64,000 nt of DNA. Source: an uncultured Thermogutta sp. (GTDB taxonomy: Bacteria; Planctomycetota; Planctomycetia; Pirellulales; Thermoguttaceae). The translations under genes were made by a program, and so were the position numbers. Each line of letters opens with the position of its first letter. The stretch's first letter is position 1. Location: NCBI GenBank assembly GCA_937128505.1, contig CAKZMM010000059.1:1-64000 (forward strand). Direction: 5' to 3'. Of the stretch, positions 1 to 64,000 are shown in pieces. The notes below the pieces were generated by a model. It ran no database searches. It worked only from the letters and a program-made list of their open reading frames with translations, and was not told the origin of the DNA.

Positions 1-8
1 TTAGTCTG

Positions 9-419
9 ATGGCTGAGCGCTTGCTTCGTTGCACGGTCTTCACTCCCGAACGGACGGTCCTCGACCAATCGGCGGATTTTGTCGTCTTGCCGCTCGAAGA
101 CGGAGAGATGGGAATCGCCCGAATGCATGCCCCGCTCATGGCACGGCTGGGTGCTGGGGTCCTTCGCGTTCGCTTGGGGCAGATGACGAGCCGATTTTAC
201 GTCGAAAGCGGATTTGCCGAGGTGTTCGATGACAAGGTCGTGGTGTTAACCCACCATATCGTTCCCGTGCAGCAACTAGACGCGAAGGCGATCCTTGCCC
301 AAATGGACGCGGTGAAAACTCACCGGGCGGAAAGTGCGGATCAGCAGGCCCGAAAACAACAAACCTTGGAGCGGCTGCGAATCCAACTTCGCTTGGCAGA
401 TCGCTTCGCTGGCAAGTAG
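9..419 (+). CDS. atpC: F0F1 ATP synthase epsilon subunit
   Basis: This is the epsilon subunit of the F-type ATP synthase, the central-stalk protein that couples gamma-subunit rotation to catalysis and can inhibit ATP hydrolysis. The 136-residue length is normal for the family. Residues 1 to about 85 have the expected beta-sandwich pattern (start MAERLLRCTVFTPERTVLD, then GEMGIARMHAPLMARLG). The remainder is a charged, Gln/Arg-rich helical hairpin. It begins eight bases into the window, so the rest of the atp operon (normally atpD directly upstream) must lie to the left. The ribosome binding site is outside or at the edge of the window. A 660-bp spacer follows, consistent with this being the last gene of the operon. 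Confidence 0.93.
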   Translation: MAERLLRCTVFTPERTVLDQSADFVVLPLEDGEMGIARMHAPLMARLGAGVLRVRLGQMTSRFYVESGFAEVFDDKVVVLTHHIVPVQQLDAKAILAQMDAVKTHRAESADQQARKQQTLERLRIQLRLADRFAGK

Positions 420-468
420 ATGCCTTTATCCCGGGGTTGTTATTCCGGAGTTTTCGCACTGCGGACTT

Positions 469-532
469 TTCGAAAAGTGCCCTGGGATCAATGCATTGAA
501 TTCGAAAAGTGCCCAGGGTTCGATGCAATCAA
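469..532. repeat. 32-bp imperfect tandem duplication
   Basis: Two abutting 32-bp copies (469-500, 501-532) both begin TTCGAAAAGTGCCC and share an ATGCA toward the end. A few substitutions separate them. No transposon ends are visible, so replication slippage is the simplest origin. Confidence 0.85.
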
Positions 533-802
533 GGCGCCGTTGCCTTAAGGATTGCCCGCAATTGCCGAACTAATCGAAACTAAAGGAAGACAAACTGAAT
601 AGAAAAATAGACTAAACGAGGATAAGCCAAACGAAGATAAGCTAAACGAAAGTAGAAGATAAGTTGGACGGGAATATCTGAATCAGGGGGCAAGTGTTCG
701 GCGAACCTTAAGGAAGACGGGAGGAAGCGGGAGGACCATCGGTGGTGTGCGGTGACAATCCGCCGAGAGGGCTCGTTTGATCCCGCATTTGCGGGAAATC
801 GT

Positions 803-890
803 GTTGCTCCCTTCAGAACGGTGCCGTCAGAGTCGAGGACGACTTGCTGCTTCCATCTTTCTGGTTGCTCCCCTGAGAGTCGTGCCGTCA
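803..890. repeat. 27-bp imperfect repeat pair with 61-bp period
   Basis: Positions 803-829 and 864-890 match at about 22 of 27 bases. Both start GTTGCTCCC and end GTGCCGTCA. The 34 bp between them differ from the surrounding sequence. The 61-bp start-to-start distance equals that of the three-copy repeat at 26368-26517, which also contains TGCTCCC. Confidence 0.6.
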
Positions 891-1080
891 AATCCAACAG
901 CTTCACCTGTTGCCCGCAGGGTCAAGGCGTTCTTGAGCTTGGATTATTGGGGCGTTTTTGATCGCTTTTATCCGCAGAGTCCGATTTAACCGCAGAGTTT
1001 CTGTTCCGACGAGTTTTGTCGCTTGGGAATCCTAAGTTGAGATGGTTCTCATTCTGGGGACATCCTCCACTGAGTGTTTG

Positions 1081-4068
1081 TTAATTTCCGGGGCGTTCAG
1101 GAGTTTCCGGCTTTGCTTGTGCCTCCAGAACCTCCATCAAGACGACTCCGTGAATCGCAGCAGCCTCCGGCCCTAATCGGGCGGAAAGGTTCAAGCCCCG
1201 AAACCAGTTTAGCGGAGGAGCTGTGAATCCCGAAGGTGGTTCGGCATCGCTTATTTTCACCGGGCCAGCGGGTAAGGCTGATGAGCTCCAAAAGGCCATG
1301 CCCCCGGAGGCTTCGTACGATTTGTAGGTCCCGCCTAAGGGGCAGATAAGCTCACTTCCTACCAGCCAATGAGCATGGGGTATAACTTGCTGGGGATCAA
1401 GTCGAAACTGCTCGGCAAGCTGATGGAGAAAGCGCAGGTTGTTTAAAGTGGTAGCAACTGCCCGACGATAGGCTAGTTGGTTGAATCCCCCCGCAGCGGG
1501 CCGGGCGGCCAAATCGCTGATTTGCAAGCGAACTTGCGCCGGAAAATCGGCCGGCTCCCATCGAATGCGGCCCACCAGATTTGCCAGTATATCCGGTTGA
1601 AATGACCACAGTTGCACGCCGTCGGACTCCGCCGTCCACAGCCCGAGCCGACCCGCGGTAAGGACGGTTGAATTCGCCGGCAGAAGGATCCGTGTGGCTG
1701 GCGGCTCCCCGTCGATGCTAGAACCACGTTGGGGGGATTCACTCCCCAATGAGTGCGCAGTACTAGGCCCCGATTGAGGCCGGTTACCGTCCGGTTGCCG
1801 GGCGTCATCAACGACACTCGCTTGCGAGACTTCCCCTGAGGGGGTTTCCGACGTAAATAAATCCGGGTTGCCGCCGGCGGGGGAGGCAGCATTTGGAGGA
1901 GCGGGCGGTGCATTGGGGTTTTGGGAGCGAAGCGGCACTTCGGAAGAGGGGGCCAGTTCTACTACCGCTTCGAATTGCCGCGGTAATGCGGCCGACCCCA
2001 GGTAGCCCGTCACGGCTTCACGCAGACCGCCCATGGGTAGCAATCTTTTATCTCCCCCCAAGGGGAGAGGCCAATGCATGCCCCGGATTCCCCAGAACCA
2101 CCATCGGTCGCCGAGGACGACCTCTCCGGCGATTGCGTCCGCCGCTTGCGGGATGATCCGTGCCATAATGGGGGGTCCCAGAAGCTTTCGGAACGGTAAA
2201 GGGCCGCTGCGTACATCGGACAGAAGCCTGATTTCAAACGCGATTTGCTCCTGCTGGGAGCCGACGAGCTTGGGTTTCATGCGAAGGGCTAAAGGTTGCA
2301 ATAGGCTTCCAGAGCCCAATTCCTCACGAAACCGCTGATAAGCTCTTAATTCTGCGGCGGAGGCTTGCTGCGGCAAAAGATCGGCAACTGGTACCAAGGC
2401 ACCAAGATGACCTCTGAGGCTGTCGCACCAGGTTTCATGCCGCTGGACGGCATGGCTTGCGTCGGATCGGCGGCCGAAGTACCGCGGCAAAAAGCCCCCT
2501 TTAATCAGATCATCAATTGTGGTCGCACGGTGAGCTTCGGCCTTGGCAGCCAAAGTGGCCAATCCAATCAAGCGAATATCGGTCATCGCCTGCGCACGAC
2601 GCCAAGTTTCGATCCGGTAATGGGGGCTGTGAAACAGCTCGAGAAACTGCGGCGAAATGCACAGAAAAATCGCATCATCCTCAGGAGGTATCTCCCGGCG
2701 GAAGTATTGAAATGCGGGGCTCTCTGCTAAAGAGCCGGAGCCCGAGCCAACCTCCAAAAAACGCTCGGCGAGGCGTTTCGATCGCGTCACCAGATGGAAA
2801 CCATTTTCTGAAATATAAAACGAGCGAACTTGGCCATCGTCCGAAGTAATCAGGGAGACTTTCTTACCGTGAATCGGTACGATCTCCTCGCGAAGCGAAG
2901 GATCGCTTTTGAGCTCCTGTTGACGCTGTCGCGTTAATTCTGCACCTAAGAGGAAATCGTTTCTTGCATGAAACAGTAGCCCAAACGAAGCGCCCTCTTG
3001 GAGGTAGAGGTCGTAAGCGACGATCGCGACATCGGCGATTAGGGCTGGCCCCAAGAGTCGTGAGAGGGCGGATTGCTTCAATAGCAGGGAACGCTCGATT
3101 CGCTGCTTGACGACAGATTTTTGGCCGCGCAACGTGAGCAAACTTTCGAAGTCACCGCCCCAGGTGGCCAAACGGTCTTGGAACCAAAGAAAGCTCTGGA
3201 AGGTGCCGAAACGGATGTACAGGCATTCGGCGGGGACGCGGGTGGCAATCGGCTCGACCGAGATATCGGCAGTATTCACTCCGGTTGCCGACCCTTGCGA
3301 CGCTGGGTCAAGGGGCGGAAATTCAATCGCCGGTAACGGGATCTTTGCCGGCTCGGCGGGACCCTGCCGATAGGCGATCCACACGGCGGGAAGCATTTCC
3401 GTAGGGTTTATTTGCCCCCAAATCCGTCGCTGAGTGGTCCACCATTCAGGGAGTTCATCTTCCTCAAACAAATCTGATGAGGGAAGTGCCAAGTTCAATC
3501 GATCGGCAAGCATCAGTTGCAAATAGGGGAAGAACTCCCCGAGGAGGTTTTCCTCGGGAAGGCCCCGCATCAGAGGCTGCTGCCACTCCCCGAAACATTC
3601 CCACCAGCGGGCCAAAAGGCGCCGGAACCGGCGGGGAGACGTTTCACAGGCTAGGCGAATGATTCCCGATGGCTCCGGCCCGAGGGTGATTTCCAGCGGT
3701 TTGTCTCCGCGGAACAAGAAATACACTTTTGCCTCAGAGGATGGGCGGATAAGCTCTGCAGCCAATTGGGCGACCGGGCGACGCGATTCGGCCAGCAGGC
3801 CTCGGGTAGCCTCCAAAATCGGACCGGGTTCCTGATACTCGATCGCCGGATATAGGATCCGGCCTTGCCGATCCCGGATCAAAAGCCCGCGCGGACCCAG
3901 CGGATTGGCAAAAACTCGCCCTTCAAGCGGTACTTCAAGGCAACCGACCCCGAACGGTTCGCCCCAGTATGCTTCGCCGCGAATCTCGGCTGGCAAAGCC
4001 TGGCTGGTCAGGAAAGAGTACGTGGTAGCGAAAAAAAGTAAAAAAAATTTAGCGAATCGGTTTAGCAT
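1081..4068 (-). CDS. Large secreted protein of unknown function
   Basis: I do not recognise this 995-residue protein. The frame is open upstream to 4458, but I choose the ATG at 4068 because it opens a clear signal peptide: MLNRFAKFF, a hydrophobic core, then cleavage after about Ala27 (ALPA). The DNA upstream of this start contains a 24-bp-spaced duplication (4253-4290) typical of spacer DNA here. The mature protein is a mixed alpha/beta chain with no catalytic motif I can name. A low-complexity Pro/Ser/Gly/Asn-rich linker lies around residues 700-790, separating two larger segments. It is probably exported to the periplasm or cell surface. It is convergent with atpC and divergent from the PHP gene, with no obvious operon partner. 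Long secreted proteins of this kind are common in Planctomycetes, so it may be lineage-specific. Confidence 0.75.
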   Translation of the reverse strand: MLNRFAKFFLLFFATTYSFLTSQALPAEIRGEAYWGEPFGVGCLEVPLEGRVFANPLGPRGLLIRDRQGRILYPAIEYQEPGPILEATRGLLAESRRPVAQLAAELIRPSSEAKVYFLFRGDKPLEITLGPEPSGIIRLACETSPRRFRRLLARWWECFGEWQQPLMRGLPEENLLGEFFPYLQLMLADRLNLALPSSDLFEEDELPEWWTTQRRIWGQINPTEMLPAVWIAYRQGPAEPAKIPLPAIEFPPLDPASQGSATGVNTADISVEPIATRVPAECLYIRFGTFQSFLWFQDRLATWGGDFESLLTLRGQKSVVKQRIERSLLLKQSALSRLLGPALIADVAIVAYDLYLQEGASFGLLFHARNDFLLGAELTRQRQQELKSDPSLREEIVPIHGKKVSLITSDDGQVRSFYISENGFHLVTRSKRLAERFLEVGSGSGSLAESPAFQYFRREIPPEDDAIFLCISPQFLELFHSPHYRIETWRRAQAMTDIRLIGLATLAAKAEAHRATTIDDLIKGGFLPRYFGRRSDASHAVQRHETWCDSLRGHLGALVPVADLLPQQASAAELRAYQRFREELGSGSLLQPLALRMKPKLVGSQQEQIAFEIRLLSDVRSGPLPFRKLLGPPIMARIIPQAADAIAGEVVLGDRWWFWGIRGMHWPLPLGGDKRLLPMGGLREAVTGYLGSAALPRQFEAVVELAPSSEVPLRSQNPNAPPAPPNAASPAGGNPDLFTSETPSGEVSQASVVDDARQPDGNRPQSGPSTAHSLGSESPQRGSSIDGEPPATRILLPANSTVLTAGRLGLWTAESDGVQLWSFQPDILANLVGRIRWEPADFPAQVRLQISDLAARPAAGGFNQLAYRRAVATTLNNLRFLHQLAEQFRLDPQQVIPHAHWLVGSELICPLGGTYKSYEASGGMAFWSSSALPAGPVKISDAEPPSGFTAPPLNWFRGLNLSARLGPEAAAIHGVVLMEVLEAQAKPETPERPGN

Positions 4069-5085
4069 CTGCCCCGGTTGCGGCTCAGAAGCATAGATGA
4101 TTGCCGTAGTAGCTCCGCCTCGTAAATGAGGTAAGGTCTTTCGTGTGTCGTGTCGCTTCATATCTGCCAGGGCCTCGCGAGAAAGCCCCTTTCGCAGCCT
4201 CCTCACGATGCACCTTTCCAAAAGTTGCCAACTCTCCTTGCCGCCTCCCTTCGAAATCGTGCGTAAGGAAAAGCTAGGAATTGTGCGTAAAGACGAAAAA
4301 GCAGCGGCTGGATAAAAGAAGGGAAACTGAAAGGAGTATCCATTTGCTAAGTACTCTATTGAGCGAGACATAATCCCCGGTATTACCGCCCGTGAAGAAA
4401 ACCAAGCAACCGACTTTGACAGGACCTCGGTGCACAAGTCTTTTTCATCAGGCCTCATTATTGTCGCATTGCCGCTGTTTTGCGTCCAATCGTTTTTTTC
4501 CTAATTTTTTGCTTTTATACGTGTTATTCGTGTTCGAATTTTTTGCTTTTGTCCGTGTTATTTGTCTGCCAAGAAGTAACTTTGCTTCCGCTGTTATGGC
4601 GACGAAAGCTGCGCTTAACATCACAGTTTGCGGTGTGTTTCAGGAAGTGTCTCGCATAGTCATTCGCATTCCTTGAGCGCGGGCCATTTCCTACGCCAAA
4701 ACGAAAAACCCTCACGCTTTCTGTGAGGACTGGAGCGATGAGGCAAACCGTTGGGTGAATCGTTTGTAAACAGCTCATTGGAGCCGGCAAAATCACGCGG
4801 GGTTCTGGCTTTTTAGGCGTCGAGTGCGTACCATCTCGGTGATCCCCGACATTCCCCGCCGCTGGCACCACGCACCTTTCCCGCCCGGCCATTGATGGTT
4901 TCAGCCCGGGGGAAATCTAGTCTTGTCAGCGTTCGGATCTTGTTGACGTTCGGAGCGGAAATCATTTAGTAGGGGGAATCGCGGTGTGATGGTGGCAGGG
5001 AAGCGGGTGTGTTTTTAAGCAGGTTCCGTGAGGAGGATGATTGAAGAACGGTCATTTTTGACGCTTTCTTGGAGGAACTCCGAAG
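4069..5085. other. Gene-free divergent spacer with two tandem duplications
   Basis: About 1 kb between two divergent genes, so promoters for both should be here, but no box is clear enough to assign. A 27-bp unit is repeated at 4504-4530 and 4538-4564 (ATTTTTTGCTTTT core). A 17-bp unit is directly repeated at 4921-4937 and 4938-4954. Short ORFs look spurious. Confidence 0.65.
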
Positions 5086-6180
5086 ATGTTACGAATTCGC
5101 CATGCCGTCGTGGGTTTGTGTTTGGTCATCGCATTGGGCATAGCGGCTATTGCTCAGAATGTCCGCTATGAAATTCCATTCCCGTCGTTAGATGCTGAGC
5201 ATCAAACTTTGGTCTGTGATTTCCACATGCACACCGTTTTTTCCGACGGCTCGGTGTGGCCGCCGGTTCGGATCGATGAGGCCTGGCGGCTGGGGTTGCA
5301 TGCTCTGTCGATCACTGATCATATCGAATATCAGCCTCATAAGGACGATGTGCCCACCAAGCACGAGCGCCCTTACGAGTTAGCTTTCGGGGCTGCCCGC
5401 ACCCACAATCTCATCTTGATCAAAGGGGCAGAAATCACCCGGGATACCCCACCGGGGCATTTCAACGCCATTTTTCTAACGGATATCGCGGCCCTGGATC
5501 ATCCGGATCTTATGGAAGTCATGCGGCGGGCGAATGAACAAGGTGCTTTCGTTTTCTGGAATCATCCTGGCTGGAAAGGGCCGGAGTTGGGGCGTTGGGG
5601 TGATGTTCAACAAAGCTTGTTTGAGAAAGGTTGGCTCCATGGGATCGAAATCGCAAACGGTGATACGTACTACCTAGAGGGGCATCAGTATGCGATGGAA
5701 AAGAACTTAACGCTGATCGGCAACTCGGACATTCATCGGCCGGATCTCGACGACCGAACGACACCCGAGCGGCATCGCACCATGACACTCGTTTTCGCGA
5801 AAGAGCGAACCGCTGAAGGGATCAAAGAGGCCTTGCAAAACCGTCGGACGGCAGTCTGGTTTGGCAATCAATTGATTGCGCGACGAGAAATCTTGGAGCC
5901 GTTTTTCTACCGGTGTCTGGTTGTAGAACCGCCCCATGTTCGAGGTCGGGATGTTGTTTGGGCAATTTTCCGCAATCAGAGCTATGTGGACATTGTGTTG
6001 GAGCGAACAGGCCCGGTCGGACCGGCCAGCATTGTAGTGCCGGCTCAGGGCGCGGTGGTCGTCCGGATTGGAACACCGCAACCGAAGGCGGCTTTGGAGC
6101 TGGTGTACAAGGTTGTAAACTTTATCATTGAACCTAATGTATCGCTCCCCGTGACCCTTACCTTACCGGGTGCCCAGTAG
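5086..6180 (+). CDS. Secreted PHP-domain metal-dependent phosphoesterase
   Basis: This is a 364-residue protein of the PHP superfamily (polymerase and histidinol phosphatase), metal-dependent hydrolases that usually cleave phosphoester bonds. The N-terminus is a signal peptide with cleavage near Ala23, so it should act outside the cytoplasm. PHP metal motifs are visible: DFHMHTVFSDGS (His47 and His49), SITDHIEY (Asp78-His79), KGAEIT, FWNHPGW and GNSDIHRPD. The last roughly 90 residues form a beta-rich tail, possibly an accessory domain. A GGAGGA ribosome site lies a few bases before the ATG. The gene stands alone between two long spacers. The substrate cannot be predicted. Homologues in Planctomycetes and Bacteroidetes are often annotated only as PHP-domain proteins. 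Confidence 0.87.
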   Translation: MLRIRHAVVGLCLVIALGIAAIAQNVRYEIPFPSLDAEHQTLVCDFHMHTVFSDGSVWPPVRIDEAWRLGLHALSITDHIEYQPHKDDVPTKHERPYELAFGAARTHNLILIKGAEITRDTPPGHFNAIFLTDIAALDHPDLMEVMRRANEQGAFVFWNHPGWKGPELGRWGDVQQSLFEKGWLHGIEIANGDTYYLEGHQYAMEKNLTLIGNSDIHRPDLDDRTTPERHRTMTLVFAKERTAEGIKEALQNRRTAVWFGNQLIARREILEPFFYRCLVVEPPHVRGRDVVWAIFRNQSYVDIVLERTGPVGPASIVVPAQGAVVVRIGTPQPKAALELVYKVVNFIIEPNVSLPVTLTLPGAQ

Positions 6181-6526
6181 CTCACGTGACGGGCGTGTGC
6201 CCAAGTGGGTATATAACCGCTTAAATTCTTATTGGTCCGAGCCGATCTTAAATTTCTATTGGTCTGACTCCATTTGGCCGAGGTATCTTGGTGGGGCGAT
6301 CGATGGGCTCCCCGACGGCGGTAGCTTTGCCCGTAGCTCTCTGCTATCATTTATTATCTTTGATCAAAACCTGACGTATGATTCTTTAGGAAAACTGTCG
6401 GGATAGATGAGTTTCGCTCAAGGGCGAAAGCTGCGGCAAATTGCGGATCGTCTCATCGGGACGTGAGGTACCGTGCGTGAGCAGAGCGGCCTCTCGGCCT
6501 ACAGCGGATAGTTCGGAGAATGGCGG
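6181..6526. other. Spacer with 27-bp tandem duplication
   Basis: 346 bp without a gene. A 27-bp unit occurs twice in tandem (6220-6246, 6247-6273), both copies beginning CTTAAATT and sharing ATTGGTC. Nothing else stands out. Confidence 0.65.
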
Positions 6527-7273
6527 ATGTTTCTTGAAGAGCCCGGCCCAACCGCAGGCGAGCTGCGGTTTAAACTGTTCGGGTTCCCGGTCCGCGTGCA
6601 TCCGTGGTTTTGGTTGGTCGCTGCCATTCTGGGGATACGAAGTCCCAGCTTGGAGTCGCTATTGGTGTGGGTTGCGGCGATGTTCGTGGGGATTTTGGTC
6701 CACGAGCTGGGCCATGCCTTTGCGATGCGAGCTTACGGTTTTTATCCGACGATTGTCTTGTACGGTTTTGGCGGGCTAACCTCTTACGGTCCGAGTGGCG
6801 CCTTCGGCTATGCCCCCCCGGCAGGCGTTCGCCTCCAAATTTCTGCTGCCGGTCCTGCGGCGGGGTTTGCCTTGGCAGCCGCCCTCGTGATAGGGTTGCG
6901 GGCGTTGGGAGCATCCATCGGAGTGGTATGGATTGGCGGATTATTTCCCATTTTTGTGCTGCAAGAGGTCATTGGACTAAGAGTTCTTACTGATTTTTTG
7001 AATTATTTGATGATCATCTGCATGTTTTGGGGGATGATCAACCTTCTGCCGGTTTTTCCCTTGGATGGGGGGCAAATTGCCCGGGATTTGTTCACGCTTG
7101 CTAATCCCCGAGATGGCGCACGGCAAGCCTTGGTGTTATCCGTGGTTGTTGCTTTGGCGGTTGCTTTATTCGGCTTGGTAACCTTGGGGAGCGTATTTCT
7201 GGCGCTCATGTTCGGCTTTTTGGCATACAATAGTTATCAACTCCTTCAATATCACCAGTGGAATCGCCCGTAG
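6527..7273 (+). CDS. M50-family intramembrane metalloprotease (site-2 protease type)
   Basis: This 248-residue multi-pass membrane protein carries the M50 zinc-protease signature HELGH at residues 59-63 inside a hydrophobic helix (two His ligands and the catalytic Glu60). A second family motif, NLLPVFPLDGGQ, lies near residue 175 and supplies the third ligand (Asp). Four to six transmembrane segments can be read. Enzymes of this family cut within the membrane to release regulators, or act as housekeeping proteases. No PDZ or CBS domain is present, so it belongs to the short form. The start is supported by a GGAG eight bases upstream of the ATG. No anti-sigma factor or other substrate is adjacent, so its target is unknown. 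Confidence 0.9.
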   Translation: MFLEEPGPTAGELRFKLFGFPVRVHPWFWLVAAILGIRSPSLESLLVWVAAMFVGILVHELGHAFAMRAYGFYPTIVLYGFGGLTSYGPSGAFGYAPPAGVRLQISAAGPAAGFALAAALVIGLRALGASIGVVWIGGLFPIFVLQEVIGLRVLTDFLNYLMIICMFWGMINLLPVFPLDGGQIARDLFTLANPRDGARQALVLSVVVALAVALFGLVTLGSVFLALMFGFLAYNSYQLLQYHQWNRP

Positions 7274-7737
7274 TCGGGGTTAAGCCGTAAGGGAAAAGGA
7301 AGTCGTTGAGTTCCCGGCTTTTTGATTGTTAATCGGGGGCAATGAGCAAACACCGGTTGCACGAAGCGGCCCGGGACTGCGGGCGGCGATTAGTTGCTCA
7401 AAATCGTGCTATTGCGGAATTGCCGGGCGTGCTTTAAGGGCCGCTGCGTTTACAGAGAATCTCCCGCCGCGATTAGCGGTCCGCCGAAGCAGATTATCGC
7501 AGGAAACTCAAGTCCTTAAAAGGCGAAATTCCGCGAAAAGCGAATTTCCCGCGGAGGATGTTCTCCGGATGCCGGATCTCGATTGACGGAATGCGGGATC
7601 TCGATTGAAGAGGTAGCGGTTGCTCCTGCGAGCGGAGGTGCCGCTCCGTCAATATCGACATGGATGGTCCGGCCCATCTACCAACTACCAAAGCAGGGAT
7701 CGCTGTGAACGAATGAAGGCCCCTCGCTACGGGGCAA
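7274..7737. other. Convergent spacer with 22-bp tandem duplication
   Basis: 464 bp between convergent genes. A 22-bp unit is duplicated in tandem (7569-7590, 7591-7612, sharing GGATCTCGATTGA). No clear hairpin with a T-tract was found, although a terminator for each gene would be expected here. Confidence 0.6.
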
Positions 7738-8181
7738 CTACTCTTCACCAAATTCTTTCTGAGCCTTTTCCCAAATCTCGGGCGTGATTTCTACCGGAAG
7801 TTTGCGGGCTTGTAGACGCTCGCCAAATGTCGGGGATTTCGGATCCTTCGGGTCCGAGCGTTCCTTCTCCACGGCTAAGAGTGCTTCCTGAATTTTCTTT
7901 CGGTTCCGGGCATCGGTTTTTTGATCCAGGAGTTTATCGAGTGCCTGACCATAGGTATTCCGCTCGGTGCGTTCCTCGTTCACATGGCAAATGTAGCATC
8001 GCGCCTTTGTCACAAGCTCAGCGAATGCTTGGTCGACGGGCTCGGTACTCTCCTTTTTTACGTACTGGTTCACAAAGCCGGTGTGGAAAGCAGAAATGGC
8101 CCAGGCTGAAGAGCCAACCAGGGTGCCCAAACCCGTTGAAACCAGGACCGCAATGACTAAGAAGCGAACCGGCTGCCGCAT
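7738..8181 (-). CDS. Exported protein with a single CXXCH haem-binding motif
   Basis: 147 residues. The N-terminus (MRQPVRFLVIAVLVST, hydrophobic to about residue 28) is a signal peptide or membrane anchor. One CYICH motif at residues 62-66 is the standard covalent c-type haem attachment site. The rest is charged and helical, with a Lys/Glu-rich C-terminus and no obvious distal Met ligand. It may be a small monohaem cytochrome, but the fold is not a standard class I cytochrome that I recognise. I choose the ATG at 8181 because a GGAG sits eight bases before it. An upstream GTG at 8187 is only two bases from that site. No cytochrome maturation or oxidase genes are adjacent. Confidence 0.72.
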   Translation of the reverse strand: MRQPVRFLVIAVLVSTGLGTLVGSSAWAISAFHTGFVNQYVKKESTEPVDQAFAELVTKARCYICHVNEERTERNTYGQALDKLLDQKTDARNRKKIQEALLAVEKERSDPKDPKSPTFGERLQARKLPVEITPEIWEKAQKEFGEE

Positions 8182-9518
8182 CTTCACATCTCCTCGAATT
8201 AAGGTAGCTTGCGTGCTGGTCTAAGACGCGAAAGTTAGGCCCAAATACCTTAATTACACAGCTACTCTCGTGAGTGCTTGGCACTCGTTCTAATAAAGCC
8301 TAACGCCGACGACTTGTCAAACACTTATTGGCACATAAGAAGTTTTCCAGGGCAGGATACGGCAGATTTCCGATCGAGCAATGCGTGGAATGAAGTCTGG
8401 CTTCAGATGATTGGTTTTGGAGGATCTTGCCCTTAAATTCTCGCAGCTTTCCGGATTTTCGGCTGTACTTAGGCTACTCGCCAAACGCCGAGTTTTCACC
8501 GCTTTCGGGACGGTTGGGAATGTGTGGGGATAACTCGTACAGGGCTGAAACGCGAAAGGCACTTGCAACAAGTTGCCATCTCAACGCAATGACCGCTCTG
8601 CTGAAGGGGGCTGAAGTGTCGTAGGAGAATTACGCAACCAAAGTAGGGTATTGTGCTACTAAAGTGGTAGAAAGTCACAGGAGTAATGCGCGAGTTGTCA
8701 TTATCGCCGGCATCTACTCCCCACATAAACTGAAGTAACAAAACGTCGGCGTACTACAGGGGGATTGAGGATCGGAATAGTGGGGTAAGAGTGAGCCGTT
8801 CCCGGGGACGGAAACCCCCGTTTCAAAGATTCCTAGTTGCTCCTTGACCTGAGGCTTAAAATTGGACAACCTGAAAACTGGTCAATGCCCTGGGGGATAA
8901 GTGGTGCGAATGCCTTCGGCCACTGCGGGCCTTTGCAAAGAGGAGTTGATGCTCTGCAAGTAGGAGAGGTTATTTCCTCACTTCTGAAACTCCTACAACG
9001 AGCGAAAATCGGTCTTCATGGCTCACTTAAGATGTAAATGGGCTTTAGGGAGAACGTCGAGTTTCCTTTCAGGCTGATTTTTAGATTACAAATTGAGCCG
9101 GTAAAACGCAAAATGCATGGCACAGTCGATCCTCGGTGTTAAAGGGCAAATGCCGCCACGCTAACGGCCATCGCTTGATGCCGCTTCGGGCTGCCGAGTT
9201 AGAGGGGAAAGCTTCCCGACCTTACGAGCTCAAGTCTGCTCCCCTGGCCCGGGGAGTTAGAAGCTTGCGGCAAGAAATCGGATAGCTTTAAGGCGGATAG
9301 GCCTGGGGAGGGCAGATGTCCAAACGATCATGCGGGTCGCAATTGGTTTTGCCGGGAGGAATTGTTAAACAAATCACGGGTCTTGCGTGTTGGGAATCTT
9401 TAGGAGCAGCGACTGTGTTGCGCGCTCAACACCAGGGAAAACAGGTTCCATTTGCTGGGTAAAGAACACGGCGTTTTTGGTGAAGAATGTAGCTGTAGCA
9501 GGGCTGGAGGTACAAACG
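8182..9518. other. Long gene-free region of about 1.3 kb
   Basis: I find no convincing protein gene in this divergent spacer and no tRNA, tmRNA, SRP or RNase P core motifs. The stretch 8750-9060 is GC-rich with several inverted repeats (for example CCCGGGGACGG near 8800) and could encode an unknown structured RNA, but I cannot support that. The upstream part of the peroxiredoxin frame (9387-9518) is treated as leader. Confidence 0.5.
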
Positions 9519-9998
9519 ATGGGAGATTGGATTGAGCCCGGTAAGAAGGCGCCGGATTTCACATTGGTTGCCGATAACGGTCAGAAGATCAAGCTGAGTC
9601 AATTCCGCGGGCGACCTGTGGTGTTGTATTTTTACCCGAAGGACGACACACCGGGCTGTACCCGAGAAGCCTGCGCATTTCGCGACGCCAAAGCCCAGTT
9701 AGAAAAGCTTGGAGCTCAAGTGTTGGGGATCAGCCCCGATGAAGTGCAAAGCCATGCCCAGTTCCGAGACAAGTACAGTCTCAACTTTCCGCTTCTGGCA
9801 GATCCCGATCACAAGGTTGCTGAGAAGTACGGGGCGTGGCGAGAGAAAGTCCGGTTCGGAAAAAAGTCGATGGGCATTCAGCGATCCACGTACTTGATTG
9901 ATGCCGACGGGGTCGTACGACGTGTTTGGAAAAACGTCCAAGTGGATGGACACGATCAAGAGGTGCTCAAGGCCCTTACGGAAATCGTAGCAGGATAG
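9519..9998 (+). CDS. bcp: Thioredoxin-dependent peroxiredoxin (BCP/PrxQ)
   Basis: A 159-residue peroxiredoxin that reduces hydrogen peroxide and organic hydroperoxides with thioredoxin as electron donor, in the cytoplasm. The active-site segment YPKDDTPGCTREAC contains the peroxidatic Cys47 and resolving Cys52, the CxxxxC spacing of atypical 2-Cys PrxQ enzymes. APDFTL and the C-terminal STYLIDADGVVRRVW are also typical. The frame is open 44 codons further upstream, but the ATG at 9519 has a GGAGG eight bases before it and gives the normal family length. The first codons (MGDWIEPGKKAPDF) match the usual BCP beginning. It appears monocistronic. Confidence 0.95.
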   Translation: MGDWIEPGKKAPDFTLVADNGQKIKLSQFRGRPVVLYFYPKDDTPGCTREACAFRDAKAQLEKLGAQVLGISPDEVQSHAQFRDKYSLNFPLLADPDHKVAEKYGAWREKVRFGKKSMGIQRSTYLIDADGVVRRVWKNVQVDGHDQEVLKALTEIVAG

Positions 9999-10943
9999 CA
10001 CCGGGTAATAGTCAACGGGGTCGTGTGTTACTTCGGAAGGGTACCTCGGCTCATGGGTTTAGACGGTAAATTAGCAGGCAACAAATGAGAATTAAGGCGC
10101 GCAAGGTTGCGGGGTTCGTCGCGGCTGGTGTTGGCTCCGGGGGCGTGGGATTGAACCGTTTCGTGTTGGCTTGCCGGGATTTTTCGGATCAATGAATCCG
10201 GTTGATTTGCTGCGATCTTCCGAATTTATGAAATTTATGAATTCGTGTGGGAGCGATTCGGGACGATCGGGTATGGCAACGAAAGATGAAGGCCTTGACA
10301 GGAAGCGCTGCGAAAGTCGCTTGCATCCACGGATCTTCAGTAGGCAGGATCCGTGAGTGCCAGAAGATTCTTTACCTAAAACAGCTCTCAGACGCCTCTC
10401 CGGCTGGAACAAACGTCTCGGGGATTTTCGGAGACGTCCGGCGGGCTTTCGAGTGGAATGAGGAAAACGTCGCCCCTCCCAGCGGATTCCGGGGCTCGAA
10501 CATGCGGCAAAGTTGGCCCCCAGAGGGCTTTAATCTTTTGTCTATCATCTCTACGGCGGGTTTTTTGTCTATTATCTTCTATCTTTATCTTCTATCTTCA
10601 CGGCGGTCGATCGAGGCACTTCATGCATAGCCACAAGATGCATAGCCACAAGATGTATGGCCACAAGATGCTTAGCCACAAAAGAATGGCCACATGAATT
10701 AACAGTCTCTCGTGAATTAAGTGATACGCCTTCCCAAGCGGATTGCAGCGAATAACACTCGGAGCAAGCGGAGCAGATTGGGGATCTCTGGATCACCCTG
10801 TCGCCCCTTGTCGTGATCGGGGCGTGTGTCACACTTTAAGGCGGCGGAGAATTAAGCACGTTCGAGAGCAAGATTCCGAGGCAAATGGACTATAACCATA
10901 AAAGCAAGCAATCCGCGAAAAGTCTATGAGAAAGGTGATACCA
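9999..10943. other. Gene-free spacer containing a five-copy minisatellite
   Basis: 945 bp without a credible gene. It holds TATCTTCTATCTT-type simple repeats around 10565-10605 and the 15-bp minisatellite at 10623-10697. No promoter could be assigned with confidence. Confidence 0.65.
10623..10697. repeat. 15-bp minisatellite, five tandem copies
   Basis: Units of 15 bp starting at 10623, 10638, 10653, 10668 and 10683. The first two are identical (ATGCATAGCCACAAG) and the rest carry one to four changes. The period is divisible by three, but the surrounding frame has no support as a gene. Confidence 0.9.
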
Positions 10944-11831
10944 ATGCGAGTTTTTGGGATCGGTTTTTTTGAAAGTTTCAAGCGGGTGATCACGCCGGAA
11001 GCAGCTTGCAACTCCGCTTCGTACATTTGGGTTACTATTTGGGTTACTTTATTGACGGTGGCTATTTTGGGTTTCACCTCCGGATGCGGTCTGCAAGGCC
11101 CTTCAGTCTATGAGGCCTCCGAGCGGGCTGGCACGAGTCCGGATTCCGGCCGCAAATCCTCGCCTTTCGCGGAAAACTTGAGGGGATTTGAACCTAGGGA
11201 AGGCTTTCAACCGGGGCCGGGCGGGGCCGGCGAATGGGGGGCGTCCGCGGCAGGAAGCCCCAAAAATGTTCGCGGTCCATCGACGGCAGGCCGAGAGCTT
11301 GAAGGCCCCGCGGATCAAGGCGAAGTTCAGCTATCTGCCGCGGAACTTATTTTGGGGGGCAGATACCGAGTCAAGGTGCCCGATGGTTGGCTGCGTGTAC
11401 CCCCGGCCGTGGGAATGATCGAGTACGAATTCCGCATTCCGGCGGCAGAAGGGGATGGGCGCGAAGGACGAGCCACGTTTATGGCAGCGGGTGGCTCTGT
11501 TGAGGCGAATATCAACCGATGGATCGGTCAGTTCAGACAGCCGGATGAGGTAACGTCCGCGGACCGGGCCAAAGTCGAGAAATTCGAAGTTGCCGGAGCC
11601 CTCGTGCACTGGGTGGATATTTCGGGGACATATCTCGAAGCACAGGGGCCGATGATGATGGCCCAAACCACCCCGCGGGAAGGCTATCGGATGCTGGGGG
11701 CGGTCATCGAGGCGAAGGATTCGAGATTGTATTTTATCAAGTTCTACGGACCGGAGAAGACCGTGTCGGCTCATGCAGGCGGATTCCGCCGCATGCTGGA
11801 GGAAATGATCCCCGTGGAAACACCCCAATAA
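10944..11831 (+). CDS. Putative lipoprotein of unknown function
   Basis: 295 residues that I cannot place in a known family. Near residues 30-48 there is a hydrophobic stretch ending in GFTSGCGL, which resembles a lipoprotein signal peptide with a lipidated Cys, although the -3 position is not ideal. A Gly/Pro/Ser-rich linker of about 60 residues follows. The C-terminal 170 residues form an alpha/beta domain (from about LGGRYRVKVPDGWLR to the end) that resembles small domains which package a processed amphipathic sequence (WLRVPPAVGMIEYEFRIP). The ATG at 10944 has AAAGGTG seven bases upstream and is preferred to the ATG at 10926. It precedes fmt by 88 bp on the same strand and may be cotranscribed with it. 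Confidence 0.7.
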   Translation: MRVFGIGFFESFKRVITPEAACNSASYIWVTIWVTLLTVAILGFTSGCGLQGPSVYEASERAGTSPDSGRKSSPFAENLRGFEPREGFQPGPGGAGEWGASAAGSPKNVRGPSTAGRELEGPADQGEVQLSAAELILGGRYRVKVPDGWLRVPPAVGMIEYEFRIPAAEGDGREGRATFMAAGGSVEANINRWIGQFRQPDEVTSADRAKVEKFEVAGALVHWVDISGTYLEAQGPMMMAQTTPREGYRMLGAVIEAKDSRLYFIKFYGPEKTVSAHAGGFRRMLEEMIPVETPQ

Positions 11832-11919
11832 GTGCCCACAGGCAGCGGAAACACCCCGGCAAAGATGGGTGAAGGAAAACTGCGTTTCAATCGCGGGTTT
11901 GGCCAGGCAGGGGCTCGAT

Positions 11920-12930
11920 ATGAACGGAATCCAAGGATCGGCTCGTTTCATTCTCGTGGGCACGGGGCCGTTTGGGGTCCCGGCCTTTCGCCGTTTAATC
12001 GGCGGTCGCCACGCAGTGGTGGCGGTAGTGACTAGCCCGGTGAAAAGTGCAGGTCCGGGCGTGGCTGAGGCAGCTCCGGTGCGGAAATTGGCCCTCGAAC
12101 ACGGTTTGCCGATTCTCGATCCGGCCGATATCAATAGCTCTGAGGCACGGTCGAGGATCGCGGGCTTGTCGCCCGATCTTTTGGTTGTGTGCGACTACGG
12201 TCAGATTCTCTCGGCCGAGACGTTGGCCACTGCGCGGCTTGGCGGCTTGAATTTGCACGCATCCCTCTTGCCAAAATACCGCGGCGCGGCGCCGATTCCC
12301 TGGGCCATTTACCACGGCGAGACGGAAACGGGAGTCAGCGTCATCCACATGACTCCTCAGGTGGATGCAGGACCGGTAATTGCCCAGGTGGCCACGCCCA
12401 TCCATCCAGAGGAAACCGCCGGGCAACTGGAGCAGCGGCTTGCGGAGTTGGGAGCCTCCGTATTGGCGGAGGCAGTCGACCGGGTAATCCGTGGGGAGGC
12501 GCAGCCCATTCCGCAGGATCCTCGGCTGGCTTCAAAGGCTCCCCGTTTGAAAAAAACGGATGGATTGATTGATTGGCGACGCCCGGCGATTGCCATCAAG
12601 AATCAGGTTCGAGCGATGGACCCCTGGCCCAGGGCATGTACGTTTTGGTTTCGGGACAAATCGGGCCCTTTACGTTTGATCCTTGCGCGGGTACAGGCCC
12701 TGGAGACGGGCTTCGAACCGGCGGAGCCGGGGACCATCGTGCATGTCCGGGAGCGGCTCGTCGTGGCGGCGGGGGCGGCATTTGTCGAGTTGTTGCAGAT
12801 CCAACCAGAAGGAAAACGGCTCATGAGTGCCGAGGAATTCCTTCGTGGTTATCGTTTGCGGGTCGGGGATCGACTGGGCACGCCGCCCCAGGAACTTGCG
12901 GCCAAAAATTCCCTTGGGCCATCTGGCTAA
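11920..12930 (+). CDS. fmt: Methionyl-tRNA formyltransferase
   Basis: Transfers a formyl group from 10-formyltetrahydrofolate to initiator Met-tRNA in the cytoplasm. The protein is 336 residues from the ATG at 11920 (the frame is open to 11869). The catalytic triad is visible: Asn111 and His113 in LNLHASLLPKYRGAAPI, and Asp149 in TPQVDAGPVI. The N-terminal Rossmann-like part begins ILVGTGPFGVPAF, as in the family. The C-terminal beta-barrel tRNA-binding domain runs from about residue 215. The SLLP and RGAAPI motifs are textbook for Fmt rather than other formyltransferases. No def gene (peptide deformylase) is adjacent, which is unusual only by comparison with enterobacteria. Confidence 0.94.
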   Translation: MNGIQGSARFILVGTGPFGVPAFRRLIGGRHAVVAVVTSPVKSAGPGVAEAAPVRKLALEHGLPILDPADINSSEARSRIAGLSPDLLVVCDYGQILSAETLATARLGGLNLHASLLPKYRGAAPIPWAIYHGETETGVSVIHMTPQVDAGPVIAQVATPIHPEETAGQLEQRLAELGASVLAEAVDRVIRGEAQPIPQDPRLASKAPRLKKTDGLIDWRRPAIAIKNQVRAMDPWPRACTFWFRDKSGPLRLILARVQALETGFEPAEPGTIVHVRERLVVAAGAAFVELLQIQPEGKRLMSAEEFLRGYRLRVGDRLGTPPQELAAKNSLGPSG

Positions 12931-13000
12931 AGGCATTGAGTCGTTTTGCCGCTTGGTTGAATCGTTTTCCTGGTTGATTGAATTGTTGTTTGCTCAAGCG

Positions 13001-16000
13001 TCATAGGTTGAAATACCGTTGAAAGCGGTGCCGATTCTCTCGGGTGTACATTTCGTATCGCACCATCAGGGAATTCACGCTCGGCAGATCCAGAAGATGG
13101 GCTACGCGGGCCAATTCGGTCGGATCAATCGGCAGCCGGTTTCGCGCTGTAGGGTTGACGAGACGCACGCGGGATTCGAGGGTCCGGAGGAAGCGGTAGC
13201 TTTCGCGGAAGAATTGGGCATCTTCCGCCGGCATATAGCCGCGCTTTTCCAGACACTGCAGGGCCTCGATCGTATGCGGAACGTGAACCTCCGGGTCTTC
13301 CGGCCCATGGCGGAGTTGTAATGCTTGAACAACGAATTCAATATCCACCATACCGCCCGGACCGCGTTTCAAGTTTTCGTTACCCGCCGCCTCCTCCAGC
13401 CGTTGTCGCATGGCAGAAATTTCCCGCAGATCCTTTGGCTGCCATGGACGGCAGAATGCTGCTTCGCGGATTACCTGATGCATACGTTCGGCCATACGCG
13501 CCGAAGCCACCACCGGTCGCGCGCGGCATAAAGCTAAGCGTTCCCAAAGCTGCCCCTCCCCCTTGGTGTAGTAATCGAGGAACTTTTGAATCGATGTGAC
13601 AAGTGGTCCGCTTTTGCCGGTGGGGCGGAGGCGGGCATCGATCTCATACAGGCGACCGTAAGCACTCAAGCGGCTGGTTCTGCGAATGATCCGCTGCGCA
13701 AGCTCGCTAAAGAAATGTTGATTCGTTGTCGACGTGGCCCGGCTCAAGTAGTCGCGCGGTATTGTCTGACCATCGCAGTCGTACAAAAAGACAATATCCA
13801 GATCGCTGCGGTAGGTGAGCTCCGCTCCCCCGAATTTACCCAGGGCCAAAATGATGAGTTCTGCCCGTTGGTCGGAGGATGAGCTTTCTCCCGCCATCGG
13901 GTCCCCGAATTTTTCTAAAAGCCGGTGGTATTCGTGGGCGCATATTTGTTCCAGGCAAACCAGGGCCACGTTGCTCAAGGTTCGCATGCAGGCCACGATA
14001 TCTTCTTTGCCCAAAAGATCGCGCACGCCGGCACGCAGCAATTGATCGTTCTTGAAGCTGTGCAAAATCGGATCGAGGTCTTCCGCCGCTCGGCACAGCT
14101 CCGTTAATGTATCCCGGAGCCATTGCGGGCTGGGCAGCTTGTCGAGGACCAAGCTATCCATGAGGCTGTCGATCATGCCGGGGTTACTGGTCAGAAGACC
14201 GCAAAGATAAGGGCTGTAGGCACAAAGCTCCACAAACAGCCGCAGCGAAGGAGGATTGAAACTGAAAAGTTCCCAAAGAAGCCCTCTTCCGCCCAAGGAT
14301 CCACTGACCGTCTCCAAGTTCACGAGAGTGGCGTCGGGGTCAGGGGTTTCGGAAACGGCTCGCAACAGTTGTGGGGCGATCGAAGCCAGAAAAAGCCTCG
14401 CCCGGCGCGTGGACAGGAAGCTTGCGCGCTCCTCGGCAAGCGCCATAAGATTTCGATAAGCCTCGGAAATATTTCGAAACCCATATTTACCCAAAACCAA
14501 CTCGATTCTTTCCTGAGGCGGATCGGGATCCAAGACGAGATTCACCTCCGCCTCCGTCTCCGCATCGTCGGGAAACGCGTGGTGGAGCAGGTGATGAAGG
14601 ATTCGCTGATTCTGGGTTGTTCGTCGGGAGTACTCCGCTTCGAATGCGTCCTTCGCTGTTTGACCTTCTTTGTCTGCAAAACCCATGCGGATGGCAAGCT
14701 TCCGCAAACCTTCCGGCTCGCTCGGAAGGCTATGGGTTTGTAGATCGAACATGATTTGGAGGCGGTGCTCGAGCTTGCGCAAAAAGCAGTAGTTTCCTGC
14801 AAGAAGAGCCCTTTCTTGCTCGGTCAAACAGCCAGCGCTGGCCAACTGAGCAATCGCCTCGAGCGTGTTGCCAGAACGAACCGCGCGAAGCTCCGGCCCA
14901 TGAAGCAGCTGCAAAAATTGAATGACAAACTCGATATCGCGGATGCCACCGCGGCCGGTTTTTACATTGGTTGTCTCACCCCCTGCTTGTTGAGTTTGCT
15001 GCTCAATGCGCCGCTTGAGGGCTTTAATGCCGATAATATCTGCCTGGCTTAAGTACCGCCGGTAGATCCAAGATTCCATCTGCTCTAAGAATCGCTGGCC
15101 CAACTCCAAACTTCCGGCTGCCGGTCGGGCCTTGATGTACGCCTGTCGCTCCCAGGTTCGACCACGCATGTCGTAGTATCGCAGAGCAGCCGGAATGCTC
15201 ACGGCAAGCGGGCCGTGACGACCCTCCGGGCGTAAACGCATATCGACCCGATATGCTACTCCCAAGTCGGTCGGCTCGGTCACGAAGCGTATGATCTCTG
15301 TCGCCAACCGCTGGAAAAACTCGTGGTTCGAAGGGCTTCGAGGGCCGTCGCAGTGTCCCTCGTCTTCGTAGAGGAAGACTAAGTCGATATCGCTCGAGTA
15401 ATTAAGCTCCAGTCCCCCCAGCTTTCCCATAGCTAAGATTACGAAGCGAGCGACCTCACCATTTGGTAATCGCGGCGAACCCCAAAGTTGTACGAGCTTT
15501 CGCCACGCCGCTCGAAAAGCTCCTTCCAGAATTGCATCCGCCACATAGGAAATCTGCCGCGTGACCATTTGCACCGGCAAGTGGCAGACAATATCGCCGT
15601 AAGCGATCCTCAGCGTTTCCCGGCGCTTAAAGCGGCGCAAAGCTCGCAACACATCTTGTTCGTGCTCGAGCGCTTCAATCTCGGCCACCAACTCGTCGAC
15701 CAGCACCTCGCGTCTGTAAGAGGTACCCTGGCTCAAGCGAACCAGTTCGAAAGCCTCTGGATCCAACGTCAACAAGTCGCTCAGGTGTTGACTGGCGGAA
15801 AAAACTTGAATCAGCGTACGAAGTGCCTCCGGATCCCGTTGGAACAAGGCGGCTAAAGAAAGTGGGTTGCGGACGCGGGCAAAAAATCGCTCCAGATTAT
15901 TTAATGCCATATCCGCGTCGGCACAACGGGGCAAATACTCCTGGAGTTGCTGGCAGATCTCTGCCAGCAGGTCCGTCGGCACGCCGTATCGCCAAAGGCT

Positions 16001-16156
16001 GACGAGATTGGTGTAGGCGCGATGAGCGTCGGCTGTTCCCAAGGTTCTCAGAAACTGTTGGGCCAATTCCTCGTCGCCGAGGTAACGTTCAAGCAGCTCC
16101 GGCGAAATGGTGCCGGGAATTGCCGAGGAGCTTTGAGTACCAGGAGAGCCTTCCAT
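13001..16156 (-). CDS. glnE: Bifunctional glutamine synthetase adenylyltransferase/deadenylylase
   Basis: GlnE switches glutamine synthetase off and on by adding and removing AMP, under control of PII. The 1051-residue length is close to the usual 950-1000. Both nucleotidyltransferase domains are intact: KLGGLELNYSSDIDLVFLY near residue 250 (N-terminal, deadenylylation) and KFGGAELTYRSDLDIVFLYD near residue 770 (C-terminal, adenylylation). Each is followed by a helical GlnD-type domain (RGGIRDIEFVIQFLQLLHG and RGPGGMVDIEFVVQALQLRHG regions). The start is ATG 16156; a GTG at 16165 is also in frame. It begins 11 bp after the miaB stop on the same strand, so the two are likely cotranscribed. glnA and glnB are not in the window. 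Confidence 0.95.
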   Translation of the reverse strand: MEGSPGTQSSSAIPGTISPELLERYLGDEELAQQFLRTLGTADAHRAYTNLVSLWRYGVPTDLLAEICQQLQEYLPRCADADMALNNLERFFARVRNPLSLAALFQRDPEALRTLIQVFSASQHLSDLLTLDPEAFELVRLSQGTSYRREVLVDELVAEIEALEHEQDVLRALRRFKRRETLRIAYGDIVCHLPVQMVTRQISYVADAILEGAFRAAWRKLVQLWGSPRLPNGEVARFVILAMGKLGGLELNYSSDIDLVFLYEDEGHCDGPRSPSNHEFFQRLATEIIRFVTEPTDLGVAYRVDMRLRPEGRHGPLAVSIPAALRYYDMRGRTWERQAYIKARPAAGSLELGQRFLEQMESWIYRRYLSQADIIGIKALKRRIEQQTQQAGGETTNVKTGRGGIRDIEFVIQFLQLLHGPELRAVRSGNTLEAIAQLASAGCLTEQERALLAGNYCFLRKLEHRLQIMFDLQTHSLPSEPEGLRKLAIRMGFADKEGQTAKDAFEAEYSRRTTQNQRILHHLLHHAFPDDAETEAEVNLVLDPDPPQERIELVLGKYGFRNISEAYRNLMALAEERASFLSTRRARLFLASIAPQLLRAVSETPDPDATLVNLETVSGSLGGRGLLWELFSFNPPSLRLFVELCAYSPYLCGLLTSNPGMIDSLMDSLVLDKLPSPQWLRDTLTELCRAAEDLDPILHSFKNDQLLRAGVRDLLGKEDIVACMRTLSNVALVCLEQICAHEYHRLLEKFGDPMAGESSSSDQRAELIILALGKFGGAELTYRSDLDIVFLYDCDGQTIPRDYLSRATSTTNQHFFSELAQRIIRRTSRLSAYGRLYEIDARLRPTGKSGPLVTSIQKFLDYYTKGEGQLWERLALCRARPVVASARMAERMHQVIREAAFCRPWQPKDLREISAMRQRLEEAAGNENLKRGPGGMVDIEFVVQALQLRHGPEDPEVHVPHTIEALQCLEKRGYMPAEDAQFFRESYRFLRTLESRVRLVNPTARNRLPIDPTELARVAHLLDLPSVNSLMVRYEMYTRENRHRFQRYFNL

Positions 16157-16167
16157 GCTGACCACTT

Positions 16168-17610
16168 CTATGAGGTAGCAGCGACCGCGGGGAGATCGAT
16201 CCGACGCCCAAACAACGTCACGGCACTTGCTTTATCGATCCTGACCCAAATGAATTCCCCGGCCCAATGACTTCGTCCGGGAAACACGACAATCCGATCG
16301 CACCGGGTTCGCCCCGTCATTTGGAGAGGTTCTAAGGGGATTTTACTGCTATTTACAGGCTGATTGAGCACGACTAAATCCGGGCGACTGAGTTTACTGG
16401 GGCCTTCCACCAAAACTTCAACCGTCTTGCCCACGAAGCGCTGATTATCTTCCTCGCTAATGGCGTTTTGCACGGCAAGAAGCCGAGCATTACGCTCGCG
16501 CTTGACCGGTTCGGATACATCGTCGGTATATAGCTCCGCTGCCTTCGTACCGGGCCGAGGGCTGTATTTGAAGATGAAACTATTTTTGAAACGAGCCCAA
16601 CGCACCAGCTCCACCGTCTTTTCGAAATCTTCCTCGGTTTCGCCGCAAAACCCAACGATGAAATCGCTTGTGATCGCGGCGTCCGGGATTGCCTCCTGAA
16701 TGCGGCATACCATCTCCCGATACTCGGCGACCGTAAACCCACGATGCATTCGGGCCAGCACCGCATCCGACCCGCTTTGCGCCGGGACATGGAGATACGG
16801 ACAGACTTTGGGAAGGTCGCGGACCGCCTGGATCAAATCGTCCGTCATATGCCGCGGGTGATTGGTCACGAATTTGATGCGGTGAATTCCCTCCACATCC
16901 GCCACCCGCACCAATAAATCGGACAACCTGATGGCACGGCCCGTCGAGCGGTCCACATAACTATTGACCGTTTGCCCTAAAAGGGTGACCTCCACGCAGC
17001 CTTGGTCGACAAGTTGCCGAATCTCCTGCTCGATATCGGCGACCGGGCGACTTTGTTCCGGTCCTCTCACCTGGGGGACGACACAGAAGGTGCAAAATTT
17101 GTCACAACCTCGCATAATCCGGACCATGGCTTGCTGCCGCAAAGGCCGTACGTCCGCGCGGCGTATCGGATCGAAAGTGGGGAAACTTTCGATAACAGCG
17201 CGGCGAGGTCCGCCCCGGCGGTCAAGACCCGTTTCCACGATTGGCCCGCCACCCTGTTCGATCGTTCCAATCGCGGCCACCAAACGGTGAAGTTGACCCG
17301 GACCAAGCACAATATCCACGTGCTCGGCACGCCGCAAGAGCCGATCGCCTTCCTTCTGGGCCATGCAGCCAAGCACGCCGATAATTCGCCCCGGACGCTG
17401 TGTCTTCGTGTGCTTCAATCTGCCCAGAGCGCTATAAACTTTATCTTCCGCATGTTGGCGGACGCTGCATGAATTAAACAGAATGACATCCGCCTTTCGG
17501 GGGGTATCCACAATCTGGTAACCAGCCTCGAGCAAACTGGCTTTGACCAGCTCGCTGTCGAGGACGTTCATCTGACATCCGAATGTTTCAATAAATACGC
17601 TTTTTCCCAT
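16168..17610 (-). CDS. miaB: tRNA-2-methylthio-N6-dimethylallyladenosine synthase
   Basis: MiaB is a radical-SAM methylthiotransferase that adds a methylthio group to i6A37 of tRNAs reading codons that begin with U. From the ATG at 17610 it has 480 residues. The three N-terminal cysteines for the auxiliary cluster are Cys12 (FGCQMN), Cys48 (FNSCSVRQ) and Cys82 (GVLGCMAQ). The radical-SAM CxxxCxxC is Cys169/173/176 in RGCDKFCTFC. A C-terminal TRAM RNA-binding domain follows (GKTVEVLVEGPSK onward). The frame extends 35 codons upstream to 17715, but MGKSVFIETFGCQMN matches the family start. The glnE start follows almost immediately, indicating a two-gene transcript. Confidence 0.94.
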   Translation of the reverse strand: MGKSVFIETFGCQMNVLDSELVKASLLEAGYQIVDTPRKADVILFNSCSVRQHAEDKVYSALGRLKHTKTQRPGRIIGVLGCMAQKEGDRLLRRAEHVDIVLGPGQLHRLVAAIGTIEQGGGPIVETGLDRRGGPRRAVIESFPTFDPIRRADVRPLRQQAMVRIMRGCDKFCTFCVVPQVRGPEQSRPVADIEQEIRQLVDQGCVEVTLLGQTVNSYVDRSTGRAIRLSDLLVRVADVEGIHRIKFVTNHPRHMTDDLIQAVRDLPKVCPYLHVPAQSGSDAVLARMHRGFTVAEYREMVCRIQEAIPDAAITSDFIVGFCGETEEDFEKTVELVRWARFKNSFIFKYSPRPGTKAAELYTDDVSEPVKRERNARLLAVQNAISEEDNQRFVGKTVEVLVEGPSKLSRPDLVVLNQPVNSSKIPLEPLQMTGRTRCDRIVVFPGRSHWAGEFIWVRIDKASAVTLFGRRIDLPAVAATS

Positions 17611-18054
17611 TGGTTTTCGTATAAGATCTCCCACCGAGCTTCGTTTTCCAAACTTGCCCACGAGCAAGCGCCGATCGAGCGGAAAACATAGGAAAAAATC
17701 GGCGCAAATGCTCATTTCAGACTTGGTTTTCCATTATTACAAAAGGTTCATCTGATTCGGGGAAAGGTTTTTTGCCTGAATTCATCCGCAATCCGACGTA
17801 TTCTCTTCTAAAAAGCGGCTCCATCCGAATTTTATACTCGGAGAGTGTTTTGATCTTGTATGTTGATTACAACCTTTTTATGCCTTGGAAATAACCTTGC
17901 TTTCTTTTAATGGGTTGCAAACGACCTTGCTTTACCTTCGCAGATTTGACCGGACCCGAACGCGTAATACGGAAGGTCTACTGAACTTCTTCTGTCGGCT
18001 TACCCCCGAGGGTGTTACCGATAACCACCAATTTCCATATCTTAAGCACTCTCT
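17611..18054. other. Spacer, AT-rich, with a 31-bp-spaced duplication
   Basis: 444 bp upstream of miaB and downstream of the next minus-strand gene. AT-rich, with a CCTTGCTTT unit repeated about 31 bp apart (17885-17934). The miaB promoter is presumably here, but none is clear. Confidence 0.55.
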
Positions 18055-19479
18055 TTACGGATTTTCTGTAGAGGCATTCTTACGCGGTTTCGATCGACTT
18101 TCCGTCGGCCTCCCGCTCTCGCGGGGGCCTTCGTGATTTCGCGCTCCCTCCAGCGAATGAAGTTCGCTTTCCGGCGGAGGCAAGGTACCCGCCTCCGCAG
18201 GATCAACGCGCCTCAGAAATCTCGGGAACCAATCCGGCGAATACTTGTACGTTCTTGATATTCCGGGAAGCGGGATCTTCAAGAAGTTTCCTTGGTCACC
18301 CTTGATCAAGACCAGTATATAGTACGCGATGATCAGGCCGAGGATTCCGCCGCCGACCCAACTAATCAGTTCTTTCACAATTTTTCCCGGCGTGACGACA
18401 GGTCGAGCCGGTCGGTAAGTACCCTCTACCCCCGCAAAGGCAAATTGGTCGGGGGAGAAGGCGGACAGCCCCCCAGCAGCGTCTCCCGCAATTGCAGGCG
18501 CCCATCCTTCGGTCATTCCCTTCGTTTTCCCTTCGGATTGCTGCCCAGCGGTGGTGCCGGACTTGGCGTGAAACGCCGCGGCCATTCTCTGAGCCGCTTC
18601 CTCGCCGAGTGGCTCCTCCGTGTGAAGTATTTTCCCGTCGGCTAAAGGAAATGCTTGACCACAATGGGGGCAAATTAACTCAAATACTTCCCCTGCTGCT
18701 ACCTCTGACGGAGGAAGGGTTGCACATTCCGCCGGCTGTGTCGCCAGGGCGACATCCGTAGGCGTCAAAGCCGGCGGCTGCGTCAAAATCTGGCTGCTGC
18801 CGATCTGTTCAGGGGCAGATTGCTCGGCCTTCGCCCCCGCTATTTCCGGTGCGGCTAACGCTTCGACCACCCCCGGAGGCGCTAATTCCTGCACGGGCAC
18901 AACGGGGCCGACAATCTCCGGGATGGCTGCCTCGCCCAATTCAGATGGTTCCAGCACCGGACCTGCTGCGGTCAACTTAGTTACCTTTCCCAGGTCTTCC
19001 CCGCCGGTTGGAACTGGGAGCTCCGGCGGTACGTCACCGAATACCGGGGGAGCAGCAACCTCGGGACTTCCCTCTGCCGCCACTGACGGCATTTCGGAGG
19101 CAGCTACCGCGAGTTGCGTCGCCGCGGCTTGAGCGACTTCTGGGATCTGGTTCAAAAGCTCCTCAGTTCCTGTTGCGACGGTTCCCACTGTGATGGTCGG
19201 TTCTTGAAAGTCGCCAAGCTCACTCTGAGGTTGCCCTACAACTTGCCCTATTGAAGCGGCGAATGCGGCCCCCCCTATCGCGATTTCCTCTTTTTCTGGC
19301 CCTCCGACCGGGAAAAGTTCTCCCTGGGGAGGCGGCTCCGTTCCCGGTGAAAACGGCACCGCCTTTTCAAAAAAGAACTCCGCGCCACAGAATGTGCAAA
19401 AGACCCGTTGTCCAGGTGAAAACGCTTGGGCAGCTAAAACCGGCCGACTGCAAACGGGACAGCCAACGACTAGAGACAT
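18055..19479 (-). CDS. Zinc-ribbon, single-pass membrane protein of unknown function
   Basis: 474 residues. The first 31 residues form a zinc ribbon (CPVC at 7-10 and CTFC at 28-31), like the MJ0042-type fingers common at planctomycete N-termini. About 230 residues of Pro/Ala/Glu/Val-rich low-complexity sequence follow. A further CPHC pair occurs near residue 270 without an obvious partner. One strong transmembrane helix (VGGGILGLIIAYYILVLI) lies around residues 372-395, followed by a charged, Pro/Arg-rich tail. There is no enzymatic motif. An AGAAGAGAG ribosome site precedes the ATG. The layout suggests a membrane-tethered protein with a cytoplasmic metal-binding head. Its role is unknown and no neighbour gives a hint. 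Confidence 0.8.
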   Translation of the reverse strand: MSLVVGCPVCSRPVLAAQAFSPGQRVFCTFCGAEFFFEKAVPFSPGTEPPPQGELFPVGGPEKEEIAIGGAAFAASIGQVVGQPQSELGDFQEPTITVGTVATGTEELLNQIPEVAQAAATQLAVAASEMPSVAAEGSPEVAAPPVFGDVPPELPVPTGGEDLGKVTKLTAAGPVLEPSELGEAAIPEIVGPVVPVQELAPPGVVEALAAPEIAGAKAEQSAPEQIGSSQILTQPPALTPTDVALATQPAECATLPPSEVAAGEVFELICPHCGQAFPLADGKILHTEEPLGEEAAQRMAAAFHAKSGTTAGQQSEGKTKGMTEGWAPAIAGDAAGGLSAFSPDQFAFAGVEGTYRPARPVVTPGKIVKELISWVGGGILGLIIAYYILVLIKGDQGNFLKIPLPGISRTYKYSPDWFPRFLRRVDPAEAGTLPPPESELHSLEGARNHEGPRESGRPTESRSKPRKNASTENP

Positions 19480-20460
19480 GGCGGCTCTCTTCTGGTGAAA
19501 ATTGCTCGATATTCCCGGGCTGCATCCCGGATATCAAATTCCACTTGATGACTAATCAATCTAGCCAATCTGTTCGATCATACTTTGGGCCATCCCCCGT
19601 AAGTTATCGTCTTCTTATCGCAGCAAATAGTTATCGGCTATTTATCGGAGCAAACCATTTGCCCGAGGACACCTGGGAAATTCCTAGAGTCACCGAGGAA
19701 TTAAACTCCAGATGCTTAACGCTTCGAGAGTGGATGATAAATCTCAGACACGATTTCCGTTTCGGTTCTTAGACAACTTTGGTTCTCACACAACTTAGCA
19801 ATTGTATCAACGCGCGATTTTGGGGGGCGCGCGATCCACGCCAATTCCCCGACGTATTCTCCGCGTGGTGTTCCTATGTAAATTCCCACCGTTACCTAAT
19901 GTGTATTCCTGGCGTACACTGCGGACACTATCTTCGACTTCGTTAAGGCACTTGGCAGGTCGGGTACTCGCGCCGCACATCGCGGAGACAGAAGTCGGTA
20001 TCTTTGTAAAGCGTAATACGAGCCCCAAATTTTGTCTTGAATACCTCGACAAACCGCTTTTTCGTATGATTGGTACCCAAACTGACCCCTTATTGCTTAT
20101 TAATATGATCACAAATATTTTCTTTTTCTGGTGATTAAGACCGAAGTCACAGAATCGTTCGACTCGGATAAACGGACACCAATGGCTTCTGTATTAGAAA
20201 ATGAAATTCTGTATGGTTTGTGGTAATTATTTTGAGAAGGTCTGCAAAGGCTTCAAATTTAAGTCCTTGAGCCTCCAACATCACCGTGCCAATCCCAAAA
20301 ACGACGGTCACAAAGAGTTGGAAGGAGCTAGAAAACTGAACACGAAGTGCCCCGAGGTCCTGGCCGGATCAAAAATCGTAACTTGTTATCAGATTTCGAA
20401 TTAAGCACAAAATGAAATGAAGCGAAAAAAATGTGCCATGAACGACAATGAGTCGGCAGA
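19480..20460. other. AT-rich gene-free spacer of about 1 kb
   Basis: No gene supported. Frames of about 100 codons exist on both strands (19802-20134 and 19807-20112), but they overlap each other and lack ribosome sites or recognisable domains. The stretch 20080-20240 is noticeably AT-richer than the flanks. Confidence 0.55.
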
Positions 20461-20961
20461 TTATTTTCGGGTCTTCGTCAATCGATATAAGGGAAATTCC
20501 AACGGGCGAATCAGCCAAGCCCACCAAGGCCCATCATTTGGCCCGGGAAAACCGACCAAAATGCTTTTCACCCCGGCTAGCTTAGCAGCCAAAACATCGG
20601 TTAGGATCTGGTCGCCCACCAGGGCGGTAGACTTTTTGTTGCCTCCGAGGTGCTTTAGGGCGCGCCAACACGCGAAGGGAAAGGGTTTGCAAGCCCGGGC
20701 AATATACGGAAGCCCCAACTGCGAGGCAATCAGGGCAATCCGCGAATGTCGGCCGTTGCTAATCAAGAATAATCGCACCCCAGCACGCCGCAATTCTTCT
20801 GCCCAAGCAATGACCTGTTGATCCACATTTCGGCTTCGGTACGTTTTTAACGTTCCATCGACGTCGATCAAAAGGGTAGTAATTTCCCTCTGTCGAAGGA
20901 ACGCAGGGTCGAGCTGCTGGATGTCCGGTATTACCCAATCTGGTCTAAGTAGGCCGGCCAT
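20461..20961 (-). CDS. YqeG-family HAD IIIA-type phosphatase
   Basis: 166 residues of the haloacid dehalogenase superfamily, close to the YqeG family in size and layout. Motif I is LLIDVDGTL, with nucleophile Asp33 and general acid Asp35. Motif II is the FLISNGR serine. A conserved Lys (CKPFPFACWRAL) is motif III and VGDQILTDVLAAKLAG is motif IV. The tail RPLEFPLYRL is also typical of YqeG. Family members dephosphorylate small molecules or lipid phosphates, for example phosphatidylglycerophosphate in related Gep4 proteins. The substrate here is not predictable. I choose ATG 20961, which gives MAGLLRPDW in line with the family; a TTG at 20985 is also possible. It is followed by the glycosyltransferase gene upstream on the same strand at 135 bp distance. 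Confidence 0.88.
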   Translation of the reverse strand: MAGLLRPDWVIPDIQQLDPAFLRQREITTLLIDVDGTLKTYRSRNVDQQVIAWAEELRRAGVRLFLISNGRHSRIALIASQLGLPYIARACKPFPFACWRALKHLGGNKKSTALVGDQILTDVLAAKLAGVKSILVGFPGPNDGPWWAWLIRPLEFPLYRLTKTRK

Positions 20962-21138
20962 CGTTTCATGCAGACTAAGAACCAACGGTTAAATGTTCCA
21001 CGCAGATCCGACCTTTCCCCGGTGATGCTCGGCTTTGGACCTTGCTAAACCGCGAGCAATATTCTCAAGAATCAAGGATTCGGATGGGGGCGGCAAGATA
21101 GGTTGATCTTTTGTCTTTCGTCGTGGCACGATCACACC

Positions 21139-22044
21139 TCAGTCAAAGCGCCAATACCGCAAGATACACCATATTGCCCGAAATGCGTCCCGCAGCCCAA
21201 TCTTTTTGCCCTCGCCGTAGGTACGCCCGAAGTAACTCACCCCGATCTCGTAAATCCGGTATTTGCGGCGGGCCACTTTCGCCGTAAGTTCGATTTCGAT
21301 GCCGAATCGGTTCTCCTTGAGGGTGGGCAGGATCGCGCTAATCACCTCCCGGCGAAAGGCCTTGTAGCAGGTCTCCACGTCGGTCAGATTCAGATCGGTA
21401 AACATATTCGAGAGCGTTGTCACGATCCAGTTGGCTACGGCATGCCAAAAATAGAGAACTCGGTGCGGCCCGACCGGCAAAAACCGCGAACCGTATACCA
21501 CATCCGCCACGCCGGCGAGGATTGGATAAATAAGCTCAGGAAAATGGCCCGGGTCATATTCCAAATCGGCATCTTGAATGATGATGATGTCCCCGCGGGC
21601 TGCGGCAAAACCTGTGCGTAATGCAGCTCCTTTTCCGCGATTTCGCTCATGAAAAATGACCCGCACTCCAGCATTTTCCGAAAGGTTTTCTAATAACTCG
21701 CGGGTGCCATCCGTGCTTCCATCATCTACCAAGATGATTTCTTTCGGGATGGGGACCTCCTCGACACGTCGTACGATTTCCTTCACCGTGGTTTGCTCGT
21801 TGAACACGGGGATCACCACCGAAAGCAAAAACCCGGGCGGAAACCCGAGTAACCCTAGCTGCGGACGCAACCGGGAAGATACCCAGCTTAACCACTTCCG
21901 CTGGTCGGAGGTCAGCGACTCCACGGATGGACACCCGCAATAAGGGCAGTGCACCCCCGGGGTGGCCACCGGGGAGTCACCCCCCGTTTCGGTCGGTAGA
22001 GCTTGGGGGCTCCGTGAGGAATCGCTGGGCAATGATCTATCCAT
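21139..22044 (-). CDS. Family 2 glycosyltransferase (dolichyl-phosphate mannosyltransferase-like)
   Basis: A 301-residue GT2 enzyme that transfers a sugar from an activated donor to a polyprenyl phosphate or glycan. The GT-A core runs from about residue 74: [25 protein letters not shown] (nucleotide-binding Asps) and [12 protein letters not shown] (DxD-type metal site). [20 protein letters not shown] and [11 protein letters not shown] are hallmarks of the DPM1/polyprenyl-phosphate subgroup. There is no C-terminal membrane domain, so it is a soluble or peripheral form. Unusually, about 70 extra residues precede the domain and include a CPYCGC cluster (Cys33, 36, 38), which might bind a metal. 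The start ATG has no strong ribosome site. Confidence 0.9.
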
Positions 22045-22633
22045 TTTTAGAACCGAGGGTCTTAATTCTCAGATTAACAGTCATCATGTCAAAGGAAGTC
22101 GGAAATCCTTAGGCAGCCGTTTAGTTTCCACGAATCATCGGGGGATTTTCGGGAAAAGCGGGCTGTGGAAACCCGTTTAAACCGAAGCTGATAGTTTAAT
22201 CGGACAAACTCGATTATTGTAGTGATTAATTGTTGAATTCTCGATGAAGCGGGTGGTAACGTCCAGGAGTCATGCTTCGACGCACGCCGCGTGCCACGTA
22301 CCCCAGCGGTGTCATTCCCTCTCGAATTTTAATTTGGAGGTATTCCTAGGTCGGAAGCCAACCCGGATCGCCCCTTTAAACTCGTTTCGTTCGGGAAGGA
22401 AATTCGGGAGGCAAATCGTCGTATTTAGGGCCTTTCGACTATCAGGCGAGGATGCAACCCGAGCAAAGCAAGGAAATCCTCGTATCTAGGGCCTTTCGGC
22501 CGGTTCTAATCCTTAAAGCTTGATGCCCCATTGTTGACAAATGCCGCCTCCGAGATGTAGCCTGAAAGTGGGCCGCCTGATGAAAACTAGAGGGCTGCAT
22601 GATCTCAGAGGGGGTTCGCACGGGAGGTGTGCC
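22045..22633. other. Spacer with a 61-bp-periodic duplication
   Basis: 589 bp between divergent genes. A 26-bp unit sharing TAGGGCCTTTCG occurs at 22413-22438 and 22474-22499, exactly 61 bp apart. No gene is supported. Confidence 0.6.
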
Positions 22634-23062
22634 ATGTTGAATCGGCTACAATCTCCCTGGAAAAGCAGCAGTGGGCCGACCGGAGTCTTGTCGGCATGCC
22701 TTCTCGCGTTCATGGTGCCATGGTTTGCCGGATGTTCGCGCCCTTCTCAGGTGGACACGGAGGAAGCAGGGCAGGCGAGCACTCAAGAGCGCCGGGAGTA
22801 TACCCCCCCTGACATTCCGTTGGCTCGCCGCAAGCAGGTATTCATGGAAACGCGAAAACTTGAAGCGGAATATGAAAAGAAACGGCAGCAAATTCGGGAG
22901 CAATTTACTCAGGGCAAGTTATCAGAACGAGCACGGGATAGCACTCTTCAAGAGTATCGGGAGAAATACGAAGAGGATTTGAAAGCAATTTTGGGTCGCT
23001 ACGGTTTGCGAATGAAGGATTACCCGAATATCCTAGCGGAAGCGCGTGATAAAGGCTGGTAA
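22634..23062 (+). CDS. Small putative lipoprotein, helical
   Basis: 142 residues. A signal peptide ends in WFAGCS, a plausible lipobox with the lipidated Cys near residue 33. The mature part is highly charged and probably one long helix or coiled coil (METRKLEAEYEKKRQQIREQ onward), ending in a short conserved-looking KDYPNILAEARDKGW. A GGGAGGTG ribosome site precedes ATG 22634, so the longer frame from 22541 is rejected. I do not recognise a family. It precedes the DUF6807 gene by about 280 bp on the same strand, but a functional link is not evident. Confidence 0.7.
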   Translation: MLNRLQSPWKSSSGPTGVLSACLLAFMVPWFAGCSRPSQVDTEEAGQASTQERREYTPPDIPLARRKQVFMETRKLEAEYEKKRQQIREQFTQGKLSERARDSTLQEYREKYEEDLKAILGRYGLRMKDYPNILAEARDKGW

Positions 23063-23338
23063 CCTCCGCCGGTCTCCGCGGCAGCTTAACTTATAGGGTT
23101 TCCCCGTAGGTTTATGCGTCCCACTACTCCCCGTGATGATGGAACCCACGAGGCTTGAGCATGACATCGAAATAGGGATCAGATGTTTCGTTCAATCCAA
23201 CGGCACCCAAGGTATCGAAGATTTTAATGGTGCTAGCCATCGTTTTTCATTAGCTCGTACCCACCGCTTCGGACTTCGCCTTACGGTCTATCATCCAATC
23301 CGCACCCCCTCCAACTTCGTGCTAACGAAAGGCTTACC

Positions 23339-24397
23339 ATGTCAGCTACCATCCGAAAGCATTTTGCGACGCCGGTGTTTGGGGGTTCGATTTTCCGCGG
23401 CATCGTGCGGGTATGTTTCGTCATGGCAACGGCTTGCTTCCTGCTGTCCCAACGGATGCCGGCGGTACCGGCCGAAGAGGCCACCGCAATCGGCTCGCCC
23501 ATGCGGATTGAGGACAATCCCACTCTAGGCCGCGCGGTGCTGCGAATTGGGGATCGAATCGCCTGGGAGTATCGTTACGGGTACGAGGTTGACTTGCCCC
23601 ACTATATCCTTTACAGTCCTAGCGGGCAGGCGCTTACGGTGGAACGGACCGAGCCGTATCCCCACCACCGTTCCTTCTGGTTTGCCGATGCGGTTCAGCT
23701 GGCGGGACATCGACCCGCAAATTTCTACAACGCCTGGTATACGCGAGTGGAGAAAAGCGATTTTGGGCCACCCTTCAGAGATCGCATTCGGCACCTTGAG
23801 CTTACCGCAGAGCCGGCAGGTCCCGGGGCGATGATCTTTCGGAAGCGACTTGTCTGGGAAATGGACCAAAGGAGGCCGGTCCTAACTGAGACGCGAATCA
23901 TGAAGGTCCTCACCCTAGGTGGCGGAGAGTATTTTTTGGATCTCACGTTCCGACTTACTGCCGAGTATGGCCATGTAGATTTTCTCAGCGACGCCACCCA
24001 CTATGCGTGGCCTTTCCTGCGGATGGTGCCGGCGTTCTCGGTCCAACAAGGGGGCGTCATCACCAACTCAGAGGGGAAAATCAACGAAGAAGGAACTAAC
24101 ATGCAGGTCGCAAAGTGGGTGGATTATTCCAACACGGTGGACGGCTGCACAGAAGGTGTGGCGGTCTTCAGCCACGCTGAGAACGAGCATCCCCACCGTT
24201 GGCTGACCCGCAATTACGGAACGTTCGGGCCGCGCCGCGTGGATGAAAAAAGCGGAAAAAGATTCGCGCTCCCGCAAGGGCAAAGTATCGCTACCCGCGT
24301 CGGCGTACTCGTCCATCGAGGGGATGTTCGCGAGGGCCGAGTTGGCGAACGTTACGAAAAGTATCTCTCTGGAACTCTTGTCCCCCTTGAAGAGTAG
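23339..24397 (+). CDS. Secreted DUF6807 (PmoA-like) protein
   Basis: 352 residues with an N-terminal hydrophobic segment (residues about 20-45), probably a signal peptide. The mature domain is beta-rich and carries features I associate with DUF6807/PmoA family proteins of Planctomycetes and Bacteroidetes: a PHHRSFWFA motif, YAWPFLRM, and the late GVAVFSHAENEHPHRWLTRNYGTFGP stretch. In those phyla it is often called methane oxygenase PmoA by mis-transfer; it is not a methane monooxygenase. It is found next to sugar-metabolism and oxidoreductase genes and may act on carbohydrates, but no activity is established. No such neighbours occur here. Confidence 0.82.
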   Translation: MSATIRKHFATPVFGGSIFRGIVRVCFVMATACFLLSQRMPAVPAEEATAIGSPMRIEDNPTLGRAVLRIGDRIAWEYRYGYEVDLPHYILYSPSGQALTVERTEPYPHHRSFWFADAVQLAGHRPANFYNAWYTRVEKSDFGPPFRDRIRHLELTAEPAGPGAMIFRKRLVWEMDQRRPVLTETRIMKVLTLGGGEYFLDLTFRLTAEYGHVDFLSDATHYAWPFLRMVPAFSVQQGGVITNSEGKINEEGTNMQVAKWVDYSNTVDGCTEGVAVFSHAENEHPHRWLTRNYGTFGPRRVDEKSGKRFALPQGQSIATRVGVLVHRGDVREGRVGERYEKYLSGTLVPLEE

Positions 24398-24962
24398 GGG
24401 AGCTTCCATCTCGATTGGTGCGCTTTTTTGCGGCAGTCTTACGCCGACTAATGCCTCGAGGGTTTTAGCGGATCACAACGATGCGGGAACTGGCCGGGGG
24501 GTAGAGACTTGCCGAAAGGCGGCAGCCAAGGCCTTCCTTGCAAAAGGGTTGTCAAGAATTCGAACGGGGGTAGGTTGGACTGCGGCATCAAGCGGGGATT
24601 TGGTGCCAATAAGATCCTTAGCTCCAGTGATGTAGATCGAGATCTAGGTCCAGGTGGAGAGTGCCGTCTCCGGGCCGCGCTGGGCGCGATTCTTGAACAA
24701 GCGACGGCGGTCTGCGCTGGCAACGGTGCCTCCCAGGAGGAGGAAATCTAAAAAAGCAATAGGTAACCGGCTGGCAGAGGCTTCACGCTCGCGTGGCTGA
24801 AAAATCATCGAAGAGGCCAAACCGTCGCTGCGGAATCGGAGCTTTGGGCAACTATCAACATCGCCTGAACGAGCGTTCAACCGCGAATGTCACTTTGCAA
24901 ATGACGGAGCACGCGGGTGCAGCGATCCCACCTTTAGCCTGCGGATGTCTCGCGAGAATTTG
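24398..24962. other. Convergent spacer without recognisable genes
   Basis: 565 bp between convergent genes. The frame at 24509-24751 has no recognisable features and shares coding-like composition only by chance. I see no repeat or terminator that I can defend. Confidence 0.5.
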
Positions 24963-25397
24963 TCAGCAAGCTGCGTCATTTAGCTGAGATTCTTCACCCC
25001 TAGCCGTGCCTTCGGCCGCCGATTCGGGAGCCGATTCGTCAATAAAATATAGATCTCGGTCTGGCCATGAGCCGGGGCAGTGGATATCCAGTAGTTCGAG
25101 AGGCTCATCGTCTGTCACAAAGCCGTGAGTCGTTCCAGGGGGAAGACGCAAGAATGTCCCGGCGGCTAACGGATATCGGCGACCGGCGATAATCGCCGTA
25201 CCTTTGCCCGCAAGAACAAAATACACTTCCTCCGCCCTCGCATGATAACTGATCCGAGTACGGCTGTTCGGCGCAATTTGCACCCGGTAACATGTCATGT
25301 TCGCCTCCTCGTCTCGACCAATCAATGGTTCGAGGAGGTAAGGGCCAAGGGCTTGGAGTCCCTCGGAGCTACCACTTTGTCGGTAAAGTACATTCAT
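24963..25397 (-). CDS. Cupin-domain protein
   Basis: 144 residues with one conserved cupin beta-barrel. Motif 1 is SYHARAEEVYFVLAGKGTAII: the His and Glu ligands fit the H-x(4,5)-E pattern, with the usual second His of HxH replaced. Motif 2 is PLAAGTFLRLPPGTTHGF with its His. Such small proteins are metal-binding isomerases, dioxygenases or sugar-binding sensors. The exact role is open. A GAGG eight bases before the ATG supports the start. It is transcribed divergently from the NUDIX gene, with 224 bp between the starts. The C-terminal 20 residues are acidic and disordered. Confidence 0.85.
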   Translation of the reverse strand: MNVLYRQSGSSEGLQALGPYLLEPLIGRDEEANMTCYRVQIAPNSRTRISYHARAEEVYFVLAGKGTAIIAGRRYPLAAGTFLRLPPGTTHGFVTDDEPLELLDIHCPGSWPDRDLYFIDESAPESAAEGTARGEESQLNDAAC

Positions 25398-25621
25398 CGA
25401 TGTGACCTCACGATTGGATTACCGTTTTTTGCGATGTTTATTGTTCCCGGTTATCTTGAGGGAGCAATCCTTCGGAAGACGGTTAGGAATTGAGCGCATT
25501 AATCTCCACAATTCTCGTGAGTCAGGCTCAGCCAAATGCAGTTTCATCGGACGCACGGTTCTTCGAGAATCTGAAAGGCTTCAAATTCCCGACCAAACGG
25601 GGAGCAACAGGAGAGGACTTG

Positions 25622-26317
25622 ATGATACCGTACACCTACGAATTCCCTCGACCGGCGGTCACGGTAGATTGCATTGTACAAAGTTTTGACGGCTCGCAAA
25701 TCTGGGTTCTCTTGATCCGAAGGGCTCACGACCCATTTGCCGGCTGCTGGGCACTCCCGGGCGGCTTCATTGAAATGGGTGAGACGCTGGTAGCCTCCGC
25801 TCGACGCGAGCTCTTTGAGGAGACCAACTTATGCGTGGAGGAGTTACGACAATTTCGGACTTTCGGTGACCCCGGCCGGGACCCACGGGGGCGTACCGTT
25901 ACGATTGTGTTTTTCGGTTGGGTCCCCTGGGAAGTACGCGAGCCGAAAGCTGCCGACGATGCCCGCGAAGCCGCGTGGCTTCCTCTGACAGGACTTCCTG
26001 AGCTTGCCTTTGATCATGCTCAGGTGCTGAAAGAGTTTCGCGCTTTCTTACGGCAGTTGGCATCCACGGAGCCGCTCGGCAAAGATGCACTTCCCAGAAC
26101 CTTCGAGCTCCCTGTGTTGGTGCGTTTTTACGAAGCGATTTTCGGTTGCGGGCGTCGAGCCCGGCAGGTGGTTCGCACCTTGAGGTCTTTAGGAATCATT
26201 CGGGCCGCACCGGGGTCATCAAAAGCTTTGGCCAGGTCCAAGCAGCTTTACCGTTTCGACCTTCGTAAGTACCGCCAATATCAAATAAAAGGCTTTGGCG
26301 CGGTGATCAAGCCCTGA
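25622..26317 (+). CDS. NUDIX hydrolase with C-terminal winged-helix-like extension
   Basis: 231 residues. The Nudix box is complete from Gly48 (GFIEMGETLVASARREL then FEETNL): Gly48, Glu54, Arg62-Glu63 and Glu66-Glu67 fit Gx5Ex7REUxEE. This indicates a hydrolase of nucleoside diphosphates linked to another moiety, such as ADP-ribose. About 85 further residues (from LPRTFELPVLVRFYEAIF) look like the helix-turn-helix tail seen in ADP-ribose-related NUDIX proteins and in NrtR regulators. With an intact Nudix box it is more likely an enzyme. The start is the ATG at 25622, which has AGGAG eight bases upstream. The frame is open to 25490, but that part has no domain. Confidence 0.86.
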   Translation: MIPYTYEFPRPAVTVDCIVQSFDGSQIWVLLIRRAHDPFAGCWALPGGFIEMGETLVASARRELFEETNLCVEELRQFRTFGDPGRDPRGRTVTIVFFGWVPWEVREPKAADDAREAAWLPLTGLPELAFDHAQVLKEFRAFLRQLASTEPLGKDALPRTFELPVLVRFYEAIFGCGRRARQVVRTLRSLGIIRAAPGSSKALARSKQLYRFDLRKYRQYQIKGFGAVIKP

Positions 26318-26367
26318 GTGGCCAAAAAGGGCAGGCGGCCCGCTAGACGAGAGATTGCAACTGCTTC

Positions 26368-26517
26368 AATGCTCCCGCGCGCAGGACGCCAAAACTCACG
26401 TTGGGAGTCGGGATGTCTTCGCCTATGAAATGCTCCCGCGCGCACGACGGCAAAACGCAAGCGGGTCCCGAATTCCGTAACCCCTTGAAAATGTTCCCGC
26501 GCGCACGACGCCAAAAC
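26368..26517. CRISPR. CRISPR-like mini-array: three 28-bp repeats, two 33-bp spacers
   Basis: Near-identical 28-bp copies lie at 26368-26395, 26429-26456 and 26490-26517, each differing from the consensus by one base. They contain CTCCCGCGCGCA and end CAAAAC. The period is exactly 61 bp. The two 33-bp intervals (26396-26428, 26457-26489) agree at only about 10 of 33 aligned positions, close to chance. 61 is not divisible by three, so this is not a coding repeat. On the minus strand each repeat would begin GTTTTG. The repeat length and period resemble type I-E-size arrays, but no cas gene is adjacent. It may be a degenerate array or an unrelated periodic binding site. Confidence 0.5.
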
Positions 26518-26619
26518 AGTTTGGAGGAAATATCTAAGAGGAAATATCTAATATGTAAAAAGTTGCGGTCTGGTCGGAGGAACTGTGGGAGGTCTTGCCG
26601 CGCAAGGGATCGGCGACCT

Positions 26620-28095
26620 TTAACCGGAGGAGGCAACCTGCCGAATCTCCCGAGCCAGCTCTTCGATCGCTTCTGACTTCAGATATGCCCGGATCAATTC
26701 CTCGATTTTCGTGAACATTTGATCAATTCGTTTCTGGGCGACTGGGTCCCGAGCCACTAAGCGCTTTCGATTCAGTGCGAGATAACGCCGGAAATCATCC
26801 GGTGTTTGCAGCCGCCGTAACTCTTCTAATAGGCTGCGAGCACGGTCGTATTCTCGATTGTCGAGATGTCGCCGAATCCGCGCAGTGAGAATCTGTCGCC
26901 GAGTTACCAGGTCCACAAGTTCGTCTTGAAGGCCGAGGATCATTGCCTCAGCCTCCAACCGTTCTTCATCCCCGGCGATAAGTGCCGTTACCTCCGGTTC
27001 CAAACCAGCGACAATGGGCAAACGAGCGAGCGGGACTTGCCCGTGCTTGACCCAAAGGATCGCCAAGGAATTATGGAGAGTCCGAATTTCCAGACTTCCC
27101 TCCGCATCCGTATTTCCCAGGAACTCTGTCGCCTTATTCCCCGGCCCCTGGGCATAGATGGAATAGCCTGCTAGCCGGCGATCCGGCTGCCGTTGGTCGC
27201 GCAGCAGAAGCCGGGTCGGCTTTTCCGTCGGCTTTACGGCAATCACTAGTTGCTCGATACGGCCACGTCGCCGAGCACTCAACGGGGTACGGAGACCTGT
27301 GTGCAGCTTGGCGGCGACGGTAGCCCCGCGGAGCTCCGATATCGCGAAGTAAGTAAACGGGATGGACTGAATCCGCCGTGGTTTTCCCGAGCGGTCATTG
27401 TACCGAAGAAAGATCCGGAAAATGCTTTCCGGCGAGGCCCAGCGACAGCTCGGGTCTCGAGGTACAAGCGCGCCGGCGCGAAATCTTAGAATAGCTTCCT
27501 TCGTTTCTAAGTCTAAGGATTCGATCTGTGCACTGGGCGAAAAAGCGGCCCAAATGGCCTCGAAAACAGCCTGTGCCAGAAAGCGAGGGGACTCAGCCCA
27601 ACGTTCTGCAATGCTTCCCCAGCTTTGACTGCGCACATCCAGTTCAATAGCCCGAGCGAGGACTCCCCGCGGTCGCGAGCTGCAAATCCCAAGCAAGATG
27701 ACTTTGTCCGGGGCCTCCAGCGCCGACCAATGACTCGGCCAGATTTCCGTCGCCGGAGGCTGCCCATCCAAGACGGATTGCCGCAGCTTGCCTTCGGCAG
27801 TTTTGATTTCGTAGGACCATGCCCCCCCGATCAGTCGGTCAAGCTCCTCTGTGACCAGCCGATGCACCGCCTGCTCCGAAAGGCGGCTGAACCGATCCGT
27901 TTGTAAAGCCAATTGGACCTCCACCCGGTAGGGCATGAACTCCCAAGGAACCTGCCCTGAGGCCACACCCGCAAGCGCGCATAGAAGACTGAGATAGATG
28001 CAGACGGCTTTGACCGGAGCTCCCGGGCAGACCGCATCCGCGCCACCCGACGGCGAAGGCAGAAAGGCCAAATTACCGAGGCCGTACCCCGTCAT
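26620..28095 (-). CDS. Secreted protein of unknown function with helical C-terminus
   Basis: 491 residues from the ATG at 28095. A hydrophobic segment at about residues 29-48 (VCIYLSLLCALAGVASG) looks like a signal peptide preceded by an unusually long N-region. The frame continues upstream to 28224, but that part contains a 22-bp tandem duplication (28107-28150) typical of leader DNA. The middle is beta-rich, while the last 130 residues are charged and helical (many Arg/Glu, for example RARSLLEELRRLQ). No family recognised. It lies downstream of the solute-binding-protein gene on the same strand at about 525 bp distance and may belong to the same planctomycete gene series. Confidence 0.72.
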   Translation of the reverse strand: MTGYGLGNLAFLPSPSGGADAVCPGAPVKAVCIYLSLLCALAGVASGQVPWEFMPYRVEVQLALQTDRFSRLSEQAVHRLVTEELDRLIGGAWSYEIKTAEGKLRQSVLDGQPPATEIWPSHWSALEAPDKVILLGICSSRPRGVLARAIELDVRSQSWGSIAERWAESPRFLAQAVFEAIWAAFSPSAQIESLDLETKEAILRFRAGALVPRDPSCRWASPESIFRIFLRYNDRSGKPRRIQSIPFTYFAISELRGATVAAKLHTGLRTPLSARRRGRIEQLVIAVKPTEKPTRLLLRDQRQPDRRLAGYSIYAQGPGNKATEFLGNTDAEGSLEIRTLHNSLAILWVKHGQVPLARLPIVAGLEPEVTALIAGDEERLEAEAMILGLQDELVDLVTRRQILTARIRRHLDNREYDRARSLLEELRRLQTPDDFRRYLALNRKRLVARDPVAQKRIDQMFTKIEELIRAYLKSEAIEELAREIRQVASSG

Positions 28096-28621
28096 TGGTT
28101 GATCACTTTCTCCGAGTTTACGCTCGAGTTTCTCCGCGTTTATGCTCGCATGATTTGATACTTGTACTCCGTTAATGGCACGCGTTCGATGCCGGCGGAG
28201 TCCCGTCTTTACACCCCCCTTCAATTCGCCGTTGTTTTGGCTTGATCGATTGGGCCGACCGGGAGTGCCCGCATTTGGGGCGGCGATGTCAAGTTCACTT
28301 GTCCAGATGCTATTCCCTGACGGCTAACCGGTTAAAATCCCATGGCATCGCCGAGAGAATACCCATTTGCAATGAATCGGCAATTCAGCCCCTTTCAATA
28401 GATGTGGCTACGAATAAACGATGCAAAACGCGAGGATAATTCTGGCACGAATTGAGACGACATTGCATTTACCATGAAAAACCGCGGGTATGGATAACTC
28501 CATGCCTCCATGGATAATTCCACCCCATAAGCCGCAACTACCAAAAGCTTGGAGTTCAGGAGGCCCGCATGAGTTTTTCTCTCTCCAAGTGCTCCGAAGC
28601 TGCCGGTTCAGTAATCGGTGC
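28096..28621. other. Spacer with duplicated leader segments
   Basis: 526 bp. A 22-bp unit is duplicated in tandem (28107-28128, 28129-28150) and a 12-bp ATGGATAAYTCC is repeated 20 bp apart (28490, 28510). No gene is evident. Confidence 0.6.
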
Positions 28622-31135
28622 CTAAAACTCGAAAGCTAGGTCACGGGGGGTAAGCTGCCAATTCTCCACATGCTGATAAAGGGTAAGCGGTCTACTGGAA
28701 AACCCCTGCATACTTTGATGGCGAACCGAAAAATCAAGTATTTGAAACAGGGGGATGACGCTGGTTTCCAAGAAAGCAAGCCGATGGATCCGACGCAAGA
28801 GGCCGGCGGTCTCGGCCCAATCCTTGGCGGCCTGAAGCTGGTACAGGAGTTGCCTCAAATAAGGACTGGCGTAGCCGGCGATACCTGTTTCGCCCAAGAG
28901 TCGGTAAATATCCAGCGATGGCTCCCAGATGGGAAATTCCACGTAAAGCAGATGAATTTCCTCGGGGATGCCACGGTCCACGATCGTCTCCAGCGGCTGC
29001 AGCCGGACCGTTAGTCCGACGCGTTTCAATTGTAGCGCGATTGACTCGCACGAAGCCCGCGCTATGGGGTTAGGGGGATGAGCCAACACTAATTCGGGAA
29101 ATCGCTCGGGCCGCTCCTCCTGCGGCAAACCACTTGTCCATTCTGCGAAAGCTACTTGCAGCAAGGCGATTGCCAATCGTGGGTCGTACGGGCGAGGTTC
29201 AATCCCTTGATCGTAAGCATAGCTTAACGGGTCGTCGTGCGAGAGGCCGGGCAAAAAAGGACCGCTTATCACTTGACAACCGGGGATTCGTGTGCCGCCA
29301 AGTAACCGACTCAAAATGGCCTCGCGATCCAAAGCATACACCAAGCCCCGACGGAACGCGGGGCGCTCGACCAAGCGATGTTTCGTGTTTGGGATGACTA
29401 GATGGAGCATCGGCAAACCATAAGGCTCGACGACAAGGTCCGTGACATTACGGATTTGCCCGAGGTGCCAAGGCGGAATACGGTCAATCAAATCCACCCG
29501 CCCTTGCCGGAGAGCTTGAATCGCCGAAGCCGGATCGTCGAAGTACTGCTCGACAATCTCTTTGGGTTGCGAGGAGGTATGTGCGAAATAATCGTTGTTA
29601 AATACAAAAGTAATACCCTCGTTTGTCAATCCAGCTACCTTATAGGGTTGAAGCCCTAAGATGCCCGAGGAGTCTAAACCTAAAGAATAATCGTGAGACC
29701 TGTTTGCGCCGTTGCCCTGACCCAGGGACGGAGAGACCATGGACTCCGAGAGCTTCCAAGCGTTGTTTGCTGAAAGCCGTGCGCTACTTGCGGAAATTTG
29801 CGCGTTGGCATTGGCGGAAGGCTCAGGACTTGTGTGGGCAACAGACGCGGTTTCGAATTCGCTCACGACTGAGCCAGCCCTACTCGGATAAATGGGCATC
29901 GTAAGTAGGGCTTCGGGCCGAAGCGGGGGACTGGAAAACCGGACCAGCACCGTGCCCAGGTCCGGACATTCGACCTGCGGTCGCAACCGGGCCCAAACCG
30001 GGCCAAATACGGCGCTTTCAGCATCCCCCAGCTTGATGAGTTGGCTTGCAATCTGAGCGGCGGATAACTCTCCGCCTTTCTCCGATTCCCGGATGCCGGG
30101 CCGCAATTTCAACGTCAATTGCCAGGATGGTTGGTCCCAGCGGGCCTCGACAAACGGCCCAACGTATCTTCCGCCTTCGGGACTGGGCCCCGCGAACTCG
30201 AACAAATTACGTCCCACCAGACGCGTCAACCGCCGCGAAGGCCAATGGTGCATCGCCGTTGGCTTGAACTGATACAGCGGCTCGGTGACCGACACAACGA
30301 CCCGGGGATACTGTCGTTGAAGCTCCCGAGCAAATTGCAGCGCTTCCTTGAGCTGGGGCCAGATCTCCAGCGCCTGTCGCACCAGGCGATGCCCGGCGCT
30401 GAAATCGCCGGCGGCAACCGACTGTTTGGCCTCCGCTAACCGGCTTTCCGCGATACGGACTAACTGATCTTGCCACTGCGGCAAAAGTTCGTGTTGAGGA
30501 TACAGCCGGGTCAGTGTCCGAAGTGTGCGTCGGGCCGACCAGAAATCCGCTTGGGTCACATAACTCTTGAATCGCTCTTGAAGTGTCTCGCCCAATGCCT
30601 CCGGGAGCCCCGGAAAACTTCTATCTCGCTCGTGAAGACTCAGAAATACGGCGGTTGCCAAGTCGTACTTACCCTCGGCCTGATACTTACGCCCCTCTCG
30701 AAACAGGGTTGACAAAAAAACCTCCCGCAAACCGGGAAGCTCCGCATCGTTTTCCTGGAGGTAGTTGAGGTAATCGTAGGCCTCGGCAAAGCGTTCATTT
30801 TCGGCCAGGCGTCGGCCCTCGGCTAAGATGAGGTCGTGGAACAACTCCACTTTCGCTACACTGGCCCAGGGAACCTCGTAGATTACATCCGGCTCATCCA
30901 CCAGCCGGAATTGTAAGTTGCCCGTTTTGGGCAAGGGTTGCGGAACTCGACGACCCGGCAAATTCAGCGGCAAGACCTTCAAAACGGCATTATCGTGTTG
31001 GGGACTCAAGGTGATGAGATCGTAAGCCTCCTGCTCGTAAAGCGGCAAAGCGGGCTGCTGCCCAAGAGAGCCGCCGGCACAAGCCCCCCAAAAAACGAGG
31101 CACAAAATGATCCATCCGCTTGATGGCAATTTCAT
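28622..31135 (-). CDS. Family 5 extracellular solute-binding protein with N-terminal helical-repeat region
   Basis: 837 residues from ATG 31135, which opens a clear signal peptide (MKLPSSGWIILCLVFWGAC). The frame extends to 31231, but that part is the 24-bp tandem duplication at 31177-31223. Residues about 100-290 are helical with TPR-like periodicity (FAEAYDYLNYLQEN, YDLATAVFLSLHE, FWSARRTLRTLTRLYP). From about residue 290 the sequence resembles SBP_bac_5 peptide-binding proteins: LKLRPGIRESEKGGELSA, GRVDLIDRIPP, FRRGLVYALDREAILSRLL and YDPRLAIALLQ. Such proteins capture oligopeptides or nickel for an ABC importer. No permease or ATPase gene is in the window, so it is an orphan, possibly repurposed. 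Confidence 0.82.
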   Translation of the reverse strand: MKLPSSGWIILCLVFWGACAGGSLGQQPALPLYEQEAYDLITLSPQHDNAVLKVLPLNLPGRRVPQPLPKTGNLQFRLVDEPDVIYEVPWASVAKVELFHDLILAEGRRLAENERFAEAYDYLNYLQENDAELPGLREVFLSTLFREGRKYQAEGKYDLATAVFLSLHERDRSFPGLPEALGETLQERFKSYVTQADFWSARRTLRTLTRLYPQHELLPQWQDQLVRIAESRLAEAKQSVAAGDFSAGHRLVRQALEIWPQLKEALQFARELQRQYPRVVVSVTEPLYQFKPTAMHHWPSRRLTRLVGRNLFEFAGPSPEGGRYVGPFVEARWDQPSWQLTLKLRPGIRESEKGGELSAAQIASQLIKLGDAESAVFGPVWARLRPQVECPDLGTVLVRFSSPPLRPEALLTMPIYPSRAGSVVSEFETASVAHTSPEPSANANAQISASSARLSANNAWKLSESMVSPSLGQGNGANRSHDYSLGLDSSGILGLQPYKVAGLTNEGITFVFNNDYFAHTSSQPKEIVEQYFDDPASAIQALRQGRVDLIDRIPPWHLGQIRNVTDLVVEPYGLPMLHLVIPNTKHRLVERPAFRRGLVYALDREAILSRLLGGTRIPGCQVISGPFLPGLSHDDPLSYAYDQGIEPRPYDPRLAIALLQVAFAEWTSGLPQEERPERFPELVLAHPPNPIARASCESIALQLKRVGLTVRLQPLETIVDRGIPEEIHLLYVEFPIWEPSLDIYRLLGETGIAGYASPYLRQLLYQLQAAKDWAETAGLLRRIHRLAFLETSVIPLFQILDFSVRHQSMQGFSSRPLTLYQHVENWQLTPRDLAFEF

Positions 31136-31459
31136 ACTTATCGGATCAGAAGTACATTTAACCTTGATCTGGCAATGGGAATCAACACTGATATCACATC
31201 GGGAATCAACACTGATATCACATATACGCAATCGACATGGATAACCTTAATCGGCACGATTGCTACAAATCACAAAGGAATATCACGATTAACATGGCAC
31301 ACCGCACTTTACACCGTAATGACACCGCGTCGAATGGTTTCTGAAATCCTAACCCACACGATTATCAAAGGCCTCGCTTGTGCGGTGGAAAATGGGTTAA
31401 CCCGCGTGCCATCCGCGACTTCTGATCCAGACTGGAACGCGATCTTTTTTCGACCATCT
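31136..31459. other. Spacer with 24-bp tandem duplication in the gene leader
   Basis: 324 bp. Copies of a 24-bp unit (GGGAATCAACACTGATATCA core) lie at 31177-31200 and 31201-31223, about 42-88 bp upstream of the solute-binding-protein start. They contain the palindrome GATATC and could be an operator pair or a slippage product. Confidence 0.65.
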
Positions 31460-34400
31460 TCAGGGGATACGGACGCGGTACAGCGTGCCATCAGCCCCCC
31501 CTACAAGCAAATCCTCACCGAGCAGAATAGGGCCGCCGGCTAAGGGGACGGCTAAGTCCAGCTCCGCGAGCGTGCGGCCGGTGGCCAAATCCACCCGCAG
31601 TAGGTAACCATCTTTCGCGGCCACAATGACCGAGCTATCGCGGAGCATGGGGCTGCCGGTCGGTACCCCCCGGGGAAGCGGTTGCCTCCAACTCAGCTTT
31701 CCCGATTGATCGAGGCCAAACCAAGACTCCCGGGTTGCCCCCAATGCCAAGCTACCGACGGCGTAAGGGCCCCAAATCACCCTATCCCCTAAGGTTTCAG
31801 TAGCCAACTGAGCGAGCTCAGGTAGTCGGAAGCAGATAGCCGTCCCTTCCTCGTCGATCGCCCAAAGGACGGAGCCCAGCACCGTTAATCGGCCGGAAAG
31901 CGGCTTTTCCCACTGAGTTTGTCCTAATGACTTTAGATGCGGTGTTGGCTCATCGGCCAATCCTAACCGAAAGATTCGCCCTCGATTTTCCGCGATGAGG
32001 ATTTCGTTTTCTGAGATCACCATGGGCTGAGACCACCGCAAAGATTCGCCCGCTATCATAGGAGCTTGAAACGGCTCGGCCAAATTTTGTCCCGTACGAA
32101 GATCAAGCCAGTGAACTTGGCCCACTCGCGTTCCTACGAGCAATTGCGACCGAAATACACCGGGTATACCCGAGAGGGGATCGGGTAGAAGAATCCAGCG
32201 GAAACGGGGGGTCCGTTCTTCGGGATCGTAAAAGGAAATTCGGCCGGCCCCTTCCGGAAGGACCAGGAGCACTTGACCGGCCGGAAACCCAATTGCCGAT
32301 TGCAAAGGCGCATCCAATTCGGCGGGTTTCAACGCGATGTAGGCATCGTGAATGATTCGGCTCCCGTTCAATTCCGAAGGACCCAGCAGGTACACGGCAC
32401 CCGCCGCCGATACCACCACTAGTCGATCTTTTTGGGGGCTCCAAATCGGCTCTGCCGCCAGTGGGGTACCGAGCCGTGTTTCCCACATGAGTTGGGCATC
32501 TGTGGTTCGGAAAGCCGATGCCAACCCGCCCGGCAGTCCCATGGCAGCTCGGACATGGACTACTAGATCCCCTGTCACCGCCAAGGGTTGAAGCGAGATA
32601 CTTCGTTCGTTCTTGGTGGCTTTGGGTTGGAGGGTTCGCTGGAACGGTGAGACGTCGTAACTCCTTAATTGGCGGTCAGCGACCCAGATTTGGCCCGATT
32701 GCAATAGGGCAAAACGGGCGGCGAGGGTCCGGCTCCTTGCGGTCAGAATGGTGGCTTCACCCTCGGCCGGTCCTAATTCGCCTTGGGCCAGCTCCTTCAA
32801 AGGTTTATCGGGATCTAGGGTAGAAACTTCGTAAATAAATGCCGATCCCTTTTCCGTCACGAATAAGATGCGGTTACCGGAAATACTTGGCGGGATGGGG
32901 ATTCTGCTGGCAAAACGCAGTTCCTGAACCAGACTCAAGGGCTTTTCTTCTGTGTCAGCCAGCCGGAACGCGTAAAGACTCGCCTGGTCAATCGCGCCGT
33001 TGACCAAAACTAGCAAATGCCCCTGCACAAAAAGCGGCGCGATATCCAAGGCCCCCGGTTCGTGCCCCAGATAAACGGTCTGCACACATTCCAGATCGGA
33101 AATTCGGAACACCAGCAATCCTGAATGCTCCAGCGGCTGAAATAACCACCGGCTTTGAGGATCTGCCGCAGGACCGACGCGCAGCGGTTGCAACCCTTGA
33201 AGGCCGCGAAGGACCTTTCCGGAATCAGCGTCCACTTCCAAGAGCCGCCCCGAAGTCAAAGCCACCCAGATTCGCCGGCCAGCAATGACCGGGTCGGCTT
33301 CCGGTGTTTCGCCTAGCTTGAGCCGCCATTGCAGTGTTCCGGTGGCTCCCTCCAAGCGGATCAGCTCGTCGTGGAGCGTGTCAACCAGAAGGAAGTCGCT
33401 CTGCGCTCCGGATCCGAGCATCATCGGGGCAAAGGGATTGTTTCTGCCGGCCCAATGCTCGCCGACCATGCGCCGCCATAGGACGCGGCCGGTTGCGGCA
33501 TCCAATCCGTACAAGACACCCTCGACAATGGCACAAATGAAAGAACCTTGAAGATTTTCTGCGGCCGTTGTCTCCCAACGACAGGCAAGCGTGCAACTGG
33601 CTAAAGCCGGTTGTGGCCAATCCGTGGTATCCACCGCGAAGTTGGCCTCAAGCGGTTTGATGCGTCGCCGTTCCACATCCAAGATCGAGGCTGCGGCCTG
33701 CTGGAGCTTCTCGCTCCCGATGAGGTCCGGGTAAGCCTTGATGAAATCGCGGCGAACATCGTAGGCGGCTGCCGGATCGTTTCGGGCTAAAGCCTCTTCG
33801 ATCGCTTTCAGGGTCTTTTCCAGCTCCGCGTTGCTCGCGATTCGCCGAGTCGTGAGGGTCAGAATCGCCTGAATGTCATTGAGCATGGTAACCGGACGAT
33901 CCGCCGGCATTATGTACCGGTTGACCAGCGCTAAAGCCTCCTCGGCCCGCTGAACGAGCGAGGAATCCAGTCGCCGCTGAGCTTCCACGGCAAGATTCTG
34001 AGCGATCTTCGGGAGTAAAGCGATGAGCTCGTTGCGGGCCTCGTCGCGGAAGACAGGTTCGCTTGCGATTTCCTCCAACACCTCTGTGGCTGTTTGCAAA
34101 GCCCCCGCCGGATCACTCGTGCCTTCGGTGGCTTGACGGAGGCGCGCCAGTCCCCTACGCACCCGGGCCAAACTGGCTGAGGGATGGTTAGGAAATCGCT
34201 CTACGAAATCCGTATATTTTGCCACGGCTTGGGTGTAAGAACCCGAGCGATAATCCTCGTCCGCCAAAGCTAAAAGGCCTTCCGCCCCCTGCCGGCGAAC
34301 TGCCCATAACAACACCACCAGGAGGATGACCAGCAGAAGTAAACCACCGCCCCCTAAGAGAATTAAATTGGATTCCCATACACTTTTGCGCCGACGCTGT

Positions 34401-34915
34401 CCCAGGGCGGGGGTCAAAACTTCCGTGGGTTGGACGGGCTCCACTAGAACCTCGGCCAAGAGATCACCCATGATCGGACCGGCGGCGGCTGGCGGCTTGG
34501 CGGGCCCTTTTGCCGAAGGCGCCGCGGTGGGCGGAGCGGCTGGCCCGCGGGGTCTTTCGCCCGGTACACTGGGGACTTTCGCGCCAACCGCTGGTGAAGT
34601 AGGAGATACCGGTTTGGGGGGTTGTTTACCCGGTTTGGAAGGAGCCGGCGGCGGGACGGATGTCTCCTCCTCAAGGGGAAGAAGACTCAGTTCCTCGTCC
34701 AGAGAAAGCTCCTGGGGTTCCGGGGTCAACTCCGCCAGCAATCGCTCCGCCATCCGCGGAGCCAAGTAACCTGCCTGGATCAGTTGATCGGCCAACCACT
34801 GCGGCGTAACCGGGCCTTTTGCCCGTCGCGCTTGCTCCTCCAACTGCGACAGGACATCTTCCGGAACCAGCCCACGCTGACGTAAGAGGTCGGTGAAACG
34901 CTTCGGTGAGCTCAT
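31460..34915 (-). CDS. Membrane-anchored PQQ-type beta-propeller protein
   Basis: 1151 residues. The N-terminal 65 residues are helical (FTDLLRQRGLVPEDVLSQLEEQ), followed by a Pro-rich linker. One transmembrane helix lies at about 180-205 (LILLGGGGLLLLVILLVVLLW). A TPR-like stretch follows (ALADEDYRSGSYTQAVAKYTDFVERFP). From about residue 430 there are repeated propeller blades with AxTGxxLWR-type motifs (DAATGRVLWRRMVGE, EGATGTLQWRLKLGE, DADSGKVLRGLQG, DQSGKLSWRQPLP). There is no sign of PQQ-dehydrogenase active-site residues, so it is likely a scaffold or sensor on the periplasmic side. It lies downstream of the ExbB/ExbD genes on the same strand. Confidence 0.85.
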   Translation of the reverse strand: MSSPKRFTDLLRQRGLVPEDVLSQLEEQARRAKGPVTPQWLADQLIQAGYLAPRMAERLLAELTPEPQELSLDEELSLLPLEEETSVPPPAPSKPGKQPPKPVSPTSPAVGAKVPSVPGERPRGPAAPPTAAPSAKGPAKPPAAAGPIMGDLLAEVLVEPVQPTEVLTPALGQRRRKSVWESNLILLGGGGLLLLVILLVVLLWAVRRQGAEGLLALADEDYRSGSYTQAVAKYTDFVERFPNHPSASLARVRRGLARLRQATEGTSDPAGALQTATEVLEEIASEPVFRDEARNELIALLPKIAQNLAVEAQRRLDSSLVQRAEEALALVNRYIMPADRPVTMLNDIQAILTLTTRRIASNAELEKTLKAIEEALARNDPAAAYDVRRDFIKAYPDLIGSEKLQQAAASILDVERRRIKPLEANFAVDTTDWPQPALASCTLACRWETTAAENLQGSFICAIVEGVLYGLDAATGRVLWRRMVGEHWAGRNNPFAPMMLGSGAQSDFLLVDTLHDELIRLEGATGTLQWRLKLGETPEADPVIAGRRIWVALTSGRLLEVDADSGKVLRGLQGLQPLRVGPAADPQSRWLFQPLEHSGLLVFRISDLECVQTVYLGHEPGALDIAPLFVQGHLLVLVNGAIDQASLYAFRLADTEEKPLSLVQELRFASRIPIPPSISGNRILFVTEKGSAFIYEVSTLDPDKPLKELAQGELGPAEGEATILTARSRTLAARFALLQSGQIWVADRQLRSYDVSPFQRTLQPKATKNERSISLQPLAVTGDLVVHVRAAMGLPGGLASAFRTTDAQLMWETRLGTPLAAEPIWSPQKDRLVVVSAAGAVYLLGPSELNGSRIIHDAYIALKPAELDAPLQSAIGFPAGQVLLVLPEGAGRISFYDPEERTPRFRWILLPDPLSGIPGVFRSQLLVGTRVGQVHWLDLRTGQNLAEPFQAPMIAGESLRWSQPMVISENEILIAENRGRIFRLGLADEPTPHLKSLGQTQWEKPLSGRLTVLGSVLWAIDEEGTAICFRLPELAQLATETLGDRVIWGPYAVGSLALGATRESWFGLDQSGKLSWRQPLPRGVPTGSPMLRDSSVIVAAKDGYLLRVDLATGRTLAELDLAVPLAGGPILLGEDLLVGGADGTLYRVRIP

Positions 34916-35405
34916 CGGTGTCTTTAAAACACTCCTTCGGCCGTAGCCAACTAGCCGCTTTCTCCTGGGTTCTTAGCCCTCGTTTTCGGAAGCCGTTATT
35001 CGTTGCCCCTCGGTTCTTTTTTGGTCCTTAAACGCTGTATCTTATCGGGGCTTTGCTTTTTGGGCGGTTATTCTACAGGGCGTAGTTCGAGCATTACAAA
35101 CTCTCGATTTCTCGACCGAAAACCCGTTCTCCGTGCCGGGGCTACCGGCCGTCGACACGCCTAAATCAAAATGGTGGTGATAAACCCTTCCGCTTACGGA
35201 GGTTTACACAGCAGTTCTTGCCGGATGAAAGTTTCGGTCTCTCATTTCCAAACTTCAACACGGCTTACCACTTGCAGCATCTGATAAACTTCCCATCGAG
35301 GCACTCCCGCCTGTAAATCTTAGCCACGGCCTTTAGCCGACGGAGACTCCTTTGAAGTTGCCTCAAATCCCATGCAAAAAGGTCGTCTCCTTAACGCAAT
35401 CAACC
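34916..35405. other. Spacer without recognised features
   Basis: 490 bp between two minus-strand genes. I find no gene, clear terminator or long repeat. It could hold the promoter of the propeller gene. Confidence 0.5.
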
Positions 35406-36161
35406 CTACAGATCTTCTTCGCTGATGCATGCCAAGCGGATATTTTCCATGCCCACGGCGTTGCCGGCATCCAGAGCCATCACCACCTTCTCATGAAGAG
35501 CATCCGGATCGGCGATCACAAGCAAGCTGCTGGGGCCGCGTCCCCCGGAGCCGGGTGGTCCCTGCCGCGCCTCCCGCAGCTTAGAGAGAAGCTCCTGTTG
35601 GCTTGGGGCTTCCATCTCGTTGACCCAAACCGTGTTGTCTCGGGCAATGCGAACGATCACATAATCGTCGTCGGATTCGATCTCTTCCAGAGTACGCGAC
35701 TCCGCAACCTCTTCCTGTACGTCCGGCTGCGGCAACTCGAGGGATTTTTGCAAGCTGTAGGATGCCGTCACCATGAAAAAGATCAGCAGCAGAAACGTCA
35801 CATCGACCATCGGCGTCATGTCCATCGCCGCTTCCAGGGAAAGACAGCGGCGGAAAACAATCGGCTGAGCATCTTGCCCAGTTGTCGGTTCGTCTTCCGC
35901 GGAGCCTCTCGGTTTTGATTTGGGAGCGGTTGCCGGGGCTGACGGTTTGGTTTCCGAGGTTTGCACAGGCGGCGGTGCTTTACCGGGAGGAACACTCGTT
36001 GGTGCGCCAGAGGATTCCTCGGATTTGGGCGGGACTTGCGATTTAGAAGGAACCGTGGCCACTTCTCCGCAATCCGGGCAAGAAAAGCGGCGGCCTGCAT
36101 ACTCCACTCGTGCCGAAAGCCTCCGATTGCACGCCGGACAGCGGAACTTAATCACGCTCAT
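35406..36161 (-). CDS. ExbD/TolR-family protein with N-terminal zinc ribbon
   Basis: 251 residues. Residues 1-31 form a zinc ribbon (Cys8, 11, 28, 31: CPAC and CPDC). A Pro/Ser-rich linker of about 70 residues follows. Then comes the ExbD/TolR signature: DMTPMVDVTFLLLIFFMVTA, a single transmembrane helix whose first Asp or the one in MVD carries protons. The periplasmic domain follows (ELPQPDVQEE onward). ExbD works with ExbB to turn the proton gradient into motion of a TonB-like partner. The N-terminal extension should be cytoplasmic, so the zinc ribbon could sense or bind a cytoplasmic partner. An AGGTG eight bases before ATG 36161 supports that start over GTG 36170. Confidence 0.88.
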   Translation of the reverse strand: MSVIKFRCPACNRRLSARVEYAGRRFSCPDCGEVATVPSKSQVPPKSEESSGAPTSVPPGKAPPPVQTSETKPSAPATAPKSKPRGSAEDEPTTGQDAQPIVFRRCLSLEAAMDMTPMVDVTFLLLIFFMVTASYSLQKSLELPQPDVQEEVAESRTLEEIESDDDYVIVRIARDNTVWVNEMEAPSQQELLSKLREARQGPPGSGGRGPSSLLVIADPDALHEKVVMALDAGNAVGMENIRLACISEEDL

Positions 36162-36491
36162 CTCTCGCACACCTGTGCCAAGAATCTTTACAGGGCGATT
36201 CCGTAACCGGTAGTTACGTTAAATTTTCCTGAGCGACTATCGCAGATTTCCTTCTTCCTAACCAAATGTCGTGGCGGTCTTTCTCAAACCAGCAGCATTC
36301 CTCGCAACCACCGGTTTAACCAATCCTTTGCACCCGCTAAATACTCTTGTTTAACAGAAGCAGCTAACTTTCAGTTACCCGCGGACAGTTGCCCGCGAGA
36401 AGATGTTCCTAAAACCTACGATTTAATTCGGGGCTCATCGCACCAATCGAGTCAGCGCATCCCGCGGCGTGCAGCCTCGCCGCAAGAGGAT
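36162..36491. other. Spacer between two ExbD genes
   Basis: 330 bp with no gene visible. Too long for tight translational coupling, so separate promoters or a processed leader are possible. Confidence 0.5.
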
Positions 36492-36983
36492 TTAGCGAAT
36501 TTCCATCACGGCAACGTAAAGCCGCGTTCCCTCAACCTCCGATGCCGCAGCGGCGATGCGGACGATTTCGCCCTCTTTAACGGTTTTTTCCGCTTTGATA
36601 AGCACGATGGATTTTCCCCGCGATAAACCGTCTTTGACTGCCCGGCGAATCTCCTCTTCTTGAGCTTCCGGATTAGCCGGTAGCGGCTCCCCTTTTTTCC
36701 CGTCTGCCAGATAAATCGCCGGCGTCTTAGAGCCGGGCTGATCGGCCACGGTAATGACCACTGCATTGTGGGGTCCCACCGCCGTGCCATAACGAGCCGG
36801 AGGGAGCTCAACCGCGGCCTCCAAAGCCGCCGTACTACAGACCAAAAAGAATATCAAAAGCAGGAAAGTCATGTCGATCATAGGCGTAATATCGATCTCG
36901 GTATCCAACTGCGACTCTCGTCGCCGTCGGGGGATCCACTGATCGTCCACCAGCTCTTCCCGGGAACCTGGAGTAATGCTCAT
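36492..36983 (-). CDS. ExbD/TolR-family biopolymer transport protein
   Basis: 163 residues of standard ExbD layout: a short cytoplasmic N-terminus, IDITPMIDMTFLLLIFFLV (transmembrane helix with the proton-carrying Asp), then a periplasmic alpha/beta domain with SIVLIKAEKTVKEGEIVRIA near the C-terminus. It acts with ExbB as a proton-driven motor subunit. A purine-rich CGGGAGCAGG precedes the ATG. It sits between exbB and the zinc-ribbon exbD. Two different ExbD partners could form mixed dimers inside one ExbB pentamer, as TolR/ExbD dimers do. No tonB or outer-membrane receptor gene is nearby. Confidence 0.92.
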   Translation of the reverse strand: MSITPGSREELVDDQWIPRRRRESQLDTEIDITPMIDMTFLLLIFFLVCSTAALEAAVELPPARYGTAVGPHNAVVITVADQPGSKTPAIYLADGKKGEPLPANPEAQEEEIRRAVKDGLSRGKSIVLIKAEKTVKEGEIVRIAAAASEVEGTRLYVAVMEIR

Positions 36984-37559
36984 CTGCCTGCCTGCTCCCG
37001 ATAAACTGATCTGCCTTTTACCGGTTATAAAGGCTTGGAAAAGTGCTTCGAACCTCGCCGCAATTTATGCCCGCTTCTTCGAGCCTCGCCGCAATTTATG
37101 CCGGGTTATCTAAGACTGATGCCGGATTATCTTCAGTTCTCTCTAGCTGTTTTCATCCACAAGGAAAGCTATTTTGATCGATGACGAAAGGTTTTTTAGG
37201 GATAACGAAAACTGTTTTCAGCGATAGCGATAAGGTGCAGCTTTGGTTACTTATGTGCTGGTTTGCTTACAGATAACCGTCTGAAAGTTTTGGGCACCAT
37301 TTAGTTTTTGACTCAGCTTCTTATTAGTTTTTGACTCACCTTCTTAGATTACCAGCTCACCATTATTTGACTCACCTTGTCGGATTACTGGTGTTTGACT
37401 CAACTTCTCGAATTACGGGTTCACCCTTTTTCGACTTATCTTTTGAGATTAGGGGTCGCTCCGAAGAAGCAGAAGAAACTGCCAATCCAAGCGCGTTCCA
37501 ACTTATTAACTCGTTGCCCCAAGTCTTTCCGGCACGCTACTCCGCGGATAGTCTTGCGT
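36984..37559. other. Spacer with several degenerate repeat families
   Basis: 576 bp between exbB and exbD. A 31-bp unit is duplicated (37046-37076, 37077-37107, core CCTCGCCGCAATTTATGCC). About five degenerate copies of a TTGACTCACCTTCT-like unit lie at 37305-37445. No gene is supported. Confidence 0.7.
37305..37445. repeat. Degenerate array of about five TTGACTCA-type units
   Basis: TTGACTCA starts at 37308, 37331, 37367 and 37395, with a decayed copy near 37430. Most are followed by CTTCT or CTTGT and then GATTA or AATTA. Spacing varies from 23 to 36 bp. Confidence 0.6.
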
Positions 37560-38240
37560 TCACGCACCGCTTCCTCCGGCCACACCAACCGGCCGCGAAA
37601 GACCCGGCTCTCGGGCCATCCCACGTAGCATCTCCAAGAATCGATTGAGACCTGTGCCCACCAAATCCTCCAGCTTGCGGATCCGCACATTGATACTCGC
37701 GGTGGCCAAGACAAGGGGGATGGCGATGGCCAGCCCAAGAGCCGTGGTGATCAGGGCCAAACTAATATCATTGGCTAACAAATTCGGCTCAACATTCTTC
37801 TGCACAGCCAACTTGCTGAACGCCCCCATCATCCCCAGAACGGTTCCGAAAAGCCCCAACATCGGGGCCGCTTTTATCACCGTAGCCACCCAACTGAGCC
37901 GGTACTCCAAGTCGGCCAACACATCGCGTTGAAATCGGTCGATCAGCAAGTTTCGGATCCGCGAAGGACCGAGGTGCCGATTTGCCAAGCCCAGGTCGAT
38001 GAGTTGCGGTAAAGCCCGGGGATCCTCATTGCAAAGTTGACGTGCCTGTTCGAGATTGCCCGAGGCCAATACCTCTTCCAGTTGATCGAGAAACCTCTCC
38101 TGCTCTAGCTCGCTGCGGAACCTTGTTTGGTTGACCCTTCGCCAAACCATAATCACACAGAAGGCTCCCCACAACGCCACAAGTGCCAACGCACAATAGT
38201 CGACAATCCCGGCTACCTGCGTAATCGCTGTGATGTCCAT
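37560..38240 (-). CDS. exbB: MotA/TolQ/ExbB proton-channel protein
   Basis: 226 residues with three transmembrane helices, the ExbB/TolQ arrangement. The first is at residues 10-30 (IVDYCALALVALWGAFCVIMV). A cytoplasmic helical loop follows (EQERFLDQLEEVLASGNLEQARQL). The second helix contains the family signature AAPMLGLFGTVLGMMGAF. The third contains ISLALITTALGLAIAIPLVL, with the channel-lining Thr residues. It forms a pentamer that conducts protons and drives ExbD. An AAGGA five bases before the ATG supports the start. It leads the ExbB-ExbD-ExbD series on the minus strand. The symbol is by family; TolQ-type function cannot be excluded, but no tolB or pal is near. Confidence 0.92.
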   Translation of the reverse strand: MDITAITQVAGIVDYCALALVALWGAFCVIMVWRRVNQTRFRSELEQERFLDQLEEVLASGNLEQARQLCNEDPRALPQLIDLGLANRHLGPSRIRNLLIDRFQRDVLADLEYRLSWVATVIKAAPMLGLFGTVLGMMGAFSKLAVQKNVEPNLLANDISLALITTALGLAIAIPLVLATASINVRIRKLEDLVGTGLNRFLEMLRGMAREPGLSRPVGVAGGSGA

Positions 38241-38353
38241 AGTGGTCCTTAAACCTCACAACGTTTCGAATTCCTCGCACGCGAGTACCGTAACAGTTCT
38301 GGAGACGATCGTTGGCCGGTAGCAAATCCCCGGCGAATCAGTCCGAAAGTACG

Positions 38354-39244
38354 CTATCGCAAAGTTTGATCGACGACAATGAATCGGTAACCTCCCCCTT
38401 GAGGGACCACCGCGAAATAGGTGGTTCGAACGCGGTCGCTCCGATCACCGGCCCTTGCCCGTTCTAACTGTACCAATTGGGATTCTAACTCTGGTGGCAG
38501 AAATTTTAAGATCAAGCGATCATCCGGATTCACACCCGCTCGACGGATCAATTCGCGGTCTGCCTCCATGAGCGATCCCCGCCGCCAAGTTAAGTAGTAA
38601 CGCTTTTCTTGATCGGCGGCCCCTTCGCGCGTATCGGGCCTCGGCTTGCTGAGGTTATAAACATAGATGATACGGTTATTGGGCATTAAGACCCCCAGCT
38701 CGATCTTAAAGAAGTCGAGGGCCCGGGCGTAAGTCTCAACCGTGTTTCCCTCGGGAAAGCGCACCTCCCAATGCCTCCGCCGCCCGGTACCTCCCGAACC
38801 GCTCCCCATACCGGGTTGACCACCTAGTCCGGTGGAGCCGCCGCGTCCGGTGGTGGTTGACTCTCCCAAAGTCGGATCCAGCAGAAGTGCTTGCTGTTTG
38901 GCAACAGCCTCCGCGACCATGGCCAAGGTTTGCTCGACGGTAGGTTCCTGGAGATCTGTTTGCTCGCCGAGTTCTTCCATTTGCGGAGCGTCCAATTCCA
39001 TTCCCCCGGCAAGCCCCCCCTCCCCCGTGCCGAGCTCCGCCAGCATTACCGGTACCGCAACCTGGGTGGCAAAAATCCTAGCTGTGAGCCAAAGGATGAA
39101 TAGAACAAGCACCGTCAGGCCGATTACTGTCAGTAAAGCGATCAGCCAGCCGGCTACGCGGTCATACAAGCTCACCTTAAGCCCGTAGCGCCTTAATTGA
39201 GCTTTACTTGCTAGTGTTCGAGTTCGGCCCGGTGTTCCACTCAT
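38354..39244 (-). CDS. Single-pass membrane protein linked to ExbB/ExbD (TonB-like position)
   Basis: 296 residues. The short basic N-terminus is followed by a transmembrane helix (GWLIALLTVIGLTVLVLFILWL, residues about 30-55). Next are an acidic stretch, a Gly/Ser-rich linker (GRGGSTGLGGQPGMGSGSGG) and a C-terminal domain of about 140 residues starting near RRRHWEVRFPEGNTVETYAR. The layout (cytoplasmic tail, one helix, flexible linker, globular periplasmic domain) matches a TonB or TolA protein, and it lies directly upstream of exbB. The C-terminal domain does not show TonB motifs that I know. A TonB-like transducer is therefore an inference from position and topology. The ATG at 39244 is preferred to an in-frame TTG at 39253. 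Confidence 0.78.
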   Translation of the reverse strand: MSGTPGRTRTLASKAQLRRYGLKVSLYDRVAGWLIALLTVIGLTVLVLFILWLTARIFATQVAVPVMLAELGTGEGGLAGGMELDAPQMEELGEQTDLQEPTVEQTLAMVAEAVAKQQALLLDPTLGESTTTGRGGSTGLGGQPGMGSGSGGTGRRRHWEVRFPEGNTVETYARALDFFKIELGVLMPNNRIIYVYNLSKPRPDTREGAADQEKRYYLTWRRGSLMEADRELIRRAGVNPDDRLILKFLPPELESQLVQLERARAGDRSDRVRTTYFAVVPQGGGYRFIVVDQTLR

Positions 39245-39850
39245 TGGCTGCAAAAAGAGAGGATCGGTTCAGATTGTCGCGTGAAGAACTTTAGGATGAA
39301 AAAACCGACGCAAATTCCATTGGTTAACCGCGATAGGCGCGAGAGTCCAACCTTTCGGATTAACCGATCAAGAAACCAACCTTTGCCGACTTTCCGCTGA
39401 GTTGATCGTCCGGCCATCTGCCACTATACACTGCCATCCTGGCCTCACAAGACACCCGCAATGAAAATCGACCCAAAGCCAGCGCTCGAGGCGGCCCTAA
39501 GGGACAGAAACGCCGTTGAGCGGAAAAGTTAAATTCTGCAAAAACCGCTTCAAAACAAAGGCTTTTTCCAGCCTTTTCGCAAATTTGTTTTTCCGCATTA
39601 GCCTTTTAGCGATTTCGAGCGCCGTCCCGCCGTCCAACCGAAAAGCGTAATCAAAACCTCTCCGAAATTTCGTCGTGAGATGACATCAGATAACAGTTGT
39701 CGGCAATTTTAACCCCTTTGCGATCGTCACCAACTCCTACGGGACCTGTTGCCGATCTTAGGTACGCAGGACGACTTGCCACCGGAGAATCCCCCCCTGC
39801 TTGCCGGTGAGCGAACGCTCGTCAGTTCGTCCGATTTTCCACGGATTCCA
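39245..39850. other. Spacer, AT-rich with GCTTTTTCC-type inverted repeats
   Basis: 606 bp without a gene. Around 39530-39605 several short complementary tracts (AAAAACCGCTT, GGCTTTTTCCAGCC) could fold into hairpins. Termination downstream of the prenyltransferase-repeat gene is possible but not proven. Confidence 0.5.
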
Positions 39851-41530
39851 CTATTCTACGAACTCGGCGTCAGGACGGATCGTCAAATACCATTCCCGCC
39901 ATTGCCGGATTGCCTCCTGAAGTTGCGCCGGGGTGGCGTTATCCGGTGGGCCACCCAAGTCGAAGCGGCGACTTAACCGCCGCAACGCATCCCTGGCCCC
40001 CCGAACGATCGTTGGATCCGCATCACTTAGAGCGAAAATTAAGGTTGGAACATAATCCAAATTTCCGCTCCGGGCCATGGCGCGAATGGCAGCGAGGCGG
40101 GCCTCCACCGCATTCGAGCCGGCAAGCTCCAAAAGCTTTTGCCCTTGTTTGGAGAGGATCGCACCGGCTTGCTCGGCCGGAAGTTCGGTTAGTAGCTCCA
40201 AGGCCGCCAGCTGCTCCGGATCTTCATCCTTTTGAAGGGCTTCCATCAGCTTCTCCAGATTGGCAAGCTCGGGCTTTGCCACGACGTTTCCGCCAATAAT
40301 GGCCACCTGGCTGGTGTTCCTCGGCAATCCTCGGCCTCCCACCAGGGTGCCTTCCCCGAAGCTTTTCACCCGTTCTACACTCTTCAAAGTGGAGCGAACC
40401 AAAAACAGCACCCCAAAAGCCGTATCGGGCACCGGGGTACACTCGTGCTCCCAACTGCCGTCTTCCCGCTGCGTTTCTCTCAGGAATCGCACCCCATCGT
40501 CATACCAGGTGGGAGCTTCCTTCGGTTTTCCTTCGACAAGCTCCCTGTAGGTCCAATATCGCTCCAAGGCGTAGAGATAGTAGTAACGAAAACGATTCAC
40601 GTCGATTCGGTAATTGGCAGCTTGCCACGCCTTACCGCGATTGATTGCCGCCTGGACAAGCCGCGGATCGACCGCAACTCGCGTCTCCGCCCTTCCTGTA
40701 GGATCTAGTCGCTGGACCTCACGAACAATCGGGGGAAGACCCGACTCCCGCTCCTCCTTCTGGGCTGAAAGCCCCATTAAGTCCGCCAGCACGTACAAAC
40801 TGGCCAGGCCGGCCGTGGCCAAACTATGCCGAATTTCTTTTTGCGGAATCAGGTTGAAATCTGGCGATACTTCCCCCTGGTAACCGAAGGCACCTGAAGG
40901 GTCCTGAGTTCGAATCAGCCACATCGTCACCCCGGTAAGCATCGCACTAGGGATTGGAATGCCGGCTCGCACTGCCTCCCACATGGCCAGCACGGCGTAT
41001 TGAGTCATCGATGTATCGCCTGTGCCCCGCCCGTCGTAACCCCAGCCCCCATGGGGTTTTTGCACCGCCCGTAAAAACGCCAAATAACCTTCGATTTCTG
41101 GTCGATAACGATTGGCGTCCAAGTTGACGAGGAAAACCACCGCAAGTCCCGCACTGTAAATATCGACTATGGGTGACCAACGATCACCAACCGGCCGGGG
41201 AACGTTTTTTCGTACCACGTCGATGGCTCCGACAACGACGGGGTGATTCGCATCGTAACCGGCCTTCATGAACGCCAGTCCCACCAATGCATGGGCACCG
41301 ACCCGCGGATCATCAGCTGCCTTCTTTTCCAGAAACGCAAGCGCCCGGGCCACGATCCGCTGCACCTCCGGGCTATCCGGCGTGTAAGCCTGAGCCAGTC
41401 GCGCCCACCCTTCGGAAAGGAAACTCAAAGCGATCAACCATTTGAAGCAAATTCCAAACCAGCCTGGGGTTAGCCGCGTTAACAAGCCCCAAACGCCGCC
41501 GGGCAGCTTTTTCGTTGTGACTTGCCTCAT
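39851..41530 (-). CDS. Secreted prenyltransferase/squalene-oxidase repeat protein with HEAT-like C-terminus
   Basis: 559 residues. An N-terminal hydrophobic segment ending in WARLAQA (about residue 48) is a signal peptide. Residues about 55-400 form an alpha/alpha toroid with squalene-cyclase-type repeats: QKPHGGWGYDGRGTGDTSMTQYAVLAMW, TQDPSGAFGYQG and TQREDGSWEHECTPVPDTAFGVLFL. The DxDD catalytic motif of cyclases is absent, so it is probably a binding scaffold, not a cyclase. The last 120 residues have HEAT-like helices (AALELLTELPAEQAGAILSKQ, ARLAAIRAMARSGN, VRGARDALRRLS). An AGAGG precedes the ATG. It is first in the minus-strand series leading to exbB/exbD, a combination frequent in Planctomycetes. 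Confidence 0.88.
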   Translation of the reverse strand: MRQVTTKKLPGGVWGLLTRLTPGWFGICFKWLIALSFLSEGWARLAQAYTPDSPEVQRIVARALAFLEKKAADDPRVGAHALVGLAFMKAGYDANHPVVVGAIDVVRKNVPRPVGDRWSPIVDIYSAGLAVVFLVNLDANRYRPEIEGYLAFLRAVQKPHGGWGYDGRGTGDTSMTQYAVLAMWEAVRAGIPIPSAMLTGVTMWLIRTQDPSGAFGYQGEVSPDFNLIPQKEIRHSLATAGLASLYVLADLMGLSAQKEERESGLPPIVREVQRLDPTGRAETRVAVDPRLVQAAINRGKAWQAANYRIDVNRFRYYYLYALERYWTYRELVEGKPKEAPTWYDDGVRFLRETQREDGSWEHECTPVPDTAFGVLFLVRSTLKSVERVKSFGEGTLVGGRGLPRNTSQVAIIGGNVVAKPELANLEKLMEALQKDEDPEQLAALELLTELPAEQAGAILSKQGQKLLELAGSNAVEARLAAIRAMARSGNLDYVPTLIFALSDADPTIVRGARDALRRLSRRFDLGGPPDNATPAQLQEAIRQWREWYLTIRPDAEFVE

Positions 41531-42367
41531 AGAAGACCTCTAAACTCCAAAAGCTAGGCAGTTCGGAAGTTAGGGCACACGGTCGCAAGTAAAACCACTC
41601 AAGCCGATTTAAGCCCGTGCAATCGGCTATCGGGAAGAGTCTTCGTCAGTCTTCGTCATTCGGTGACACGCATTCCCTCGACGCCCCAACATGTCTATCC
41701 GAGGCACCGGCCCGCCACAAGCCCGACCTCCGCCGAGCATGAACGTTAAAGAGGATAAAAGAGAATCCGCTGGAGTCAAATACAACTCAACTTTATGAGA
41801 ACGTTACTTCTGCATGAACGTCCCGCTTAGCAAAGCAATGGCTCGGCTCCAGAGTGTTGTCGGTTTCCGCTCGCTTCTTCTTCGTGGGTTTGCCCTTAAT
41901 TTAGGAGCGACATGGTAATCGCACTGTGAATCAATCCTCGATAAGCAGAGACTAACTATTTGAGCGGATCGAAGAAAGCAGCCGACTCTCGTACTCTTTC
42001 TCATTATATTCGCTAAACCGCATGAGGTTGACCACCGTGGTGGACGCGGTTTAGCTGGCATTAAAGGTAGCTGCTCGCCGGAACTTACGGAAATTTCACT
42101 CGCGGTCCGGGCTGCGGGCTCCAATGATAAGCTGATATTATGAGTTCATATCTCCGTGGCCGCAATTTGTGACCCAAGACCATATCCCCATCATTCTCTG
42201 CAATCCGGGTAGTTCTGTTAGAATGGAGAGCCAGCATAATGTAGATAATCTAAGTGGTGTAATAGCTTTGTGGAATTTGGTTTCGAAAAATGGCTGAAAA
42301 TAACTAGGACTTCAAAGTTGATCAGGAATTCACAAATTCACAATTGATGGTGTAAGGTTACCTCCTC
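41531..42367. other. Divergent spacer without a supported gene
   Basis: 837 bp between divergent genes. A perfect 10-bp duplication (GTCTTCGTCA twice near 41638-41658) is present. The minus-strand frame at 41804-42124 has no recognisable features. Promoters for both flanking genes should lie here but are not clear. Confidence 0.55.
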
Positions 42368-43507
42368 ATGGAAGATCCGAGACTTCATAGACTTGCTAAT
42401 GTTTTGGTAGAGTACTCCACGGCCGTGCAACCCGGGGATTTGGTCCGAATTGCCGGACCCCCAGTGGCCCGAGAGTTATTGGTAGCCATTTATCAAGCGG
42501 TGTTGGAAGCCGGTGGGCATCCTCTCGTGCAAATGGTCCCCGATGAATGTGAAGAACTGAAGCTCCGTTTGGGCACTGAGGAGCAACTGAGATTTGAAGA
42601 TCCTATCGCGATGTACACGGTGGAGCGCATCGACGTTTCGATTGGGGTTTTTGGAGCGGATAACACAAAGGCGCTCAGCCAGATTGACCCGAGGCGGCAG
42701 GCTCTCCTAAGTCAAGCCTCCAAGCGGCGAATGGCCCGATTTCTGGAGCGGGCCAGGGCTGGTGAGCTCCGCTGGGTTGGAACGCAATTCCCCTGCCACT
42801 CCGCGGCGCAAGATGTGCAAATGTCACTGAGTGCCTACGAACGATTTGTCTTTCGGGCGGGTCTGCTGCATTTGGAGGAGCCCGTCTCAGCGTGGCGGCT
42901 CATTAGCCAGAGGCAGCAGCGGGTAGTGGACTTCTTAAACAGTTGCCATGAGGTCCGACTTGTTACACCCGAAGGAACAGATTTGCGGCTTGAGGTGGGC
43001 GGGCGAAAATGGATTAATTGCGATGGCAAAGAGAATTTTCCGGATGGAGAGGTGTTTACGGGGCCCGTCGAGGACTCTGCGGAGGGGTTGGTGGTCGTCA
43101 GTTTCCCTACCAACTATGGCGGAAGGCTGGTCGACGGAATCCGGTTGCGTTTTCGCCAGGGAGAGGTTGTAGAAGCATCGGCCGATCGGGGCCAAGATTT
43201 TCTTATCGCGATGCTTGAACAAGACGACGGGGCACGACGCATCGGTGAAATCGCCCTCGGCACCAATTATGCGATCACACGTTACACCCAGAATACCTTA
43301 TTCGATGAGAAAATTGGCGGCACCTTTCATCTGGCCTTAGGAAGCGCTTACCCGGAGACAGGCGCCACGAATCAGTCGGGGCTTCATTGGGATTTGGTCT
43401 GCGATCTTCGAACGGGTGGTAAAGTGTTTGCAGATGGACAATTGATTTCTCGAGACGGTCGATTTGTCGATCCTACGTGGCCTCAGCCCGAACACATGCC
43501 GACCTAA
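42368..43507 (+). CDS. M29-family (thermophilic-type) aminopeptidase
   Basis: 379 residues, the standard length for M29 aminopeptidases such as AmpS and thermophilic aminopeptidase T, cytoplasmic exopeptidases with a two-metal centre. The C-terminal catalytic domain shows all the ligand motifs: FPDGEVFTGPVEDSAEG (Glu), RRIGEIALGTN (Glu), FDEKIGGTFHLALGSAYPE (His and Tyr region) and QSGLHWDLVCDLR (His and Asp). The N-terminal domain begins RLHRLANVLVEYSTAVQPGDLV, also typical. AAGGTT about ten bases upstream is the probable ribosome site. It stands alone, divergent from the prenyltransferase-repeat gene. Confidence 0.93.
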   Translation: MEDPRLHRLANVLVEYSTAVQPGDLVRIAGPPVARELLVAIYQAVLEAGGHPLVQMVPDECEELKLRLGTEEQLRFEDPIAMYTVERIDVSIGVFGADNTKALSQIDPRRQALLSQASKRRMARFLERARAGELRWVGTQFPCHSAAQDVQMSLSAYERFVFRAGLLHLEEPVSAWRLISQRQQRVVDFLNSCHEVRLVTPEGTDLRLEVGGRKWINCDGKENFPDGEVFTGPVEDSAEGLVVVSFPTNYGGRLVDGIRLRFRQGEVVEASADRGQDFLIAMLEQDDGARRIGEIALGTNYAITRYTQNTLFDEKIGGTFHLALGSAYPETGATNQSGLHWDLVCDLRTGGKVFADGQLISRDGRFVDPTWPQPEHMPT

Positions 43508-44016
43508 CCGCTTTAACTTGCGTGTTCGGTCATTTAGCAGGGCGTGGCTTCGGCCGGGGTCAATTTGGGGCCTAAAACACCGCGTGCCCGGCGAATATGC
43601 TCTTGTGTTCATTTCCCGGATTAGACGACGATTGGAATTAGGCGATCATCGCCCCCCGGTGAATCAAGTCACCTTGCTTTAAAAGGTAGGATACGTCGGG
43701 AAGGACGGGAGTATTGGCGTTAGGATAAAGCTGTTTTGAGGCGAATCGCGTAAAGAGGTCGAAATCGTCCCCTTTGGTTAAAGCATTCAACGTAAAGGCG
43801 AATGATGGTGCCACGGGTTCGAGCTTCTTTGGCCGAATAACGACTTTTGCGACGGCGACCCTTGCCACGGCTTCAAATCTCGAGATTTCGTCGGCATTTG
43901 TGGGGGTTAATCGGGGATGCCCATGTTTGAGCTACGCGGCGGATAAGCGTTGGTGTTGGCTGCCTGAGGGAAAGGTGATCTCCGCGTTTTTTGGCCACAA
44001 AAGGTGACGCAATTCG
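43508..44016. other. Spacer without a supported gene
   Basis: 509 bp between the aminopeptidase and cmk. Small frames on both strands (43638-43868 minus, 43774-44007 plus) overlap and have no recognisable domain. An AGGTGA just before cmk is its ribosome site. Confidence 0.5.
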
Positions 44017-44682
44017 ATGGTTATAACAATTGATGGGCCGGCAGGGGCTGGCAAAAGTACGGTTGCCAGGCTTCTCGCGAAAGAGCTTGGCTTCGAGTAT
44101 TTGGACACCGGGGCCATGTATCGAGCCGTAGCCTTGGCCGGATTGAGAGCCGGAATTGATTTTCAGGATTCAAACCAATTAGCGGAACTAGCAAGAAATC
44201 TTCGGATCGAATTTCGGGACAATTGCGTTTTCCTGAACGGTGAGGACATCACCCAAGAATTGCGGACACCGGCGGTGACTCGTCTGACGCAGTTTGCGGC
44301 GGATAATCACGGGGTAAGGCAGCATCTTATCGAGCTTCAGCGTCGATTTGCCTTGGGCAGAAATGTGGTTACGGAAGGGCGGGACCAAGGGTCGCTTGTT
44401 TTCCCCGATGCCGCGTGGAAGTTTTATCTCACTGCCTCGCCCGAGGAGCGTGCCCGGCGGCGAGTCCGCGAGTATCAGGCTATGGGAAAGGAGGCAGACT
44501 TTCAAAGTGTTCTTGGCGAGATATTATCGCGAGACCGAAAAGATTCGGAGCGCGAATTCGGCGGCTTGGTTTGCCCCCCTGGTGCCCTCGAGGTCAATAC
44601 AGACGGCAAAACGGTTGAACAGGTGGTGGGCGAACTTCGATCGATCATCACCGGAAGTAAGCCGAGGGAGTTCTCTCCATAA
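44017..44682 (+). CDS. cmk: Cytidylate kinase
   Basis: 221 residues; phosphorylates CMP and dCMP with ATP in the cytoplasm. The P-loop is at residues 7-14 (GPAGAGKS). The CMP-binding segment LDTGAMYRAVAL follows at about 29-40, and VVTEGRDQGSLVFPDA is the conserved region that reads GRDIGTVVFP in most relatives. The lid is ERARRRVREYQAMG, followed by RDRKDSERE. The Gln in GRDQG instead of Ile is a feature I associate with planctomycete Cmk. AGGTGA nine bases upstream marks the start. plsC follows on the same strand, a common pairing, but with a 740-bp gap here. Confidence 0.95.
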   Translation: MVITIDGPAGAGKSTVARLLAKELGFEYLDTGAMYRAVALAGLRAGIDFQDSNQLAELARNLRIEFRDNCVFLNGEDITQELRTPAVTRLTQFAADNHGVRQHLIELQRRFALGRNVVTEGRDQGSLVFPDAAWKFYLTASPEERARRRVREYQAMGKEADFQSVLGEILSRDRKDSEREFGGLVCPPGALEVNTDGKTVEQVVGELRSIITGSKPREFSP

Positions 44683-45425
44683 TTGAGCTGGAAGACGCTG
44701 GGTGATTCGGATCCGAAGTTGCTGGGCAGCAAAAGGTTGGGTGGGTCGCCCGTCGGATACTGAACTTCGTTTCCGAAAGCATGTTTGCCTGCGGTCGAGG
44801 ATAAAGGGGCGTTAAACCCGCGGGATTGGGTTCCCGAGCGCCGGGCACTGGGCCGGTCGTCGTGTCCGAGTACCGCTTGTTCCGCACGTTTAAGCGACAT
44901 TAAGGGTCGTTCTGCTCGGTTAGAGGAAAAGGTTGGCGTCTTCGCGGGTAACCGCGGCTTTTCTGCACGCAGGTTCGCATCGTGCAAGTTTTTTCTCTCT
45001 GGCGGGCGTGCCCTGAAGGCTTGCGTACGGGAGATTCATCGGGCAGGCCCCTCTCGTGTGAAGCACCTCCCCCGGCGGTACTCTAAAGGGGAGTATCTCG
45101 GAGCTTTTCATGAGTCGAATTCTTAAGTGGGCTCTTTGCGTGCGCTGAGTCCGCCTTGTATTTTAAAGCTTGTATGTTGGTAGATTAGCTTCCGGCCTTT
45201 GAAGAAGCCGGTGACGAAAGTTGGAGTCTATCCCTTGTCGCGGGAAGTGTTCCCGTATATCCGACTGGAGGAAGAGAGCGAAGAGGGCGTGTGTCTTGCA
45301 GTGTTGGACCCGCGCCTCGGTCAGTATGAGTCAATGCGGCGTAATTTATGGTTTTTCGGAATTTTGGCAACATGATGCCGATTCGCGATAGTTCCGTTGG
45401 CGTATCGAACGACGTCCAGAGTACC
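44683..45425. other. Spacer between cmk and plsC
   Basis: About 740 bp. No gene is convincing. The plsC frame is open to 45348, so up to 78 bp of this spacer could be coding. No long repeat seen. Confidence 0.5.
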
Positions 45426-46205
45426 ATGACTAAGTCTGAAAAGGCGTCGAAAATCGTAGACCGGCAAGGGAAACGAATTCAACCATCGCAATTTTGGTAC
45501 GAGTTTTTCCGGCCCTTTGTACGAGTGGCTTGGTCGCTTTTGTACTGGGTTCGCTTTAGTGGGCAGCAAAACATTCCCGAGGCCGGGGCGGTCCTAGTCG
45601 TGGCCAATCATCAGAGTCATTTTGATCCGCCTCTTGTGGGGGCGGGAATCAAACGTCAAATGCGTTATTTTGCCCGGGCCAGTTTATTCCGGTTTGGCCC
45701 TTTTCGTTGGTTGATCTCATCCTTAGGAGCCATTCCTGTGGATGTGGAAGGTTCACCGGTCAGCGGTGTGCGGGAAAGCCTGCGGCAATTGAAAGAAGGT
45801 CACATGCTTTTGATTTTTCCGGAGGGGAGTCGCACGTGGGACGGGGAAATCGGCCCGTTTCGGCCAGGATTCGCTCTGCTTGCTCGAAAAAGCGGTGCGG
45901 TCGTCCTCCCGGTGGCTGTGGAGGGGGCGTATCACGCGTGGCCCCGATGGCGCGCCTTTCCGCGATTGGGAATGATGCACGTTCATTATTGCAGACCTCT
46001 CCTGCCGGAGGAAATACGCCAAATGGAGGACCAGGTACTGCTTGAGGAAGTGCGCCGGCGGATTTCCGAAGCGCAGTCACAGCTTCGAGGGCGGCCCATT
46101 CTGCGGGATTGGCATCGCTTGAGTCGACAGCTCGGGTGGAGCCGTATTCCGCCGGCGGTGGCTCGCCACCTGGCTTCCGAGCATGAGCGCAACGGAGCAC
46201 CGTGA
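45426..46205 (+). CDS. plsC: 1-acyl-sn-glycerol-3-phosphate acyltransferase
   Basis: PlsC-type acyltransferase that makes phosphatidic acid from lysophosphatidate at the cytoplasmic membrane. From ATG 45426 it has 259 residues. The HX4D catalytic motif is His62 to Asp67 in NHQSHFDP. Motif III is FPEGSR with the acceptor-binding Glu. RASLFRFGPFRWLISSLGAIPVD provides the conserved arginine block. A hydrophobic segment near residues 31-44 should bind the membrane. The C-terminal 45 residues are basic. The start is uncertain: ATG pairs at 45372-45377 and an earlier frame start at 45348 exist without a strong ribosome site. It follows cmk on the same strand. Confidence 0.9.
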   Translation: MTKSEKASKIVDRQGKRIQPSQFWYEFFRPFVRVAWSLLYWVRFSGQQNIPEAGAVLVVANHQSHFDPPLVGAGIKRQMRYFARASLFRFGPFRWLISSLGAIPVDVEGSPVSGVRESLRQLKEGHMLLIFPEGSRTWDGEIGPFRPGFALLARKSGAVVLPVAVEGAYHAWPRWRAFPRLGMMHVHYCRPLLPEEIRQMEDQVLLEEVRRRISEAQSQLRGRPILRDWHRLSRQLGWSRIPPAVARHLASEHERNGAP

Positions 46206-46713
46206 CTTCCGGAGGCAAACTCAACGCCGACGTCGGAACCGGCCCCCTAATTCCCGGAGAGCTTCCGAAGCAAATTCCGGAGTCTTGCGAGGTTTGATTT
46301 CGCTTTCTTCGGGTCTGAATTGTCCAGGAAGGTCGGATTAATTTAAAGAATCTGGATTAATTTAAAGAATCCGTGGTAAGCCCGACTGAAGAGGGTTGCG
46401 GCTTAAATGGGCTTGTGCATACGGCCCCGCGTTTGACAGGGATTAAATCCAGCTTCGCTTTTTAATCGACGCAAACATTAAAGGACTTTCAAGAGCACGG
46501 GGTTTATTCTGCTTCCACCACGTTTCCCGCTTGATACGAGGTTTCTTGCTTGTTATGTCGGAGGTTATCGGAGAGCGTGGTATCGGGGCGCTGAATAGGC
46601 AAGGTGATTTGTCATGAAGTGCGTGGCGTAATTTCTTCTAAACTGCGAAGAAAACGGGCAATTTCTTCTAGAGCGCAGGGAAGACGGGAGGAAAGCTTTT
46701 AGGAGATTTCCAG
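46206..46713. other. Spacer with two tandem duplications
   Basis: 508 bp. A 19-bp unit is duplicated (46335-46353, 46354-46372: GGATTAATTTAAAGAAT core). A 30-bp unit is duplicated (46630-46659, 46660-46689: AATTTCTTCTA core). The AGGAG before the next gene lies at the right end. Confidence 0.7.
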
Positions 46714-49700
46714 GTGAGATTCACCGTGTGCAGCCGCTTGTTTCTCCTTACGTGTCTGCTTGTGGTGTTTGTGGCTTTGGTGGACGCGCGATTGAGCCCA
46801 CTTTATGGATCACAGCGGGAAGCGCGTAGCGCTTCTTCTCAGAAGGGACAAAGCGGGACTTCGGAGGTGGTCGCCCTTTGGCAGTTTTCGCCGGGGATGG
46901 AGGGCGCTGACAACTCTGGAAATGGTCACTCTCTTAAACTGCGGGGTGAATCGCGATTTGCCCCGGGGGGAAAGTCTGAATCGTGCCTGGAGTGCTTCGC
47001 GACTGAAAGCCAGAGGAATAAACCCCAAGGCGCCGTGGTGAAGAATCACCCGCGGCTGAGTCCGCCGGGGGCTTTTACGATCGAAATGTGGATAAGGCCG
47101 AAAGAGGAGATCCGACAGGTAAACCACGTCTTTCTGCTGGACAAGAAGTACTACAACTATCCAAAAGATGTACCTGAGGCAAACTGCGACTATTGCTTGT
47201 GTTTGCGGAGGGTTCAAGGCTCGCAATACCGGCTGGAGGCCCACCTTGGCTTCGGAAAGGACTCCGTTAGTTACGAATCGCAGATGTTCCCCTTGGAACC
47301 CGGCCAATGGGTACACGTAGCTTTTAGTTACGACGGGCGAGGAACGGGCCGATTTGCCATCAATGAAAAATTTGCGGGCCGAACTCACATTTCCGATCGC
47401 GGTCCCATTACGCCTGGGAAATGGGATCTGGTCATTGGTGACCGCTACGGCAGTTTGTTCGCGCCGTTTCCGGGTTTTATCGACGAGGTGCGAATCTTAG
47501 GCAAAGTGGCAGAGTATTTTAGCGATGTGGAATTGATCGTGGTGCCGGGCACCCGAGCGGCGTTTCTTCGCGGCGAGCCGGAACCTGCCTTGCGCTTGCT
47601 GCTTGCCAATGGCCAGGACACGGAGCTGGCTGAAATGGTGGTGGAGGCCACTTTGCCCCAGGGTGAATACACCGTTACGGTGGGGAAATTGAAGCCGAGT
47701 GAGCAGAAAGAGTTTTGGCTCCCGATTGACCCGTGGCTGCGTCCTGGGCGGTATCAAGTGCCGATGAAAGTTCGCGATCGGGAAACCGGCAAGCTACTTG
47801 CTGAGCAGGTGGTCTCATTCAACATGGTCCGGCGCCGGTTACCGAATCAAATGCCGGTTATTCTTTGGGGCACAGGAGATTTGGATCTAGTGCAAGAAAT
47901 CGGCTTCACCCATCAGATTGTGCCGATGGTGGATTACGAGAGAATCTGGGAAGCCGGGGAAGTGACCGAGGCTGTTTCCCCGGGGCGGGTGAGGGATTTG
48001 GCCAACACGCTCGATGAGTACGCAGTCCGTGGTTTGGGGGCCGTTGCGTATTTGTACCCGGCTTCCTGGGTGATGCGGGAAGAAAAACTACGGGAACGCT
48101 TTCAGCGCATCGATCGTCAGGGGAAGCCGTACTCACCGCCGAACGCGTGCGGACTTTTTCCCGAATTGAACGAATACTGCTACCGTGTTGGGGCTTCGGT
48201 GGGAAGAACATTCAAGGATTTTCCGGCGTGGGAGGCGGCGTTGATTCAATCGGAGTTACGCGACGGGACGCATGTTTGCTTTCACTCTCATGATCTCGAG
48301 GCGTTCCGTGCTCATGCGGGGTTTGAGATTCCGGAGGCGGCAACCAGTAAATGGGGCGTGAAGCACGGCTCTATCCCGGGATTCCCGAAAAATCGCGTTC
48401 TACCGAATAATGACCCCCTTTTGGTGTTTTATCGGTGGTTTTGGTCGGAGGGGGATGGTTGGAATCGGCTTCATTCGGCAGTGCATCGCGGAATCAAGGA
48501 CGAAGCTCGACCGGATGTGTGGACCTTTTTCGACCCGGCGGTCCGTACTCCCAGTATCTGGGGAAGCGGGGGTGAGGTCGATGTGATTTCACAATGGACA
48601 TACACGTATCCTGATCCAATCAAAATTGGTTTGGCAACCGATGAACTAATGGCGATGGCTGAGGGGAGCGGATCGCGTCAAAAGGTTATGAAGATGACGC
48701 AAATTATTTGGTATCGCTCGCAAACGGCACCGGAGTTGCCTGAGGATCCGGCTCGGCGTGCCGCGTGGGAGAAAGAGATCCCCGATGCTCGTTTCATCAC
48801 CATTGCTCCGGATCACCTCCGCGAAGCTTTTTGGATAAAGATATCGCGGCCAATCCGTGGGATTATGTACCACGGATGGGGTTCGCTCGTGGATGCCGGA
48901 CCTAATGGTTATCGGTACACCAACCCGGAGACGAAGGAGGTCTTGTCGCAACTGATTCGCGAAGTAATTCGCCCGTTGGGACCGACGCTTCTTGCGCTAG
49001 AGGATTGCCCTGCAGATGTTGCTCTCCTCGAAAGTTTTACCGCGCAGATGTTTGCCCGGCGGGGCACATTTGGTTGGGGCAACTCGTGGGAGGCGGATAT
49101 ATATTTAGCGCTGCAATGGGCCCGGCTCCCATCGCGCGTTGTCTACGAGCAAACGATCCTCGAACACGGGCTAAAACCTTATCGGGTACTCGTTCTGCCT
49201 GCCTGCGATGTTCTGCCGGAAAGTGTCGTTGCCGCCATTGGAAAATTTCAGGAGGAGGGAGGAGTTATCGTCGGCGACGAACTCCTTTGCCCCGCGATTA
49301 AACCCGATTTGGTCCTCAACCGTGTTTCGCGAACCCAACAGCCCGATAAGGACAAGGCGGCACTTCAGCAGATTGCCCGGCAACTTCGGGACTTCTTGAA
49401 GGAGCGAGGTTATTCGTGGAGTGCAGATTCATCGAATCCGGATATTCTCGTACGCCTTCGGCGCGCCGGAAATGCACAGTACCTGTTTGTTGTCAATGAC
49501 CGGCGAACCTTCGGCAACTATGTGGGGCATCATGGTCGCGTCATGGAGATGGGAGTTCCCATCGCTGGTGAAGTCTCCGTGCTCCGGGCCGGTGGTGTGG
49601 TTTACGACTTGCTAAAGGGGCAACCTGTTCCGGCAAAATCGGCCGGTGGTCGACTCCAATGGAATGTGGAACTTGGGTCCGGCCAAGGCACACTATTCAT

Positions 49701-50013
49701 GATCGTTGGGGAGCCGATCCACACCGTTCGACTAACTGCACCGCCGGTTGGGGACCGGGGGAAAATCGTCCCGTTGAGAATCGCCGTTGTGGGAGCGAAA
49801 GAAAAACCCGTGGATGCCGCCGTACCCGTGGAGGTGCAGATCGTCGGTCCGGATGGGGAGCTTGCGGAACCAAGCGGCTTCTACGCGACGCAAGCTGGCG
49901 AGCTAGAAATTCTCTGGCAGGTTGCGACAAACGAAACACTGGGCCCGTGGCGGGTACAGGTGCGTGAGCTGGCTTCGGGGAAAGAGGCGAAATTTCAAGT
50001 CGCGATCCGCTGA
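46714..50013 (+). CDS. Secreted LamG-domain protein with glycosidase-like C-terminal region
   Basis: 1099 residues starting at a GTG with AGGAG eight bases upstream. Signal peptide at residues 1-26. Residues about 50-265 are a LamG/concanavalin-like carbohydrate-binding fold (FTIEMWIRPKEE, WVHVAFSYDGRGTGRFAINE, FPGFIDEVRIL). The middle (about 385-690) resembles a TIM-barrel glycosidase (LDEYAVRGLGAVAYLYPASW, GIMYHGWGSLVDAGPNGYRY). From about 760 there is a Rossmann-like domain (YRVLVLPACDVLPESVVAAIGKF) like the trimerisation domain of GH42 beta-galactosidases. A beta-rich tail ends the protein. I infer a secreted glycoside hydrolase-type protein of unknown specificity; catalytic acids cannot be assigned by eye. 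Confidence 0.78.
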   Translation: MRFTVCSRLFLLTCLLVVFVALVDARLSPLYGSQREARSASSQKGQSGTSEVVALWQFSPGMEGADNSGNGHSLKLRGESRFAPGGKSESCLECFATESQRNKPQGAVVKNHPRLSPPGAFTIEMWIRPKEEIRQVNHVFLLDKKYYNYPKDVPEANCDYCLCLRRVQGSQYRLEAHLGFGKDSVSYESQMFPLEPGQWVHVAFSYDGRGTGRFAINEKFAGRTHISDRGPITPGKWDLVIGDRYGSLFAPFPGFIDEVRILGKVAEYFSDVELIVVPGTRAAFLRGEPEPALRLLLANGQDTELAEMVVEATLPQGEYTVTVGKLKPSEQKEFWLPIDPWLRPGRYQVPMKVRDRETGKLLAEQVVSFNMVRRRLPNQMPVILWGTGDLDLVQEIGFTHQIVPMVDYERIWEAGEVTEAVSPGRVRDLANTLDEYAVRGLGAVAYLYPASWVMREEKLRERFQRIDRQGKPYSPPNACGLFPELNEYCYRVGASVGRTFKDFPAWEAALIQSELRDGTHVCFHSHDLEAFRAHAGFEIPEAATSKWGVKHGSIPGFPKNRVLPNNDPLLVFYRWFWSEGDGWNRLHSAVHRGIKDEARPDVWTFFDPAVRTPSIWGSGGEVDVISQWTYTYPDPIKIGLATDELMAMAEGSGSRQKVMKMTQIIWYRSQTAPELPEDPARRAAWEKEIPDARFITIAPDHLREAFWIKISRPIRGIMYHGWGSLVDAGPNGYRYTNPETKEVLSQLIREVIRPLGPTLLALEDCPADVALLESFTAQMFARRGTFGWGNSWEADIYLALQWARLPSRVVYEQTILEHGLKPYRVLVLPACDVLPESVVAAIGKFQEEGGVIVGDELLCPAIKPDLVLNRVSRTQQPDKDKAALQQIARQLRDFLKERGYSWSADSSNPDILVRLRRAGNAQYLFVVNDRRTFGNYVGHHGRVMEMGVPIAGEVSVLRAGGVVYDLLKGQPVPAKSAGGRLQWNVELGSGQGTLFMIVGEPIHTVRLTAPPVGDRGKIVPLRIAVVGAKEKPVDAAVPVEVQIVGPDGELAEPSGFYATQAGELEILWQVATNETLGPWRVQVRELASGKEAKFQVAIR

Positions 50014-50762
50014 AAAGGTGCGGTCCTCTGGTACACGATTCGGCAGGGCGAAAGATCATTAACGGGGTGAGGGATCCCGGAGCCCCGTGTCTTCGCGAAG
50101 GCTTCTTCTCGCTGTTAATGGCTCGACTTTTTGCTGCTATTTTCGGTGAGATTCTTTCCCGCTGTTATTGGCGAGATTTTTCCCGGAAGCTACGGATCTT
50201 GCTCAATGTGCCGAAGAAGCACGGGGCTTCCTAACGGTAGCTCCCGAATTCATCGGAACACCGTTGAAAAATGTCGACTCTCAAAATCGGGCTGCCCGGC
50301 AACGAAATTAGCCCCGTTATTCATGGGAATACCTTTGAAACATTTCGACCCACGGGGTTTGCGGGCTGATTCCTTTTCAGTCCGGCGACCCCTATTCAAT
50401 CCGGCGACTCCTATCGTGCCGCAAAAGATGCTTATCCTCCCCTTGCCCTCCCAGAAAAAGGAGCAGCTTTCATTCTCCAGATCTGAAAAACGAGCAGCTT
50501 TCGTTGCTGGCGGGTAGGGTCGACAATCGAGTAGCGATTGTGCGTAATTTGCCGGCAAAGCCCCAGATTTGGGTTTCACCCTTTGCGGAAACTCCGCCAG
50601 GGAAACTCTGCTTCCTAATTAGGGAATGATCCTGCCGCCGATGAGGCAAATAGGAGGAAGTGGAAAGTTAGGAGGCTTTCCTCTTAATCCTATTTTGTGG
50701 GCCACAGTATTTTATTCTTGCTGTGTGGACCCTCGTATTCCCTTTATGTCAGCGAGGCGGTC
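50014..50762. other. Spacer with multiple imperfect repeats
   Basis: 749 bp. GCTGTTATTGGCGAGATTTTT-like units start at 50111, 50133 and 50161. A 30-bp unit recurs 71 bp apart (50248, 50319). A TCCGGCGACYCCTAT unit is repeated in tandem near 50383-50413. The frame at 50131-50517 spans these repeats and is probably not a gene. Confidence 0.65.
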
Positions 50763-52676
50763 ATGTTTCGAATGCACGGATTGGCGTACTCGCGCCTGGC
50801 ACGGGTGTCGGCAGGGACACTCCTGGGGGTTCTCGCAAGCTTGGCCGGCCTTTCGGGGAGGCTTGCTTTTCCACAACAGGAGCTTGGGCCGGCCGCACCG
50901 CTTTATGCCGATTCTTTTTTATCGAATCCGAATTTCTCCTATGGCTCGAATTCCGAAAGATATTTGCCCGCGCCTTGCACCCGCTGTGCGCGGCAAAGTT
51001 TGAGTAGGCCGGGTGATTCTTCGGCGCCACTGTCGGATTATCCTTCGGCTAGGCTTTATCGGTCAGCTCCACTGCCGCCACCGATCTGGGATGCGGCTTA
51101 CGATCGAGATCATTCCGCGGAAAGCCGGGAGTATCCGGATCCGACTTTCAATTCACTGCAAGGTCCGTTTGTTGATGCTGGTCTAATCGGTTCTGAGAGC
51201 CATGAAGGGGCAGACCGAGAAAGGGAACATGAAGCTTCCGAGACCTCGAACGCTTCGGGGACAACAGTATCGCGGTCCATAGAAGCCCCGCCGTCTGACA
51301 CGAAAAAAGCCGAAGCGCCGAAATCAAGCCCCCCTGTGTGTGACGAGAAAAAACGCAAGGAGCTTGCGCAAAAAGTTGCGAGTTCTCATAAAGGCGTGTT
51401 TTTTGAAAACGACTTCCGTTACCTCGAAGATCCTTGTTATACCGACTGGCATTTCGGTGATTTGCTTAAACGCCATTACATCCTCTCGGGGGTGGTTTTG
51501 GATATCGGTGGGCAGTACCGCCTCCGTCAGCACAGTGAGCAGAACATGCGGGGACTGGGCCTGACGGGAATTGACGACGATTTCCTGCTTCAAAGGTTTC
51601 GCCTTTACGGTGACGTGAAGGCGGGAGATTGGTTCCGCTTTTATGCGGAGTTTCTGGATGCTCAAAGCAATTTTGAGGATTTCGCCCCGCGAGCCATCGA
51701 GGAAAACCGAGCCGATATGCTCAACCTTTTTGGCGATGTCCGGCTTTGGGCCGGATGTCGCGGAGAGCTTTGGGCCCGAATCGGCCGTCAGGAATTGCTT
51801 TATGGAGCCCAACGATTTATTTCGCCTCTGGACTGGGCCAATACCCGACGAAACTTTGAAGGCTATAAGCTTTACTGGAAAGGAGAGGCGTGGAATGTGG
51901 ATGCCTTTTGGGTGCGGCCGGTGGTCGTCGATAGGGAGCGTTTCGATTCGCCGGACCAAAGCCAAGAATTTATGGGCATCTATGCCTCCACCAAGCACAT
52001 CAAGCCTCACACGATAGACCTTTATTACTTGCGTTACCTAGAAACGGATGATCGGCCTCTTGCGGTCAATTTTGAATTCGATACGTTGGGGGCTCGGTGG
52101 CTTGGTGAATGGGATATTTGGCTTGCGGAATTGGAAGCCGCGGTCCAGTGGGGGGAATACGATCGGCAAGATCATCTGGCGGGGATGTACACTGCTGGTT
52201 TGGGGCGCAAATTCCCGCAGTTGGCCTGGGAACCGATCGTATGGGTTTACTACGATTGGGCCTCCGGTGACGAAACACCGGGAAACGGATTCCACCATCT
52301 GTTCCCGTTGGGCCATCGATATCTGGGATGGATGGATCTTTTCGGACGCCGAAACATTCAAGATGTAAATCTGCTGCTTACGCTCCAACCCCACAAGAAT
52401 TTAAAGCTGTTTCTGTGGCATCACATCTTGTTCCTGGAAGATACCGACGATGTTCCTTACGGCGTGACCATGAGGCCGCTGGCGAGCGCACCAGGTGGTG
52501 ACCGGTATTTGGGTCAGGAGCTCGATCTAGCGCTCGATTGGTCGATCACGCCACGGACCAATATGTTATGGGGCTATTCACATTTCTTCGCAGGAGATTT
52601 TTTCGAGACAAATCCGACGGTGCCCTATTCTGATGATGCGGATTTCTTCTACACTCAGTTTACGGTGAACTTCTGA
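50763..52676 (+). CDS. Alginate-export-type outer-membrane porin
   Basis: 637 residues from ATG 50763 (GAGG five bases upstream; frame open to 50697). A signal peptide covers residues about 1-38. About 170 residues of low-complexity, acidic Ser/Pro/Glu-rich sequence follow (residues 40-200). The remainder is a beta-barrel with alternating aromatic strands: RFRLYGDVKAGDWFRFYAEFLDA, LWARIGRQELLYGAQRFISPLDWANTRR, HTIDLYYLRYLET, LFLWHHILFLED and the terminal FFYTQFTVNF ending in Phe. The GRQELxxGxxRxxxxxDWxNxRR block is typical of the alginate_exp family. It is likely a channel for glycans or other organic solutes and may serve the adjacent LamG protein. Confidence 0.87.
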   Translation: MFRMHGLAYSRLARVSAGTLLGVLASLAGLSGRLAFPQQELGPAAPLYADSFLSNPNFSYGSNSERYLPAPCTRCARQSLSRPGDSSAPLSDYPSARLYRSAPLPPPIWDAAYDRDHSAESREYPDPTFNSLQGPFVDAGLIGSESHEGADREREHEASETSNASGTTVSRSIEAPPSDTKKAEAPKSSPPVCDEKKRKELAQKVASSHKGVFFENDFRYLEDPCYTDWHFGDLLKRHYILSGVVLDIGGQYRLRQHSEQNMRGLGLTGIDDDFLLQRFRLYGDVKAGDWFRFYAEFLDAQSNFEDFAPRAIEENRADMLNLFGDVRLWAGCRGELWARIGRQELLYGAQRFISPLDWANTRRNFEGYKLYWKGEAWNVDAFWVRPVVVDRERFDSPDQSQEFMGIYASTKHIKPHTIDLYYLRYLETDDRPLAVNFEFDTLGARWLGEWDIWLAELEAAVQWGEYDRQDHLAGMYTAGLGRKFPQLAWEPIVWVYYDWASGDETPGNGFHHLFPLGHRYLGWMDLFGRRNIQDVNLLLTLQPHKNLKLFLWHHILFLEDTDDVPYGVTMRPLASAPGGDRYLGQELDLALDWSITPRTNMLWGYSHFFAGDFFETNPTVPYSDDADFFYTQFTVNF

Positions 52677-53460
52677 AGCGGGGCGAGCTTTCTGCCGTGC
52701 GAACCTAGAGAATGAGAGAATACTAGAGAATGAGAGAATACCGGTCTAAGCCGTTCACGGCACCCTACGCAGAGTTTTCTCCCGCAGAAACGCAGAGGGT
52801 ACCTCGGTTACGCAAAAGACTCGTGGCATGGCCGGCTCCCTTCTGCGTGCGATCCTAGTGGAATGATTGACAAGCGCGGCGATCGAAAACTGCTGTCGGG
52901 TCTTCGAAAACACCCTCTTCAGGGAAGAGGATAGGCCTTCGGAATTTGGCAAAGTCTCATCTTGTGTTTAATGTTCGGGGCATGGGTGTGTCGGAGGAGG
53001 TCAGCGCTCTCATGGGTTCGGGGCCGTCGAATCTCGCCCATTTTACCGAAGCGGTAAGAGCGCAGTTGGCCGGCAAAGCTTTATGAACCTCTCAAAATTG
53101 CCTTGTCTTTTCAGCTTTTATCTATCCCTTCGCCTTGAGATGATGAACTGATCGCTTCTCGCTCAGATGCTCAAAGTGGCGAAAACTTTGGCGGAAGCTC
53201 CTAGAAAGCCCGAAAAAATTCTTCTTGAACTATTTTGACAAAGGCTCGCCGCGCCTTTTAGGTTGGGTGTATCCAGGGCGTGAGAATTCTTTGTGAAGAG
53301 GGCTGCAATTCGAATTCAGGCGTGCGATTGACCTAGGGGCTGAAATTTCGAGGCGAAGGGGTTCTCCGGCACGCCATTTGTGGTAGAGGGGCTAGGGGCC
53401 TCAATTCGGAACGAGGGCTGATCGCGATCCAATGTCGCTAAGTCGTGTAAGGAAGAGGTT
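52677..53460. other. Spacer upstream of the CRISPR-Cas operon
   Basis: 784 bp. A perfect 18-bp tandem duplication is at 52705-52722 and 52723-52740 (AGAGAATGAGAGAATA core). No CRISPR repeats, no cas6 and no RNA gene seen. The operon promoter should be near 53350-53440, but I cannot define it. AGGAAGAGG directly precedes the cas10 start. Confidence 0.6.
52705..52740. repeat. Perfect 18-bp tandem duplication
   Basis: Two identical 18-bp units (52705-52722 and 52723-52740) starting CTAGAGAATGAG. Perfect identity suggests a recent event. Confidence 0.9.
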
Positions 53461-53967
53461 ATGGGCGAAGACCGCTTTCTTGCTCTTTTCGATATTCCCG
53501 GCGTAAAGCAGTACGTCTTTGGGACCGATCCCCTCGTCGAAATCCGCGGGGCAAGTGCGCTTCTCAGTCACCTGAATCGCACGGTGATGAAAAAGGAACT
53601 GCAAGAGGCATTGGTCGGAGCAACGGTAGACTGCGTGTTTGCTGGGGGCGGTGCCGCTCAGTTCTTGGTGGTGGGTACCAACCTCGCGGCGTTAGAGGAC
53701 GCCTGCCGGAGGGTGGTTCGGGCCCTACGAATGGAGACGGCCGGCGAAGTGAGCCCGGTTTTCGGATGCGCCGCTTGGCCGGACGGGAGCGATTATCCGT
53801 CGGTTCTGGATGAGGCTTATTTTCGACTTCGAGTGAGGAGAGAAGTGCCGACCACTCCTCGAGTTTTGCCCACGGCCCCTGTGATGGCGGAGTGTCAATC
53901 GGCGGCGTATTTGCCTGGGGTTGCCAGGGAAAGAGAGCCCGAGGGAGAAGTCGTCCTTCTTTACTGA
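53461..53967 (+). CDS. cas10: Cas10 N-terminal part (first Palm domain), split from the rest
   Basis: 168 residues that match the start of a short Cas10: FDIPGVKQYVFGTDPLVEIRGASALLSHLNR, then CVFAGGGAAQFLVV, the inactive first Palm (pseudo-GGDD). There is no HD nuclease domain before it. A single Cys (AECQSA, residue about 145) could be what is left of the zinc finger that normally follows. The stop TGA at 53965-53967 overlaps the ATG of the next frame (TGATG). The two parts may be separate coupled proteins, or a gene broken by indels. A third frame between them reads DACRRKRQYAR, the expected end of the zinc finger, which favours indels. A good ribosome site (GGAAGAGG) precedes the ATG. Confidence 0.8.
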   Translation: MGEDRFLALFDIPGVKQYVFGTDPLVEIRGASALLSHLNRTVMKKELQEALVGATVDCVFAGGGAAQFLVVGTNLAALEDACRRVVRALRMETAGEVSPVFGCAAWPDGSDYPSVLDEAYFRLRVRREVPTTPRVLPTAPVMAECQSAAYLPGVAREREPEGEVVLLY

Positions 53968-55157
53968 TGCGTGTCGAAGAAAGCGACAATATGCTCGGCA
54001 TGCACAGCATTCGGGCGTTTGGGGGAGGTGGATGGAGCATCTGGCCCCGGGGGCGCATATGGGTCGAACCGAAGCAATGGGATAGGCTCCGCTGCAAAAC
54101 CTTGGCCCACATTCCGAAAGCTAGTGGCCGGAAGGGGGAGATAGCGCTGGTATACGCCGACGGTAATGCGATGGGCAAGCGGATCCGTCAGCTCCGGTCG
54201 CCGGAAGCTTTCCGGTATTTTGCTCGGGTGGTGGATGATAGTATCCATGAAGCGTGTTTCGCCGCGCTAGAGTCCGTGTGTAGAAAAGAAATTGAAAACA
54301 TCGTCAATTGGGTGGATCGCACGACCCGTAAATCTCAAGCGGATGCAACCGAGGGGGAAGACTCAGCAAATGCCGATCGAAGTCGGCCGATGCTTCATGC
54401 GGATATCTTATTGCTCGGTGGAGACGATTTGCTCGTGGTTTTGCCTGCGGAGCAAGGGCTGGCGTTTGCAAGGTTGGTAGCGGAAAATTTCCGGGAACTA
54501 ACAGCCCAGAAAATGTCGAGTCTCCCGGATCCTTCACTGCAAGAGGCTTTTGGCGACGAGCATTGGCGAGAGGGCTTTACGGTTTCATGTGGGGTGGCGT
54601 TCGCCAAAGGTGATTATCCCGTGTATCTTTTGTTGAATTTGGCAGAGGAACTTTTGCGTAGTGCGAAGACCGCTGGATCCGCCGAGGTAAACGGAACGCG
54701 CGGGCAGAAACCTGCGATCACTTGGGGCATAGACTTTCATAAAGTCACTTCCGCTAATACACATGCTCTTTCGTATGTTCGGAAAAAGGTCTACTACGTT
54801 GATTCGCCCTTGCCGCGGACGCTGCGGCCTTTGGATAGCCAGGGGATGGAGCGACTGAAAAAAGCGGCGGAGCGTCTGAAACAGGGGAGATTGCCGGGCA
54901 GCAAGTTAAATGAGTTTTGGGAAGCGGCCCTTCATCCCAATCCCCATCAAGCACAATTGGCTGTCAAGGAGGTGTTCGCGCGGTGCCGTACCATCAACGA
55001 GAGACGTGCTGTTTGGGAGGCAACAGAGCAATTGTGTCCGCCGGGCTGGACGATGGAATTTCCAATTTTGCGATCCAGCAAAGGCAATGGAGAACCAAGA
55101 CGTGTTTTGCCTATTGCAGATTTGATCGAAGTCTGTGAGCTCTTAGATTTAGATTAG
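53967..55157 (+). CDS. cas10: Cas10 C-terminal part (catalytic Palm with GGDD)
   Basis: 396 residues if translation restarts at the ATG overlapping the previous stop. The second Palm domain has IALVYADGNAMG (Asp65) and LLLGGDDLLVVLP (GGDD at 151-154), the intact cyclase motif that makes cyclic oligoadenylates when target RNA is bound. A helical C-terminal domain follows (RLKQGRLPGSKLNEFWEAAL onward), equivalent to the Cas10 D4 domain that contacts Cas11. The first 50 residues (VEESDNMLGMHSIRAFGGGG) are probably out-of-frame translation, not native sequence. Together with the upstream part it gives a Cas10 of about 565 residues, short because the HD domain is missing. It is the signature subunit of the type III complex encoded downstream. 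Confidence 0.85.
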   Translation: MRVEESDNMLGMHSIRAFGGGGWSIWPRGRIWVEPKQWDRLRCKTLAHIPKASGRKGEIALVYADGNAMGKRIRQLRSPEAFRYFARVVDDSIHEACFAALESVCRKEIENIVNWVDRTTRKSQADATEGEDSANADRSRPMLHADILLLGGDDLLVVLPAEQGLAFARLVAENFRELTAQKMSSLPDPSLQEAFGDEHWREGFTVSCGVAFAKGDYPVYLLLNLAEELLRSAKTAGSAEVNGTRGQKPAITWGIDFHKVTSANTHALSYVRKKVYYVDSPLPRTLRPLDSQGMERLKKAAERLKQGRLPGSKLNEFWEAALHPNPHQAQLAVKEVFARCRTINERRAVWEATEQLCPPGWTMEFPILRSSKGNGEPRRVLPIADLIEVCELLDLD

Positions 55158-55222
55158 ATATGGGCAAGTCTGGACAACCAGGTTAGCGTGGCATCATTTG
55201 CGGGCGGAGGATTTCGGAGATC

Positions 55223-55972
55223 ATGAAACCTCAGCGGCTGCACATTAGGTTTGAGATTTGTTGGCACGGGCCTTGGCATGTGGGAAGTGGCTACTCTTTG
55301 GGGGCCATCGACCGGACGGTGCAGCGCATGGGGGGCACAGGAGGTAAGCCTTTTGTGCCTGGGTCGGAGATCAAGGGTGTGCTGCGGCATCAGTGCGAGC
55401 GCTTAGCCGCCGCATGTGGCTTGCGCACCGTGGATCCTCATGCGGTCAGCCAAAGTCAGCAAGAAAAGATAGTCCGACATTTCGTCCCCCTGGCAGAATC
55501 GCCGCTAGTGGTCGATCGCTTGTTTGGGAGCCGCTTTCAGGGGGAATGTCTTTTCATCGACCATGCTTTACCTGCGGAAGATTCAGAGATTTTAACCGGC
55601 AGTATCACTCGTACCGCGATCGACCGGGTTACAGGGACGGTGAAAAAAGGCCACCTTTTTTGCACGGAGCAAGTGTCGGGTGCCGGTGTGCGAATGAGCT
55701 CTGAACTGAATGCTTTTCATCCCGCGGGTGTGCTGACCCAAGAATCGGAGACAGCTTTCCCCCTGGAATATGCCCTGTTGGTGGCAGGGTTACTGAGCAT
55801 TGAAAGCTTCGGAGGTGATAAAAGTTGTGGGACTGGCCGATGCCGGATCGAAATTCGGGAGATCCTTTGGAATGACGAATCGCTTTCGGTGGACGAGGCT
55901 TTGAAGAGCTTCGCTGAGCAGGGGAGCGACTGGAGCGCCTGGCTTGAAATGTGTCGGGAGGGAACAGGCTAA
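55223..55972 (+). CDS. Csm3-like RAMP (Cas7-family backbone subunit)
   Basis: 249 residues of the Cas7 RAMP superfamily, the backbone that binds crRNA and cuts target RNA in type III complexes. Asp30 in GAIDRTVQRMGG lies where Csm3 has its catalytic Asp (Asp33 in Csm3). It is followed by KPFVPGSEIKGVLRHQCER, the RAMP PGSxxKG motif (residues 46-52). The thumb region has RLFGSRFQGECLFIDHA and SITRTAIDRVTGTVKKGHLF, and a Gly-rich loop KSCGTGRCRIEI ends the domain. It starts 66 bp after cas10, with GGAG shortly before the ATG, and ends 18 bp before csx10. An active slicer is predicted from the retained Asp. Confidence 0.87.
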   Translation: MKPQRLHIRFEICWHGPWHVGSGYSLGAIDRTVQRMGGTGGKPFVPGSEIKGVLRHQCERLAAACGLRTVDPHAVSQSQQEKIVRHFVPLAESPLVVDRLFGSRFQGECLFIDHALPAEDSEILTGSITRTAIDRVTGTVKKGHLFCTEQVSGAGVRMSSELNAFHPAGVLTQESETAFPLEYALLVAGLLSIESFGGDKSCGTGRCRIEIREILWNDESLSVDEALKSFAEQGSDWSAWLEMCREGTG

Positions 55973-55990
55973 AGGGTCGGAGAGGTATTC

Positions 55991-57346
55991 ATGAAGCGTT
56001 TGAATCTGCGGGCACGCTTATTAAGTCCGCTTGTGATAAAGCGCAACCGCCAATCAGAGCGATCGGAATCGGTTCGTTACATATCGGGAACCACGATTCG
56101 CGGGGCTCTGGCGGCCACATACCTGCGCCTGCACGGGGAGGCGGACGAGACCTTTCGAATGCTCTTTCTTAATGAGGCGCATTGTCGCTTTGGCCCGCTT
56201 GATCCTGACACTCATCTCTTCCCCCTGACGGCACTCAGTTGCAAACGCTACGGTCGGCGGCACGGGTTGACCGACGTTTTAGTCTTAAGAACAGCTCAAC
56301 ATTTAACCAGCGGAAAGATTCCGCGAGATCTGTTTACACCGTGGACGGAATGCAAACAGTGTAAGGCCGATCTCAAACCGGAAGTGGGCTTTTGGCCTGG
56401 CGTGGTACAACAACGATTGGAAGAGGTCATGGGCGAAATGGTGGTAGCCCATGTCGGAATCGATCGAACGACGGCTACGGCGGCGAAGGGCGTTTTTTAT
56501 ACATTGGACGCCCTATTGCCGCAGGAGGGTCGTCGGGCAAACAGGCGAAATCGGCGCTCGGTTTTGGCAGCGGGCGGAAAGGATCGGGGAGAGCAAAACG
56601 CGGAGTCTGAAGCCGATTTTTACGGGTGGGTCCAAGTAAGCGAAGCCGCGGAAGCCCAGCTGCGGCTTTTGCTTGAGCAGAATGTGCCCTTTGTTGTGGG
56701 CCATCACCGGACGAGGGGATACGGGCGGCTGCGGCTTTGGGTGGACGGGAATTCCCCGGAATCGCAGGCGACGGATACCGCCGAGCGGCCTAATCAAGGT
56801 GGGAAGCGGTCCAAAGTACAGGCTTGGATCGATTGGAGCGACAAGTTTAGCAATCAGCTTGCTAGCTTGTTGAAACAGTCCGGTCACGATCAAACGCTGA
56901 AACTATCTTCGGAAGCCTTTTACTTCAGTTTGAGTTTTCCAACGGGAGCCATTTTCGTAGATCCTCTCTTGCGGTACTCGCTCGACCCGGCAACCATGAT
57001 TCCTTTTTTGCCCGATATGCTGGCTTCGGGCGAGGAGTGGTCTTGGGAACAAGGTCCAGGGAAAGCCGTAGGAGGTGAAGGGGCCATTCGCTTCATCTGT
57101 TCGGTGGCAACAGGCGAACAGCTTCGCGGTTGGAACGCTGCACATGGTTTGGCCAAACAAGATGAATGGATGTTGGCCCGGGGGTCAGTGTATCTGTACG
57201 CTTTTCAAGGTCCGTCGGCAGCACGAGAGGGGCTTTTTGAACGGTTGGCGCAGCTGGAAGCCGAAGGTGCCGGTTTGCGTCGCAACGAAGGTTATGGTGC
57301 GGTAGTGATGTGCGATCCTTTTCATGTTACATACATGAGTCAATAG
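55991..57346 (+). CDS. csx10: Csx10 RAMP protein (type III-D Cas5-like subunit)
   Basis: 451 residues; Csx10 is the subtype III-D Cas5 equivalent, holding the 5' handle of the crRNA next to Cas10. Typical elements are present: YISGTTIRGALAATYLR near residue 35, FGPLDPDTHLFPLTALSCKR, a Cys pair CKQCKADLKPE, VGIDRTTATAAKGVFYTLDAL (the conserved HxxIDR-type segment), VGHHRTRGYGRLRL (Gly-rich loop) and a second half ending RRNEGYGAVVMCDPFHV. Two RAMP-like halves are therefore visible. The ribosome site is GGAGAGG. It sits in the middle of the operon, 12 bp before the next gene. Its presence with csx19 is the main reason for the III-D assignment. Confidence 0.88.
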   Translation: MKRLNLRARLLSPLVIKRNRQSERSESVRYISGTTIRGALAATYLRLHGEADETFRMLFLNEAHCRFGPLDPDTHLFPLTALSCKRYGRRHGLTDVLVLRTAQHLTSGKIPRDLFTPWTECKQCKADLKPEVGFWPGVVQQRLEEVMGEMVVAHVGIDRTTATAAKGVFYTLDALLPQEGRRANRRNRRSVLAAGGKDRGEQNAESEADFYGWVQVSEAAEAQLRLLLEQNVPFVVGHHRTRGYGRLRLWVDGNSPESQATDTAERPNQGGKRSKVQAWIDWSDKFSNQLASLLKQSGHDQTLKLSSEAFYFSLSFPTGAIFVDPLLRYSLDPATMIPFLPDMLASGEEWSWEQGPGKAVGGEGAIRFICSVATGEQLRGWNAAHGLAKQDEWMLARGSVYLYAFQGPSAAREGLFERLAQLEAEGAGLRRNEGYGAVVMCDPFHVTYMSQ

Positions 57347-57358
57347 GATGATCGGCTT

Positions 57359-57766
57359 ATGATGACACTCTCGCCCGATTTGGTTCGGAAGATCGAGGAA
57401 TATTGCGACAGCCAGCACGACAGCTGGCTTAAGCTTGGGGAGAAGTTAGTCCGAACTTTCGGTTACGACCGAAAGACGAGGCGGATTAGCACCCAGGTTC
57501 GGAATCTCCAGCAGACGGTGGTTTCTGCCACTAAGTTTTCCGATATCGAGGATTTCGTGAAAAATCAAATGGGCAGAGAATCACAGGGTAATTGGGGAAA
57601 AGTGGGCGATGATGTCCTCGAGCATTTGAGGAAGCTGCGAAAGGCCAGTGAGGAGTTGGATCCCGATCCGGCTCGGCAGTTCGCAATCCGGCTGCGGTTG
57701 GCGTGGGCGTGGGTTCGGGCGGTTGTCTCCCAGTACCTTTACGAGATTGCTCAGCAGCAAATGTAG
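57359..57766 (+). CDS. Small helical protein, probable Csm2/Cas11-type subunit
   Basis: 135 residues, all helical and charged (DLVRKIEEYCDSQHDSWLKLGEKLVRTF, VLEHLRKLRKASEELD), with a Trp/Arg-rich end (LRLAWAWVRAVVSQYLYEIAQQQ). Size, predicted fold and position after csx10 fit the small subunit (Cas11) that lines the belly of type III complexes and touches the target RNA. Direct sequence identity to Csm2 is not obvious by eye, so this rests on position. The start could be ATG 57359 or 57362. The next gene begins 12 bp after the stop. Confidence 0.7.
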   Translation: MMTLSPDLVRKIEEYCDSQHDSWLKLGEKLVRTFGYDRKTRRISTQVRNLQQTVVSATKFSDIEDFVKNQMGRESQGNWGKVGDDVLEHLRKLRKASEELDPDPARQFAIRLRLAWAWVRAVVSQYLYEIAQQQM

Positions 57767-57777
57767 AGGATCAGAAA

Positions 57778-58299
57778 ATGAATCGCCTCGGTTTAGACCT
57801 GGATCGCTTTTGCGATGATAAGTTAGGCGAAGCGGCCGAGCAACTGTTCGGAAAAATCCAAACCGGCGATAAGCCCCCCGTGGGAAGAACACAGATTTAC
57901 GGGTTGCGGCAGATCGCTGAGCAGGGGCCTTCTAAGGTTAAGGAGTTTGCCGAAAAACAGGGGGAGCGAGCGGAAAGACGTAGAAGTAAAGGTGCTCTGG
58001 AGGAAAAAGAGTTTTGGAGGAAAATCAGCGAATTTTTGGGGCCGGAAAAAAAAGGCACACTGACTCTGGAGGAATTGATCAAGCAGTTCTTGATGCCCGC
58101 TGCAGAAGCTCTTGAAGTGGGGGCTGGCTCGCCGGAGCAAGGTGCCACGACAGGAAGTCGCCCGACAGCTCATCAAAAGACGATGCTCGAGCAACTCAAA
58201 AAAGAAGTCATCCCTTTGTTCTTTCGGCGTTTTTGTGTGCACTATTGTCACGTATTTCGAAATCAGCTATTCGAAAGTGCTAAGAGAGGCGGGAACTAA
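57778..58299 (+). CDS. Unknown 173-residue protein in the type III-D operon
   Basis: I do not recognise this family. It is basic and mostly helical, with a Lys/Arg/Glu-rich centre (EKQGERAERRRSKGALEEKEF). A short flexible Gly/Thr segment (GAGSPEQGATTGSRPTA) comes before a last helix pair (LEQLKKEVIPLFFRRFCVHYCHVFRNQL). There is no zinc, nuclease or HTH motif. GAGGAT before ATG 57778 supports the start; the frame open to 57703 overlaps the previous gene and is rejected. It begins 12 bp after one operon gene and ends 3 bp before the next, so coexpression is near certain. It could be a second small subunit or an accessory protein. Confidence 0.72.
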   Translation: MNRLGLDLDRFCDDKLGEAAEQLFGKIQTGDKPPVGRTQIYGLRQIAEQGPSKVKEFAEKQGERAERRRSKGALEEKEFWRKISEFLGPEKKGTLTLEELIKQFLMPAAEALEVGAGSPEQGATTGSRPTAHQKTMLEQLKKEVIPLFFRRFCVHYCHVFRNQLFESAKRGGN

Positions 58300-58301
58300 A
58301 T

Positions 58302-58715
58302 ATGGCGACGGCACAAAAAGCTTTCAGCCACACGCATCTGGAAAGGCGGATTCGCATTTCCACCCTGCTGGAGTTCGATACAGCGTGGCGAATCGGCTCC
58401 GGCAAGGAAGGGGAAACCATGAGCGATCTGGGCGTCGTGCTCGACCCGCAAGGACAGCCCGTTTTGCCGGGCTCGTCGTTAAAGGGAAAACTGCGAAGTA
58501 CTTGTGAAACCTTTGCTGATGGTTTGGGTATGACCGCCTGCCTGTTGAACTCCGAGGTTTCAACGGTGAAATGCGTGAGTGACGTCAATTATTACAAACG
58601 ACAGGCGGATAAGTACCAAAGCGCGGTCGAAAAAGGTGTTGAAAGCCAGTTGAGCTGGATTGATGAAAACACGTGTGACGTGTGCAAGCTTTTTGGGTCG
58701 CCGGTTCTTGCCTAG
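58302..58715 (+). CDS. Csm3-like RAMP, first part, ended by an in-frame TAG
   Basis: 137 codons up to a TAG at 58713-58715. This is the N-terminal half of a Csm3-like Cas7: FDTAWRIGSGKEGETMSDLGVV with Asp42 in the catalytic position, VLPGSSLKGKLRSTCE (PGSSLKG at 56-62), and TCDVCKLFGSPVLA just before the stop. The same frame continues without a break for 146 more codons with family-typical sequence, so the TAG interrupts one gene rather than ending it. Possible explanations are a sequencing error, a recent nonsense mutation or stop-codon readthrough. The start is two bases after the previous stop (TAAATATG). Confidence 0.8.
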   Translation: MATAQKAFSHTHLERRIRISTLLEFDTAWRIGSGKEGETMSDLGVVLDPQGQPVLPGSSLKGKLRSTCETFADGLGMTACLLNSEVSTVKCVSDVNYYKRQADKYQSAVEKGVESQLSWIDENTCDVCKLFGSPVLA

Positions 58716-59153
58716 CGAATTCGTGTCAGTGACGGCCAGTTGGTCGAGTGGGCCTCGATTATTCAAATTCGTGATGGCGTGGTAATCGACCGCGATAGCC
58801 ACACGGCGGTGGATGGTCTCAAGTACGATTATGAAGTAGTTCCCGCGGGGGCAGTTTTCAAGGTAATCATTGAAGTGGATAATCCCACCGATCAGGATCT
58901 TGCTTTGTTAGGGGCCGCTTTGTTCGATTGGTCCTGCGGGAACTCGTTGGGTGGCTTCACAAGCCGAGGGTTAGGACGATTCCATTTGCGGTCGATTGAG
59001 GTTGGGGAAATCGATTTGACGGTACCGGAGCATCGTGTGCGTTTCTTGACTGCGACCAAGCCTGAGGATCGTTTTGTCGCGGTACCAGATTGGAAGGATT
59101 ATTTTCAAGCGCGGATCAATCGCAGGCTTCAGAGTTCCGGGGGCAATAGTTAG
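58716..59153 (+). pseudogene. Csm3-like RAMP, remainder after the in-frame TAG
   Basis: In-frame continuation of the preceding RAMP (146 residues to the stop at 59151-59153). It begins RIRVSDGQLVEWASI, which normally follows the LFGSP motif of Csm3, then gives VIDRDSHTAVDGLKYDYEVVPAGAVF (thumb region) and GGFTSRGLGRFHLRSIEVG (Gly-rich loop). The nearest in-frame alternative start is a TTG at 58740 with no ribosome site, so independent translation is unlikely. Selection on the downstream frame looks intact: no further stops and conserved motifs. That argues the interruption is recent or artefactual. Confidence 0.75.
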
Positions 59154-59173
59154 GGCATAAGGAGTAAGCGGGA

Positions 59174-60124
59174 ATGTTGCGCAAATGGTTGTGTCAAGCA
59201 GAGGTGAATCTGGATATCTATCCGGTGGATCCTTTGCTTATCAAAAGTGGCTATGCGACATTGGATGCAGCCGACATGGTCCCGGTCAGTACCGTCCGGA
59301 ATGGAAAACGGACCTATTTTCTGCCGGGCACCTCATTGAAAGGTGTGCTGCGAAGCCATTTCGAGCGGATTTGCCGGAGTTTGCTCCCCCGGAGTGTGTG
59401 TATTCCGTACTATGACCCAGGGCGAATTTCCCCGAAAGATATTCCTGTGGATGAAGAGCGCCAGTCGTTCGGGTGCGGGTTTCGTCAGCCGGAATCGGGC
59501 CCTAATAACTCGGCCACTGCTTACCGGGATTCCTGCGCTGCGTGTCGGCTATTCGGCTCTCTCCGATTTACCGGTCGGCTGAGTATTGGCGATGCCTTTG
59601 CCTCGGCGGAAAAGCCGCCGATACCGGAGCTTCGCAATGGTGTGGGGATCGATCGTTTTACTGGAGGAACGGTTCCCGGGGTGCTTTTCGATCTGCAAGT
59701 GCTGGTTGGCGGCAAATACGAGACGTCGATTCGCTTGGTAAACTTCGAGCTTTGGCAATTGGCAGCACTCAATTTTTTGCTCCGCGATTTGCAGGATGAG
59801 CTTATTACCCTGGGATCTGGGCGGAGCCGAGGATTGGGGCGTGTGCGGGGCGAGGTGACGCGGTATCAATTGCTGTACTTGCGGCTCCAACAATCGGTGC
59901 GCGGCTTGGGTCAACGGGCTACCCCGGAAGAACAAGAAGCTTACAGGCTTCATCCCTGGACACCCGAGCCGCCAATTCCGCTTCCCGAGGGTCGCTTTTC
60001 CGGACTTCGTCACACCTACGATGTTTCTCAGAATTGGGCGGAACTCTTGCGGCCCTTGGTTCCAGCGTGTGAGGATTTCTTGGTTTGGCACGGTGGTCCG
60101 AAAGGGATTTGTTCCCGGAGTTGA
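59174..60124 (+). CDS. Csm3-like RAMP (Cas7-family) protein
   Basis: 316 residues. The N-terminal RAMP core has DPLLIKSGYATLDAADMVPV with Asp34 in the Csm3 catalytic position, and FLPGTSLKGVLRSHFER (PGTSLKG at 51-57). Then come SCAACRLFGSLRFTGRLSIGDA, NGVGIDRFTGGTVPGVLFDLQV (thumb) and LGSGRSRGLGRVRGE (Gly-rich loop). About 90 residues beyond the core (from TRYQLLYLRLQQ) are unassigned. The ribosome site is AAGGAG. It is 20 bp downstream of the interrupted RAMP and is therefore the third Cas7-type gene in the operon. Type III-D complexes commonly contain several different Cas7 subunits. Confidence 0.87.
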   Translation: MLRKWLCQAEVNLDIYPVDPLLIKSGYATLDAADMVPVSTVRNGKRTYFLPGTSLKGVLRSHFERICRSLLPRSVCIPYYDPGRISPKDIPVDEERQSFGCGFRQPESGPNNSATAYRDSCAACRLFGSLRFTGRLSIGDAFASAEKPPIPELRNGVGIDRFTGGTVPGVLFDLQVLVGGKYETSIRLVNFELWQLAALNFLLRDLQDELITLGSGRSRGLGRVRGEVTRYQLLYLRLQQSVRGLGQRATPEEQEAYRLHPWTPEPPIPLPEGRFSGLRHTYDVSQNWAELLRPLVPACEDFLVWHGGPKGICSRS

Positions 60125-60297
60125 CGAAATCAGGGTCGCAAGAGAGATGGCTCCCTCGGGGCAAGCCAACGGGAAGTGGGCAATGTGTAAATAGTGCGGG
60201 TGTCATAGGTTCTCCGACACATCGTGTAAGAGGATTAATCTTGTAAGAGGATTAAGGACCAAGCCCCAGCCACGCGGAGCTTTTGCAGGTCAGAACG

Positions 60298-60888
60298 ATG
60301 ACGAAGGTTCAAGCCGCGGATTTGACTTGGGAGCAATTTGCTCAACTGCTTCGCGATTTGAATCGCGGGCCTGATGCACCCAAATTGCGCGGGTGGTTGG
60401 AGTGGCCGGACGGATGCTCCTTTGACTGGTGGACCTCATGGAATAGCGAGATCGCATGTTATTGTGCGTGGCAACGCCCACGACGCAAAAACTTTTCCAC
60501 AGTTGTTCCCGAGGCAACTGCCGGACGAATCTTTGCTCCTGATGGACAACTTCAATGGCGGGTGCTTCCCGGGGAAAGGGACACCAGAATTTGGCGGGTG
60601 GTATTTATCGGCTCAAACCAGTGGTGGCAGGATGCTCAGTTGGCCGGCTTCAGAGATTTTTCCGATCAGTTTTCCGCTTGCTCCATCCGTCGTTGCCAAT
60701 ATTACCTTTGGGGGTTGCACAGTCCGATTTCTCCTGGCGAATGGGTGGAGCTGCGTATCCCTCAACGATTTAGTTACCCCGTCGAAAAGCCGTGCCGCGG
60801 TGTGCGAATTGAAGTAGAGGATTTTCTTAACAGTGTCGGTGAAGTCGTCCTGAGTCGTTGGTGCGACTTGATACCGGTGGACGAATAG
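60298..60888 (+). CDS. csx19: Csx19-family type III-D protein
   Basis: 196 residues from ATG 60298. The pattern fits Csx19: an early segment with EIACYCAWQRPRRKNF, then ATAGRIFAPDGQLQWRVLPG (the family has FxxxGELRW-like sequence here). Next is WRVVFIGSNQWW, then CQYYLWGLHSPISPGEWVELRIPQRFSYPV and a final VRIEVEDFLNSVGEVVLSRWCDLIPV. Csx19 is confined to subtype III-D and is thought to be part of, or associated with, the effector complex; its biochemical role is not established. A 17-bp duplication (60225-60257) lies in the 173-bp gap upstream. AGGT eight bases before the ATG supports this start over a TTG at 60283. Confidence 0.78.
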   Translation: MTKVQAADLTWEQFAQLLRDLNRGPDAPKLRGWLEWPDGCSFDWWTSWNSEIACYCAWQRPRRKNFSTVVPEATAGRIFAPDGQLQWRVLPGERDTRIWRVVFIGSNQWWQDAQLAGFRDFSDQFSACSIRRCQYYLWGLHSPISPGEWVELRIPQRFSYPVEKPCRGVRIEVEDFLNSVGEVVLSRWCDLIPVDE

Positions 60889-61361
60889 CGAGATAATCGC
60901 CTTGAATCCTTTGGTTCTTTGCTCCCATGATTCTCCGGCGGTTGAAAAAGCCGGGGTGGTCAGCGCGGGGTTGACGCATCCATTGTCAAAATCAAGGCAA
61001 CTAAACTTACGCACGGATGCACGGGGTGAATAAGCGGCTTATTGCAGGTGGGTAGCAGTTTCATTTGACGGAGTAATGCCGTTCTATCGCCGGCAGTATC
61101 CGCAAAGCGTTAAGCTCACCAATTGGATGTCGCAGGTAAATATGTCGCAGGTAAATATGTTTTGGGCGAATGCACCGGAAGTTTTTCCGTCGGCCCGAAC
61201 GGAGGTCGAAAGCAACGCGAGTCGAGGGTGCTGATTGCATGCTAGGGCGATCGTCCGTCATGGCTTCCAAAGGAAACGAATTAACCATTTTGATTCCCCG
61301 GTTGTTTTGATCGCTCGGTGGTTCAATTGAAGGGATCATTTGCACAAGCGAGGCACTCGTC
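60889..61361. other. Gap inside the cas gene cluster
   Basis: 473 bp before the last cas gene. A 15-bp tandem duplication (61127-61141, 61142-61156: ATGTCGCAGGTAAAT) is present. No CRISPR repeat and no gene are seen. The last RAMP gene may have its own promoter here. Confidence 0.6.
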
Positions 61362-62489
61362 ATGCCCCAAGGAGAGCAGTTTTGGAATCCATATCGGTGG
61401 GTGACTTTGGATCCAAAAAGGCCGATTGAGCGGAAGGAACCCACTTACCATCACCAGTTTCGTGGGTGCTGTGGGTGTATTTGGTGTGAGCTTGAGACTC
61501 TCACGCCACTTGTCATCGGTGATGGCCAACAGGGATTCATTCGGCATAAAGGCACAAACCGCCCTTACATCCCCGGCACCTCACTCAAAGGAGCCATTCG
61601 CAGTTTAGCCGAGGTTGTTGGCAATGGAAATGCACCATTTGATTCACAAAAATCTTGGGTCGATTTTGCTCATGCTGTAGACCAAGCGCTTTGGCAGGAA
61701 AAAGGAAAAGACGTTTGGGATATTGTTTCTCGGACCTTTGGGTACTTGCACGCTCGCACAGTCTTCGCTGGATTAATCCGCTTTTCGGATGCCGAGTTGG
61801 TTGCGGCGCAAACGGCAACTCCGGCGTGGCCGAAATTTAAGGTCGCGGTGGGTCAGCCTAAGCCCGATCGCCACAAGCCTTTTTATCCTAATCAAGACCG
61901 CCGAAAATTTTACCATCACATTCCCGGGACGGACCGGCTTACACCTCCTCATCCGGGGATTAAGCAGACTACAGAGCCCGAGGCGGCACCCCCGGGCACT
62001 CGTTTCGCGTTCACTGTCGATTTCGAGAATCTGCGGAAGGAGGAATTAGCTCTCTTGGTCTATTGCTTGATACTTGAGGAGGAAGTCACGGTCGAGTTGA
62101 GCCCGGCTGCGCTTGGTAAAACAAATCCGGCTGCTCAGGGGGTGATCCTTAAGGGGCCGCTGCGGCATAAGATCGGTGGGTGCAAACCGCATGGCGGGGG
62201 AAGTGTCCGCATCCAAATCACAAAACTTTTGCTTCGCGAAGATCCAGCGGCGCGCTATCGCGGTGGGCAAACGGCTGAAAAAATTTTCGAGGGCCCATCA
62301 CTCGCCGAGTTGGTGTCCACTTTGACCGAGCCAATTCGGAATCGCTCGGATCGCACCATGAAGGAACTCCGGGCCATGCTGATCTATACGCCCGATGATC
62401 CCCGGCGACCGATCAATTATCCAACGTATCAATGGTTTCAAGATGCAAAAAGAACGGGGCAATCGCCGCCGCTAAAACCTACCATTTAG
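61362..62489 (+). CDS. TIGR03986-type CRISPR RAMP protein
   Basis: 375 residues. It starts with FWNPYRWVTLDP, the NPYxFVxL opening typical of TIGR03986 CRISPR RAMP proteins. An N-terminal CCGCIWC cluster follows (with ELETLTPLVIGDG), then PYIPGTSLKGAIRSLAEVV, the RAMP motif. A long insertion (AGLIRFSDAELVAA to the PKPDRHKPFYPNQ stretch) and a late GGCKPHGGGSVRIQITKLLL Gly-rich loop are also present. No Asp sits at the Csm3 catalytic position, so it may be structural rather than a slicer. It is separated from csx19 by 473 bp, but it is on the same strand and is the usual last gene of III-D loci. The start is the ATG at 61362; a weak GAGG precedes it. Confidence 0.83.
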   Translation: MPQGEQFWNPYRWVTLDPKRPIERKEPTYHHQFRGCCGCIWCELETLTPLVIGDGQQGFIRHKGTNRPYIPGTSLKGAIRSLAEVVGNGNAPFDSQKSWVDFAHAVDQALWQEKGKDVWDIVSRTFGYLHARTVFAGLIRFSDAELVAAQTATPAWPKFKVAVGQPKPDRHKPFYPNQDRRKFYHHIPGTDRLTPPHPGIKQTTEPEAAPPGTRFAFTVDFENLRKEELALLVYCLILEEEVTVELSPAALGKTNPAAQGVILKGPLRHKIGGCKPHGGGSVRIQITKLLLREDPAARYRGGQTAEKIFEGPSLAELVSTLTEPIRNRSDRTMKELRAMLIYTPDDPRRPINYPTYQWFQDAKRTGQSPPLKPTI

Positions 62490-62652
62490 CAGCCAAAGTC
62501 ATAAAACGACCGTTCTTTCCGACGAGGCAGAGGCCCCAGCGAGTTTTTCACCGTCGGCGCAGATAGGTGCCGTCGTTTCAATTCGGGCGAATGCGCCGCT
62601 ATCTCGCGAAAAATCACGACGCCCTACGTCATTTGTTTAGCGCGCTATTTGT

Positions 62653-63996
62653 TTAGCGCGCTGCCTGGATGTCATAGCACCACAGCGTGTCGTGGTAGCG
62701 AAGATACAGGCGACCGTCGCAAATCACCGGATGGGCCCAGGCGTCCCTAATTCGCTGTTGTGCGGGAAGTCGAAATTGGCTCACCAATCGGAAACCGAAT
62801 CGCCCTACTTCTAAAAGAGCAACCTTCCCGGTCTCGTCGAGTACGTATAGGCGGCCATCGGCATAGATCGCTGCGCCGGTGGTTAAGTCTTTGAATTCCC
62901 CCAGTGTTTGTCCGGTTTTCCAGTCGATGGCAAACCACCATTTTGCTTGCCGATAACCACCGATGTAGAGAACTCCATCCAGGAATACGCCGCAGCCGGT
63001 TACCGTGTCGACGGGATGAGTCCAGAGGTGTTCCAGACGCCAGCTTCCCTCGGAAGGCTGCAAACGGTATAGCCGCCCCAAATGGGTATAGGGTGTCACA
63101 TAAAAGAGACACCCATCGCCGAAAATGGGCGTGGCTACGTTGGTATCGAAACGGTTTCGCATGGGCTGTGCCCAGAGGAGCTGACCGGTATCGACATCCA
63201 CCCCGAAGGCGTGGCCGGCCGAGCAGGTCGTGATCAGACGTTTGCCGCCCCAGCGGAACAGGATCGGAGAAGCGTGGGAAACGAAATCATCCGGGATCGG
63301 CGGCGTGAGCCATTTTATTTCCGCGGAGTTTTTGTCGATGGCGACCATAAAAGCCTTCTCCCCACCGGGAGTCAGGATCAAATGATCCCCATCCACAAGG
63401 AGGCATTCGCTCAATCCCCAGGTGATTCCGCGGCTGCGAAACCGCTCTATCATATCCAGGGCCCACAGTTCCCGCCCGGTGGTTGCCTCCAAACATGCGA
63501 CGCGACCGTGGGCATTACTGTGATAGAGTCGGCCCTCGGAGTACGCGCAACAAGCCCGCGAGCCCGGATAAGGACCCGTCCAAGCTCGGCCGTTGGTGGT
63601 CTTCCAAAGTAGGTTGCCGGAAGTGTCGAAGGCGAAGATCACCAATTGCTCGTCGATATCCCCTGTGATGAACAAGCGGTTTCCCACCACAATCGGGGAT
63701 GACCACCCCTGACCTAAGCCCCCGACTTTCCAGAGCAATTTCGGTCCGCCATCCGGCCATCGTGGGAGCAAGCCGGTTTCGTCGCTGATGCCGTCCCGCC
63801 GCCTCCCCCGCCATTGGGGCCAGCCCGGCTCAGGCGAAGCGATCAAGCCCGATTGCTCCGAGTTTATCTCCGACTTGTTGCTCCTTTGAAATAGTCCAAC
63901 TAGGGCAGCCTTCGTGTAAAGCCCTGCCGGGCGGCTTTCCGTACCGGGCGGGGCTTTCGCGCGTAAGGATGGGTCAAATTCCGCCGCACAGCACAA
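62653..63996 (-). CDS. PQQ-type beta-propeller repeat protein (5' end at window edge)
   Basis: 447 residues readable; the 5' end may continue beyond the window, since no signal peptide is visible and the frame reaches position 63996 of 64000. From about residue 55 it reads PEPGWPQWRGRRRDGISDETGLLPRWP, the usual opening of planctomycete secreted propellers. Blades follow: LLWKVGGLGQGWSSPIVV, AFDTSGNLLWKT, EATTGRELWALDM, DVDTGQLLWAQPM and DWKTGQTLGEFKD. No PQQ-dehydrogenase catalytic residues are apparent. It is convergent with the cas operon and has no evident functional tie to it. A 16-bp perfect duplication (62631-62662) spans its 3' end. Confidence 0.85.
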   Translation of the reverse strand: MCCAAEFDPSLRAKAPPGTESRPAGLYTKAALVGLFQRSNKSEINSEQSGLIASPEPGWPQWRGRRRDGISDETGLLPRWPDGGPKLLWKVGGLGQGWSSPIVVGNRLFITGDIDEQLVIFAFDTSGNLLWKTTNGRAWTGPYPGSRACCAYSEGRLYHSNAHGRVACLEATTGRELWALDMIERFRSRGITWGLSECLLVDGDHLILTPGGEKAFMVAIDKNSAEIKWLTPPIPDDFVSHASPILFRWGGKRLITTCSAGHAFGVDVDTGQLLWAQPMRNRFDTNVATPIFGDGCLFYVTPYTHLGRLYRLQPSEGSWRLEHLWTHPVDTVTGCGVFLDGVLYIGGYRQAKWWFAIDWKTGQTLGEFKDLTTGAAIYADGRLYVLDETGKVALLEVGRFGFRLVSQFRLPAQQRIRDAWAHPVICDGRLYLRYHDTLWCYDIQAAR

Positions 63997-64000
63997 ACTT

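Follow-up and report, generated by a model that had tools for sequence, protein, structure and literature searches.

A 61-bp-period mini-array in a hot-spring planctomycete is one of many scattered CRISPR-like arrays, probably generated by off-target type I-E spacer integration

The window analyzed here, a stretch of 64,000 nucleotides from the 5.58-Mb genome of a hot-spring planctomycete (Thermoguttaceae-like), carries three near-identical 28-bp units in the gap between two convergent genes. No cas genes adjoin these units. The array, its neighbours and the two other repeats of the same period in the window are the following:

25490 to 26317, + strand: NUDIX protein gene, upstream neighbour, followed on its 3′ side by the 302-bp gap that contains the window array
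26368 to 26395, − strand: repeat copy 1, 28 bp, private substitution C17G (+ strand numbering); the shared motif scores higher on the − strand
26396 to 26428, no strand: spacer 1, 33 bp, no phage match, 21-bp core not in IMG/VR
26429 to 26456, − strand: repeat copy 2, 28 bp, private substitution C22G; motif log-odds 17.0 bits, rank 3 among 38 loci
26457 to 26489, no strand: spacer 2, 33 bp, no phage match, 21-bp core not in IMG/VR
26490 to 26517, − strand: repeat copy 3, 28 bp, private substitution C5T
26620 to 28224, − strand: 534-aa ORF, downstream neighbour, convergent, without Pfam family
803 to 891, + strand: likely second ectopic array, 28-bp units at 803 to 830 and 864 to 891, 33-bp spacer, motif log-odds 11.9
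22413 to 22498, + strand: possible third lag-61 pair, 22413 to 22437 versus 22474 to 22498 (23/25 identical), motif log-odds 3.9 (weak)

The three units start at positions 26368, 26429 and 26490, with a period of exactly 61 bp. Their consensus is AATGCTCCCGCGCGCACGACGCCAAAAC; each pair of units is identical at 26 of 28 positions, each copy has one private substitution and the two 33-bp spacers agree at 10 of 33 positions. The best lag-61 triple of the window reaches 26/28, compared to 14/28 for the best one in 50 shuffled windows, and a scan of the other lags from 30 to 129 found no triple of at least 20/28. Coordinates, shuffles and lag scan therefore confirm what a sequence-only reading of this DNA had described, i.e., a strictly periodic three-copy repeat with about 10/33 agreement between its spacers and one private substitution per copy, and the CRISPR-like architecture that it proposed is borne out by these 28-bp repeats and unrelated 33-bp spacers. 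That reading had named two outcomes that would speak against a CRISPR array. The first, a repeat dispersed elsewhere in the genome, was not seen, the repeat being found (with up to three mismatches) solely at these three sites in the 5.58 Mb. The second, conservation of the spacers in relatives, was not seen in two congeners, in which neither the repeats nor the neighbouring gene could be found beside the Nudix homologue. An Rfam scan of the window gave no match. The likely second array of the window (803 to 891) lies inside an ORF according to a crude ORF map.

A search for Cas1 in the genome revealed two loci. One of them, on contig C102, belongs to a complete type I-E set (Cas3, Cse1, Cse2, Cas7, Cas5, Cas6e, Cas1e and Cas2). 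Its Cas1 is a Cas1e by family assignment, shows the conserved catalytic motifs LRG.EG.RVR and GF.H...D..D when aligned, and has its nearest relatives within the genome collection in Thermoguttaceae MAGs. The same contig carries the canonical I-E array (positions 19 to 168, cut by the contig end), made of the 28-bp repeat GGATCATCCCTGCGTGTGCAGGGAGAAC and 33-bp spacers with a period of 61 bp. Since the canonical array is also 28 + 33 = 61, the window array has the exact I-E geometry with a different repeat. The suspicion of a type I array, raised from the letters alone, was thus well founded: both the geometry and an internal motif described below match the complete type I-E system of the host, whose operon lies on another contig.

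The window also contains, at 53892 to 62489, a type III-D-like operon (Csx10-like, Csx7-like RAMPs, TIGR03986-like and a short Cas10-like protein), all of these assignments scoring below curated cut-offs. The sequence-only reading had pointed to this operon as lacking its own array; indeed, neither Cas1 nor an array for it was seen within the window, but nothing links it to the window array. An assignment of the window array to this operon, about 27 kb away, is ruled out by the 28/33 geometry, which fits type I-E.

Instead of a lone decaying orphan, as had first been proposed, the window array turned out to belong to a numerous set of scattered arrays, in which each locus has a repeat of its own. 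Pairs of CCGCGCG located 61 bp apart gave 33 matches compared to three in a reversed control, and reading them revealed further mini-arrays. An unbiased scan for ungapped repeats in 0.52 Mb (lags 30 to 130) found 36 places at lag 61 and a mean of 1.4 at the other lags; when extended to 0.88 Mb, it found 63 segments at lag 61 versus a mean of 4 at the other lags, with exactly 28 bp as the median length of the duplication. On contigs that had not been used before (0.24 Mb), 12 lag-61 segments were found for about one expected. In total, 44 loci including the canonical one (about 43 non-canonical) were identified in the 1.12 Mb sampled, i.e., about 40 loci per Mb. This extrapolates to roughly 200 loci genome-wide, a rough figure since some of the sampled contigs were chosen because they contained matches; the window array is probably one among some two hundred very small CRISPR-like arrays in this genome.

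These loci share their geometry and not their sequence. Inserts are 33 bp long for 70 of the 78 spacers, and both repeats and spacers differ from locus to locus. At several loci the repeats are perfectly identical internally, as expected of recent events, and the outer sequences are unrelated between loci. Many loci have two units and some have three to eight, several of the latter showing an identity that drops away from a fresh pair. One locus (L038, contig C108, piece 40001 to 60000, positions 2168 to 2500) has at least six units, with identical repeats at one end and a divergence that increases step by step in the direction of the other, which is what polarised growth would give. Most loci are intergenic, only 11 of 34 lying inside ORFs compared to 77% expected. 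Furthermore, a lag-61 array is present within 400 bp of 10 of the 58 contig ends examined (C1, C4, C5, C6, C8, C13, C15, C18, C54 and C102) compared to 0.9 expected; perhaps strain variation in the arrays breaks the assembly.

A motif search from random starts in the 38 non-canonical loci, the canonical repeat being left out of the training set, converged on c..tttCCC.tgtGcGCGGGGaGG..ag, with a total log-odds of 451 compared to a null maximum of 248. The canonical repeat scores 14.5 bits against this motif, the best register being exactly its own; a 2-base shift within the palindrome gives 13.2 bits and the next best register on that strand 0.9. On the previously unused contigs, the average score was 8.6 bits for lag-61 repeats compared to −1.3 for repeats at other lags (p = 5e-7). 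A stiff pattern for a canonical-like stem gave no match. No conserved leader was found across the 38 loci, the information content of the flanks being at background outside the 28 bp; therefore, no leader, mobile element or carrier element is common to these loci.

Taken together, these data make it probable that the window array is a neo-CRISPR, i.e., a locus generated by off-target spacer integration by the type I-E Cas1-Cas2 of the host. This reading is based on the geometry, the lag-61 excess, the in-register motif and the unshared flanks, together with the presence of an intact I-E operon and the distribution among relatives. A fixed 33-bp insert, a 28-bp duplication of a native-like site and unrelated flanks are what off-target activity of a type I-E Cas1-Cas2 predicts. 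The protospacer of Escherichia coli is 33 bp long, and integration outside arrays was obtained in vitro with purified Cas1-Cas2 (PMC10011333); when overexpressed, Cas1-Cas2 also integrates in vivo at non-array genomic sites (Nivala et al. 2018, as reported in PMC11788318 and PMC9456107).

According to the proposed mechanism, the integrase would recognize, in the chromosome, a site similar to the native repeat (a pyrimidine-rich TCCC, a GC-alternating centre and a GGG half), located between two convergent genes in the case of the window array. A 33-bp prespacer would then be inserted and the fixed staggered attack would duplicate the 28-bp site, generating a site-spacer-site structure with a period of 61 bp. 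Reuse of the new site would lead to three copies and two spacers, each copy gaining its substitution afterwards. The same process would have occurred at many further sites, mostly intergenic, the local sequence being kept each time as the repeat. As neither an empty site nor a protospacer was found, the integration event at the window site is one that we infer, as are the catalysis by Cas1-Cas2 and the direction of growth; any crRNA function of these loci is presumptive.

The distribution among relatives is consistent with this origin. Among the 60 genomes searched, Cse1 is found in the three members of the genus and outside it in only three. The two congeners that carry type I-E have, respectively, 4 and 2 to 3 lag-61 matches counted as non-canonical in samples of 177 and 191 kb. 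One of the matches of congener G002 counted in this way is its canonical array registered apart, and two of its four listed matches belong to that array. Three relatives devoid of I-E have no lag-61 locus in 396 kb. However, two I-E carriers from other genera do not have scattered loci either, with large canonical arrays and, over 341 kb, only two matches, both weak and AT-rich. The comparison of these three groups indicates that the scatter is tied to I-E and yet apparently special to this genus. An absence of IHF was considered as a cause; HU/IHF-family genes are present in all genomes examined. Gene flanks did not lead to any empty site (a single 28-mer) in the congeners, the loci tried being not alignable because they are too diverged outside genes.

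The spacers may be of foreign origin. Neither window spacer matched a protospacer among phages, plasmids or IMG/VR, where viruses of such hosts are poorly sampled. When all spacers were compared as a set with the sampled pieces of the genome, 121 matches were obtained, little more than the 97 per shuffled set, those listed being words of 13 to 21 bp.

In a stronger version of this scenario, distributed integration would be the normal mode of adaptation in the genus, with an integrase working without a dedicated leader and a memory spread over hundreds of growing mini-arrays. The excess of arrays at contig ends could then reflect population turnover. We consider this version doubtful.

Among the other explanations, the one that best survives, although unlikely, is that ordinary arrays (duplicated, fragmented or repeatedly acquired) left the scattered arrays behind as decayed remnants, the repeats having drifted after loss of function. 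Several arrays of four to eight units do diverge increasingly toward one end, like old arrays, and the single private change of each window repeat would also fit drift. However, descent from one ancestor predicts that repeats differ as much within as between loci, whereas many loci are identical inside and unrelated to each other. Furthermore, the loci have no leader or flank in common, and the canonical repeat (with up to three mismatches) is confined to the canonical array in this genome.

It is quite improbable that the mini-arrays are domesticated intergenic regulatory elements, such as CreTA-like antitoxin RNAs or crRNA-like guides for Cascade. Their intergenic bias would agree with such a role but is equally explained by purifying selection against gene disruption. 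A degenerate mini-array with a 61-bp period is found upstream of cas3, at a distance of about 800 bp (L012, contig C102, positions 10250 to 10450); it is a candidate regulatory mini-array, and a regulatory role of single loci of this kind is possible. In one of its orientations, the window repeat forms a hairpin of −10.7 kcal/mol (z −1.76), which is weak beside the canonical repeat (z −3.7). Moreover, spacers and repeats are different at each locus, and the best matches of the window spacers in the surrounding 6 kb (18 and 19 of 33) do not exceed the shuffled mean of 19, so no nearby target was found.

Even less credit can be given to a dispersed palindromic intergenic element unrelated to CRISPR and phased at 61 bp, for example sites bound by a nucleoid protein or by a regulator. 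The GC-rich, partly palindromic core and the intergenic position would suit it, but such an element would share more sequence between than within loci and would not carry unrelated 33-bp inserts; furthermore, such loci are absent from the three sampled relatives devoid of I-E, the period equals an I-E repeat plus spacer and the motif picks the I-E repeat in register. Finally, the first reading of the window array alone as the orphan of a lost or foreign CRISPR system is extremely improbable: its repeat is unique in the genome and no cas genes adjoin it, but by its period, its unit length and its motif score of 17.0 bits it belongs with the genome-wide family, and no separate origin has to be invoked.

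Off-target integration by the type I-E Cas1-Cas2 of the host, the preferred reading, has several known counterparts. Like the neo-CRISPRs obtained in E. coli (Nivala et al. 2018), the present loci associate a type I-E Cas1-Cas2 with off-array integration at native-like sites and with site duplication. Unlike these, which were seen under overexpression of Cas1-Cas2, they occur naturally, with a density of about 40 loci per Mb sampled, and growth has brought many of them to three to eight units. The window array shares with the canonical array of its host the 28-bp repeats, the 33-bp spacers, the 61-bp period and the internal motif in the same register, but differs from it by its repeat, its weaker hairpin and the lack of a shared leader-like flank and of adjacent cas genes. 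The mini-arrays of CreTA and other CRISPR-like RNAs (PMC9458426) are also ectopic degenerate repeats located off-array in a Cascade-bearing genome; in contrast to them, the window array has no self-complementary target nearby, no toxin gene was identified and its spacers and repeats are locus-specific. In the ectopic acquisition at CRISPR3 of Streptococcus thermophilus (PMC7999890), the adaptation machinery likewise integrates at a wrong position, but these events take place inside a CRISPR array, whereas the window array is at a non-CRISPR chromosomal site.

The interest lies in the genome-wide set more than in the window array alone. Off-target integration is known from overexpression in E. 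coli, and its scale in a natural genome appears to be new. In 2018, Nivala, Shipman and Church reportedly also listed a few natural candidates, in Yersinia pestis and Sulfolobus islandicus. So far, work on the origin of arrays and on the rate at which Cas1-Cas2 integrates into the genome of its own host has relied mostly on enzymes that were overexpressed or purified. A natural genome with a dense off-target record offers dozens of sites from which the specificity of the integrase can be read, and its congeners allow rates to be compared. With such an origin, the scattered loci would document, in nature, the way in which new CRISPR loci may arise. It should also be emphasized that a small orphan array is not necessarily what is left of a lost system and can be a new locus due to an integrase encoded elsewhere in the genome. 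Programs for array detection that demand several units and near-identical repeats would probably overlook the majority of the scattered loci.

Some additional observations concern the surroundings of these loci. On contig C102 (L012), an ORF located directly after cas2 (positions 234 to 1055, − strand) has a DnaQ-exonuclease-like DIETTGL motif and no NCBIfam match; it possibly encodes a prespacer-trimming partner. The second Cas1 gene adjoins a reverse-transcriptase-like ORF on contig C122 (L013, positions 12814 to 15486); the same contig carries, at about 16102 to 16284, an array of 36- to 37-bp repeats ending with ATTGAAAC, and type III-like genes seem to be present on it. Directly after the third repeat of the window array, positions 26524 to 26551 consist of an exact 14-bp tandem duplication, GAGGAAATATCTAA.
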